DNA from: Dichomitus squalens LYAD-421 SS1
Lineage: Eukaryota; Basidiomycota; Agaricomycetes; Polyporales; Polyporaceae
Length of the DNA: 58,839 bases
Reading direction: 5' to 3'
NCBI RefSeq assembly: GCF_000275845.1
Contig: NW_006766905.1
Span: 22,750 to 81,588, forward strand
Shown here: positions 1 through 58,839 of the stretch, piece after piece
Position numbering within the stretch: position 1 is the stretch's first letter
How the letters are laid out: the number at the start of each line of letters is the position of its first letter
Position numbers and translations under genes: made by a program
Notes under the pieces: model-generated
Database searches by the model: none
The model's input: only the letters and a program-made list of their open reading frames with translations
Told to the model about the DNA's origin: nothing

Positions 1-429
1 GAGAAGATTGGACCCGTCGACTTCAGAATCAAACTTCCACCGCAGAACAAGGTCCACCCCATCTTCCATGCTTCAAAGCTTATCCCCTACCATGAAGACG
101 AGATCGGCAACCACAACTCGGAGAAACCTGACCCGATTGAAGTTGAAGGCCACGATGAGTTTGAAGTCAAAAAGATTCTAGACTCTCGAGTCAACCGTGG
201 ATATGTGCAATACTTCGTCAAATAGGCAGGATATGATGTCTCTGAAGCGACTTGGGAATCTGTGCGCAATGTCAAATACGTCAAAGAACTACTCGACAAA
301 TTCCATGCCCTCCATCCGAACGCACCACAGCCGATCGCTCTCAACAACCCACGACCAGTTGCCCGGAAGTTTCAACGCAATATTTGGTTTGAACACTTCG
401 CAGGAGCTCAGATCTTGAAGAGGGGGTAG
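1..429 (+). pseudogene. 3' end of Ty3/gypsy pol (Ty3-1) with chromodomain
   Basis: Frame 1 is open from the window edge to a TAG at 427-429 except for one internal TAG at 223-225. The read-through protein has the post-integrase region (VHPIFHASKLIPYHED, about residues 19-34) followed by a chromodomain-like segment ending in GYDVSEATWE. The internal stop falls where these chromodomains have Trp before AGYD, so it is probably TGG changed to TAG. In chromodomain Ty3 elements this module binds chromatin and guides integration. The coding end abuts a polypurine run and LTR-A, so this is the 3' end of an element whose body lies outside the window to the left. The family assignment is secure; the exact family name is not known. 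Confidence 0.85.
415..429 (+). other. Polypurine tract before LTR-A
   Basis: The purine run AAGAGGGGGTAG lies directly against the LTR-A start (TGTCACAG). This is the position of the plus-strand primer site of an LTR retrotransposon, and it fixes the LTR orientation as plus. Confidence 0.7.
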
Positions 430-996
430 TGTCACAGTTTTCTCGTGCCATGTGACCTGAGGGTCATGTGTACTGGGACAGATGCTCACCTTGACCGCAG
501 ACAACTCGTATCGGAAAGAAGAGAGGCCAGGATCGAACCCCAGACCTCATGACGGCCGGGAACGCCCATCCTCACTCACTGACAGGTGACTGATGTGATA
601 GCAGGAGTGCTTACTCATTGGTAGGGGTCCGGACTCAGCACAACTCAGATATTAGTTGTAAGGTCACTATGAGGCAGGTCAGAGGGTAGGACATGAGGCA
701 GAGAACTCTGACCAAACAATGGTCAACAGGTACCTGGTCTGTGCACCGATGTATTAGTATATATAGTAGGGAGTCTGAGGTAGGGAACCTCAGACTTGAT
801 CTTCTCGTTGATCACCCATCTCGTCTGTAGGTAGCTAGCAGCCCTACCTTCTCACTGCCCCTTCTAGTCTAGGGAATCTACTTCTTTGCATCATCTCTTG
901 CTGTGTCACCTAGAGTTGCTTCACCCCTCAGCACCAACCCCACCACCAGTAAGCTTGTCCTTGTTTATCTGGTGGCACAGCTCGTTGGCTGTGACA
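430..996 (+). mobile_element. LTR-A, 3' LTR of Ty3-1 (567 bp)
   Basis: It begins TGTCACAG and ends CTGTGACA, a perfect 8-bp terminal inverted repeat, and has a TATATATAG promoter-like box near 758. It follows pol and a polypurine tract, so it is a 3' LTR. A near-full copy of the same sequence is at 23872-24439, a third copy broken by an insertion is at 3516-4967, and a reverse-oriented fragment is at 32841-33105. Immediately after it, without a recognisable target duplication, comes a truncated LTR-C. Confidence 0.85.
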
Positions 997-1558
997 GGGA
1001 GCCTCTATCGACTACAGGCCTCCTTATATATTCTGGGGCACCCACTGTATTAGGAAGGAGGGGGGAAACCGTTCAAAGTAGGGAGATATGAGGAGACTGT
1101 AAGGGAACGTGTCTGGTTGAGGCTGGACTCAATATAGTACATAGCCGAGGTCAGGGTCCTGTGATATAACTGAAAGGGGATAGAGGCAGGATAGGGTCTT
1201 GAGTCAGGGTCAGGGTTGGGTCATGTAACTGAAAAGGGAAAGGGTTGAGACAAGGGTTGAGGGCCGATTAGAGAAAAGTAATATAGCCAAAAAGGGAAAG
1301 GGTCAGGGTTGTACCCAGAGTCTGATCATGTAGACGAAAGGGGAAGTATTAGAGGGAAAGGGCTGAGTCTGGAAACATAGTTGTCAGGGGATGGAATGGG
1401 GGATGGTAGTGTACAGGCAGATGATGGAGAGATAGGAAGGTAAGCATGGATTGCCGAGGGGAGGGGAAGGGGATTGAGTGTACACAAAGGCAACAAGGGA
1501 GTAGTAGTCCAATAACGAAAAAGATGGGGAGGGGGGTGTACCAATGGTAATAGTGACA
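997..1558 (+). mobile_element. LTR-C, 5'-truncated copy
   Basis: Recognised by alignment by eye to the LTR at 8093-8808 and to the reverse complement of 5071-5764. Shared words include GGGAGCCTCTA-CGACTACAG, repeated AGGGTC runs and GGGTGTACCAATGGTAA near the end. The first about 150 bp of the LTR are missing where it meets LTR-A. The 3' end is uncertain by about 8 bp because copies differ there. Confidence 0.7.
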
Positions 1559-1929
1559 GTCAAATGATACTACTCAATGACCATACACAACTCCTGCTCC
1601 TTATTTCAGGAGAAATTCTGTGACTATCCATCAGCTGTCTATACCCGCCTCGAAGTGGTTCTGTTTCTGCAAGTAATCGTTGTTGAAATCTGTAGAATTC
1701 ATACTCTAGTATTGGTTAGATGGTGTAGTGGTCACACCTCCCAGCACATATGGGATGACCCAGGTTCAATCCCCAGTCTGGCCAACTTTTCATTGTTTAT
1801 CAGGTTATGAGCCCTGTGCTCTGACTGAAGTTTTGTGTTGACGTTTATCCCTGTGCGCACCCATCATCCCTCTCTGTTAACACTTGGTTCTGCCCATGCA
1901 TCCCCTCCACTATCTCAAACTCTTGACTG
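1559..1929. other. No gene; LTR-C flank similar to 8809-8880, plus a tRNA-like stretch
   Basis: The part up to about 1670 resembles the sequence after the other plus-strand LTR-C (8809-8880: CTCCTG, then TCTATACCC-CCTC), so it is probably internal leader of that retroelement family. A tRNA-like stretch (1714-1783) is listed separately. I see no coding potential. Confidence 0.4.
1714..1783 (+). tRNA. tRNA-like sequence, probably a pseudo-tRNA or SINE head
   Basis: A cloverleaf can be drawn by hand. The acceptor stem GGTTAGA/TCTGGCC has seven pairs (two G-T). The D stem GTGT/ACAC encloses AGTGGTC. The anticodon stem TCCCA/TGGGA has five pairs around the 7-nt loop GCACATA, and GGTTCAATCC is a good B box. 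A TTTT terminator lies at 1787-1790. Two things argue against a working tRNA: loop position 33 is C instead of U, and the T stem has two mismatches. The apparent anticodon ACA would read a Cys codon but is not the usual GCA. It sits among transposons, so a tRNA-derived repeat is most likely. Confidence 0.35.
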
Positions 1930-2486
1930 TGCCTGCCTAGGCAACGGCAACGGTGTCACTGACCCTCAAGGGTTACCAAGGGTCAAGTGCTAAGGGTCAG
2001 ATCAAGGGTCACCAGCCCCCAACCCTTGCCAAACCCTTGACCCGTGGTAAGGGTTACGGGTATAAGCGCTTGGTTAAGCGCTAAAAAACGTGTATGTATA
2101 CACCTATAGATCTGCTCAATTATGAGCTGCTGTAGTGTAGTGGTTATTGGTTTTTGGGCAGCTGTGCTCAGACCGTGAGGTATTGGGTTCAATCCAGCCT
2201 GATGCCACTTCATTTCACCTTTGCTTTCTGTTCGGACCATTGAAATTAGCTATTGACAGCCTTAATGCTGTATCAAGCTTTAGATGGGCTGCTAACAGTT
2301 CGTTAGCTAGATAAGTGATGGGTAAACCCTGAGGTTGACCCATACCTGCCATACCCTTGGCACCCGGCACTTGCACCCTTGACCCGCTGTGACCCCTGGG
2401 TCACGGGTAAGGGTATTCCATGGATTGGATCAAGGGTCACATAGGTGACACCTGGGGGTAGACCCGTGCCATTGCCTATGCCTGCC
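1930..2486. mobile_element. hAT-like MITE (1938-2478) with 8-bp target duplication
   Basis: The element runs from TAGGCAACGGCAACGG to CCCGTGCCATTGCCTA, giving an imperfect inverted repeat of about 16 bp. It is flanked on both sides by the perfect 8-bp direct repeat TGCCTGCC (1930-1937 and 2479-2486). An 8-bp duplication with short TIRs is the hallmark of hAT elements. At 541 bp and without an open reading frame it is non-autonomous. Inside each end are clusters of AAGGGTCA / TGACCCTT words in opposite orientation. The middle holds a tRNA-like A box and B box, listed separately. Confidence 0.75.
2119..2206 (+). other. tRNA-like Pol III boxes inside the hAT-like MITE
   Basis: TAGTGTAGTGGTTAT matches the A-box segment typical of eukaryotic valine-type tRNAs, and GGGTTCAATCC downstream matches a B box. 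The spacer between them is longer than in an intronless tRNA and the T stem does not pair well, so this is a degenerate tRNA-derived piece. No long T run follows closely. Confidence 0.35.
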
Positions 2487-3515
2487 AACACTGCTGCCAC
2501 GGTGACTTTGCACAGTTGTGTCTGTGAGTGCTTGTAGTCTAGTTTCTAATCGTTAGCTGCAGTGGGCCTCAGAGGGGTCGCAATGGCCTAAGTCGAGCTC
2601 TGTAAGTCTTTTCATTGCAAGGAAACTGTGCTACACACCTAAGTCGAGCTCTGTAAGTCTTAAGGATACTCGAGTCAACCAGGCGCAGATGACGGCGCAC
2701 AGAGCGCGTGGGAACTAGCTAACACGACCATACACTACGTGGCGCTGGAATGGCGCCAAACGGACCAGAAGTGCGTAAGGTAGACACTATTCTAGAGTGC
2801 AGTCAGATGATCTCTACAGAAATGGAGACTACTAGTGAAAGAAATGCGATATCTCTATGTGAACGAGAGTTGTGACTATACGAAAATTACCGTAGATAGC
2901 GGACAGTGCGAACTATGTATGGCGCGATGCGGGACTTGGTGCGATTAAAATTGACGGTGCTACAGCACTGACTCCAACAACTTGATAATATTGCTTGGAC
3001 ACTCTAGGTCATGGGGGCTCTTGTCTAGCTGATGCATTTGCAATGGCAGAAGTTCAACAGAGGTAAGACCAGTCTGGAACCCAGACATCATAAATGTGGC
3101 TTCTATCAAGTCAAAAGGTAACACTGGATGCACACCATGTGGGAGATAGAAAGGGCTAGAACCCGTAGATCACCATGTGGTTACACAATCTGCAAGGAAG
3201 GCCACCAAGAGAGGGGGACTGTTCTGTCGCATCTTAAACAGATTCACTTCAACAAAGAAGAATTGTGTTGTACACTGCAGAGATCTGCACTTTATCACAA
3301 TAGATAAGAATGTAGATGATTCTAGTAGATGTAGCAAATGTTGGATGTCTTGTAAAGTTTTCTCTTGCTTATTTTCTAGAATAATTAGTGCGATGACCAT
3401 CATCTCAGAAGTCTGTTCTTAAAGGGACACAGTTATCTGTAGGGCCAGGATTGACAAAGTGTCTATTCAGCCCTCCATAACTGCAACTTCCTTCTTCTCT
3501 ACCTCTATGGGAGGC
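2487..3515. other. No gene recognised; 24-bp direct repeat
   Basis: There is no convincing coding region. A 24-bp word starting CCTAAGTCGAGCTC occurs at 2587-2610 and again at 2638-2661 with 27 bp between. The stretch about 2690-2960 is more CpG-rich than its surroundings, so it may be a younger or host-derived segment. The last 100 bp before LTR-A may be the tail of its element. Confidence 0.4.
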
Positions 3516-4967
3516 TGTCACAGTTTTCTCATGCTACATGACCTGGAGGTCATGTGCACCATGCCAGATGCTCATCTCAACCACTGACAACTTTTATTGG
3601 ACATCAGAACACCATTGATTCATGCTCCAGACTCTGCAGAGGCCGGTGATGTTCACCAGCACTCATTGACAAGTACTCTGTGTCAGTGAGACTATGAGGC
3701 AAGGCATGAGTGAGGGAACTCTTTGATCAAACAATGGACGAATAGATACCTAGTCTGTGCACCATTGTACTAGTATATATAGCAGAGGGTCTGAGGCAGA
3801 GAACCTTGAACTTGATCCTCTCATTGATCCCCCATCTCTTCTATAGGTAGCTAACAGCTCTACCTTCTCACTACCCTATCTGTACAAACCACCTCTGCAA
3901 ATTACATCTATTTAGTACAAACTAGCTCTTAACAGACACAGTAGTCAGATAGTTGAAAACAGTGCAAAATCAAGAGGTCCCCAAATATAATTGCACTGAA
4001 TGCAAATTAGTGCAAAATAGTGCTATAGTAGACAAAAATAGTACTACAGTAGACATTGATAGCAGTGGATAGAGTGAGTCTATGATCTCTAACTAGTGCA
4101 GAAATGATTTATATGACCTCAAAATCATCTGTCTATAAGCTCTAGATGCATTAAAAGTGCTGGAAAAATATTTGGGAGAAGTGTTCTTAGCTAGTCTTGA
4201 ACCCTCAACCTCAACCATGCTGTTTTGAAATGGTGCTCTATGCCACTGCACCACTAATACTCATATAGATCTTCTCCACAAATATTACTCATACCCATTG
4301 TTGCTCAACTTTGGTCAACTGATGACACCTTACCTTGAGTTCCATCTGTCAAAGCTCATATATATGATGTCTGAAGCTATGTATATGGTATAGAGTGTGC
4401 TATAGAGTACACTTTACAATATAAATACTGTGCTGGTAGCTTAATTATGTACATCATAATAAGTTCTGTGTTGATTGTGCCCTAAGAATAAGCCAGCTAT
4501 CATGATTGTCTTATAGCTGTAGGGGTGTGTAATGCTTTAGTTAAAAACTATGAGGTATCAATAAAGGATTGTCATCTTACTTGAGTCTCCCCTAGATGAG
4601 TAGTGCTAAGATAGCACAAAATAGTATTACAGTAGTGCAAAATAGTCAAAATCAGAGGATCATGTTTATAGTAGTGATATAATAGTATCATGGTGGCACT
4701 AAGTGGCACTATCAAAAAAGTGATGGTGAAGAGTAGTTATATCTAGTACTATGTATGCTGATCAATACTTAGTTGCACTACTCAAAAAATACATCTAACA
4801 AGTAGTACTATTGCAGGTCTTATCTTTGCTAATATTTGCTAATTTAGATAAGATTATCTGAATAGTGATAATAGATGTCAATTCACAAAGGCTGTTTTTC
4901 TAGATGAACCCCTGCATCAGCAAGCTTGTTTTTATTTGTCTGGTGGCACAGCTTATTGGCTGTAACA
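3516..4967 (+). mobile_element. LTR-A copy interrupted by a TIR-1 element
   Basis: The left part (3516-3877) follows LTR-A from TGTCACAG through the TATATATAG box to CTACCTTCTCACTACCC. The right part (4906-4967) resumes at the CAGCAAGCTTG word and ends CTGTAACA. Between them lies the TIR-1 copy 3878-4905. Compared with the copy at 430-996, about 80 bp of LTR are missing at the insertion point, so a deletion accompanied or followed insertion. Confidence 0.75.
3878..4905 (+). mobile_element. TIR-1 element, copy 1 (older, 1028 bp)
   Basis: It starts ATCTGTACAAACCACCTC and ends GCTGTTTTTCTAGAT, imperfect inverted repeats. The body is clearly homologous to the copies at 17408-19066 and 29456-30508 but diverged by many substitutions. 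It has no open reading frame of note. The tRNA-like segment reads on the minus strand around 4190-4260. The sequence is full of short AGTGCAAAATAG / TAGTGCTA words that occur in both orientations, so the transcript could fold strongly. Confidence 0.75.
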
Positions 4968-6748
4968 GGGGCCTCCTAGATAGTGCATCTGGTCCACAAT
5001 GCCTCTCAGCTGGAACATGTTTCAATTTGAAGTTAAAGAGCATAATGCCCCATGTCCATCCATTGAGAGTTGTTACCATTGGTACACCCCACCTCCCATC
5101 TTTTCGTTATCGGACTACTACTCCTTGTCACCTTTGCGTACACTCAACCTCCTTCCCTCTCTTTAGCAATCTATGCTTATCATTTTGTTCCCCTATCGTC
5201 TGCCTGTACACTACCATCCCCCATTCTGTCCCCTGACGGCTACGTTCCCGGACTCAGCCCTTTTCCTAATACTTGCCCTTTTGTCTGTATGACCGGACCC
5301 TGAGTACAGCCCTGACCCTTTCCTTTTTTGGCTATATTACTTTACCCTGACCCAGCCCCTGACCCTTGCCTCGACACTTTCCCTTTTTAGTTATATGACT
5401 CGACTCTGGCCTAGACTTAGGACCCTACCCTTCCTCTATCCCCTCTCAGTTATATTGTAGGACCCTGACTTAGGCTATGTACTATATGGAGTTTAGCCGT
5501 GTTCCCTTACAGCCTCTTCATATCTTCCTACTTTGGTCGGTTCCCTTTGCCTTCCTAATACGGTTGGTACCCCATAGTACATAAGGAGGCCTGTAGTCGG
5601 TAGAGACTCTCCACTTCTATTCTGTTCTTTGTTACCCTCCTGTACCCCTAGATCCCTCAATCTAGGGACTTGCACAATACTCTTCCTCCGTGTGCTACAC
5701 TACATACTTGGATAAGTCCACGTGATAACTCTGGATAGACTTGTGTTAGTACTTCAGCATAACAAGAGTCACATTTGGCAGAAGGTCAGAATTGTTGAGT
5801 ATGTCTTTGATATACTTGACATCAACTTCTAGTATGAGTCTCTTGACACTAATGGAGTACAACCGCCAATGCCGCAAGGCACATAAGCATCTATACAGTT
5901 CAAGCTTTGGTTGACTATACCTAGCCTCTCAATCATTGAATAGCAGAGATCTATATCTTGCAGGTCTATACCGACCATTTTCATCCTCTTGAGACAGAAC
6001 GAATCCTACCACAATATTGCTTAAGTTGATGGACATATATACTAATTGATCTGAGGTGTAGTCAATTGGATGAAGCGCAGGTGCACTAGTGACTAGATGT
6101 TTGAGCTACTAAAACACGTCTTCTCATTGATTATCCCAGATGAACTCTTTATGCTTCCAAATGAGCTCAAATTAGGGATTGACATATCTCTAAGAACCCC
6201 TGTTTCCATATACGCACAGTGCCACAAAGTCCTAGAAACCCTCACACATCACTCACTGTTCTCAGTGGTGGCCAATTGAGGTAGTTTGCATACTTGCTTT
6301 TTTTAGTTAGCTGAGACTGTGGCACCTGCATAATTCTGTGCACATTCACAGCATGTTTCCATATGAATCATCTAACGCCAGAGTTCTATCTCAATATTTC
6401 TGGTCTACCATGTTCAGTATTGCTCCTTAGGACCTTTCATAGACAAGTTGTTGATGAATATGTTTGCCACATGAGGAATTTCATCTTGAAGGATGAATAT
6501 TGTGCAGCTCTTAAACTCAGCCAGTGAGTTTGTATATCCCTGAAGCCAAGTGATTCATAGAAAGCCCAACAGAGTCATAAATGATGTCATATTCCTGCTC
6601 CGCGGGTCAATAATGCGCACATAATATCCTGAAAACAGATCAAATACTGTATAGCATTGATATACAGCAAACAGTTCAACAAAGTCATCAATGATTGGTG
6701 GGACACCTGCATCCCAAATACTGACTTTGTTAAGTGACTGCAGGTCAT
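4968..6748 (-). pseudogene. Ty3-4 remnant: reverse transcriptase to RNase H, interrupted by a solo LTR-C
   Basis: Read on the minus strand from 6748 downward, the fragment gives DLQSLNKVSIWDAGVPP, YTVFDLFSGY, FILQDEIPHVANIFI and CAGATVSAN. After the LTR inserted at 5071-5764 it continues with LNGWTWGIMLFNFKLKHVPAE and a GPDALSRRP end. These are fingers, palm and RNase H/tether parts of a basidiomycete Ty3-type polymerase. Many stops and frameshifts are present, and the aspartates of the YxDD box are not visible in one frame. Removing the LTR and one target duplication rejoins the frame exactly. It is the oldest-looking retroelement in the window. Confidence 0.75.
5071..5764 (-). mobile_element. 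Solo LTR-C, complete, with 5-bp target duplication
   Basis: The 694-bp LTR starts TGTTACCATTGG and ends CAGCATAACA on the plus strand. It is flanked by the perfect 5-bp direct repeat AGAGT (5066-5070 and 5765-5769), the duplication size of LTR retrotransposons. It lies inside the Ty3-4 polymerase remnant. Two LTRs recombined here and removed the internal region. Confidence 0.85.
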
Positions 6749-6814
6749 TGTTACACTGAAGTACTAACACAAGTCTATCCAGACTTATCACGCGGACTTA
6801 TCCAAGTACGCAGT
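6749..6814 (+). mobile_element. LTR-C head fragment, plus orientation
   Basis: TGTTACACTGAAGTACTAACAC followed by AAGTCTATCC and AAGTACGCAGTG is the first 66 bp of LTR-C in plus orientation. It runs straight into an LTR-C in minus orientation, making an inverted structure with the end at 7280-7344. Confidence 0.7.
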
Positions 6815-7344
6815 GTTATGTTTCCGGACTCAGCCCTTTTCCTAATACTTCCCCTTTTGTCTACATGATCGGACCCTGAGTACGACCCTGACCCTTTCCC
6901 TTTTGGTCTATATTACTTTACCCTGATCCAGACCTCAACCCTTGTCTCAACCCTTTCTCCTTTTGGTTATATGACCTGACCCTGACCCTGATCCAGGACC
7001 CTACCCTGCCTCTATCCCCTTTTGATTGTATAGTAGGACCCTGGCCTTGGCCCTATACTATACTTATCCCTCCCTGAATCCAGCCTCGACCAGACTTGTT
7101 CCCTTACAGTCTCCTCATACCTCCCTACTTTGGACAATTCCCTTCGCCTTTCTAATATAGTCGGTGCCCCAGAATATATAAGGAGGTCTGTAGCCAGTAG
7201 AGGCTCCCCACTTCTTTTCTCCTCTTTGTTACACACCTGTATCCCTATATCCCTCAATACTCTTCCCTTGTGTGCTACACTGCGTACTTGGATAAGTCCA
7301 TGTGATAAGTCTGGATAGACTTGTGTTGGTACTTTGGCGTAACA
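6815..7344 (-). mobile_element. LTR-C, partial, minus orientation
   Basis: This aligns with 5220-5764 in the same orientation (CCGGACTCAGCCC, CTTTTGTCTACATGATCGGACCC, GGATAGACTTGTGTT). It ends GGCGTAACA. Its distal about 150 bp are missing where it meets the plus-oriented head fragment. It abuts a Ty3-3 coding fragment on the right. Confidence 0.7.
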
Positions 7345-8092
7345 GTTATGGTATCACTAGTAATTATAGCAGATATATCCAAGCAATCCATGCATATACG
7401 CATCTCTCTAACCTGTGAGAATCAAACCGTCAAAACTCATGCCCTTATCAACTCCAAAGCGGAAGGACTCTTCATTGACAAGTCCTTCACTACCAAGTTT
7501 TAGCTCCCTCTTACTCTGTTATTGACTTCAATTCCAGTCTACAATGTAGATGGCATGCTGAACTTGCAAGGATCTATCACCTATGCTGTCCACACAACTC
7601 TGAACACTGTGGGAGTTGACTATGACTCTCAACTGCTGTTAACTGCCCCATGCAACAAGACTGTCATCCTGGGGTTACCCTGGCTGCAGCAACAGAAGGC
7701 AGTCATCAAATAGGCACAGAACATGTTAGAGATTGCAGCAGCAGACCCAGAACCACCTATTAAGAGTCTGTGCCTCAATGAAGATGAAGTCCTCTTGGCC
7801 TACATTAGGGGCAAACCCATAACGGGGATCTTTCAAGACAACTTTGATTTACCACAGAACACCGGTACATTATCTCCCACAACCAAGCACCTCTCTCTCT
7901 CAACCGTATCTCACACTGGAAATTCCCCCAATGGAGGACCTTCCACTCTCACAGGGGCTCTGCTTCGATCAGAGCCAAAATGAACCCATTATAGGAAATG
8001 GCCCGCAAGTCAGCAACTCTGGACAAGATGCAGGATCTGGATGTTATGATTCCAGGTTACCTCTTCAAAAAAATCTTTGAGAAGAAGGCAGC
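7345..8092 (+). pseudogene. Ty3-3 fragment: protease and start of pol
   Basis: The plus-strand frames encode SLTCENQTVKTHALINS, PVYNVDGMLNLQGSIT, ILGLPWLQQQKAVIK and LCLNEDEVLLAYIRG. The same order is found on the minus strand at 30509-31300. In the better copy the protease core reads ALIDSG; here it is ALINSK, so the catalytic Asp and the Gly are lost. Several stops break the frame. The fragment ends at DKMQDLDVMIPGYL, just before the palm domain, where LTR-C (8093) cuts it. It serves as an uninterrupted reference for the TIR-1 insertion site in the other Ty3-3 copy. Confidence 0.75.
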
Positions 8093-8808
8093 TGTTACAA
8101 TGAAGTACTAATACAAGTCTATCCAAACTTATCACATAAACTTATCCAAGTATGTGGTGTAGCACACAGAGGAGGGAGTATTGCACAAGTCCCTAGATTG
8201 AGTGAAATAGGGATACAGGAGGGTAACAAAGAGAAGAACAGAAGTGGGGAGCCTCTACCGACTACAGACCTCCTTCTATACTCTGAGGAACCGACCAAGT
8301 TAAAAAGGTGAAGAGGACTGTTTAAAGTAGAGAGGTATAGGGAGACCACAAGGGAATGAGTCTGGTCGAGGCTGGACTTAGGGAGGGATAAGTATAGTAT
8401 AGGGCCGAGGCCAGGGTCCTGCTATATTATCAAAAGGGGATAGAGGCAGGGTAGGGTCCTGGGTCAGGGTCAGGGTCGGGTCATGTAACCAAAAGGAGAA
8501 AGGGTTGAGATAAGGGTCCAGGTCTGGGTCAGGGTAAGGAAATATAATTGAAAAAAGAAAGGGTCAAAGTCCCATTTAGGGTCTGGGCATATAGCCGAAA
8601 CGGGAAGCATTAGGATGGGGGCCAGGTCTGAGAAAGTAGTCATTAGGGGGGCAGAAGGGGGAATGGTAGTGTACAGGCAGATGATAGGGAGATGAACGGT
8701 ATGTATGGGTCACTGAGGGAAGTGGAAGGGGTTGAGTGTATACAAGGGTAATAAGGAAGTAGTAGTTTTATGCAAAAAGATGGGGGGGTGTACGAATGGT
8801 AATATTAC
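8093..8808 (+). mobile_element. LTR-C, near-complete, plus orientation
   Basis: It starts TGTTACAATGAAGTACTAATAC and ends around GGTGTACGAATGGTAATATTA. It matches the reverse complement of 5071-5764 along its length. No clean 5-bp duplication is seen, and the sequence on its right is not Ty3-3, so it is either a 5' LTR of a lost element or a recombination product. Confidence 0.7.
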
Positions 8809-9170
8809 TCCTGTTTCTAAGCACAATTGTCCTGATTGTCCATCTCTATACCCTCCTCCATAGTTTCTGATAGCAAACAGATTTGTGGGGAAATATGAAA
8901 TCCCACATTGATTCTAGGGTGGTTTGCAGGGAGCTAGCAGTTGGCCGCCAGGTAGTAGTAGCATGGCAATGGAGAGGAAGGTCGGCTTGGAGAAAGGGGG
9001 TCGGCTGGAGTGGAAGGGTTGAGAGTTGTCATTGTTAGGGCTCTTACATGTGACTGGGGGCATAGTGTCAGGTAAGGAGCTGTGCAACTGTAGGAAGCCG
9101 TCTGTCACGGTGACTAGACATGTAGACCCGGGTTGATGTTTGGTGACAACTCTGTAGGTGAGTGGCAAAG
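8809..9170. other. Retroelement leader plus CpG-decayed copy of the Ty3-2 accessory region
   Basis: The first about 70 bp resemble 1590-1670 (LTR-C leader). The last part (9125-9169) aligns without gaps with 10978-11022, just after the stop of the plus-strand accessory gene of Ty3-2. In that alignment six of seven CG in the 10978 copy are TG here. So LTR-B at 9171 probably sits in an older copy of its own family. No gene is intact. Confidence 0.5.
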
Positions 9171-9763
9171 TGTTAAGACTGTGCCACCGGAGTTCCGGAG
9201 TTCCAGGGATCAGAGTCAGGACTGGGCAGACATGGGGAGAGGACTTCGGTGAAGCTATTGGCAACGCCCTGAGGATCTCGAGGGTGTCCTCGATTATGAA
9301 GTTGGAGGTCAGACGGAGGACGGAGCAGAGAGCGGACAAAGAACGGACGGAGACGGGAAAAATAGATTGCAGTAAGGTAACAGAGAGCATAGCAGACAGG
9401 GAGTGAGGTAATGAGATATCCGAACTGAGGAACACTGTACTAAGTCCAGGGGTTTATAACTGTGAAGCCGGTGTCCCTTAAGTCTGAATTGGAGATATCG
9501 GAGGAGGAGGTCTGACCAGAGTTGGCGGAACACCGACACTAAGTGGAGCTGTGATGTAAGTGGCATTAGACACTGATATGGAAAAACGGACATTCCAGCG
9601 GAGGCGGAGCAGACACTCAGAAAACCACATGGCCCCCATCGGAGACCGGAAAGGGGATGAAAACTAGCACATAAGTAACTACTTGTAAGCAAGTCCGGAG
9701 GTTCGACAGAGTTAGTGTGCTGTCTGACGGAGTTCCGGAGGGACTTAGGCATGGGGTGTAACA
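9171..9763 (-). mobile_element. LTR-B, 3' LTR of Ty3-2 (593 bp)
   Basis: Read on the minus strand it begins TGTTACACCCCATGCC and ends GTCTTAACA. It is homologous to 16983-17407 and to 29302-29455. It lies downstream of the minus-strand Ty3-2 coding region and is preceded, in that orientation, by a polypurine tract, which makes it the 3' LTR. Confidence 0.8.
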
Positions 9764-9777
9764 GTATCCCCCCTTAG
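9764..9777 (-). other. Polypurine tract of Ty3-2
   Basis: The minus strand reads CTAAGGGGGGATAC directly before the LTR-B start TGTTACAC, the expected plus-strand primer site. Confidence 0.65.
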
Positions 9778-10025
9778 GTCCGAGCCCCCGAGGCCTATAG
9801 TATTGTACAAAGTTCAGAGTCAGGGGTCCAGACCAGATCACGTGTGGAATTCGAGGAAGTTGAAACGGAGGATGTGGGAAAGGGAACGGAAAAAGAAGCA
9901 AGTTTGATCGGCGATGTTTAGGGCAAGCAGAGTTGGGGAGCGGAGAATCTATAAAGGTTGGGGTGCTGCAGGCGTCGCCTAACCCCACCATACCCATTGC
10001 CCCCCTGTTTTTTTTTCTAAGTCGT

Positions 10026-10970
10026 ACACCGTGCCTGGAACTCCGCCTATCGAAAAGTAGCAGCAGCTGCCTGCCCAGCTCACAGCGGTGCGATAGCAAA
10101 TCTGGGAGGACGAGGAGCGTGTGGAGCGGGAGAAGGCGGAGCAGGAGCAGCGGGCAAGGGAGGAGGTGGAGCTGCTGGAGCAGGAGAGGGCGTGACTGCA
10201 GAAGGAGCTGGGGGAGCGGCAGCGGGCGGAGAAGGAGCGGGCCCAGAAGCCTGCATTGGGGCATGTGGAGTCCCCCTGGAGTTTCCGGAGGCCGGTCCGA
10301 GCAAGCACCACCGCGACAATAATGACAACAAGATCGTCGACATCACGCTCAAGCGGAAATGGGCTCGGACGGAGATGGTGTGGGCTCTGGCCAAGTAAGT
10401 CCGGAGTTCTGCCACCGGAGTTGTACTGACTTGTCTAGCAGAAAAACTTGCGCCGAGTGCAAGGAGAAGAGAATCGCCTGTCTCATCTCTGTGGACCGTT
10501 CATGTGCCCGGGCCTGCCAGGCCTGTGCGAGGTCCAAGACCAAGTGCACCGGGGGCCAGCGGGCGGACAAGACTCCCGCCGTCGTCATCTCCAATGACGA
10601 GGCCTTGGTGACCCCTGCCGGTCCGTCCACCCCCCGCAAGAAGGCGGCCCCAGCGGAGAAGCCAGTGGAGAAGACAGGGCCTGCGCCCGGGTCCTCGTCC
10701 AAGGTCCGGGGGAAGAAGTGAGAGACGACAGCAGAGCAGGAGGAGAGGCTGGAGGCAGAGCGGAAGAAGGAGGAATTCGAGCGGAAGGAGAAAGAGATCA
10801 ACATGGCCACAGCCCCCATGGAGGCCAATCTCCCCTTCAGCCGGCATGCACGGAGGGAGATCACAGTCCTCAAGACCCTCTGCTATGCCATGTCGGAGAT
10901 CTGGCAGTTCCAAGAGGAGTTGAAGGAGCTCCAGCGCAAGATGTGCCTTACCCACTGTCGCGGCGACTAG
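10026..10970 (+). pseudogene. Plus-strand accessory gene inside Ty3-2: coiled coil plus Cys-rich finger, decayed
   Basis: Opposite in direction to gag-pol, between the integrase end and the 3' LTR. It has a charged coiled coil (EDEERVEREKAEQEQRAREE), a frameshift to KIVDITLKRKWARTEMVWAL, and a short intron (10395-10438, GTAAGT to TCTAG). Next come two CX2CX6C half motifs, CAECKEKRIAC and CQACARSKTKC, as in fungal Zn2Cys6-like proteins. The end is a Lys/Glu helix finishing at TAG 10968-10970. In-frame stops are at the positions of CAG or CGA codons (for example KK-TGA-ETTAEQEERL at 10719-10721), fitting C to T decay. The true start is unclear. Such antisense cargo could be a DNA-binding regulator of the element, but that is only inference. 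Confidence 0.55.
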
Positions 10971-11328
10971 GCGCGGAGACTCGGGTCGACGTTCGGCGAC
11001 AAACCCGTAGGTGAGCGGCAAGGAGGCGAAAGAGAAAGAGAGAGAGGGAGAGGGATAAATGTGACAGAAAACTCGACGGGGACAGAGTGGAGGTCGGCAC
11101 GAGGGCACAAGACCTACAAAAGCTAGTCTTCATGCAGACAGCGGCAGACTAGTCTCAATGACCAAGTTATACATTAGCACTCGAGGGAAAATACAGCGCT
11201 ATGGTCGCTCACCTAGTCCTAATGACCAAGAGGTCAAGATGGGGACTAGGGAGCGCCTAAGGGGGTCCTTATATACTAGAGGGGCTGCTTAGCAACCAAG
11301 GACAAGGCACGAGAGCGAGGCAGCGAAG

Positions 11329-11770
11329 ATGACAAAGAGAGAACAAAGGGCGAGAAAGAAAAGGCAATGGCATGGCGATCACAGGAACGTAGCATGCAGC
11401 TGTGGGAGCATATCTACAGTGTCTAAACTGGGATGGGCTAGAAAAGGAAATGGTCCGAAAATGGAAGGTGGGCGTCAAAGGGAAGGGGATGAGCAGCAAA
11501 AAGGGGCACCTGTCCAACGTCCGTGACACTCACGGCGCAATCTCTGACCTAGTTCGGAGCAAGGAGGGGATCTACCAGGAGTACTTTGGTGGAATCACCG
11601 ATCTCCTGGAGAGTGAGCCCTCGAACGATGAGGGGCACTTAGAGTCGGACCTGGACTGGGCGGAGATGGAGGAGTTTGACATGGCGGAGCCAGATTGGGA
11701 GCCGGGATCAGAGGCAGAGCAGGGTCGGGAGCAGGAAGCGGAGAAGGGGCCGGAGCAGGCGCAGGAGTAG
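11329..11770 (+). pseudogene. Second plus-strand accessory coding stretch of Ty3-2, acidic tail
   Basis: From 11402 the frame is open for 122 codons to TAG 11768-11770. It encodes VRDTHGAISDLVRSKEGIYQ and then a strongly acidic tail (DLDWAEMEEFDMAEPDWEPG, EQEAEKGPEQ). Upstream, a different frame carries the plausible MQLWEHIYSV, so a frameshift is likely. It lies between the Cys-rich gene and the integrase end, antisense to pol, and may be a distal exon of the Cys-rich gene or a separate gene. I recognise no family. Confidence 0.35.
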
Positions 11771-11775
11771 GGATT

Positions 11776-11823
11776 CGGACACGGACACGGACACGGACAC
11801 GGACACGGACACGGACGTGGACA
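11776..11823 (+). repeat. Hexamer tandem repeat (CGGACA)8
   Basis: Eight units of CGGACA, the last two slightly changed, directly follow the stop of the acidic coding stretch. It is a simple satellite inside Ty3-2. Confidence 0.85.
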
Positions 11824-11939
11824 TAGATAGATAGACCCCTGTAAAGTGGTAATGGGTCAATCTTTTTCTTGTCAAGTACCCACATACCTCAACACCTGGA
11901 TATGGGGAGTTAGCCAGAGAGGACAGAATTCCGGAGTAC

Positions 11940-13660
11940 TTAGCAATTCAGAGTTCCCATAGGGGTCCGGGTTTGTCCGGATAAGCGGAGTGGAAGTCCG
12001 AGACGAGTTCCTGTGCATGTCCGAGTTCCATGGCGAGGATCCAGGAGATCTCCTCATCAGTTCCCTCATACCCGGACCATCAGACTTTGTACAGGAGCTG
12101 GCACTTCCGTCGGTGTTTGTCCAACTTGGAGTCGAGGATCTCCGCAACCTCATATTCGAGTTCTCTGTTGACCTCGACCGGAGGTGGTGGAGTTTGCACT
12201 CGGCCCGCGATGGTGCTTGGGGTTGCGGGCTCCAGCTGGGAGACGTGGAAGACGGGGTGCACTGCTCGCATGAAGTCTGAAAGCCGGAGGGTGAAGGAAT
12301 GTGATCCAACTTGAGCAATAATGGGGAAACGACCAAGGAACTTTTCAGAGAGCTTCTTGGAGGGGCGAGTGGAGCGGATGTGCTGCGCACGGACATAGGC
12401 CAGGTCTCCGATGCGGAAGTCCGGAGCTGGCAATTGGTGCTTGTTCGCCTGGACTTGGTAGCGGGCTTGAGCCTCGGAAATGTGCTGTCAGAGTTCTGCC
12501 TGGAGCTCGTCCAGATCGACGGCAAACTCGAGTGCTCAGCCGGAGGTGATGTCATGCTCCGGGTGGACCGTGAGGCTGGAGTGATATCCCTTGTTAGCGA
12601 AGAATGGAGAGATTCTGGTGGTCGCATTCGGAGCATTGTTGTACGCAAATTCTGCGAGCGGAAGGAGGCAGGCCCAGTTGTCCTGCTGGTAGTTGCAGTA
12701 GATCTGGAGATACTGTTTGAGGGTTTGGTTAACACATTCTGTCTGGCCATCGCCTTCGGAATGGTACCCGGAGATGAAGTGGAGGTTCATGTCAAGGATA
12801 GTTCCGAGGGAGTGGAAGAAGTGGGACACAAGTTCCGAGCCACGGTCAGAGGTGATGTGGGACGGAACTCCGTGCTTGGAGAAGACGTGCTTAAGGAACA
12901 GTTCCGCGAGCTCCGGAGCGTCGAGTGTATTGTGCGTCGGGATGAAGATGGCCTGTTTGGAGAGCCGGTCGACGACAACCAGGATGTCTGTGAAACCGTC
13001 AGAGTTTGGCAGTTGCTCGATGAGGTCCATGGAGATGGAGTTCCATGGACACTCCGGGATCGGGAGCTGCTTGAGGGTTCAGTAGGGAAGGTGACAGAGA
13101 GCTTTGGATCGCGCGCAGGTGGTACAGGACTTGCAGTAGTCTTGGACAAAGAGTTGGAGTCCAGGCCAGGAGTATTCTTGGAGGACCAGGGCCTGGGTCT
13201 TGTTCTGGCCCCAGTGTCTGGCGGTTGGGTAATCGTGGTAGGCCCGGAGGACTCAGAGACAGAGGTCTTCAGAGTCCGGGATGTAGATTTGGCCATTGAG
13301 CCGGAAGAACCCTTTTTTGTCCTTGGACCATGGGGGGTTACCTTTGGAGGCCAACTTGATGGCTGTGGCGAGTTCTGGAGACGGGTTATTGGAGTTCTGG
13401 GCTGCTCAGACGTCGGAATGCAGTTTCTCGGCGTTGAAAAGGACGGAGGCTCAGAGGACCAGTTCTCAGAGGTACATCACTTGGAGAGACATAGCGAGTT
13501 GCTCCTGGGTGAACACCAGCTGGAAGTTGTGTGGGTTGACAGCGAAGTAGTTGCTATCTCTTCCTTTTGGGTAGACATCCCAATGGCAGGTGAGTGCGTC
13601 GGGTTTGACCCCCAGTTTTCCGCGGGCAGAACCGGATTACCAGGTTGAACTGCAATAGGA
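11940..13660 (-). pseudogene. Ty3-2 integrase and chromodomain
   Basis: Minus strand. A zinc-binding region (CKSCTTCARSKALC) precedes the integrase core MDLIEQLPNSDGFTDILVVV at about 13030. The second catalytic Asp is in HITSDRGSE, and the Glu in GDGQTECVNQTLKQYL. All three DDE residues are present, but the usual Arg after the Glu is Cys, which fits CGT to TGT. Then come the SH3-like region (IGDLAYVRAQHIRSTRPSKK) and a chromodomain (LEYEVAEILDSK, then QLLYKV, TGA, WSGYEGTDEE). The TGA sits where Arg or Lys is expected, again like CGA to TGA. Several other stops and frame changes occur between 13660 and 13030. Confidence 0.8.
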
Positions 13661-13682
13661 ATTCTGACCACCGAGCCTGGCG

Positions 13683-15122
13683 TCAGATTAGCATCTTGGA
13701 GGTCACGAAGTACTCTAGGTTCTTGTGATTGGTGACCACGTCGATCAAAGTTCCAGAGCCTTCAAGATAGTGCCACCAGGTCTGGAAGGCTTTATAGATT
13801 GCCAGGAGTTCCTTATTGTGCGTGTCGTAGTTCAGCTCCGCGCCGGTCAACATCTGGGAGTGGAAAGCGACGGGGTGGAGTTCGCTGGAGTCAGTGGTGA
13901 TAGAGAGAATCCCAGTGATCGCATAGTCCGAGGTGTCCGTTTTGACAGTGATTTGTCGGTCCGGTTCCCAGTGGTGAAGTACCCGGGCGGAGGTGACGGC
14001 CTGCTTCAAGGCGTTGAAGGCTTTTCGGGCATTGTCGGAGAAGTTCCACGGGATGGATTTCCGAGTAAGCCAAGTCAGCGGGAGGACAATCTCGGAGTAG
14101 TTGTGGATGAACCTCCGGTAGAAGTTCGCGAAGTCTAAGAATGACTGGATATTGCAGATCTTCCGGGGTTCTGGCCAATCCATGATTGCCTTGATCTTGG
14201 AGTTGGACATGGTGAGACCTTTGGAGGAGAGGATATATCCAAGGTACTTCACAGTGTCCACGTGGAATTCACACTTATCCGCACAGGTGTAGAGCTGGTG
14301 CTTCCTGAGACATCGGAGTACTTCTCGGACATGTTTCCGGTGGTCTGCCGGATTGTCAGAGTAGATGAGGATATCATTGAGGTAGACCACTACCCAGACG
14401 TCTAGCAAGTCCACGAAGACCTTGTTAACGAAGTGTTGAAATGCTGCGGGGGCATTGGAAAGTCCGAACGGCTTTACGAGCCATTCAAATGAGCCGTAAC
14501 AAGTCCGGAAGGCGGTCTTCCACTCATCTCCGGATGCAATTTGGACCAGGTTGTACGCATGCCGGAGGTTGATCTTCATGTAGATTCGAGCCTTCCACAG
14601 AGAAACCAGGAGGTCGGAGATCAGCGGGAGCGGGTAACGGTCCTTCCAGGTGATCTTGTTGAGCCCACGGTAATCGACGCAGAGTCGGAGAGAGCCATCC
14701 TTTTTCCTAACAAAGAGGACTGGAGCTCCGTATGGAGAATTGGTCGGGCGGATGAAACTGGAGCGGAGGTTCTCGTCGAAGTACTCTCGGAGGGCGTCCA
14801 GTTCCAGCTGTGAGAGGGAGTAGATAGGACCAAGCGGAGGTACCACACCTTCCTCGAGGGTGATCTTGAGGTCGTGGGGGCGGTGCTCCGGAAGAGTATT
14901 GGCCTTGGTCTTGCTGAAAATGTCCATAAACTCGTGGTACTCCTCCAGAACATTGGAGAGGCCCAGGATGGAGTCGGAGGTGGCAGAGTTCCTGGCGAGA
15001 ACCTCGGCCACTGAAGCGGAGAATAGATTGAGCGTGAAGCTCTCAGATTCCGGCAGCTTGCAAGCCCAGGCGGATGCCGCGGTGTTCACAAGGGAGACCT
15101 GTGGGGCGGAGGACGAAAGCAA
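13683..15122 (-). pseudogene. Ty3-2 reverse transcriptase and RNase H, 479-codon open stretch with dead active site
   Basis: The minus-strand protein has all polymerase blocks: YDALRE-type fingers, LRLCVDYRGLNKITWKDRYP, VKPFGLSNAPAAFQHFVNKV, YLGYILSSKGL, then RNase H (VKTDTSDYAITG, NKELLAIYKAF, DVVTNHKNLEYF). Two of the three catalytic aspartates are Asn: motif A reads YMKINLRHAYNL where IDL is expected (AAC for GAC), and the YxDD box reads VVYLNDILIYS (AAT for GAT). Both changes are CG to CA. The frame ends at TGA in SKMLI-stop-RQARW, where CGA (Arg) is expected. The enzyme cannot be active as it stands although the frame is long. Confidence 0.85.
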
Positions 15123-15398
15123 GGACTCTGGAGGTGCCGGAGGTGGAGACCAGAGTTTGGGATCATCGGGTACAGAGGCGGAGGAATGTTCCCCCAGCGC
15201 AGTTCGAAATTGAATGCGGTCTCTCTTCTAGTCAATCAACGGATTGTAAGCAGAGAGCCAGCTGTATCCCAGAACGGCGGAGACAGATTTGTCCAGTGGA
15301 GTAACATAGAAATCTACGGACATAATTTCCCCGGAGGTGAACTGCAGAGCAAGCAAAACTTCCCAGGTGATTATCTGGTTGAAAGACCCATTGAATAG

Positions 15399-15646
15399 TC
15401 AGAGAGCGATTGGAGAAACGGAATGGTACAGAAGTCCGAAAGTGTCAATAAATTCAGAGTCTAAGGAACAATGAGTGGAACTGCTATCGACCAGGGCCTT
15501 GAAAGGCTTTGGAACAGATTCGGAGTACAGGTCGAAAACAAGGGACGAGGGATCAGAAAGAGCGGATGTGTTTAGACGAACTTGGATCTCCGTGCCGGCG
15601 CTGTCAACGCAGTTCCCGCTAGGCACAGAGTTGGGGGAACTGCGGA
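15399..15646 (-). pseudogene. Ty3-2 protease region
   Basis: Minus-strand frame with FKALVDSSSTHCSLDSEFID. Retropepsins of this group read LVDSGSTH; here the Gly of the Asp-Ser/Thr-Gly triad is Ser (GGC to AGC), so activity is doubtful although the Asp is kept. It lies between gag and reverse transcriptase as expected. Stops separate it from both neighbours. Confidence 0.7.
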
Positions 15647-16765
15647 CTAGTTTTTTGCTCCTTCCGGGGCCGAAGAGTCGGGCCCCGGAGTTGGGTCGGC
15701 TTGGGCTGCTCTGCCTTTTGCCGACGGAGTGGATTTCTTAGGACAAGTGTTTGTGGAGTGCCCGGCTCCTCCACAGAAGAGGCAGAGGTCTCCTGCCAGG
15801 CGGTGTTGCCGCTCCTCCGGGGTAAGCTTCCCATCCTTCCTGAGCTTATCCGCATATGGCTTCGGAGCAGACTTGTCCGTGGATTTGGGCTTTGAGTTGG
15901 ACTTCGGAGTAGATCCAGAGGCGCTGGACTTGCCGTCAGAGGACTTCTGGGGCGCGCGAGGAGTCAACTGGGAGTTCGAAGAGGAGCGGGGTTCGGACTG
16001 AGAGGTTCTGGAGCCTGACTTGGAACTGGACTTGGAGGGACCAGAGGTTTCACGGTTATGTTCAGCCTTTCGTTCCCAGTACCGGTGGTCCAGGCTCTGG
16101 GCGAGGATGCAGAGGTCGGAGAGGTTGTCAGGTTTTCCTATCTCGGAGATGCAGTCCCTGAGCTGATCCAGAAGTCCGCGGTAGAACTGGTATCGGAGAG
16201 TGTCATGGCCCCAGCGGACTTGTGTAGTGAGGTGGCTGAACTGGGTGATGTACTTGGCAATCCGCTGGTTATCCCCCATACAGAGATTCTCCAGCTTGTG
16301 TTCTGTGGTGCTGGTGGTACTGTAAGGTCTGAAGTTCGTTCAGAGCTCCTCCTAGAATGCCTTGTAGTCCGACATGAACACCGGAGGCACTCTGGAGGGG
16401 TTCTCTAGGATATAAGGTTCGAACCACTGGAGGGCGGTGCCCTTGAGGAAAGAGATGGCGTAGGTGACCTTCGTTTCGTCCGTGTTGAAAGTCTAAGGTC
16501 GGGCCTTGAAGACCAACTCCAGCTGCGTGAAGAATGACCGGAGCTTGGCGGGCTCCGACCCATCAAATTGGTCTGGTTCACAAACGTTACCGCACTCTGA
16601 GGACAGTGCCATTTGGTTGAAGTTCGGGGCGGCCAGAATCTGGAGCGTTTGAGCTAGGAGGCTGATAGCCTGCACTAAGTCTGCAGTCGGGGTCGATGCT
16701 GCTTGCAAAGTTGTCGTCAGATTTATGGGCAGGTTTTCCACAGGTCCGGCTAGGGGTTGTCTCAT
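15647..16765 (-). pseudogene. Ty3-2 gag with CCHC knuckle
   Basis: Two open pieces on the minus strand, 16493-16765 and 15647-16279, make one gag. The first has CEPDQFDGSEPAKLRSFFTQ, the usual capsid start. The second has YITQFSHLTTQVRWGHDTL and YRGLLDQLRDCISEIGKP, then a Ser/Lys-rich linker and the zinc knuckle CLFCGGAGHSTNTC. Stops and a frame change occur at about 16280-16490. Gag forms the particle and binds the RNA. It sits directly upstream of the protease region. Confidence 0.8.
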
Positions 16766-16982
16766 GAACGTGGGAATGACGAAGGGGTTATCCGGAGAAT
16801 GTCAGGGAAGAGGGACGGATGTTGGGTGTGGAGTGGTGGGCAAGGATCAGGTCATAACGCGATGCTGGGTCAGAGATTCCAAAGAGAAAGTCCGAGGTGA
16901 GTTGGTAGCGCGTCGCGCTGTGAACCCCCTGAAGGTTTCGTCAGGGTTAGTCATCGGGATCTCAGTTTGAGTTCAGATATAC
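16766..16982 (-). other. Ty3-2 5' leader
   Basis: Non-coding stretch between the 5' LTR-B and gag on the minus strand. The primer-binding site should start right after CTCTAACA, where the minus strand reads GTATATCTGAACTCAAAC. I could not assign a primer tRNA by eye. Confidence 0.5.
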
Positions 16983-17407
16983 TGTTAGAGCTGGGCCACC
17001 AGAGATCGGAGTCGGGACCAGGTGGACACAGGGGGAGGACTTCGGTGAAGTTATTAGCAACGCCCTGAGGATCCCGAGGGTGTCCTCAATTTCGGAGTGG
17101 GAGGTTGGACAGAGAGCAGACGGAGAATGGACGGAGAACGGACGGAGACGGAAGGAATAGATTGCAGTAAGATAACAGCGAGCGTAACAGACAGGGAGTG
17201 TGGTAACAAGATATCCAAACTGAGGAATGCCGTACTAAGTCCAGAGGTTTATATACTACGAAGCCGGTGTCCCTTAAGTCCGAATCAGAGATATCGGAGG
17301 AGGAGGTCCTACTGGAGTTGGCAGAACACCGAAGCTAGGTGGAGTTGTGATGTAAGTGGTGTCAGGCACTGATATGGAAAAACGGACATTCCAGCAGAGA
17401 TAGAGCG
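16983..17407 (-). mobile_element. LTR-B, 5' LTR of Ty3-2, cut by TIR-1 copy A
   Basis: Homologous to 9171-9600 (GAGGACTTCGGTGAAG, CAACGCCCTGAGGATC, GATATGGAAAAACGGACATTCC). It stops at GATAGAGCG, where TIR-1 begins. The missing upstream part of the same LTR is found at 29302-29455 next to the other TIR-1 copy. Joining the two gives a gap-free match to the intact LTR-B. Confidence 0.8.
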
Positions 17408-19066
17408 CATCTGTAAAAACCACCTTTGCGAATTACACCTATTCAGCACAAATTAGCTCTTAATAGACACAGTAGTTGAATAGTGAAAAATAGTGCAAAA
17501 TCGAGAGGTCCCCAAAAATAATTGCACTATTTTGCACTATCAGTGCAAATTCGTGCAAAATAGCATTATAGTAGACGGAAATAGTGCTACAGTAGACGTT
17601 GATAGTAGTGGATAGAGTGGGTCCATAATTTTTGACTAGTGTAGAAATGCTTAATATGACCTCAAAACCATCTGTTTATAAGCCTCAGATGCATTTAAAG
17701 TGCTGGAAAAATATGTCAAAAAAACTTTCTCAGCCAGTCTTGAACCCTCAACCTCACCTTTATATGACACTTGTTCCGAGGTGGTGCTCTATACCACTGC
17801 ACCACCAGAGATTATATAAACCCTCTTCACAAGTACTATATATATTCATTTCTGCTAGACTTAGACAAAGTGGTGACACCTCACCTTGAAATTCACCTGC
17901 TGAGGCTTGCANNNNNNNNNNNNNNNNNNNNNNNNNNNNNNNNNNNNNNNNNNNNNNNNNNNNNNNNNNNNNNNNNNNNNNNNNNNNNNNNNNNNNNNNN
18001 NNNNNNNNNNNNNNNNNNNNNNNNNNNNNNNNNNNNNNNNNNNNNNNNNNNNNNNNNNNNNNNNNNNNNNNNNNNNNNNNNNNNNNNNNNNNNNNNNNNN
18101 NNNNNNNNNNNNNNNNNNNNNNNNNNNNNNNNNNNNNNNNNNNNNNNNNNNNNNNNNNNNNNNNNNNNNNNNNNNNNNNNNNNNNNNNNNNNNNNNNNNN
18201 NNNNNNNNNNNNNNNNNNNNNNNNNNNNNNNNNNNNNNNNNNNNNNNNNNNNNNNNNNNNNNNNNNNNNNNNNNNNNNNNNNNNNNNNNNNNNNNNNNNN
18301 NNNNNNNNNNNNNNNNNNNNNNNNNNNNNNNNNNNNNNNNNNNNNNNNNNNNNNNNNNNNNNNNNNNNNNNNNNNNNNNNNNNNNNNNNNNNNNNNNNNN
18401 NNNNNNNNNNNNNNNNNNNNNNNNNNNNNNNNNNNNNNNNNNNNNNNNNNNNNNNNNNNNNNNNNNNNNNNNNNNNNNNNNNNNNNNNNNNNNNNNNNNN
18501 NNNNNNNNNNNNNNNNNNNNNNNNNNNNNNNNNNNNNNNNNNNNNNNNNNNNNNNNNNNNNNNNNNNNNNNNNNNNNNNNNNNNNNNNNNNNNNNNNNNN
18601 NNNNNNNNNNNNATAACAAGTTCCTATGTTGAGTTGTGCCCGTCAAATATAAGTCAGCTATCATGGTGATTTTGCAGCTATAGAGGTGTATAATGCTTGA
18701 GTTGAGAACTATGAGCTATAAATAAAGGATTGTCATCTTATTTGAGTCTCCCCTAAATGAGTAGTGCTAAAATAGCACTAAATAGTACTACAGTAGTGCA
18801 AAATAGTGAAAATTAAAGGACCAAATTTGCAGTAGTGCTATAGTAGTATTATGTTGGCACTACATGGCACTATAGCAAAAGTGATAGTGAAGAGTAGTTA
18901 TAGCTAGCTCAAGTATACTAATTAGTGCTTAGTTGCACTACTAAAGAAGCGTGTCTGAATAGTAGCTCTAATGCAGATATCATCTCTGCTAACACTTGCT
19001 AATATAGATGAGGTTATCTGAATAGTGATAATTAGCGTCAATTCGCAAAGGCTGTTTTTCCAGATG
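17408..19066 (+). mobile_element. TIR-1 element, copy A, containing the assembly gap
   Basis: It begins CATCTGTAAAAACCACC and ends GGCTGTTTTTCCAGATG, TIRs of about 27 bp. It has 959 known bases and 701 N. The known bases match the reverse complement of 29456-30508 almost perfectly: by eye I find one substitution and two single-base indels, the indels within 30 bases of the gap. Left of it is LTR-B, right of it Ty3-3 pol. No transposase frame is visible, so it is non-autonomous, unless the gap hides coding sequence. Confidence 0.8.
17912..18612. other. Assembly gap (701 N)
   Basis: A run of N inside TIR-1 copy A. The corresponding interval of copy B (29908-30004) is only 97 bp, so the gap length does not agree with the copy next door. 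Confidence 0.99.
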
Positions 19067-22066
19067 TACTACTTTTATGGCAACTCCGTTTGGATCAGAG
19101 CAAATATCAACCCGGCCCAGGAAATGGCACACAAGTCGGCAACTCTAGATAAGATGCGGGACCTGGATGACATGATTCCAAGTTACCTGCGCGACTTCAG
19201 AGAAACCTTTGTGAAGAAGGCAGCAGAACAGTTCCCTGAGTCACGCCCCTATGACCATCTGATCGATCTCAAACCAGACTTCATCCCAAGAAACTGCAAG
19301 GCCTACCCACTCTCTCCTAAGGAGGAAACTGCGCTCGACAAGTTCATTGAGGAGAACCTTCGGAAAGGATACATCCGTCACTCCACGTCCCCCATAGTGT
19401 CCCCATTCTTCTTTGTTGGAAAGAAAGATGGCTCTCTACAACCTTGCCAGGATTATCACTACCTGAACGACAAGCTGCAGGGAGCCGCTATCTTTTCAAA
19501 GATGGACCTCCGTTCTGGCTACAACAATGTCAGGATCCAGGATGGAGACCAGTGGAAAGCAGCCTTCAAATGCAAGAAGGGCCTCTTCGAACCCACCATA
19601 ATGTTCTTTGGACTCTGTAACTCGCCGGCAACCTTTTAGGCCATGATGAACGATCTGTTCAAAGACATGATTGACGAAGGTTGGATTGTCATCTACATGG
19701 ACGACATCCTAATCTTTTCAAAGGATGCTGCCACTCACGCGGAATGTACCCGGTGAGTTCTCCAATGTCTCAAGGAAAACGACCTCTTCCTGAAACCCAA
19801 GAAGTGTGTCTTCGATGTCACCGAAGTCGAGTTCTTGGGCCTCATCATCCGGCCCAACATTGTGGCTATGGACCCTGCTAAGCTCGAAGGCATTATCAAC
19901 TGGTCAGCCCCAACAACTGTCAAAGGAGTCTAATCCTTTCTTGGAATTGGCAACTTTTACTGTCGCTTCATATCCCACTACTCCAACCTAGCACGTCCCC
20001 TTCATGATCTTACAAGGAAGGACACACCATAGAGGTGGACTGATATAGAACAGCACACATTTGACACTCTCAAGCAATGCTTTATTAGTGCACCAGTCCT
20101 GCAGATGCCGGATAAGACCAAGCCATTCACCATTGAATCTGATGCCTCTAAGTTTTCCACCAGCACAGTTCTCCATCAAGCAGATATCAACGGGGACATG
20201 CACCCCTGCGGTTACCTCTCCCAATCAGTGGATGCTGCCCAACGGAACTATGAGATCTATAATAGGGAACTACTTGGAATAGTGCGCGCTCTAGAGGAAT
20301 GGTGACACTACCTGGAAGGCAGTCCCTACTCCGTGCTAGTCCTGTCCAACCACATGAACCTGACCTACATCCGTACCACTCAGAAACTCAATCACCATCA
20401 GGCTAGATGGAGTCTGATCCTGTCCCAGTTCGAACTCGAATTGCGTCACATTTCTGGCACTTGTATGGTCCAATCCGACACCTTATCCTGTCTGCAACAT
20501 CTGAACCTAGAGATCAATGACAATGATGCTGTTATCCTACTACCTGATCACCTATTCATGTCAAGAATAAACATCAGCCTAGCAGACCGCATTCGTGCAG
20601 TCCTCAAGACAGATCAGGTAGTACTCGACACTCTTGCAGCGGTCAAAACGGGCGGGGTCTTACCAATGAAATCCACGTTGAAGGACTGGATCTTCGAGGA
20701 TGGCCTTGTCTTCTATCAGAAATGCTGCTACATTGCCTTGGATGAGGAACTACGACGGGACATGGTCCAACACTACCATGACCATAAACTCATAGGACAC
20801 CCAGGACAATTTGGCACCCTCGAACTCCTATGGAGGGACTACTGGTGGTCTGGTATGGCATCGTTTGTCAAGAACTACTGCTTAGGATGCGCCATATGCC
20901 AACAAGCAAACACTAACACTCATCCCATGTCTCCTTCATTGCTACCAATTGCAGCAAAACTGAATGCCCTGCCATTTGAAGTTTCCTCCGTCGACCTCAT
21001 CACTGACCTGCCTCCCTCCACTGACCGTTACGAACAAGTCTTTGACTCAATCATGGTCGTGGCAGACCACGATGCTACAAAGGGGGTAATTCTTATTCCC
21101 TGCACAAAAACGGTCAATGCCCTCAAGACAGCTAGACTCTACCACGACTTCGTAACCAAACACTTTGGAGTACCGTCACAAATCATCTCTGATCGTGGTC
21201 CTCAATTCCCCTCCAAGGTCTTTCAGGAAATCACACTCCTATCGGGCACTCAGTCGTCTATGAGCACCGCCTACCACCCTCAGACCGACGGAGGCACAGA
21301 TCGCATGAACCAAGTAGTCGAAGCCTACCTCCGGAAGTACTGCACAGACAAACCAGACAAGTGGACTGAACACCTGACCGACCTAGAGTTTGCACATAAT
21401 CAGCGAACTGCGCAAGGACGTAATGCCTCGCCCTTCTTTCTCATGATGGGCTACAATCCCCATGCCATACCCACGGTAACCCTGCCAACAAATGTACCCT
21501 CCGTGGAGGAATGGCTCTCCAACCTTCAGAAGGCTCGGGCAGAAGCCTGAGCCGCCCATGAACTTGCATGCTAGCATATGGCCGAGCGTGTCACCAAAGC
21601 CTTTACCCCTTTCAAGAAAGGCAACTTGGTGTGGCTCGATGCCAAGAACATCAGATTCTTCCAAGTCCCTAAGAAGTTTGCACTGAAGCGTCATGGACCT
21701 CTCAAAATCGTTGAAGTACTCGGACCACTGACCTTCTGGCTAAAACTCCCAGCACAATAGAAGATACACGATGTATTCCACGCCACCCTCTTATCGCCAT
21801 ATCACGAGACCAAAGAACATGGCCCCAACTTCTTTTATCCTCCACCCGATGAAGTCGAGCATGAGGAACAGTGGGAAGTAGAGACCATCGTGGGACGAAA
21901 GAAGCACAGAAGGACATACCGTTATCAAGTCAAATGGAAGGAATATCTACCATCGGAGAACTCGTGGGAACACGAGTCCAACCTGAAGAACACTGCAGAA
22001 CTCCTTGACACCTATAAGAAAGAACACCCCCTACCTCGGAAAGGGGGTAAGAAATGCAAACACTAG
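19067..22066 (+). pseudogene. Ty3-3 pol: reverse transcriptase, RNase H, integrase, chromodomain
   Basis: In order: [14 protein letters not shown] and [19 protein letters not shown] (fingers), an in-frame loss of about 17 codons, [14 protein letters not shown] (motif A Asp kept), IYMDDILIFSKDA (YMDD kept), RNase H ([23 protein letters not shown]), and integrase with VSSVDLITDLP and IISDRGPQF. The third catalytic position reads QTDGGTDRMNQ (Asp where Glu is usual). The end is a chromodomain (YQVKWKEYLPSENSWE) up to TAG 22064-22066. Stops at about 19637, 19756, 19931 and 20303 occur at expected Gln or Arg codons. Its gag and protease are not beside it here but at 30509-32362 in opposite orientation, on the other side of the putative inversion. 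Confidence 0.85.
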
Positions 22067-22096
22067 CCTTCCTAACCTCCTCTTGCTATCCTCACT

Positions 22097-22282
22097 ATGT
22101 CCTCCTACTCTCATTCTACTGCAGCCGTTTGGGCAGCGCCTCACGCCCTGCACCAACTCCTTGTTGAAGTCGCCAACCTTCCCAACGACACATACGACCG
22201 CTGCCTAACTCAGGTCACAAACAACTCCCCCCTGTATAATGCCCTCATCACTATTCGAGGGGCCAATGGTGCCCTCTCCACT
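22097..22282 (+). pseudogene. Truncated coding stretch after Ty3-3 pol, unknown
   Basis: An ATG at 22097 starts a good frame (AVWAAPHALHQLLVEVANLP, YDRCLTQVTNNSPLYNALI). At about 22283 it runs directly into the middle of an RNase H end (QAR-TAG-ALYLLRFDFVITHKPG) of another element. It may be the N-terminus of a small capsid-like or accessory protein. I do not recognise it. Confidence 0.35.
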
Positions 22283-23871
22283 TGCAGGCAGGCACGGTAG
22301 GCCCTGTACCTATTGCGGTTTGACTTCGTCATCACCCACAAGCCTGGTGTCTCTAACAGATATGCAGACACACTGTCAATACGACCAGACTACCAGCATA
22401 GAGATGATGAAGACAACCTGGCTTAAGTCATGCTACATCCTGAGCAGTTCTGTATATTGGCCAGCAGATGAAATCATCTCACTGTTGTACCAGACAAGGC
22501 ACTCCTAAGGCATATTTCAGAGCACCAGAACTTTGAACCAGCGGTGGTGGAGGCCCTGAAGCACGTAAAGAAGCTTAAACCATCCGCACTATGAAATGAC
22601 TTAGTTGATTGAAACATCAAACAGGATCTCCTCTAGTACTGAGGCAAGATCTATATCCCAAATGATCAGGAGCTATGGACTGAGCTGGTATGACTTCATT
22701 ATGACTCTCCCCTTGTAGAACACCTAGGAGTTTGGAAGACGGTAGAGCTGCTGTTGTGCAACTACCATTGGTATGGCATGGCTCAGTTTGTAAAGGACTA
22801 TACGCGGACTTGCAACACTTGCCATCAAGAAAAGACTTCATGTATGAAACCCTATAACCTCTTGTGACCCAATGAGATCCCGGATGGTCTGATGCACGTT
22901 ATGACCACAGGCTTCATCGTCAGACTCTCTAAAGTCACCGTCACTGGAGTGGAGTACAACACCATTTAAGTCACGGCAGACCGGCATAGCAAGATGGTAC
23001 ACTTTGCTATGACCGACGAGGAAGTTGACACTAAAGAAGCAGTATGGAACCTCATCCGTAATCATGTTTGACTGCATGGAGTCCTGTGGAAGATCATCTC
23101 AGACCAAGGACCTCAGTTCTTGAGCAAGCTGTTTTGTGTGTTTCTTAAGGACCTTAGCATCAAAAGTGTGCTATCCACGGCATATCATCCCCAGACCAAT
23201 AGACAGTCCAAACGCTGAAACTAAGAGTTGGAAGCCTACCTCCACATGTTCTGTTCTCTGCAACAAGATGACTGGGTGCAGTGGCTTCTGATTGCAGGGT
23301 TCGCCTTCAACTCATGAGTTCACTTGGCCACTGGGTACTCCTCCTTCTTCCTCATATTTAACTATGATCCAGAGTTTCACATCCCGGTTCTTGACACAGA
23401 AGTGCTGGCTGCAGACCAACAGCAAGAGAAACTGCAAAAGGCACGGTAAGACGCAACAGAGGTATAGGAAGACACAACAGCGGCACTAGGCCTGGTGGCT
23501 GAATAGATGAAGGAGAACTTTAACAAGCACGTTCAAGAGCTGTCAACCATCAAGGCTGGTCAGAAGGTCTGGCTCAACATCTGTAACTGGCATATTACAG
23601 GAATACCACAAAAACTCGTTGATCAACTGGTCAGACTATACATGGTCAAGAAACAGATCACACCCCTAGTATACAAGCTTGCACTCTCCAAGGACATGCA
23701 AATACACTCAGTGTTCCACATCTCTCTCTTCACACCCCATTAGCACAGTAACCTCCCAGGTCATCATCCACTTGAGCCAGCCCATTTTGAAGTGGAGGGG
23801 GAGGAGTACAAGGTCAATGAAGTTCTTGACTCCAGATGTTTCAGCCACTGAAAGAAGCTCCAGTACATCGC
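22283..23871 (+). pseudogene. Decayed Ty3 pol fragment: RNase H end, integrase, chromodomain
   Basis: Starts at the conserved QARWALYLLRFDF position. It continues with YHWYGMAQFVKDYTRTCNTC (integrase zinc region), VTADRHSKMVHFAM, IISDQGPQFLSKLF and STAYHPQTNRQSK, where the catalytic Glu is Lys. Then follow IKAGQKVWLNICNWHITGIP and VFHISLFTPH, and a chromodomain start (FEVEGEEYKVNEVLDSR) cut off by LTR-A at 23872. More than a dozen stops are present. It is a different, older family from Ty3-3 and was joined to it by deletion or nested insertion. Confidence 0.75.
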
Positions 23872-24439
23872 TTGCACAGTTTTCTCGTGCCACGTGACCT
23901 GAGTGTCATGTGTACCAAGGCAGATGCCCACCCTAACCACGGACAACTCGTATTGGGAACTAGAGCAGCCGGATTTGAACCCCAGACCTCGTGAAGGCTG
24001 GGAGTGCCCACCATCATTCACTGGCAGGTGACTGGTGTGTCAGCAGGGGTGCTTACTCATTGGAAGGGGCCTGGACTTAGGACAACTCAGGTATTAGTTG
24101 TAAGGATGTCATAAGGCAGGTCACGGGACGGAACATGAGTCAGTGGGAACTCTGACCAAACGATGGACAATAGATACCTGGTCTGTGCACCCTTGTATTA
24201 GTATAAATAGTAGGGGGTCTGAGGCAGAGAACCTCAGACTTGATCTTCTCGTCAATCACCCATCTCCTCTGTAGCTAGCTAGCAGCCCTACCTCCTCATT
24301 GCCTCTTCTAGTCTAGGAAATACACTTCTTACATCATCTCTTGCTGTGTCACTTGCGGTTGCTTCGCTCCCAGTACCAACCCCTTCACCAGTAAGCTTTG
24401 TCTTTGTTTATCTGGTGGCACAGCTTGTTGGCTGTGACA
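23872..24439 (+). mobile_element. LTR-A, 5' LTR of a Ty3-1 copy
   Basis: Starts TGCACAGTTTTCTCG (one base missing from TGTCACAG) and ends GGCTGTGACA. It is a full-length match to 430-996 with a TATAAATAG box near 24202. Ty3-1 coding sequence follows directly, so this is the 5' LTR. The 3' LTR of this copy is not present because the element is cut at 29301. Confidence 0.8.
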
Positions 24440-25177
24440 TTAGATCAAGTCTCTTACCAATCCCCTCCGTGGAGTGTCTCAACCACTTGCAGACCGGACC
24501 TCTTCTCCCAGGAGTTTTTTGAAATGTTTATCATCCCCTCCCACTATCCTTCCATCCGACCGGAGTTTACCCGTTGTCACTTCAAGAGACATGGTCACCT
24601 CGACATCCAGTCCCAAATTGACTGCACCCTTGCGGACAACACATCAGATCGCCTTTGTCATTGCCGTCAATATTGACATACCCCTATTGTCCCTCATCGC
24701 AAGGCCCTCCCCCCACCTGTACTCTCTTCCCAACCTCTCGACAGACCACTCGCTGCACGTCTCACCATACCCCCACCAGCCTTTGTTCCATCCACTCCTA
24801 CGGTCCCTCTTCAGTACCGCATCTCTGCACCGCCTATCCCCTCCTTCGCACGTCGTGATCCCATTGATCTTCTCGCTATCGTCGGCTCCAAGATCAACGC
24901 TGTCATCAAAAGACTGCAGGCTATCTTTGATCACAGGGATCAGTTGCTCGACATCCCCCACGATCATCGGCTCGCCCTTCAGCACATTGGCGACAGGCTT
25001 GAGTGGATACTCGACAACATCACGGAGAACAGCACCTCGTGGACTTGTAGTCAGCAACAGAACATCGACTGGTTCTGTAAGGAACTTGGAGAGGTCAAGT
25101 TCAGTGGACTTGGACAGAACTTCGAACATGTTCTAAAAGCTCTAGTGGAGTTAGAACAGTTTGGGTACTTGGATTGA
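24440..25177 (+). CDS. ORF upstream of gag in Ty3-1, one premature stop
   Basis: One frame runs from the LTR edge to TGA 25175-25177, broken only by TGA at 24674-24676. After a Pro-rich stretch it contains RRDPIDLLAIVGSKINAVIK, HRLALQHIGDRLEWILDNI and WFCKELGEVKFSGLGQNFEH, probably helical. It lies 39 bp before the gag ATG. Either it is a separate small protein or the first part of a gag precursor. I do not recognise the domain. The start codon is uncertain (an in-frame ATG lies at 24398 inside the LTR). Confidence 0.5.
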
Positions 25178-25216
25178 ATCATCGTTTAGTTTTGTATCAG
25201 GCATAATTTTATACCA

Positions 25217-28200
25217 ATGGCCTCAGGCCCACATTACGCCCCTCTGGCAGAGGATGACTTTGAGTCAGATGACCCGGGTTCACACACCCACCCGGCTCCA
25301 TCACAGGCACACACCCGCCCAGCTTCACCCACTGCCACGCTTCAAGCATACCTGGAAATTCAATGGATCTATGCTGGTGTTGAGTATGACTCGTTCGAAA
25401 ACGCTATCTGTGCCTCGGCAAATAGTTTAGGCATCACCAACCAAGCCTACGTCGATTGGACCATCTCCGTGACAAGGGACATCACCCGGCGCGAAGTAGT
25501 TAACGTTTACAATGTCCTCAGCAATAAGGTATATGAACATCGGAACGACTTCCTCAAGGAGTGTGACACCACCCACGCCACCTTCAGACAGATGGACAGC
25601 TCAATGACAGGACTTCACACCAAGGCTGACACTGCCGGAAACCTTGCACTCAAAGCCGTCGAAGAGAACAAGCAGTTGAAGGCAGAAATCATCACTGTCA
25701 AAGCAGACCTGGACATGCTCAATCACAACAACATGGAACTCGTCAAATGGTACAAGGAACTCACAGCCAAGTTTATGCAATTGGAACAAGACCTGTCAAA
25801 CTGCACCATGTTTGGTATCACTACCGCTCCAGCCCCTGTCGTATCACAGGCTTCACGTATCAAAGCCTCAGAATCACCCAAGTACAAAGGCAACAAGGGT
25901 TCAGAAGTCACTCTCGAGCAATGTTTACAGAAGATGGGCCTCTGGTTCCGCATTCAGAACATCACTACGGACGACGACAAAATCACCTTGGCACTTACGT
26001 ACCTGGAAGGTGGCGTGCATGACTACATCGAGGACTACATCGAAACAGCAGCAAGCGGTGAATCCCTTGGAACCTGGACTGACTTCGTCAATCGACTCAA
26101 GGCAGGCTATCGTCAACTGGCTCCGGAGAAGACGGCACAAACATCCCTCAAAGAGTGGTGCTCGAAGACGCACACCACCGTTATTCAGTTTGCCGAGAAC
26201 TTCGGCCGCTATGCCTCAAAGTCAGGTTATGCCGATGTAGAGCTCATCCATCGCATCGACAACCAAGTTGGCATGAACTCGCAAATTCTGACAGTCATGA
26301 CGGCAATGCAGCAAGTCAACCTGATGCTGATTCCAACGAAATGGGAACACTATCTGGATTGGGTACTCAAGCTGGAAATGGAAACTCGTGGAAATCAGGC
26401 CAAGTTGTCTTTGCAGCAGCACACAACTAGTCGCCCTCTGCAGAACCCCAATGCCATGGACGTTGACACAAAGAAACTGTCCAAGGAACAGCTCGAATGG
26501 CTCGACAAGAAGCTCTGATTCCGCTGTGGCAAGCACAAGTTTACAACTGGCCAGAAGTGTCACAATCCTCAGTACACGGGTTACTATGAGCTTCCGGACA
26601 TGAATAAACAGCTGGCCGCTCCTATCAAGGTACACACTATGGACATGCCCAAAGAAGACAAGTGGGAGTACATCCATCAAGCCCTCGAGGAGTTTGAGAC
26701 CGCTAAGGAAAAAGGCAAAGGCAAGGCACCGGAAACTGAGACCGCTGCACGCATCGTCGAGTTCAAAGAACCTGGATGGGTACTTTGAAGACTGACCAAA
26801 GTATCCAACTCTGTAATCATAGAGTAGACCCAGAGGACTCTTTTTATTCCGCGTTCGAATGTTATGTATCTCGCATCAGCTCGTCGCCCGCAAAATTCGT
26901 TCAATCTAAAAGTTTCCCTCACTCAAGGTACGCATGAAGTTCAGTCAGAAGCCCTGCTCGATTCAGGAGCCTATTCTTGCTTTATCCACCACCAGTTTGT
27001 TCAAGAACATGGACTCACCCTACGACGCCACTCTCGTGAAGTGCGAGTTTTCAATGCAGACACCACCGAGAATAAGAAGGGGTTAATCACACATTACGTC
27101 CGTTGTTTACTCCGTATTAGAGATCACCTTGCTTGGCAGTCATTCCTTGTCCCAGACATTGGGTGGCAAGACATTATCATTGGCATGGTGTTTCTATGTG
27201 AACATAACCCTGAACTCGATTGGAATGCAGGGAACATTGACTTTACATGCTGCCCCTCAACATGCACCTGGCACACAGTGCAGGATGAAGAACTATGGAG
27301 TTTGCAACTTCCCCGAGTGGAAGATGTTGCGCAAGATCAGTACGGTGACTCTGGCCCTGAATCCTGGGAGAACACCGATCAGTTTATTCATTGGGTGAAC
27401 TTCTCAGATGACCCGAGTGCGCCTTAAATGCGAGCCAGGTTAGAAGAGAAAAAGGACACCAACCCTGCAACGAAAGGCGAACAGGATCGCGAATACTGGT
27501 CAAACCATGTATCTGAGCAGTACTGGAAGTATGGCAACGTCTTTTCCAAGAAAGCCTCAGAAAGAATGCCAACACGGAAGCCATATGATCATGCAGTCGA
27601 ACTAGTCCCTGGAGCCTCACTCCCCAAGCCGGCCAAATTGTACCCGCTCAACCTCGATGAACGGAACTCGCTTGAAGCTTGGATCACGGAGCAAGAAGAT
27701 AAAGGCTACATCCGCACGTCCAAGAGTCCTACTGCTGCCCCAGTCTTCTTTGTCCGTAAGAAAGATGGGAGTTTACGCTTGGTCCAGGACTATCGTGCAC
27801 TGAACACGGTCACAAAGACGGACAAGTTCCCGATCTCCCAGATCTCAGACCTTGTGGATAGGCCTTCACATGCATCGATCTTCACCTCACTCGATCTAAG
27901 GTGGGACTACAACAATGTTCGCATTCGCGAAGGAGATGAAGAGAAAGCCGCATTTATCACTCACAAAGGACTGTATGAACCAACAGTTATGACCTTCAGC
28001 CTATGCAATGCACCCAGCTTGTTCCAAGCAATGATGAATGAGGTCCTAAAGGAAGAAATTGCGACCAGACATGTTGTGGTCTATATCGACGACATTCTCA
28101 TCTTCACTGATGACCTCACTCTGCACTACCAACTAGTAGAACGGGTCCTGAAGAAGCTATGTGACAATGACCTCTTTATCAAGCCTGAAAAGTGCAAGTT

Positions 28201-28293
28201 TGAACAGCCCTCGGTTCACTTCCTCGGACTTGTTGTGTCAAAAGATTCCATCTCTATGGACAAGTCTAAGGTGCAAGGTGTCAAGGAATGGCC
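25217..28293 (+). pseudogene. Ty3-1 gag-protease-reverse transcriptase, one frame with four stops
   Basis: From ATG 25217 a single frame covers gag (coiled coil near residues 85-190; SPKYKGNKGSEVTLEQCLQ; GTWTDFVNRLKAGY), the knuckle-like FRCGKHKFTTGQKCHN, protease (EALLDSGAYSCFIHHQF, Asp-Ser-Gly intact) and reverse transcriptase (VRKKDGSLRLVQDYRALN, FTSLDLRWDYNNV, VVVYIDDILIFTDD). All polymerase aspartates are intact. It is broken only by TGA 26516, TGA 26786, TAG 26825 and TAA 27425, each one C-to-T step from CGA, CAG or CAA. Gag and pol in one frame suggests a single polyprotein. The reading is cut at 28293 by solo LTR-E. It is the least decayed retroelement here. Confidence 0.85.
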
Positions 28294-28665
28294 TGTTGAA
28301 CCCGAGGGGCAAAAGCCTCTCCCATGAGTGGCAACGACAGCGGATAGCCTGCAACTCACTCACCTAGAAGGGTTGGTTGGTTGTAAGAGGCTTGTAAGAG
28401 CGATGAGAGAAGATGTTTGAGTGAAGTGAACTGTAGATTGGGGGTACAGGAGTCCCCTATATATCCTACTGTACATCTGTGGCTGCGTAGTACTATACAG
28501 TACCTTCCCAGGATGCACAGTTGCACAGAGAAGCAGTGCGTATACAGCAAAGCTGTGTGTGTACCACATGAGTAGTACAGCCTCGGTTGCAGTAACCAGC
28601 TGTGCCGTTCCATATCTTGTGACGGCTGTGTTAGGCAAGCTGTGTAAACCAGTGCCTGTTCAACA
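28294..28665 (-). mobile_element. Solo LTR-E with 5-bp target duplication
   Basis: A 372-bp sequence with TGTTGAAC at the left end and GTTCAACA at the right end, a perfect 8-bp inverted repeat. It is flanked by the direct repeat TGGCC (28289-28293, 28666-28670). A TATATAGGGGA promoter-like box on the minus strand suggests minus orientation. It interrupts Ty3-1 between reverse transcriptase and RNase H. I find no second copy in the window. Confidence 0.85.
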
Positions 28666-28670
28666 TGGCC

Positions 28671-29301
28671 TCTCCGACCAAAGTCAAACATGTTCAAGCT
28701 TTCCTCAGATTAGCCAACTTCTATTAATGTTTCATTAAGAACTTTGCCAAGATTGCATGACCGCTCACAAAGTTCACATGCAAGGACATCCAGTGACAAT
28801 AAGGAGAAGAACAAGAGCAGGCCTTTGAAGGACTCAAAACCCACATTTACGACAGCTCCAATTCTTCAGATCCCGAACGACACGGCCCTGTACAGGCTAG
28901 AGACAGACTCATCCGACTTCACAACAGGGGCAGTTTCGGAACAACTTGGAGAAGATAAACTATGGCATCCGGTCGCCTTCTACTCCAAGTCCCTAAATGT
29001 TCATGAGCGCAACTACGAGACCTATGACAAAGAGCTTCTAGCCATTATCCAAGCCTTGGAGGAACATCGACACTACCTGGAAGGACACCCCGAACTGATT
29101 GAAATCTGGTCAGACCACCTCAATCTCACCTACTTCCGGCAAGCACAGAAGCGCACATGCCGAGAAGCCCGATGGAGTTTATTCATGTCTCGCTTCAACT
29201 TTTTTCTGAAACATCGCCCTGGGAAAATAATGCAACCAGCCGGCCCTCTGTCCAGGAGGCCAGATTATAAAGAGGTGGTAAGCAGTGATAACATCGCACA
29301 G
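28671..29301 (+). pseudogene. Ty3-1 RNase H, truncated
   Basis: Continuation of the frame interrupted by LTR-E: PTKVKHVQAFLRLANFY, then after a frameshift ILQIPNDTALYRLETDSSDF, VHERNYETYDKELLAI, HYLEGHPELIEIWSDHLNL and REARWSLFMSRFNFFLKHRP up to GPLSRRPDYKE. The catalytic Asp and Glu of RNase H are recognisable. The integrase is missing because LTR-B starts at 29302. Confidence 0.8.
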
Positions 29302-29455
29302 TGTTACACCCTATGCCAAAGATCCTCCGGAACTCCGTCGGACACCGCGCTAACTCCGCCGGACCTCCGGACTTGCTTACGAATAGTTACTTACATACCG
29401 GTTTCTATCTCCTTTCCGGTCTCCAATGGTGGCCATGTGTATTTCCCAGCATCCG
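29302..29455 (+). mobile_element. LTR-B, first 154 bp, cut by TIR-1 copy B
   Basis: Starts TGTTACACCCTATGCCAAAG and matches the minus-strand reading of 9763-9615 (CTCCGGAACTCCGTC, CCGGACTTGCTTAC, CCATGTG). It stops at GCATCCG, where TIR-1 begins. It is the complement of the truncated LTR-B at 16983-17407. Confidence 0.8.
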
Positions 29456-30508
29456 CATCTGGAAAAACAGCCTTTGCGAATTGACGCTAATTATCACTAT
29501 TCAGATAACCTCATCTATATTAGCAAGTGTTAGCAGAGATGATATCTGCATTAGAGCTACTATTCAGACACGCTTCTTTAGTAGTGCAACTAAGCACTAA
29601 TTAGTATACTTGAGCTAGCTATAACTACTCTTCACTATCACTTTTGCTATAGTGCCATGTAGTGCCAACATAATACTACTATAGCACTACTGCAAATTTG
29701 GTCCTTTAATTTTCACTATTTTGCACTACTGTAGTACTATTTAGTGCTATTTTAGCACTACTCATTTAGGGGAGACTCAAATAAGATGACAATCCTTTAT
29801 TTATAGCTCATAGTTCTCAACTCAAGCATTATACACCTCTATAGCTGCAAAATCACCATGATAGCTGACTTATATTTGAGGGCACAACTCAACATAGAAC
29901 TTGTTATCATGTATAGGATAAGGCTGCCAGCACAGCATTCATATCATAAAGCATACTCTATAGCACACTCCATATTATATACATATTCCCAGACATTACA
30001 CATATGCAAGCCTCAGCAGGTGAATTTCAAGGTGAGGTGTCACCACTTTGTCTAAGTCTAGCAGAAATGAATATATATAGTACTTGTGAAGAGGGTTTAT
30101 ATAATCTCTGGTGGTGCAGTGGTATAGAGCACCACCTCGGAACAAGTGTCATATAAAGGTGAGGTTGAGGGTTCAAGACTGGCTGAGAAAGTTTTTTTGA
30201 CATATTTTTCCAGCACTTTAAATGCATCTGAGGCTTATAAACAGATGGTTTTGAGGTCATATTAAGCATTTCTACACTAGTCAAAAATTATGGACCCACT
30301 CTATCCACTACTATCAACGTCTACTGTAGCACTATTTCCGTCTACTATAATGCTATTTTGCACGAATTTGCACTGATAGTGCAAAATAGTGCAATTATTT
30401 TTGGGGACCTCTCGATTTTGCACTATTTTTCACTATTCAACTACTGTGTCTATTAAGAGCTAATTTGTGCTAAATAGGTGTAATTCGCAAAGGTGGTTTT
30501 TACAGATG
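29456..30508 (-). mobile_element. TIR-1 element, copy B (1053 bp)
   Basis: CATCTGGAAAAACAGCC at the left end and GGTGGTTTTTACAGATG at the right end. It is near-identical to copy A in reverse orientation and includes the 97 bp that copy A lacks. No transposase frame is present. Left neighbour is LTR-B and right neighbour is Ty3-3 protease, the reciprocal of copy A. A tRNA-like unit with a T-run is inside (30110-30198). Confidence 0.85.
30110..30198 (+). other. tRNA-like Pol III unit inside TIR-1
   Basis: GGTGGTGCAGTGGTATAGAGC includes an A-box-like TGGTATAGAGC. GAGGGTTCAAGACT at about 30167-30180 resembles a B box (consensus GGTTCGANNCC). A run of seven T at 30192-30198 would end Pol III transcription. 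The same unit is on the minus strand in copy A (about 17718-17806) and, without the T-run, in copy 1. Transcription is not shown by sequence alone. Confidence 0.4.
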
Positions 30509-32362
30509 TAGGTCCTTCCTCGGGGGGATTTCCAGTGCAAGACTCGGTTGAGGGAGAGAGGTGCTTGATTATGGGGGCAGTATACCGGTGTTCTGTGGCA
30601 GGGGGCGAATCAGAGGTGTCTTGAAAGATCCCCACCACAGGTTCACCCTTGATGTAGGCCAATAGGACTTCATTGTCGTCGAGGGACAGGCTTTCTGCGG
30701 GTTGTTCTTGTAGTTGAAAGGAGTTGCGTTTGGGCGCAGTGCAAACACATAAGGTACTACGTGTTGCAAGCCAGACTATATATATACATGTAGACAAGAC
30801 TCTGAGACAAAATATACAGTACAAGACGAAACAAGACCATCGTGAGCACAATGTGAGCTCAATTACATAATATGAGATTCAACAGTTCTGGCCTTATTTC
30901 TGCGATCTCAACTGTGTTGTGTGCCCAGTCGATGACCGCCTTCTGTTGCTGCAGCCATGGTAACCCCAGGATGACAGTTTCATTGCCCAGGGCAGTTGAC
31001 AGTAGTTAGGAGTCACCGTCAACTCCCGCAGCATTTAGGGTTGTGTGGACAGCATGTGTGATAGATCCTTGTGAGCTCAGTGCACCATCTACGTTGTAGA
31101 CTGGAATTGGAGCCGGTAACAGTGTATTAGGGAGCCGAGACTTGGTGGCAAAGGCCTTGTCAATGAAAAGTCCTCCCACTCCTGAGTCAATGAGGGCATG
31201 GGTTTCAACGGTTTGGTTCTCACAAGTAAGAGAGACAGGTATATACATGGATTGCTTGGATATGTCTGCTACAATTACTGGAGATACTGTGACCAGCAGT
31301 CATCCTAACGTGGAGGTAGGCGACCACTTCAAAAACCCTCCCTTTCCACCAAGGTAACCACCTCCTGTTTCTCCTGTATGGAAAGACCTTGGAACACCCC
31401 ACGAATGTGGTCGATGGAACGTTCGGAGGGGGGACTGGGTTTCTCCTCCTGTGTGTTCAGAGAGCGAATCTTCTGAAAGGTGGGCTTGCTTGTACTCTGC
31501 TTCGGATTGTTTCCTTGGAGAGGGCACTTCTGAGTGATGTGACCCACTTAACAACAGTGGAAGCAAGCCCCCTTACTGGCCAGTAGGGCACGCTCCTCGT
31601 CTGTCAGCTTTCGCAAGCATACTGAATTGGCAGATGTCGAGCCAGTGGGCTTCGAAGGGGCAGATGTTGGCTGGGAAGGCTTGGAGGCCTCTGTGTACTC
31701 CGTGGCTTTACGCCACTGCAAATCCAGCCTAACGGTCAAAGAGTAATATCCCTCTATGTCTGTGAGTAGTGTCTGAGCTGAGAGAATGTTTCAAACAAGT
31801 CTAGAGGATAGTCTGGACAGGAAGTAGTCAGACAGGACTTCTAACTCCTTGACCCCTGAATGCGCTGCTAGAGGTCGGAAGAGGGCAATATAGTCTTTAG
31901 CTAGGCCTGTCTGCTTCAGGGCCTTGAGCTTGGTAATTGAATCCATGACTGGGGAGAGAGGTTCAAAGGCTGCTTTGAAGTCCCTAGCGAAGTCAGTGAA
32001 GGTGCCAAAACCCTTCTCTTCATTGTTTACTACCGTGAAGACATCTTCTTCACATGCCTCTCTCCAAGGGGCAGCGGTTCTCCCCACCATGAACAACAGG
32101 ACAAAGATCACCTTGTCCTCATCGTCTGAATAGGCATCCTTGTTGACACGGAGGTACATCCAGCAGGTGTTCAGAAAGGTGCTTGCTTCGAGACAATCCC
32201 CAGAGAAGTCGGAGGGCTGACGAATCTTCCTTTCGACTACTTTAGGTGGGGGAGCAGTGGTTTCCATAGTGACTAGTGGCTGAGTGGTAATGGGTTTAGT
32301 CTGAGTAGGTGGAGGGGACGCTGTAGACGCAGTGGTTGGCGAGGTTGCTGGGGTCTGGGTTA
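30509..32362 (-). pseudogene. Ty3-3 gag and protease, minus strand
   Basis: From 32362 downward: gag (ERKIRQPSDFSGDCLEAST, FTDFARDFKAAFEPLSPVMD, LKQTGLAKDYIALFRPLA), then a knuckle-like CFHC...VGHITQKCP broken by TAA, then protease (PVSLTCENQTVETHALIDSG, AGVDGDS, ILGLPWLQQQKAV) and the linker SLSLDDNEVLLAYIKGEPVV ending at PEEGPT next to TIR-1. The protease Asp-Ser-Gly is intact. Stops are at 31791 (CGA to TGA like) and elsewhere. A solo LTR (30709-30884) interrupts the linker. LTR-D at 32363 is its 5' LTR. Its pol lies at 19067-22066 on the opposite strand. Confidence 0.8.
30709..30884 (-). mobile_element. Solo LTR-F (176 bp) with 5-bp target duplication
   Basis: It runs from TGTAGTTGAAAGG to GAGATTCAACA on the plus strand (TG...CA ends) and is flanked by GTTCT at 30704-30708 and 30885-30889. 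A TATATATATAGTC box on the minus strand suggests minus orientation. Removing it with one duplication joins AEIRPE to QPAESLSL in one frame. A small LTR of this size is more usual for Ty1/copia-type elements. Confidence 0.8.
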
Positions 32363-32840
32363 TGTTACGGCGAAGCGTGTCAGCACTCAAGGGGTTGTGT
32401 GCAGGTTATGCACAACGAGGACGCAGACTGATGACAGGCTTAGCACACTGGTTCACTGGGGGTCTGGGGGTTCGAGGTCACTAGGGGTCTAGGGAGTGAG
32501 AACACTTGATTGGTACAAGAGGTTAAACTGGGGTGCCCAGTGCAAGACCTGTCCTTATATACTAAAGTACACAGTCACTGACTAATCGGAGAACAATAGT
32601 CACAAGACAATAATGATGGAGAACAATAGCGAATGGGGACAAAGGAGTCACGTGGTGTTGTGGCCACGTAGTACAATGGCGGAAAGAACAATAGCGATGA
32701 GAACAATAGGGATGGGAAGCATAGTGTTGGAACCATGGTAGGTACAAGTGTCCGGGTTGTGCCGTAAGGAGAGAGAATGCATGGTAGAGAGGATACGAGG
32801 AGAAGGGAAAAAGAGATGCCCCCACAGAGTGTTTGTAACA
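32363..32840 (-). mobile_element. LTR-D, 5' LTR of Ty3-3 (478 bp)
   Basis: On the minus strand it begins TGTTACAAACACTC and ends CGCCGTAACA, directly upstream of gag. A TATATAAGGACAGG box is present near 32560 on the minus strand. On its right it breaks an LTR-A at the word AGGACAT. A plus-oriented partial copy is at 33106-33334. Confidence 0.8.
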
Positions 32841-33105
32841 ATGTCCTGTCCTGTGACCTGCCTCATGACAATCTTTTGACTAATACCTGAGTTGTCCTAA
32901 GTCCAGCCCCCTTCCAATGAGTAAGTGCCCCTGCTAACACACCAGTCACCTGCCAGTGAGTGATCATGGGCGCTCCCAGCCTTCACAAGGTCCGGGGTTC
33001 AAATCCGGCTGCTCCGGTTTCCAATACGAGCTGTCTGTGGTTAAGGTGCGCATCTGCCTTAGTGCACATGACCCCCAGGTCACATGGCACGGGAAAACTG
33101 TGACA
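32841..33105 (-). mobile_element. LTR-A fragment, minus orientation
   Basis: The minus strand from 33105 reads TGTCACAGTTTTCCCGTGCC and follows LTR-A for 265 bp to AGGACAT, where LTR-D interrupts it. It is itself inserted in an older LTR-D. Confidence 0.8.
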
Positions 33106-33334
33106 CCTGGTTAGTCAGTGATCATGTACTTTAGTATATAAGGACAGGTCCTGCACTGGGCGCCCCAGTTTGATCTCTTGTACCAATCAGGTGTTCTCAC
33201 TCCCTAGACCCCTGGTGACCTTGAACCTCCAGACACCCAGTCAACCTTGTGTGCTAAGCTTGTCATCAGTCTGCATTCTCATTGCGCATAACCTGCACAC
33301 GACCCCTTGAGTGCTGATATGCTTCGCCGTAACA
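33106..33334 (+). mobile_element. LTR-D, 3' part, plus orientation
   Basis: Matches the minus-strand reading of LTR-D from GGTTAGTCAGTGATCATG through TATATAAGGACAGG to the end CGCCGTAACA. Its 5' half is missing on the left, where LTR-A sits. It is the last recognisable transposon piece before host sequence. Confidence 0.75.
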
Positions 33335-34230
33335 GACACTTACCAAGTTGATGTCGTAAAACTCTGGAGGTAGACAGCTTGCATACAAGGGGATAAGGAC
33401 AGGAGAGGTAGTGGATGAATGGACATTGAGCGAATCCGAATGTCGACACCTAAAGCACACAAATGATCAGACCATAATCTAAACTTCTGCTTGCCAAGAA
33501 AGGGGAGCAGAAGGAGAGAGAAGGGGGAAAATGCAAAAGCAGCAGAAATGTGAACAGACTAACCTAACATGCCAGTGTGCAGGTATATAGTGGTATGTGA
33601 GGTCTGTTGCAGTCATTGCTACCATTACAGGTGCAGCTGCCACCACATACATGATCCCCCATGTTATCATAGCTCCTGTCTAGACTGGGTAAACCTATAT
33701 CCACAAGCTTTAGCACATACAGGAGGTTCGAGAGGAGGCAGGGGGGGCAAGTGAGAGGACATCTGCGCGTGCACCACTGCCAATGACAACATTGAACCAA
33801 GTCATGACTGGCAATCGGACTGGGTTGGCGAGTTGCCGACCGGCGTCGTTGATCTGGTTTTGCAGAACTAGCGCCGAACGAGCTACAAACCGATCGATCT
33901 TTGTTTTGGCGGGCGCCGATTTGTAGATCGGCTGCAGCCGACCAGGGCCTTAAGTGAACTGCACCATAGCCAAGTAGACTGGACGGTCTCGATGTTCTCG
34001 CGCCATGTGATCTATGGGAGTTCGCCAGACTCGCCAGACTGGAGTCTGGACGGTCTCGATATTTTGACATCAGCTGTAGCTGCGCGTTTCTGATGGCAGT
34101 GCGCGTTGCCTCCCCAGAACTCGCTAGTCACGAGCACATCGTTTACTCTTTTTCTTCTACATACGCACAGTCGACATCATACGATTCATCGCTGTCTGCT
34201 GCCAGACCCTACGTTTCAAATACTCAGGCG
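33335..34230. other. Intergenic, transition from transposons to host genes
   Basis: No gene seen. A 15-bp word CTGGACGGTCTCGAT occurs twice (33979-33993 and 34046-34060) in the presumed promoter region of the next gene. CpG becomes frequent from about 33820 on. Confidence 0.45.
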
Positions 34231-35693
34231 ATGGCCTTCACCCCGGATACTGTGGACGATCTCATCACTCAACTTTCGACGGATCCCGACCCCTCGCGCG
34301 AAGCCGTCGCGTTGGAGCTCGGCGGTGCGCGCCCTTCCTCTCTATGGCTGCCGTCCACGCAGAGTCCTCATCTGTCTAATCTGTCCCGCCACGCGCCCTA
34401 CCTCCCATCGAAACTCTGCATGCCCTACAACCCGTTGCTTAGTGCTTCAGAGCATATATGGGGAGGAAGCCGTCCAACTATGGAAACCCCCGTCGCGCGA
34501 ACGTAGCAAGTCGCCGGACCATCGCCCAGGAGTACAAAACATAGACCGACAACACCCAGATCCCGGGACGATCCGATACGAAGTAACCCTGGAGTGAGTC
34601 AATCTCTGTCATCTTCGCGAGATGGGTGCGCTCACCCTTGATGAATGTGGGGAATGCAGGATTGACTCTGTGGACGGTTCAGAGCAGTCGTACCCCGTCA
34701 ACATCCTCGTCTCTCTCCCACCAAAGTACCCGACCTCTGCCCCTCCTCAACTACAGCTCCTCTCGCGATATATCGGCCCATTTGGCGTCGATGCCCCGCT
34801 CTTTGGAACTGTACTGCGGACGTACATATCTCAGGGCGCGGTCGAGTGGGCACCGGATGGGGAGTGCGTATTCGATGGGCTGGAGTGGGTGAAGGAGCGT
34901 TGTGTGGAATGGCTTCGTGAACGTTTCAGCGAAAGAAAGGTAGGCCAGCTGCTGAGAGAGGACGAGAGGGCGCGTGGGCATGATGCATTGAGGCATGAGA
35001 GCGAGGACAAGACCGGCGATGGGGGAATGGTCCACGCGGCGGTGGTTGACACACCCGTGCAGATGCCCACGGGCATCAACATCTTTGAGGCGGAGCCTAT
35101 CCAAGACCGCAAGAGTTCATTTGTCGGCCGCGCGTGTCGTATAACCGATCCTGCGCAGGTATGTCCACAATTTATGTTCGTGTTCAATTCGTCTAAACGG
35201 TACTCTGTCAGGTCCCCATCATCCTCGCCCACCTCATGTCAGACCGCCGTATCGCCCGCGCGGCTCATCCTATCATCAACGCATGGCGGTGTCGCGTCGG
35301 CAGTATTCTGCACCAAGGTACGTCCCCTGTATCCCCTCGTTCGCGTACTGTCGCACTGAAGTCCTTGGTTTCCAGACAACGATGACGACGGAGAGACCGC
35401 AGCTGGCGGGCGTCTGGCACACCTACTACAGATCTTGGTACGCACCAGCCGCTAAACGTCTATCCACTAGACATTTACTATCACAATCGGGACGTCGTCT
35501 CTAGGAGGTCGACGATGTCCTCGTAGTCGTAACGCGCTACTTTGGCGGCATTCATTTAGGTCCGGATAGGTTCAAGCATATCAACCAAGCAGCGCGTAAC
35601 GCGCTCGAGCTCGGCGGGTTCTTAGACGTTACTAATGACGAACACGGAGGACGAAGACATGGAAAATCTGGAAGGGGCGCCACCAAACGATGA
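34231..35693 (+). CDS. YIH1: Yih1/IMPACT homologue (RWD plus UPF0029 domain), 6 exons
   Basis: Proposed exons 34231-34324, 34443-34593, 34660-35158, 35212-35317, 35376-35437, 35505-35693; all introns are GT-AG and the sum is 366 codons plus TGA. The N-terminal RWD domain has SIYGEEAVQLW and YPVNILVSLPPKYPTSAPP. The C-terminal UPF0029 (Impact_N) domain has DRKSSFVGRACRITDPAQV, SDRRIARAAHPIINAWRC and the signature RYFGGIHLGPDRFKHI. In yeast and mammals this protein binds Gcn1 through the RWD domain and so restrains activation of the eIF2alpha kinase Gcn2 in the cytosol. The start is the first ATG that gives the RWD frame; the first intron (118 nt) is the least certain. It is the first host gene beside the transposon cluster. 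Confidence 0.88.
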
Positions 35694-36199
35694 CAATGTA
35701 TGCATCTACGCGGCCTAGCTTGTACGCAGGGTTGCGCCTTTTCGTCCTTCCTCTCAGGCATATATGGCTACGTCCTGGTACATAATGGTCAAGTAACGTT
35801 GTCAGCGGAGCCACGACATATCAGCGTGGCACATTGTTCCGTTTTAAGCTGTATCGCATTCAGCCCGGCAGCCATGGTGACCGTGAGAGAGAGAGTCTCA
35901 TTGTCATCAATGGTTTCGTGTGCCAGACCATCTCATGGCGGGCGGTTCATGACACGCGATATATCGAGAGCATACTCCTACAAGCCTTGTGCCCGCGTGC
36001 GACGGTTTCTCCTCCAGAGCTTCTCTGTTACTCTGTCTGTCATTTACATGAGCTCGCGGGGACTTCATTGTCCAACTTATTTACGAAGAGACGACGCAGT
36101 CACCATGCCATGTACAGATCCCCAAAGGCCACCAATCCATTCATTTACAGCCGGAGTTCAGCCGGAGTTCATCGACAATTCCATTCCTGCAATCCACTA
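35694..36199. other. Intergenic between convergent genes
   Basis: About 500 bp between the YIH1 stop and the stop of the epimerase gene on the other strand. It holds both 3' untranslated regions. I see no further gene. Confidence 0.5.
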
Positions 36200-37845
36200 T
36201 CATGGAAGCCTGGAAAACCGGTACACCGATTCCCAAGTGTAGTCCTTTCCGGGATAGTCTACCCGATGGTTAGCAGACAACATACTAGCGTGCGTAAAGA
36301 AACTGAGCTTACATATCTGGTCGACACCCCATTCGGGAGTATTGATTGCGTCGATGTAGCCCTCCTGCTCAATGGCGACAGCAGACCACTTGGTGTAGTT
36401 GAGATCTGGGCCTCCGTGGACAAGTTTGCGTGGCGTGTCGAGCCAATAGCCGGTGTAGACCTGGACGGCAGGGTTACTTGTTGTCACGTCAAGCCTATAG
36501 AGGGATAAGAATGTAAGCGTTAGGCACTCGCCCCTGGTCAATGAAACTGACCTGATACCAGAGAGATCGCTCCAGAGGGACACGCCCGCGTTCTGCTCTT
36601 CATCATTGTCATAGATCCAGCAATTGTCATATCCTTGACAACCTGTGTCTGCTCAACTCATGTTCAATCACAGTGCAGCCGAGGGGACACACCGCCGCCA
36701 CACAGGCCGACTGTATCGTTCCACCTCGCCCCAATTGCCTGCGTCTCGCGGAAGTCGTATGGTGTGCCATCAACGTTGATGAATTCACCGGTAGGGATAG
36801 CATCACCGTCGACTGCTACGACCTTCGACGCGTCGACATGAAGCTTGTGATTGAGGATGTTGTCACTGCCCTGAAACGCGTCGAGGTTCCAGTAGATATG
36901 TTGCGTGAGCATGATAGGGGTCTTCTCCGTTGCACTCGCGTGAATAGATGTCTTGAGCGTTCCCCCGTTCTCGACTGTGTGCGTCACCTGCCAGGGAGGG
37001 TGCGAGCGAGATCAACTTGACTTGGTGGCCAGATAGAGTAGGGGAGACGATACGAACGTGTGCCTCGACGTAGCCGGGGAAGCCTTCGTCTGCACGGTCG
37101 AGGTGATAGTAAGTCACGCTCGTGGAGTTCCGCTCGACAATGGTCCAGTTCCGTCTGTCCCAGCCGTAGATGCCGCCATGAAGCGTATCTTGACCTGGAC
37201 ATATATTGGCCACGTGATTTCATCATATTCTCATCCTGTGTGCTCTTACCATCATGGTCGTTGGTCGGGATGTGGTACACGTTCGGTCCATCAGGCTGAG
37301 GATACTTCGTTATAGGGATGGAGAACGTTCCTGCGAACAACGCTGATGAGTATATTCCGATCTCCCTACGTCGACTACTCACCATTCTTGATGCGGTTTG
37401 CGTATCTTCACACGGATCAGTGGAAAGCTCTGAGGTGTAGGTTCCTATTTGGACTTACCGACCAACGATCGGATTGAATACTGGATGCGCTGGGTCAGTC
37501 AACAGTTCCGTCTACAAGTCAATGTCAGCACATTCATGCCGCTCGGTATCACAAATTTGACCTGACGTTATTGTCGTATCCGAGAACAATGTCCCTCGCC
37601 TTCCCATCCCTGGCCTTGACCCAGAGCTCCGTAAGCGTAGCGCCGAATGATACAAACTTCGCTGTGATCGACTCGTCTGGCGCGCTAAGAGTCGTGATAT
37701 CAAAGGGCTGCCCAGATAGGTAGTAAGGATATGGAGTGTACAAGACCAATCTTCGACTCACCCAGTCCGGAGCCAGGACGAGGTTCGTTGCGAGGCCGAC
37801 CTGGGTGAACAGGTAGATACTAAATAGCCCTGTAAGTCGAACCAT
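36200..37845 (-). CDS. Secreted aldose 1-epimerase (galactose mutarotase family), 10 exons
   Basis: Exons on the minus strand: 37762-37845, 37567-37707, 37459-37511, 37383-37405, 37250-37330, 37058-37194, 36693-36987, 36552-36642, 36313-36494, 36200-36258; 381 codons plus TGA. All introns are GT-AG, 50-70 nt. The enzyme interconverts alpha and beta aldoses. Motifs: SFGATLTELWVK and IVLGYDNN (N-terminal strands), HGGIYGWDRRNW (first His region), MLTQHIYWNLDAF (the HxYWNL box with the general-acid His) and AIEQEGYIDAIN around the catalytic Glu. A hydrophobic N-terminus (MVRLTGLFSIYLFTQVGLA) looks like a signal peptide, so it probably acts outside the cell or in the secretory path. The first intron (37708-37761) is a multiple of three and is easily missed. 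Exon 4 is only 23 nt. Confidence 0.88.
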
Positions 37846-38964
37846 GCCAAGGTTCAGTTTCGCGCTTGTCGTCGTGGGTGCGATTCAGGGATCGTCCTCA
37901 AAGTTCATGAGCGAGCACATTAACACCTGGACGCATCAATTCAATCTTTATGGAAACGTTCGGACATCATATGAGAGCCGATACCCACGAAGTCATACGA
38001 TTGGTGTGCTGTCACTATGTCCCGCGCGATACACACTCGCTAATTGGGGATAAATGTCGCTGAAATGCAGGAATTGTAATCGAGAGCGCAGCATCATGTG
38101 AGTCTTCGCACGCCTGATTGACTGCATCCGTTGATACGATGTCCTATGCTCTGGGTGTCTCGGGAGACGAAACGAAACGTCCCCGTGGAGGAGGCGTGGG
38201 GACATTTGGCAGAGATAGAGGCGAGGGCGGTTTGAATGGATGCGTGGGAGTCGTTCTAGAATCCCTCCTGACTTCTGTGAGCAATAGAAACGTCGCGCAA
38301 GCATTTCTACCTGCAGGGGAAGCCATAGAGTAATCGCCCATCTCGGTTCTTTCGCGGCTGAACTTCCAAGGACCCACAGGGGTGAAATGAGCTCTAGCAG
38401 CGCCGAACGACAGAACACTCACTCCCTTGCCAATCTGACCGTCGCCCAATTGGAGTACCGATGACCGAGTGATTGATTGCACGAACACGTAGAAGAAGCT
38501 CCCTAGGGACGTGTCGGCACTGCGCCGACAACCGACATCAAGTGACTCAAATTCGACTCTGGCCAGACGTTATAGCAAAGTGGATCGTGAGTTCACATCT
38601 TGTCGAAGACGAAGGCACAATATGTACATACCTCATCGTGATCCGACCGCGGGAAAAGAATAAAGGATTTGCGAGGACTGTTCAATATGATACGTTGCCC
38701 ACCTCAGCCGCAATGTAACTCGGATTCTCGAGCATGCATGATCTGTTACTATAGTGCATTCTTCATTTCTTCTTGCCTTCTCGCTTCTGAACATATATCC
38801 TACAAACCACGCAAGTCCCGGGGAGCTACAGACAACTGTCCTCGGCCAGAGGCCGCATTCAAAACAAAAGTGCCGCATCCGTACCGAGGGCTACACGCCA
38901 ACGCGTCGCGTTGTGGCTGAACCAGCGCATGCACAACACCGCGCACATAACGCGCTAACCAGGC
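37846..38964. other. Intergenic, about 1.1 kb, no gene recognised
   Basis: Lies between the 5' end of the epimerase gene and the 3' end of the BCAS3-like gene, both on the minus strand. A minus-strand open stretch at 38144-38488 (114 codons) has no recognisable domain and no clear splice partners. I treat the region as promoter plus 3' untranslated sequence. Confidence 0.4.
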
Positions 38965-41900
38965 TCATGCCCTCCGTCCTCGTCGTTTCTTTCCCAAGCC
39001 CTTCTTCACTGCCGTCTCCCGCTCGCGCATCGTTTCGTGCTCTTCATCCAAAAACCCTACTGTGATGTCGTCGAAACGTTCAGCGTCATCGATGGCCTGC
39101 TTGTCTTCTGGCCCCCAGCCTTGCCACGGCTGTTGGCCTTCATCTTCTTCGATAGGCAAGGGATCGATGTTGGTCGATGGTGTGGAGATGCTAGCAGCCG
39201 AGTCCCCACCGACGGCTCCGACACCAGTGGATGCAGACGCTGAGCGCGAGATGACATCTGCCTCGGTCTCGCCTTCCAGAGAAGGTCCAAAAACGTCCTT
39301 GACGAGGAAATCTTCGTCCTCTTCGTCAAACTCGAGGGGAACGGAGGACGACAGAGCAGCGTCAGGACGCGCGGCCAGCCGCGGAGAGCGCGCCTTGCCA
39401 AATTCACGACGAATCCGACCAATACCTTCAGTCATTCCATCTTGAATGCCTACCGCTACCTGTCGGATGGGGATCGCATTGATGAGCGACTTGGCTCCAG
39501 AACCGGATGTGCCGTTAGGGAGCATGGGGAGAACCGGTGGGGAGGGGTTGGGTGGGTGCAGTTGTGCAGAGAGCGCAGACGCTAGCGGCCCGTCGAACGA
39601 TGAGGGTACGCGGCCCATGCTGATGTCGTGGTGAGGAGAGAGGTCTTGTACGAACGCCTCAGTCTCCTCAGAAGCGAACGCGTTGACCTCAATTGGTTTC
39701 CGCACTTCGATTTTGCTAGAAGGTATGTCAAAGTGATAACTCCGGATGAGGGCGTGGTAGTCCTCGCCCAATGCGTAGAATGAGAATTGATGCGAAAGAT
39801 AGATAAGCCTAGGTGAGACCTTGGGCGATAGCGAGAATGTCGATAATTCCGCGCGGGATAACCAGCTGTATGCGGTATTAGTGCTAGCAGATGGATTCAG
39901 GGGCGGTAACACGTACTCAGATTTAGCAGTACTACCGAATCGTCCGGCGCCGGGTCGCACTTGCCTTAGGCTCTGCTTGACCTCAGGCCATGACCGACCC
40001 CGTGCGAGGGACCAGGTGCTGACTAGATTCTCCCGACCTACGAGCCCAGTGGGTTTATCCATCATCTGGGCCAAGCCTGAGCCTGATGTAGTGCGGGGGC
40101 TCGTGCTCAAGCCAGCCGGAGGCGAAGAGCCCATGTGACGAGCGAAGGTACTCATGCCGGGAAGCGAAATGCTGGTGCCCCCGACAACCGGAATGGAACC
40201 AGGAACGACGGCCTGGTCCACCGCTGCACGCTCTACGAAGATACGATGTAGAGCAAGTGTACCATCATTTGGGTCAAATACGAGCAGGTCCTTGTAGTTA
40301 GTAGGGCGAGTTGGGCGCTGTGCCGGAGAGACAGGATGCCTTGAGAGCCCGCTGGACACGGACGAAGGGGATGATGACGCAGAAAAGTGCACCGTTGCTG
40401 GTGGGAGAAGCGACAGAGGAAGGATCGCCTCGGAGGATCGTAAGAACGTAAACGTGCAAGGAATACTAGCCGACTCTGAAGGCTGCGACTTGAGCCTCAC
40501 GCGCACGAGTGGCGACAGTTCAGTCGACGAGGTGTTCTGTACTACTGTTAGAAACTTAGACATCGCAGCCAGTGGAAAAGTACTCACCAGCTCTCGGCTG
40601 TTGACAACCCTACCTATAAGATGGCTGCTTCCGTCCGGCTTGCCACCAAGCGGGTTCGTCGCAAAGACATGGATGGTCCGCTTGCGTGAACTCATCCCGA
40701 ACCACATCTTGTCATGCGCCCACTCCAAGGACTCGACGACAGCGGACGTGCGTCCTCGTCGGAGTGTGTAAACATGCTGCATCGACTCCAATAGATGCTC
40801 TGGGGTCATTGATGACGACGTTTGGCGGACCTTGGGCGCTGTTGCGTGCTCCTTGCCACTCCTCGACCGAGAGTCCTGCGAAGGGGCATCCGGTGGTGGC
40901 CGCCGCGAAAGGCGAGGTGTCGGACGTAGTCGAAAGGTTCGAACGGCATGTCCGTCCTTCGAACAGAGCGCCAAGCTGGTGCCTTCCGGAGAGAACTTGA
41001 GGCCGCTGAGAGCCTGCGGCCGCGCGAACGTAAATTGGGCGACCGGCTCAGGCTGAGCTGAAGACGACACTTGTAACGGGTAGAGGTCGACCACGATGAC
41101 GTTGCACCCCGACGTAGGCGCGGTCGGGGAAGTTGGCGGAGGGAATGAGCGAGGGGTGACAGTCGCCTGCGGATCAAAACTACCCTCGATGGGCGAGGAC
41201 ACGCGGAGGCTACGCCGTCGACGATCCGCGGCCGTCTGGTACTCATGCGGCGAGGCAGTGGCGGCTGGAGCACTCTTCGAGAAGAACATGCCCAGAGCGT
41301 TTGTGGCTGACCCTCCCGAGGCGGATATGTTCCGCGAGTGGATAGAGGTCTGCTCACCCGAGACTGCAGCGCTGACGCCGGCACGCGCAGCGGAAAACGC
41401 GATGCCGCCGAGGGTCTTCATCCCGCTAAGGACGCTACCACCGATCTTGACGGCGGCATTCCCAAGGTCTGCCTGAGACATACCTAAGCCAAACTTGAGC
41501 GGGGCCTCGGAGGCCGTGATAGGAACACTAGTATGCGCCTGACCCGGGGTGGCCGCGGGTGCGGCATCTTGACGGGAAGGCGGAGAGACGTATGCCAGGA
41601 GGCGATTAGAAAGGGCGTATATCGGTCGTGGCAGCGGTGAGGCACGTAAAGATGGGTAGTGTTGGTCTAAATCTAGAGAGGGTACATCATTGAATGTTGG
41701 CTTCGTTGGTGATGATGTCGATTGTGCTGGCGGGAACGTGAAAGGAACAAGTGATGCTGAAGGGATAATGTACAATGACGCAAATGTACAGCTGGAGATA
41801 ATGTGAAGACTTGGTGGGTTTGATGTACACTGTGGAGGCTAGTTAGCACGGAACGTGAACATGAGACAGCAAGTACGGTACACACGAGGATGATAAATTG

Positions 41901-42937
41901 ACTAGATGCAGCAAACGACGTGAATCCAATTAGTGATAGTCTCTTGACGACTTCGTGCGTTCGTAAAGAATATACAAGGAAATCTGTTCCTTGGGGAGTA
42001 CGAGACCTAGATACATCATGGTCAGCCGATTCAGCGCCATCGACACTGCCGGAGCAATGATAACTCACGAGAAACCAATCAGCGGCCTCTTTGGGCGAAA
42101 TTCCTCCTCCACCTGCGGGGGGTCTGGCAGGACCCCCGCAAATTCCACAGCGCCCCATTGCGCACCCGTCAGGTTGAGAAGCTCGGAAACCGATCCCAGG
42201 TTCGAGCAATCCCACAGTTGCAACCCACTCGGGTAGCCGAGCATGAGAACGGACCTGGGAATACACATGGACGAAATTGATGCAATCAGTCTGCATTGGT
42301 CACAGAACGGATGTTTCCTCGGTCTCGCGCGCGAGCAATCGCATGCTGAGCGGTGCGACTTCGGATGAGGAACACAACGAAACATGCGTGCGTACCTCGT
42401 CCTCGCTTGCTCACTGCCCTCATCCGAGACATCCGCGAGCGTGTCCCACCCCGCCCAGAGCACTTCCTCCGTATCGCCGACGCCAGGATAGCGTGTGACC
42501 TGTCTGCCATCCTCGCGCGGGCCGTCTTCGGAAATGTCGTCGTCCAGACTGAATACGGGCATCTCTCCTCCGGGTTCGGATCTACGTTGGCCGGGCCATT
42601 GTCTACGCAGGTCTGCGGCAGAGGAAGCATCGCTGCCGCGACGCTTCCAATCGTGATCTCGCTGGCGCTCGCGGGTCGCGGAAGGCGAAGCAGCGTGGGT
42701 CGAAGGACTGAGGAAGCTACCGAATGACACTGGGCGCGAGACGCGTGGTGGGGACGGCGCGGCAGAGGGAATGGGGATCGAGGATGGTACGTAGTTCCGG
42801 ATCGTCCTAGAAAACGTCTCTAGAGGAGTCGGTTCCCTATCGTCAGGATGGTGTGAGCGACTGCAGTCAATGTCATGGTCAGATCCGAGCGACGAATGGT
42901 AGGTAGAAGGCAAGGAGTCAAGGGAGTCTGGAGCCAT
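38965..42937 (-). CDS. BCAS3-like WD40 protein, 6 exons, about 1203 residues
   Basis: Exons 42396-42937, 42069-42254, 41886-42006, 40588-41829, 39917-40536, 38965-39865. The Ser/Pro-rich N-terminus leads into blades with SVLMLGYPSGLQLWDCSNLG, GTDFLVYSLRTHEVVKRLSL, CTSNPPSLHIISSCTFASLY, FSPEGTSLALCSKDGHAVRT and AHDKMWFGMSSRKRTIHVFA. The downstream block YLSHQFSFYALGEDYHALIR is the BCAS3-type C-terminal region. BCAS3-type proteins are beta-propellers related to the PROPPIN/Atg18 fold and act with PHAF1 at the phagophore in animals; the role in fungi is less known. Two 51-nt introns (40537-40587 and 39866-39916) are in frame and without stops, so the 3' part looks like one long frame. The acidic, Ser-rich tail ends with a basic GKKRRGRRA. 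Confidence 0.72.
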
Positions 42938-43142
42938 GCTAGGCGCTAGCCCCGAGTTTTAGAGTTTGCAGGTTATTCGCGGTTCCACCCTTGTTTCATT
43001 CACCACGTTGTAACCTTGTGAATCTCATGCCGGTGCTCGTACGCAGCGAACTGTGTGATAGACCCAGGTTGGGAATCTCGCAGTGCAGGAAGACGAACAA
43101 CACAATCCGGAATTCCACCACGCCTCGTGAGTAAGGAGGGTG

Positions 43143-44943
43143 TTAACTATGGTAGCTGCTTATCTTCAATGACAGTCCCAGCCGCGCCTCCACAGAAACG
43201 GGGCTGTGAACGAGAAGACACGACTTGATGATCGTGAGGCCAAGGGTGGTCGCGACCAATGAGACAGCTCCCGTAGAGGAGACAAAGGAATCTGGACCGC
43301 TGTCATGTAACACGACACATGTCCAGAATAGTGCAACGGCTTCTACATTGCCTCTTTCAGAAAGCCATTTACGGTGCATGGAGGAACGACAAGTGCGAAG
43401 GAGTGGAACGCGAGGTATATGCTGACAACTGCGTGCCATTCTTCCAAGATCCTCCCGCATGACGCCGTCATGTCTGAGTGCACCACTCGACCTCCGCCTC
43501 ACACTCGAGGTATAGACCGATCTGCCATAGTATCTCCAAGATGTGCCCGCGTTTCCAATATAAGGTCGAAAGTTGCTACTCCCGAATTCTCCACGCGGCC
43601 CGTTTCATTCATGGAAACATATAGCAGCGGGATTGCAAAAATCGAGGGCAGCGTGCCAGCACGATGAGAGGACTTACCGTGCAAGTACCGGAGATCTGAT
43701 ATGCCCCACACTCCTGCTTAATGACGAGTCGTCTGAGGTCGTATCTTCCGCTGCATTAGCCAGCTTGCTGAGAGCGGAGAGTCCAGCGGTTGGCTCATCC
43801 TCCATGACGAAGTTGTTGCCTAGTGACGACGGTCCAGGAGGGGACGTAGAAGGAGATGCCGGGCCGCCGTCATCAATGTCGGACTCGCTGGTCCCAGGAC
43901 CGTACATGATGTGGGCATAGTCAACGGATTCCGCACGTAGGTCGTCTTGGTCTCGTCCGTCCCAGATAGCGGTGGACGCGCGACCAAGCTCGGGATCGGA
44001 CGGCGGTGGCTCTAGCTCAAAGACGGCGGGAGTCACTGAGCGATAAGTCGTCTGGGGCGGTGCCTCGTGTCCAAACGTGAGTAGATCTGGAGGAAGAGGG
44101 GTACCAAGAGGAGACGACTGAATCTGCAAGCTGGGATGATGACGACGGGAGGTTGCATTGCGCTTGCTCCGTGGGGGCATTAAACAAGTGCGGTATCGAT
44201 AGGTAGAAAGGAGTACAGCGAGAAGCAGGAGAAAGCGAGAGGCCGTGCAAGCTAGTGCGAGGCGTATTCAATAGATATGATGATGCTGAGACGGGTTCAG
44301 AGCAGTGGTCGCAGATGGAGTGGGAGGAGGACGAGGATGCGTCCACTGCGGCCCCCGGCGCTCGACTGGGGGAGTCATGTTCCGCCACTTCCCCCATACT
44401 TCCATTTCGGGAAACCTCTCCCTCTTCGTAGACGTTGGCGTTTCCACCATGTTTCTTAACCTCGGCCTGCGTCCTCAGCTCCTGCTGCTCTGTTCTACTC
44501 TTCCAAAATGCTCGGCAGATACCTCGAGGTGCACAGAAAGGCAACACTCATCCCCTCGCGGCTTTCGGATCCCAATGCTGTCGCAACCGTTACTCAACGA
44601 CGATATCCCCAATGGAGTCATCCTCCCCACGAATAGACGAAGCATCTCATGTTTCCCAATGCTAACGGTGGTTAAAGAAGGCAAGAGATAGCGCACGCTT
44701 CACTCGTATCTCTGATGAGAGGACGCCGTCCATCTCCATGTTTTGGTCGCGGTAAGGAGTGATACCATCTCGAGAACCGACTTTGTTATGGTTGATCAGC
44801 AGCAATGCCTGATCAAACAACCGTGCTGAGGGGTCCACCGCGTCGTTCAATGTGAGTATCTGCACTAGGAAATTGGTGATACCGGCGGCAAGAAGGCAAA
44901 GACAGAAATGAAGCCCGCTGGAAGTAAGGAAGCCAAGCCCCAT
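43143..44943 (-). CDS. Uncertain multi-exon gene (or two genes), membrane protein-like, unknown
   Basis: Several minus-strand coding-like stretches follow each other. 44662-44943 (MGLGFLTSSGLHFCLCLLAA...) has an N-terminal hydrophobic segment. 44200-44547 has TEQQELRTQAEVKKHGGNAN. 43674-44180 starts MPPRSKRNATSRRHH and is acidic and Ser/Pro-rich (DPELGRASTAIWDGRDQ), ending at a good donor (CTTGCACG then GTAAGT). Downstream, around 43250-43500, come hydrophobic stretches EEWHAVVSIYLAFHSFALVV and VSLVATTLGLTIIKSCLLVH near the end at 43143. I could not settle the exon chain or name a family. Splitting into two genes, with the first ending near 44660, is equally possible. Limits are approximate. 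Confidence 0.35.
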
Positions 44944-47900
44944 CGTTCACGTTGTATGTCAGTTCATCGGTCCTACAAGTCCTTATACATAGATACAATC
45001 ACATCAGGGGTTGTGAAAGCTTCAAGCTCCGGCCCCCGACTCCAATCAGCCCGGACTACATGCAGTGTATGAGGGTCACCTCAAGATGTAGTAGGCCACG
45101 ACTTTGACAGAAATATCTGATGCGCTTCTAATCGGTGCAGATCCATGTGCCGAATATGCTCACCCCAGGTTCTGCATCTCTGCACGGTTACTACGGAAGG
45201 CTCGATTGTTCCTTCGCCGGACTCTGGCGTAACCACATCCGTGACTGTTGACAATCTCGTCCTGCATCACGCGATATTACTTTCATGAGACCTTGGGTAC
45301 TCCTTGTCTATATTTGAAGGGGTCCGTATAGGTCATGGCATACACGCACTGAAGACGCGGCCACTGCCGGCGAACACGCTGCGTTGGATTGCGTCAGGCC
45401 GCACGTGTCAAAAGAGCGACGCGATATTGAACCGCCTCGCCCTGTCTACAAGACGGTCATTCGAATCCGGTATTCAGTCCAGGTCTATCACGCACCCCAA
45501 CACCAGTCGTAATATCAAAGCCGTCGACACTTCCCTGACTCTGCCTTGGAAGCGGGCAAAGGCCGCTCTGGAAGGATGACGGATGAAGGAGTCGAAGAAG
45601 TCGGAACAAACCTTCATCAAGCCGCCGTCCATGTGGTGTCGCCCGCCATCTACGTGGGATGATCAATTATGAACGGCGAAGCAACTTCTTCGAGCAGTTC
45701 ACAGAATAGCTTCGTATTTCCTTTACCAAAGTGAGTGCATTCATCGCTCTACCGAAGCCAAAACCTTACACTCTGCAGGCGGTCTGACCGACCGACGATA
45801 GCTTCTCGTATTCCGCTTCCCTCCTCCTCGCACTCTCCCTATCTGGTACACACACAGCTTACCATGGTCCATCGACGTGAACCAACGACCAGGGTGTATC
45901 AGCGATCAGCTCGAGTTTATCCATGGATGTATTTTTTGATCGGCGTGGCGCTTTGACATGGCGACGTTACTTCAACGTATCTTGCAGAATATAATGCTCG
46001 GGTTTGTGTTAATCACCACCGAGTCGGCGTCGAACTTTCCCTGACCGCACCCGCCGTGCGCTCTCGGGCTTCGCCGCCGCTAGCCATCGCGCACTGGAAG
46101 TTCCGGCCGAATATTTTCAAAACGAGTCTTTGAACGCGCCGCCGTCGTGTAGACATGCAAAACAGGTAGGTGATCGTGGCATAGACGTGATACGGCTCTG
46201 TAGACATCCCGTGCTGGTGTTCGGTGCTACAGCTCCAGTTAGCGGCCAGAAGCCGGAGGCCCAGAGGACGCAGAAAATAGCGGCTAGGAAGTCCTGAAAA
46301 TTCAGAGCAATTTATGTCTAAGTACAACGGAGACGACGGCTCAGGTTAGAGGGTATGCTCAGGTAGGGCAAAGGGGACACTCGATCTGCGTAGTTCACCC
46401 CAGACCTCCGCAGGCGCGAAGCGGGTCATCCGAGGCCGCTACCTCGTCATGCTGCAGCTTGCCCCCCTATCGCAGTAGCATCGCGAGCCCCGCGGCGGAT
46501 GACTCCCAGCACAGAAAATTTCTGAACACGAGGGGCACGCTATCCCCGTCCGCACCGAATCTGATATCTGACTTCCACCTTCCATAGGTCCGCAGAATGG
46601 GACGCCCATATCAGGCGATACAAAGAAACTCTACTTAGTGACAAGGCGCGTAGTGTGACAGCCTAGCGTCATTTGGCCACGCCTACTCTGCGCGCATCGT
46701 CACAGCTCGCACAGTTGGCGCTCCTGGGCGAGGCGAGCCTCCGACCCGTTCAACGATCGATTGATTATCTGCTTCCGCGGGACTGGCCTTTGCTCTGAGC
46801 GTTGAACAGATGACCAGCCCGGAATCCCCCTCACGATTGTTCAATCGAAGCTCGCGGTTAATATTGTAGTACCACACTAGCAAAGGCCTGGCGCCGCATG
46901 ACAGATACAAGCCAGCAGTCAACCACTAGACCAGCGATCGTACTAGGATAATGGATGCCGCACACTCTGGCGGACTAACCGCGGTCGCGCGCCTCAAGGC
47001 AGACTCTTGACTGCTCAAAACGCCTCATAGGTACGAACCAGGTCGAACTTCTTGCACTGCCCCATACCACTTATCAGACAACCATACATTTCGCCATACG
47101 TACTCAATCGTTGAGAGGAGAATCCGGCTTCGCTGAACGTCACTATACTTGACCTGATGAAACTGTATCCGTATGACGACACCTGGTATGTAGCACGGCC
47201 AGAGTTGGCTCGCTGTTGATGTCTAGATCTACAAGGACGCGAGCATTGACACTGCACGGCACAGTCAATAGGTACGACCTCAATGAAGGTGGCCTGATAT
47301 CGCTCACGAGGATGTTGAGAACGCTCCATGGAATCGGAGAGGTCAGGTTGCGTAAACGACAGCGCGTACGCGGGTAGACAACAAAGGAGAGGGGCTGCAG
47401 CGGCCTTGGGTTCAGAACCTTTTCTCTCACTCTCCCACATAGTGACTGATCAGGCGTGACGCTAGAGTGGCACGCGAGCAGAGGCTAGAGAACACACTTC
47501 ATCCGAAGCCCCGACGTGGACTTCACATACCGTTCTGCAGCACACGGCGAGATGGCGCTGCCTCCAATGGCGAAACTGCGCACCTCACGTACGCAATGCT
47601 GAGATTGACCGGCTGACGGCCACAGGGCCGCAGACGCTGACTACTACTGCCCTGCGAGATGTAGCGACGGCGCTCCGAGGCTTGAAGACGATGACTATAG
47701 ATCCTGTGTCTGCATCTTACGATGAAATTACCGGTTTCCGCAACTCCCACTCTGCACACGAAGCATACCATGTACGAGCCACGAGGACATCGCGCCCGCG
47801 ATGTGGCGTGTCCATGTCCATCAGAACTTAGGTACGATGTCCACTGACAGAGCACGACGCAATCAACAGCAAGACAACACCCATTGAGCGTCGAATATCA

Positions 47901-50900
47901 CGGACTCCCCACCACAAATATCATATAATTCAAGTGAGTCGATCCACCGCAGTTGCACATTTAAGACGGAAAGGCGGGATTCCGCGCTCCATTCCGTGCC
48001 TCGAGTACGGATGCGGAGTATAGGGCGAGTCGCGTGATGCGCTAGCCAGCCCGCAACGCATGCGCGGCCAGGCTCTCGTCGCCCGCTCGCCACAACGCGT
48101 CCACCACGTTGAGCCGGGTCCCCGCCCTAGAGTGAAGCGAGGAAGCTAGAAGCCTCCGAGGTTCCTAAGGTCTTAGGAGTCGCTGACGCGTTGCGCGTAT
48201 TGGGCTTCCTTGCCATCGAGGCGGATGCATGACCACAGCCCGACTTCATCTGTATCACCACCAAGACGAAACCGAGTCCTTGGGTTATGACGCGCTTGTG
48301 GCAATGGTGAGAGCCTGGAAGAATGGGCGATATGGGTTAGGACATCGAGATATCATATGTTGCGGCGGCCTGGGGGGTCTGAACTCCCGTGTAGGAGGTT
48401 CAATCCCTTGTGTCCGAGGTCGCCTTGCGTCCCGTATACTTACCCACATGCGGTATCTCGCGGCCATCTCCGGAAGTTAACATCTGAGGAAAGATTGGAA
48501 GACCAGGCTACTCACTGAGTTAGCCACTAAACACGGTAGGCAGTCAGTCTCGCTGGCCCTTCGAGGCTGCGCGAGATAGCCGAGGACGTGGTTTGAACCA
48601 AACAGAGTCGAATTCCCGTGTCAGGTAACTCCAATACGGACAGCCAGAGTACAATGGACTGATTCACCAGGTAGAGTTGATCGCCCACTTCCTTGGATAG
48701 CGGCATCGAGAGCCCTCATAGCGATCGGACGTATGATAACTGTCGGCATATGGGCGTATCGGCACGATATAGTCCACGACCCCGCCTCCAAATCAGCCCG
48801 TAGTCCGAGTCGGTGAGATCCGGACGAAGGGCACTGGCACGCGCTGTTGGACCACAGATCTCTGCTTTAGCGCAGCATATGTCCGATGCATTTCGTGCGC
48901 GGCCGTCGACTGCGTCTCTAGGATCGAGTCGAGACTGCAATGGAGCAACGTAAGAAAGGCGTCAAGTCGAGCGTCGCACGACTGCAGTCACAGCTCTAGT
49001 AGCACAGCTTTCGAAAGGATCCACCGACATGGTCAATCGGTAGGAAATAGCCACGGTATACGACTGCTGCGACGGACTCGAGCTATCCGTAGACGGCTGC
49101 GTGTGCGACGCAAAGACATTGAGCGGATCGGTCGTCAAGACCTCGATGACCAAGCAGCGGCACTGCCAGTCGCCCGAGAAGATCATCAACCTTTGTCGGA
49201 GTCGCCGCAGACCAGGAATTCAGCCAGAAGGTGAGCACGAGAGTGAGTACAGCCGCCAGACGCAAGGTCCTCAGAGACAAGGCAACGAGATCAGCGAGCG
49301 GTGCATGAAATATCACTCTGTCATCGTTGATGTTAGAAGGCACATCGCACGATCAACGGTGTCGTGCGCTCTCAAGCCCACCGAAGACTCCCTCTGCGTT
49401 GACCGCACAAGGCCGCACGAGCCAGTACGATGGAGGGCGCGCTGGATCTTCTGCCTCGTGCCTCGAAGGCCGGCGACGACATCCGACTTCGCCTAGTTGG
49501 ACATGGACCATCCAGAAACGTGCGCGCGTTGAGAGGCCCGTCTGTCGGAGAACTAGCGGCCAGATAGAGCTTGGGCGTCGAGAGAAAGAGGGATCCAGCG
49601 GGCCTGAAGGCGAACGTCAGCGGCACGACGCGGACTCGAGGCAGTCGGGCACGCCCCCTCCGCGTGTTGCACGACCAACTGACCGAGCAGAATGCCAGTG
49701 GTCGCCCGAACCGAACCTTGTCCTTGGGTCTTGTGCTCCCGCGCGCGTCCTGAGGTTCCAGAGCGGGCCGCGCGTGCGAGCGCGTCGGTGGTTTTAGGAA
49801 GCTCGAGGACGGCCTGATGCGCATTGCGCGAGACGGCAGGGAGGCGGCAGGTGGCAGGTGGCAGGTGGCAGGGGTATGAGCGCGAGACCGCAGAACCACG
49901 GAGTGCGATCAGATTCGCAAATGCCGATCTACGGCCACCCATGGCGGGCTCACGACACAGCATAAGGCGCTGTGAATTGCCGCGATCCAGATATGGGAGA
50001 TCCAATACGTATTCAAGTGTGAGCGGCTGGCGGGGAATTCGGGGGGCGTGTGCACCTTGTCTATGTCCGTCCGACCATGCACAGGCGCGGACGGGGCGCG
50101 GACGCAGCGTGAATCATTCAGCTTCCTGAGCCGTCGGATTCATACTTGCATGACGAGAGGGCGGGACTGGTACTCTGGTACCGGGGGGATGTGAGATGTC
50201 TGTCCATCTCGATGCTAGGCACCGTGTCTGCAGACCAGGGTGATCAGGTGCGTGGGTAGCCGGCAACCCGAAGACCCGTTGATAAGTTGCTATTAGCGAT
50301 TCAATAGTAGCCAACCGAGGCTACCCGCGATGCATGCCAATCGATATGTGTGGCCGCCTTCTGTCGGCGATGTCACGAGCGCAAGCTGAAACGAGAGCGT
50401 CTATGCAGTCACCATCCATATAAATGGCGTCGGCGCCCCCAGTGCCGAAGGCAGCTGGATGCACAGGGAGGATGGCCAAACACTCTGTTGAGAGACGGTG
50501 AGAGCAACGTCGGGGTGGCTGTTGCCAAGCCTCGCTCCGACGCCCGCGAGCGGAGGGACGCCAAGGCACCTGATTGATACTGAGTACCCTTGGACTTCCG
50601 CCCACGCCGCGCCGACCTCGCATCTGGAAATTCTGCTTGCGCTGACCCCGCCTCCGCGTCGACCATCGCGAATCCAGCGCTATCCCGCGCCAGACCACGC
50701 GCGCGCTGCATAGAAACGTCGCGACCGAATCAGATAGGTCGCCGAACCCCTCGAAGTGGAAGCGCGGCGGACTCGAACTGCGTCTCCGCCGTGACAGCGG
50801 GCTGAGAAGCGGCGGCTCATGTCCGACGCCGCGCTCATGGACTCGGACCAGCGCGGGTTGCAATCGCCGAGGGGCAGACCATCGCGCCATGGTGCCTAGT

Positions 50901-53450
50901 ACGATTTCCTCGCCTTGATCCCGAGCAAGAGCGGGGCGATGTCCCTTGACGTGGGCATGCGACTCTGCCATGCTCGGACACCGACACGCTCGCAAGTAAG
51001 TCACAAGACGACGCCGGGAGTCCGAACCTGGCGCATTACAGCACAGGCACCTCCGCGAGCCCGAGGAGCAGACGATACGTACGCCGAGCTCCGGACTCCC
51101 GCCATTCCTGATCCTAATCCATCTAATCTCCCTGTGGCTCGCGGCTGGGCACCGCCTGCGAAACTAGTGCTGGGCGTCGCGGGCGCGCAGGGTGCGTGGG
51201 GCGCAGCGGATGGGCTGGGATTGGCACTTCCATCGCTCTGTTCTGACCGAATGGGTAGCAGGTTTTGAGTTGGGATTGACCAAGCGTTCCTGGGAGCGCG
51301 GCGCGCGACACGCGCGAAGGCTTCCAAGAACCAGATGGAGGCGCACATCCTCGTGCGACTCGCTCCGAGTTCGCTAACAGGGTCTGGCCGCTATGTATAT
51401 GGCGCACTCACGTCACCTCGAGGCACGCGCTCCCGCACAAACGCGAGCCGGATACCACGTTGTCGATCGAGAGCCCCGTTTGCAGAGATCGAGATGCACG
51501 GCGAGGAAGACCTGCGGAAGGCTGCCCATTCGCACAAATCGAGGCGAGGCGGGTCGGCGACTGCGCTGCACGCATCGTGACAGTGCTGGTGACGGGCGGG
51601 GGTTCGACGTCCGAGGATGCAAGTGACAATTGTTCGCTGATACGTGGTCGCGATATGCCCACAGTCAGTATCCAAGCGCGACGTTGCGGATATGGGTCTC
51701 TCACCCTGAACAGCCCGCGGCCTCGGGGCGATGGCGGGAAGCCGCGGCAAGGTGCCGAAGCACGCTGGGCGGGCATATGCTGCGGTGCCTCGTTCACGCC
51801 GCGTTGCTGATGGGCGGGACAGCGTCCACATGCCACCTCCGAAATGGGGACAAGTCCGGCGCCTCCCGCCGTACTTACGTCTCGCCTGCGCATCGTCAGA
51901 ATCGCCAGATCTCACACGGGCGAGCGAGCGAGCCCCAGGCCCGCGTCGGAAGCAGCCTGAGAGCGGGAGAGAGTCGTGCGACAGGGACCGGCGCAGTGGG
52001 CGTTGATGCGATAGGATGCGCGAGCCCGAGCCCGGATGGCGCGCATATGCAAGTTGCACCATCCGCATCCACTGACATCATCAGCATTCGTCGTTCGCGT
52101 TGCACGTTGGAGGGGGTTCTAGGCTGCGCGCCCTCGTCTCGTCGCAACACACGCGCGAACACAAAATCAAGAACTCCTTGCCCGCGAAGTTGCGCGATCG
52201 AGGTCATCGCCGTGAGCGTTCGTTGCGTTGCATCGCTACAGTGGGGGGATACCGGAACAAGACCATGATCGATTTCTCGAGAGTGCGAACGCCGCGGCGA
52301 GCGGAGGCGCGGTGACGGTGGGCGGGCGCGTCGCCAGTGGTGCCACATCTGAGCATTCTGCGCGACGTCGGCGGCTCCGGACAGGGGAGACGCCGACTGC
52401 CGCGCAGCGCGATCAGGGCGGCGTTCGCCACAAGCTCGTCCCATGAGTAGCGCGGCGCCCCGCCGGCGTCATCAGGCCGGCCGATGTCCAAGGAGCGAGA
52501 TCTGGACAGCACAGACAGCTCGCGGGGAACACACCGCCGATCAGCGCGTCCACCCGCCGGTGTCCGCCGAAGCCTCCTCTCCAGAGAGTCTGCTGCGCGA
52601 ATGCGGGCGCGGGCGGCGATGATGCACAAGGTGGCTGGAGGATGGAGCCCGCCTGGGTGCCCGCGACGGCGGTGGTGTCTGGCCGGGCGCGCGGGCGCCA
52701 TCGACGTTCTACTAGAAGACACGTGTAGGCCGGGCGTGGGACGACGGGCGGGGGAGAACCGTTTTGGCGGGGACGCCGACGCGGCATGTGTCATCGCCCC
52801 GGACGGCGAGCGCACATCAGCCCAAAATCGCCATCCAGTCCCGCTCTGGGACCCCGACCAGCCCCCCAGTCGCGCTCTTGCCCTTTCCGGCTCCGAACGT
52901 GGCGCACGCGCACGGGTACACGCGAGATCTGCTTCCGCGGCGGGCGGCCCGCGCCGTCATCCGGAATTTGCGAATGTCCATATCGAGCGTGCACTGATCA
53001 TTGCGCGACTTGTGCGCTGCAGGTGAGCAGCTGCTGGCCCAACGAGGTGAGGAAAGAGACGCAGGCATCTGCCCGCCCAAAACACTCACCTGGGCCACCC
53101 ACGCGAGCAGGCTTCCGCAGACTGCAACACGGGTCAGCCTGCGATCGACTTGCATTGGCAGGGAACATGGCGGCCGCAGCGCTCGCAGCTGCCAAGCAGC
53201 CTGCACGCCCCTCGGGGCTCGACAGAGAAGGCCCTCAGGGCTGGCTCCGGGGGCGTGTCGTGTGGGAAAGGCCGACAAACGGCCGCGCAACGCCGCACTC
53301 GTGCCGTCGGACGCGTGAGGAGGACGAGGGGCGAGTGCGTGGACTCCCATGCGCTATCGATCCCAGCACGAGCGCACGACAGGCCGGCTGCGGGCAGACG
53401 CAGTCGTCTGGGGAGCAGGGGCGCGCCGGGCGGAGTGGCTCATTATAGGT
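44944..53450. other. 8.5 kb GC- and CpG-rich stretch without a recognisable gene
   Basis: Open frames here are short, exist on both strands and in several frames at once, and show no domain, no codon preference and no convincing splice chain. They are what GC-rich non-coding DNA gives by chance. CpG is frequent, unlike the transposon half. Short features: a heptamer-like GGCAGGTGGCAGGTGG run at 49849-49872, and a weak tRNA-like word GGTCTAGTGGTTGACTGC on the minus strand near 46930. No transposon termini were found. Non-coding RNA or an unrecognised fast-evolving gene cannot be excluded. Confidence 0.4.
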
Positions 53451-54897
53451 CATCTGAGAAGCGGTTGACTAAGGCGGGCCCACACAAGAGGAGGTGGACG
53501 TGAGAAGGGCCCTCGGAGGAGGGTGGTCAGAAGGGGGATAGTACCTGACGGGTGGTGAAAGCGCTGCCATATCGAGGAGGATGGCGGGACATTGGACGGC
53601 GGAAGAGACTGGGAGACTGGCGTGGCTGGCGTCTTTAGGAAGAGCGCGGGCAGGCGTTGGTGGATCGGGGAACGAGCTGGGAGAAGACAGTACCGAGGAT
53701 GGGCATATTGAGAGTGTAGAGGGCGTGAAGTACGGAGGAGGATGAGAGCAAAGGCGACATGCCGAACGCATGTGAGAGGGGTGCGGAGGGCTTGCGGGCC
53801 CGGAGAAGAGAGAAGATCTGGGGCAGGAGGCGAACACGAGGCAGAAGGACGATATCCAAGCTCAGACAACGGATGACGCGCGCGATGTGGACGAGGGGCG
53901 GCAGGTGGTTAGCACAGTGAGCGCTAATGGTAGGTCGAGAAGAGCTAGCTGCGTTCGGACGCCTGATTTCCTGAGAGGTGACGTTCGTAGAGGTTGCAGA
54001 GGAGGAGATCTGGACTGGCCGGAGGGCGTTCGGTGGGTGCGCAACAGTCAAGGGCGGCCGCGGAGGGAAAGGGCCGGCCTGGTCGGAGTGTGTGGGCGGT
54101 GTGGACGAGGAGGTGGGCACATATGGGCAGGAAGCGGAAGCGGGCGAAGAGGAGGGAGCCCGGGTCCGCATGGATCAGACTTTGTGTCGAATTCCATGGC
54201 CGCAAACGGTCGGGGAGCGGGTGGAGGACTCGAGATAGGGCGAGTGAGAGAAAGCGTAGCAGGACGTGGCCCCGGATGGGCTCTCGATGCGCGCGCTCTG
54301 GGAGGAGTCCTCCCTTCGCGCGCGAGTCCTCCCTTCGCGCGCTGGCTTCGACTTCTCCGCTGAGAAAGAGGATCCTTGCCGTAACCTCGTGTCCGGAAGC
54401 GCTCCTCCCTCAGGCGGGGCGGTGCGGGGCTCCCGAGCTGCGAGGGCGAGTGCCCACTGCGGGCACGCGGGCACCACCGCGAGGGCTGTTGCGGCAGCGC
54501 GGCGAGCGATGGTGTGGCCCGCGATGGACGAATTCGACCGCCACTGGACGAGCTGAGGCGACAGCGACGGCGACGGTGTCCAGGGCAGCAGGCGAGGCGA
54601 GGCAGGCGGCGAGGGCGGGTACGGTGCACGGGGTCCAGGGGCGCGCGGGGAGGGAGGGTGGGAAAGAGAGAGACCGGCCAGAAAAGGGAGGATGATGGGG
54701 AGCGTGGCGCAAATAGTCGAGGCGATATCAACCTTGACTGCTGCCCTCAAATATGGCCCCGCCCCGCCCCCCGCCCTCCACATCTCCCCTCCCCGCCTGC
54801 AGCCATACTGCCGACCCCCCGCGCCATCCTGGCTGCCCCCATCCCCCACCACCCCGTCCACGACGCCCCATCTCACGCCCGACGTCCCACCCCTCCC
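53451..54897. promoter_or_regulatory. Upstream region of the GATA-like gene, possibly with a divergent gene
   Basis: The 1.4 kb before the GATA-like gene are extremely GC-rich. On the minus strand, coding-like pieces occur: KVDIASTICATLPIILPFLA near 54730 (start of a possible protein), and ARVIRCLSLDIVLLPRVRLL near 53860. They are not connected by clear splice sites. A divergently transcribed gene is possible but unproven. The proximal 200 bp are C-rich, as often seen before fungal start codons. Confidence 0.3.
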
Positions 54898-57499
54898 ATG
54901 TCCGCGTCCCCACAGCCTCCCCCACCCGCGACCGTCCCCGAGCCTGCGACCCACACTAACAGCTCTCCCCCCGCGTCCTCCTCAGGCTCCCCCGCCCAGC
55001 TCGCCACTCTTCTCGCGAAGGCCCTCCAGGAGACAGAGTCTCTCAAGGCCGAGCTCTCCACCCTCAGGCGACGCGCAGACAAGTCCGAACGCCTCCTCGC
55101 CACATTCCAGTCCGTCCAATCCCCCACCAACGGCTCGCCCCCCGGCTCCTCCCACGGCGCTTCTTCCAAAGAGAATTGGCCCCCCGCTGCCCGCAAGGCC
55201 CTCATCGACTGCGAGGCTCGCGTAGAGCGCGCCGAGCAAGCCCGTGATGAAGCCCTCGCCCGACTGCAGATGCTCCAGGAGTCCTGGCAAGAACTCGACC
55301 GCTACTTCGCCACCCTCGAGCTCCGCGCTCTAGACACCCGCGCACAATTCTCTCGACTCATTGCCGACGGGGGTGGTCCGCTTGTCCAAGTGAACGCCAT
55401 CCCTTCATCGTCCCAAAACACTGTCTACGTCCCCAACGTCGTCCAAGGGGCTATACACCTTCCCCAGATCCCCTCATCCCGCTCTCATGTTCCCCGTACC
55501 TCCTCCCAGAGGCTGAACGCCCCTCCGCCGTTCCCATCCATCCCCCTTCCCCCACCGCCCAGCGCGACCTCCAGTCGCGTCCGTCCGCGCGCAGGCAGCA
55601 TGGATACAGGCTACGGTGGTGTCCTCGCTGGGCCAGGTGCTCCCCCTCCCGCGAAGCGTCTCCGTAGCGATCGCGACGATGACGGTAGCCGCGGCAGACG
55701 ATACAGCCTCTCTGTAAGTCCGGCTTCTCCGTCGGTCTCACCGCTTCACGCTGACGATCAAATCACAAGCCCTCAAATTCTCCCCATCCCGCCTACCTCA
55801 ACGGCAGCATGGCCGACCATTCACCTCAGCTCACCATACACTCTGCTCCCTCCGCCCTCCATCCGCACTACAGCCAATATCCCCATCCCCCCCGAGCTGA
55901 TCGGGATGATCCTCGCTACGCTTATCCCGATCAGCCCCGTTCGCGCCGTCACGCGCGCTCCACCTCCCGCGGACGCTCCTCGCGAAGCCGCTCACGTTCG
56001 CGCGCATCAGCAAGCAGCCTCGAGGACATGCTTATCGAAGCGACGACGACAGGCGAAGACAACGCCGGCCACGCTCACGGCCATCGCGCAGTGCATCCGG
56101 CACAGCATCTGCACCCCTCTTCACGTCATCGCTCCCCCTCTCCTGGGCGCGACTATCAGATGGGCGTCCCGCAGCGCGCGCGCGCGTCCTCGACGCTCAT
56201 GGCCCGTGGCGGAGTCGTCAATGGCCCGAGTCAGATCGCGTCCCCGCCCGGCCCGCTGGTCGCCCCTGGCCAGTCGCAGACGTTCCAGACGCATATCTTT
56301 GCACCTCCTGTCACTGGTGCACCCGTCAAGAAGTCCAAGATAGGTGCGGCGGGGTCGCTCAGTGGCAACGGGAGTGTGCTGACGTTGGGTATGTTCGCGT
56401 TGTCGCCCGTCTATTTTGATGCATCCGTGCTGATTTTGCGGTTAGGTCCGACAGGCAGCGTCATAGCGGGTCCTTCGCCCATCGGCGGAGGCGGTTTCCC
56501 CCCAACGAACTCGGCCGGTCAGCGCATATGCCGCCAGTGCGGTCTTCCCGGCCGTTACAAGGAAGGCAAGTGCGTCGAAAAGTGGGGCCCTGGTCCGGAG
56601 GGCCCCGGCACCGTCTGCGACCGGTATGTCCATCTGCCCTGACCGCTAGTTCGCGAGTGCTGACCTAGTCGCCTCGCTCGCGCAGGTGCCGCAAGAAAAT
56701 GAAGCGCGTGGAGCGCCGCGGGACACTGGAGAGCCAGAACATGGCCGCAATGCAGCACCCGCCTCCCGCAGTGCATCCCTCGGGCGTGCACCAAGCTCCC
56801 CCCGGCTCGCTCCCCAACGGCCGTGTCCCCCACCGCACCGACACCCTCCAGGTGCACCCCTCGTCGCAGAGCCAGTCGCGCCTCGGCCCGAGCGGGACAC
56901 ACTTGCTCTCGAGCTCGCAGGGTGGCTACTCCCGCCACGACCGCGACCACGACCGCGAGCGAGAGCGAGGTGCCTCGTCTCCCTACCACCACTCCTACAC
57001 GACCTCGCGCGCATCACACCGCGGGCCCACCCCTCCCGGGATCGCCACCCTTCCGGGGTCGAGCGCGAACGAGGACGACGGGTCGTACGACGACCACCGC
57101 CGCCGCGAGCGCGACCCCGCTGCGCACTCCCACTCCCATTCGCATTCGCACAGGGCGGCGCCCCCGAGCGTGAACGGGCACGGCTCCAGCCGGTCTGCGA
57201 GCCATTCGCCTGCGCTCAAGCCTCGCGCCGGGTCCGGGGGGGCGGGGGCTGTTCCTCAGAACGCGACGTCTCCGCGTGGGTCTGACGGCAAGTCGAAGTC
57301 GTCCGACCTGATGGACGTCGATGCGGACGGAGAGGAAGTCGACGCTGATGCAGACGCAGACGCTGAAGCCGACGAGGCGGATGCGGAGGCGGATGCTGAT
57401 CCGGAGGCGGATGCGGACGCGGAGCTGCTCGAGGCAGTCGACGCGGCCGAGGCGAACAACGCTACAGACGAGGAGTGGCTGAAGAAGGAGGATGCCTGA
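54898..57499 (+). CDS. GATA-like zinc-finger protein with coiled coil and acidic tail, 4 exons
   Basis: Exons 54898-55713, 55830-56388, 56446-56623, 56686-57499; the lengths sum to 788 codons plus TGA with matching phases. After a Pro-rich start there is a coiled coil (about residues 40-145, LAKALQETESLKAELSTLRR and RVERAEQARDEALARLQMLQ), low-complexity Ser/Pro/Arg stretches, and one finger, CRQCGLPGRYKEGKC then WGPGPEGPGTVCDRCRKKMK (about residues 490-530). The finger is split by the intron at 56624-56685 and followed by KRVERRG. C-x2-C, Trp, GP and C-x2-C are spaced as in GATA-type fingers but the loop is longer. A His/Ser run (about 57123-57150) and a long Asp/Glu/Ala repeat (57310-57440) end the protein. 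Likely a nuclear transcription factor or chromatin protein; targets unknown. Confidence 0.75.
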
Positions 57500-58394
57500 T
57501 GTGGGGGGCGTTCCGTCTCGTTCTTGGACGCTCTGCTGCTAGGGTGCGGTGTGGACGCTGACGAAGGCTGGAAGATATTATGACGCGTCTGACGACTCGT
57601 ATGTCCCTTGTCCTCCCCCATTGCCATAACTTCCGCGGATTTCATCCAAGCGATGACAATTCCGTCCCTCTGGATATGTATGCTCTCCCAGTATTTGCTC
57701 ATGCCCCCTTGCTTGCTCGCCCCGTGTCTCTGCTCCGCTCGTCCTTTATCCGTGTACTACATATGACTAGATCCTTCACTCCTGCATACGCATACGCATA
57801 CGTATACGCCCGCTAGTGTAATCGTCCTCTCTCCAATTGTTGTATTCGCAATGTTTTCCTGTATGCACGTCCTGTCTGTTCTCCAAAGCAACTGTAACCA
57901 TATTTTTGCCTTTCAATTCATTCCTGCTACTCTCCATTTCAGTCGTTTGTTCTTTTTGGTGTGTAGTGGACGAGCTACGGACATGTGTCGATGCCCTAGC
58001 TTGGAGACGACGCCGTCGCAAGCTATTGTGCTAGTCACAATACCTCATTTGAAAAGCCGGTCGCTCTCGAACACTTTCCCGTATATAAAACATAATGCGA
58101 CTCGTCCTCTGAGATGGCAGATTTTATTCTGAATCCCGACTGTCGAGCTCTTCCCTCCATGCTAACAGCGGTGACACCCACGGCGTTCCCATCCCCGTTT
58201 GCCAGGCTAATTCAGTAGGTACTCTAACGTTCGTCGGTCGGGGGTAATACATTCAAGCTCGCTGCTGCCCCGGCTCGTCGGCGACTCAGATGTCAATATC
58301 GTTCTTGGACTGGCTTATCGCGGCACTCTGCAACGAGCCTGAGCTGATCACACGGCTTGACCCCATCTGACGTCTTCTAGTTTTCCGGCTCACC
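57500..58394. other. 3' flank of the GATA-like gene; small hexamer repeat
   Basis: Probably the 3' untranslated region followed by intergenic DNA. A short microsatellite GCATACGCATACGCATACG lies at about 57784-57802. No further gene is seen before LTR-G. Confidence 0.5.
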
Positions 58395-58620
58395 TGTAAT
58401 AATACGGGTGTCGCCTGATTCACACAAGTCCAAAGTACACTGAACCAATCTCTAGATTGAGAGGGCGTATACTATGGTGGACGTGGTGAAAGGCTGAGAA
58501 GCCTTCGCCACGTCGCGCGGATCCAGATGGATCAGCGCCGATCACCATGACGATCCAGATTTAGATACAAGATGTAGATTAACTATGTAGATAAGATAAG
58601 ATAATGAACGATCCGTTACA
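58395..58620 (-). mobile_element. LTR-G, 3' LTR of an element leaving the window (226 bp)
   Basis: On the minus strand it begins TGTAACGGATCG and ends CGTATTATTACA, so it has TGTAA/TTACA ends. A polypurine tract precedes it (58621-58634). The small size is more usual for Ty1/copia elements. The outer 5-bp flank on the left is TCACC; its partner would lie beyond the window. Confidence 0.7.
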
Positions 58621-58634
58621 TTCTCCCCCTTCAG
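58621..58634 (-). other. Polypurine tract before LTR-G
   Basis: The minus strand reads CTGAAGGGGGAGAA immediately before TGTAAC, the expected plus-strand primer. Confidence 0.7.
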
Positions 58635-58839
58635 AACCTGTGCCAGGTTCTCATATGATACCAATGAGGAATAGGGAGTGCATGGAATAGCCATGTCCAT
58701 ATGAGAGAAGGGAAAAGCATAAGCGTCCGATAGGACGCGCGATGATGATGCGATAGAGGAAATGTTGATGCGGCGGGCGTGATACGAAATTGCGGGTGGA
58801 CGATGCGGTTGAGCGGGAGGCGGCGTGCCGGCAGGGCGA
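58635..58839 (-). other. Internal 3' end of the LTR-G element, cut by the window edge
   Basis: The minus strand from the edge may carry the end of a polyprotein frame, but the 200 bp show no diagnostic motif in any frame. I cannot say which retroelement class it belongs to from this piece. Confidence 0.4.

Follow-up and report, generated by a model that had tools for sequence, protein, structure and literature searches.

Within the window, by which we mean the whole 58,839-nucleotide stretch of Dichomitus squalens DNA analyzed here, the segment between positions 19067 and 29455 lies reversed with respect to the older order inferred from two retroelements, both of which are split at its borders. 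The borders are occupied by two copies of a small element with terminal inverted repeats (the TIR element), namely copy A (17408 to 19066, plus strand) and copy B (29456 to 30508, minus strand). The halves of the two host elements and the 2-bp flanks of the TIR copies are paired crosswise, the copies lie in opposite orientation, and they are nearly identical. We slightly prefer a real inversion of ~10.4 kb at the TIR-element pair, by recombination with homogenization or by insertion of a hybrid element, to an assembly artefact, and we give the real inversion about an even chance. With that degree of confidence we infer that the flip would be a property of the fungus as well as of its assembly, and by what kind of exchange it may have arisen. 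The window sits in contig 23 (C23; 454,588 bp; other contigs are abbreviated likewise), and the genome searches described below were run on the D. squalens assembly (40.35 Mb, 116 contigs). In agreement with D. squalens or a very close relative as the source, a 957-residue open frame at 38965 to 41838 (minus strand) found its best match in a D. squalens protein, with 96% identity along the full length of the query, as opposed to 64% for the runner-up; judged by eye, the two seem to diverge chiefly where the open frame runs on through introns.

Comparison of the window with itself identified an uninterrupted relative of the repeat LTR-B at 9203 to 9763 (plus strand). The left half of the split LTR-B (16999 to 17407, plus strand) matches 9203 to 9603, at 83.8% over 16999 to 17399, and the right half (29302 to 29455, minus strand) matches 9763 to 9620, at 82.6% over 29445 to 29302 on the opposite strand. 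A genome search with each half yielded at least 15 matches per half with the query excluded, counts that are lower bounds. Both halves were present at 14 places, the first half only at C9:317615 and the second half only at C9:340752. In all 14 places with both halves, these were colinear and adjacent on the same strand, in agreement with the proposal of the sequence-only reading that 19067 to 29455 is inverted between the two copies. Judged by coordinates, an exact 2-bp overlap of the halves is implied in seven of the 14 (C48:158679, C54:221244, C13:5471, C26:365809, C23:32053, C13:100233 and C48:144452). The other seven (on C63, C31, C104 and C16, and at C9:356304, C13:110447 and C13:94622) imply 11 more bases between the halves, and these bases fall in an unaligned stretch; such places support colinearity and not the 2-bp overlap. 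The 5-bp duplication of the LTR-B element itself was considered as a test of order and rejected: CAAAG (9166 to 9170) does not match CTGTG (29297 to 29301), and since the outer LTR-B end does not change between the two orders, this duplication cannot decide between them. The mismatch does show that the LTR-B element is no simple intact insertion and has undergone some further rearrangement.

The second host element, Ty3-3, is represented to the right of copy A by its pol part (19067 to 22063, plus strand), in which Pfam recognized fragmented reverse transcriptase, RNase H and integrase domains: reverse transcriptase in 19022 to 19639, and RNase H with the integrase zinc-binding domain in 20306 to 21550, where the integrase core scored below the cut-off. 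Beyond copy B lies the gag/protease-side part (30509 to 32405, minus strand), with a gag match in 31791 to 32405 that is below the curated Pfam cut-off and a frame at 30453 to 30878 for which Pfam gave no match. An uninterrupted relative at 7351 to 8092 (plus strand) was the only one found that runs across the join, and genome searches returned no second Ty3-3 copy across it. When the flanks were compared with this relative one at a time, position 30510 aligned with 7941 and position 19084 with 7958, and the dinucleotides at 30509-30510 and 19067-19068 (TA) overlap in it by exactly 2 bp, an overlap that rests on one relative with 77-78% identity. The halves of Ty3-3 thus join in one relative, as had been proposed. 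No clear pair of LTRs belonging to Ty3-3 itself was seen in the self-comparison of the window. The further proposal that both restored sites show a 2-bp duplication stands as well: CG agrees with seven of the 14 LTR-B places and TA with the single Ty3-3 relative.

The TIR element itself is 1053 bp long in copy B, which is continuous and flanked, in the orientation of the element, by TA at the 5′ side and CG at the 3′ side. Copy A consists of 504 and 454 bp of the element around 701 Ns (17912 to 18612), where copy B has 95 bp; it is flanked by CG on the left and TA on the right, and the self-comparison showed no other N run in the window. That the two are near-identical inverted repeats with the borders given above had been noted from the sequence and is correct. 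A third copy (3878 to 4906, plus strand) is older, being 78-81% identical to A and B; its flanks are cc and aa, and comparison with a relative showed that ~79 bp of host sequence are absent beside it. The ends of the element form imperfect inverted repeats over ~42 bp, and a search with the end pattern gave 49 matches in the genome and none with the reversed control. Inside copy B, at 30060 to 30190 on the plus strand, we noticed by eye stretches that we take to be similar to the A-box and B-box of tRNA promoters; ARAGORN called no tRNA there.

We fetched 34 other copies from 35 loci, two of which hold the halves of one copy. This sample does not comprise the whole family, given that at least two further ends (C13:18828 and C17:1510) lie outside it. 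Both ends are present in 12 of the 34, and the 2-bp flanks are equal in nine of these 12, namely the continuous copies L010, L018, L022, L023 and L032, the gapped copies L014, L019 and L020, and the interrupted copy L015/L016. The family thus makes 2-bp target duplications, and with terminal inverted repeats and a duplication of fixed length, the element has the features of a cut-and-paste (TIR) DNA transposon, putatively a non-autonomous one. In L015/L016 (C78:78216-87573), the copy is split by ~8.3 kb; because its outer flanks match (gt/gt), something was probably inserted into it later.

The flanks of A (CG/TA) and of B (TA/CG) match only crosswise. Each crosswise match has a probability of ~1/16 by chance, and this evidence is additional to that of the host elements. 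Exchange or loss of flanks at the TIR element is not unique to A and B, because three continuous copies, L009 (ct/ta), L011 (tg/ct) and L013 (tt/ga), also have unequal flanks. In L009 (C54:209500-214500), a gag-side part whose end corresponds to 25243 is joined to an LTR part of like orientation whose start corresponds to 24280. The two parts belong to one retrotransposon family, and the layout is as expected if a deletion had occurred between two direct copies. Comparison with the window and the fetched loci revealed no flank partners for L011 and L013.

Copies A and B are equal at 955 of 956 aligned positions. The sole mismatch is at element position 37, which is C in A and T in B, and within the 30 letters that follow its gap, copy A is longer by two separate bases. 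For comparison, 14 full or nearly full copies were aligned in all 91 pairs, with the third copy of the window and the truncated copies left out. The runner-up to the A-B pair agreed at 1033 of 1057 positions (97.7%), and the lowest pair at 91.2%. The A-B pair was also the closest over the full length in alignments of element halves, which included more copies, although near-identity becomes less exceptional over short stretches: L012 and L021 show three differences in 453 positions of the 3′ half, and several end pieces of 114 bp are identical between copies. In 15 columns, A and B share a letter that no other copy has, a number that falls to 11 in the half alignments; the other 12 copies have 6 to 29 private columns each. 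The near-identity together with the private columns points to late homogenization or doubling, and the common ancestor of A and B would have been an ordinary aged copy. Position 37 is polymorphic in the family, with C in 13 other copies, T in eight and G in one, and a minor base shared by at least three of the 12 copies occurs at 59 of 1084 columns. As an explanation of the difference at this position, a remnant on the border of a conversion tract seems more fitting than a subsequent random mutation, one site being thin evidence.

The state of the assembly at the TIR element has a direct bearing on these observations. The repeat is left unresolved at the breakpoint, where A holds its 701 Ns, and in 17 of the 34 other fetched copies no more than 7 bp separate the end of the match from an N run or a contig end (the latter in L026 and L043). 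With the three copies of the window added, of which only A contains Ns, 18 of 37 are broken. The contig ends extend 114 to 923 bp into the element in the broken copies. The sequences bordering the N run overlap without a mismatch over 192 bases in L014 (C14:22500-28500; 543 Ns) and over 392 bases in L019 (C48:20500-26500; 376 Ns). Because the sides agree, the N runs in these two copies are spurious, and the contig ends there keep to the copy from which they come. The flank-to-flank spans are 1791 bp in L014, 1825 bp in L019, 1843 bp in L020 and 1659 bp in A, as compared with ~1053 bp in continuous copies. The idea that the 701 Ns of A stand for extra sequence was judged unlikely in view of the spurious runs in L014 and L019. 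The gap of A looks ordinary, and the duplications show the three comparable gapped joins to be right. Taken together, the spans and duplications favor the join in A mildly, which is no proof, since long-range links would be compatible with the inner segment in either orientation.

One could envision several explanations for the arrangement. If the inversion is real, a ~1,053-bp TIR element with 2-bp target duplications would have resided in an LTR-B repeat at a CG site, and a near-identical element would have resided in a Ty3-type element at a TA site, in the opposite orientation and ~10.4 kb away. An exchange at both copies would then have inverted the intervening 10.4 kb, and each copy would have ended up between a half of LTR-B and a half of the Ty3-type element. 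That A and B are almost identical could be attributed to gene conversion during the exchange, which we regard as somewhat more likely, or to descent from one copy by hybrid-element insertion. In support of a real inversion, A is joined in the same manner as the gapped copies L014, L019 and L020, whose flanks match; against it stand the gap in A, the breaks in half of the other fetched copies, the dependence of the Ty3-3 join on one relative, and the short stretches in which other pairs of copies are also close. The recombination of near-identical repeats by itself, which the sequence-only reading had offered as the classic cause, accounts for the change from the older order but not for the fact that A and B are far closer than any other pair of full copies. 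Independently inserted copies would normally keep more differences, so that homogenization or aberrant transposition must be added. A one-step alternative is that a hybrid element, made of the ends of one copy on two sister chromatids, inserted 10 kb away and inverted the DNA between; a small basidiomycete TIR element would thereby have generated two identical inverted copies, each carrying an old 2-bp duplication and a new one. The copies do show the required likeness, at 955 of 956 positions and with the private variants in common, apart from the two extra bases at the edge of the gap in A and with the middle of A consisting of Ns; and the published framework, in the part of PMC2775673 considered here, predicts identical copies from this route and chimeric ones from ectopic recombination. 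However, position 37 differs and is a site that is polymorphic in the family, and recombination with full homogenization has the same outcome. We consider this route unlikely, in its general form and for this element in particular.

Mis-phasing of inverted repeats is a familiar fault of draft assemblies when the repeats are near-identical and ~1 kb long and one copy carries a gap, as at A and B, where it is a candidate explanation. According to this explanation, the older order would still exist in the fungus, the internal reads shared by the two copies would have been placed in B, B would have been joined to the wrong exit, and A would have been left as a gap. The Ns in A and their absence from B, the breakage inside the element of 17 of the 34 other copies, and the near-identity of A and B are all consistent with it, as are L014 and L019, whose spurious Ns stand between overlapping sides and indicate that the assembly is unreliable here. 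In addition, B is not phasable from position 38 on, because the letters present in A there match those of B. Nevertheless, an artefact still requires two near-identical insertions 10 kb apart, when other full copies differ at a minimum of 24 of 1057 positions, and the other three gap-spanning joins with both ends present have matching flanks. We therefore hold an artefact to be somewhat short of an even chance. The earlier statement that either recombination or a scaffold error could give this picture stands in both parts, with the artefact reading strengthened by the gap and by the broken copies. Since all four junctions between flank and element are the same in both orders, no short sequence decides between them, and junction sequences were ruled out by this reasoning as a test of order. 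It is also conceivable that no reciprocal inversion took place, and that unrelated rearrangements in an old cluster of nested transposons left four mismatched halves by coincidence. The region is indeed nested and decayed, and the mismatched flanks of L009, L011 and L013 have no partner identified; but both hosts are split reciprocally at the same two copies, with 2-bp overlaps, and we regard such a coincidence as highly improbable. The weights given to the real inversion, the artefact and the coincidence are judgements and were not computed, and that of hybrid-element insertion is contained in that of the real inversion.

Similar arrangements have been described in other organisms. According to the part of PMC2775673 considered here, transposon copies in opposite orientation with exchanged duplications mark a transposon-mediated inversion; ectopic recombination would leave chimeric copies, and insertion of a hybrid element identical ones. 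The Drosophila buzzatii inversion 2z3, with Galileo copies in opposite orientation at both breakpoints and exchanged target-site duplications, resembles the present case most directly. Unlike A and B, in which chimerism is not visible at 955/956, the Galileo copies of 2z3 are chimeric; non-inverted chromosomes were sequenced there, whereas the older order here is derived from related elements (LTR-B at 14 places, Ty3-3 at one); and the element family is different, with a duplication of 7 bp in Galileo as opposed to 2 bp here. In maize, ectopic recombination is set against reversed-ends transposition in the portion of PMC8225341 considered here. The alternative (reversed-ends) transposition of Ac/fAc likewise leaves DNA transposon ends at both inversion breakpoints, but it is the facing termini of directly oriented elements that react there, creating new 8-bp duplications, and such a layout was not found in the window. 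Rearrangements by a DNA transposon in a fungus are also exemplified by the non-standard transposition of impala in Fusarium, which is mentioned in the same source. The phenomenon has, judging from these two sources, already been described in flies and maize, and the present case is at most another instance of a Galileo-type exchange of duplications, if not an artefact. Among the matches listed in the literature search, no title reported this locus or the TIR element.

If real, the inversion would be a case, resolved to its breakpoints, in which part of a mushroom genome was turned around by a small DNA transposon, and the near-identity of its copies would bear on the choice between ectopic recombination and aberrant transposition. 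If an artefact, it serves as a warning: half of the fetched copies (17/34) coincide with assembly breaks, so that rearrangements which this assembly shows at the element call for confirmation by spanning reads. Host genes should not be affected, because the segment consists of retrotransposon remains.

Several minor features of the window were also recorded. Rfam (window 1 to 34000) and tRNA scans gave nothing bearing on the question of inversion; ARAGORN reported a tRNA-Cys-like sequence at 1713 to 1786, in a transposon-rich stretch, that may belong to a tRNA-derived repeat. An inverted pair of 224 bp with 89.7% identity (32363-32585 and 33111-33334) surrounds an LTR fragment at 32841 to 33106. 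Finally, the LTR at 23875 to 24439 has, by eye, a pol-like end on its left (22110 to 24439) and a gag/pol part on its right (24439 to 29301), an arrangement suggestive of one LTR common to two related elements.
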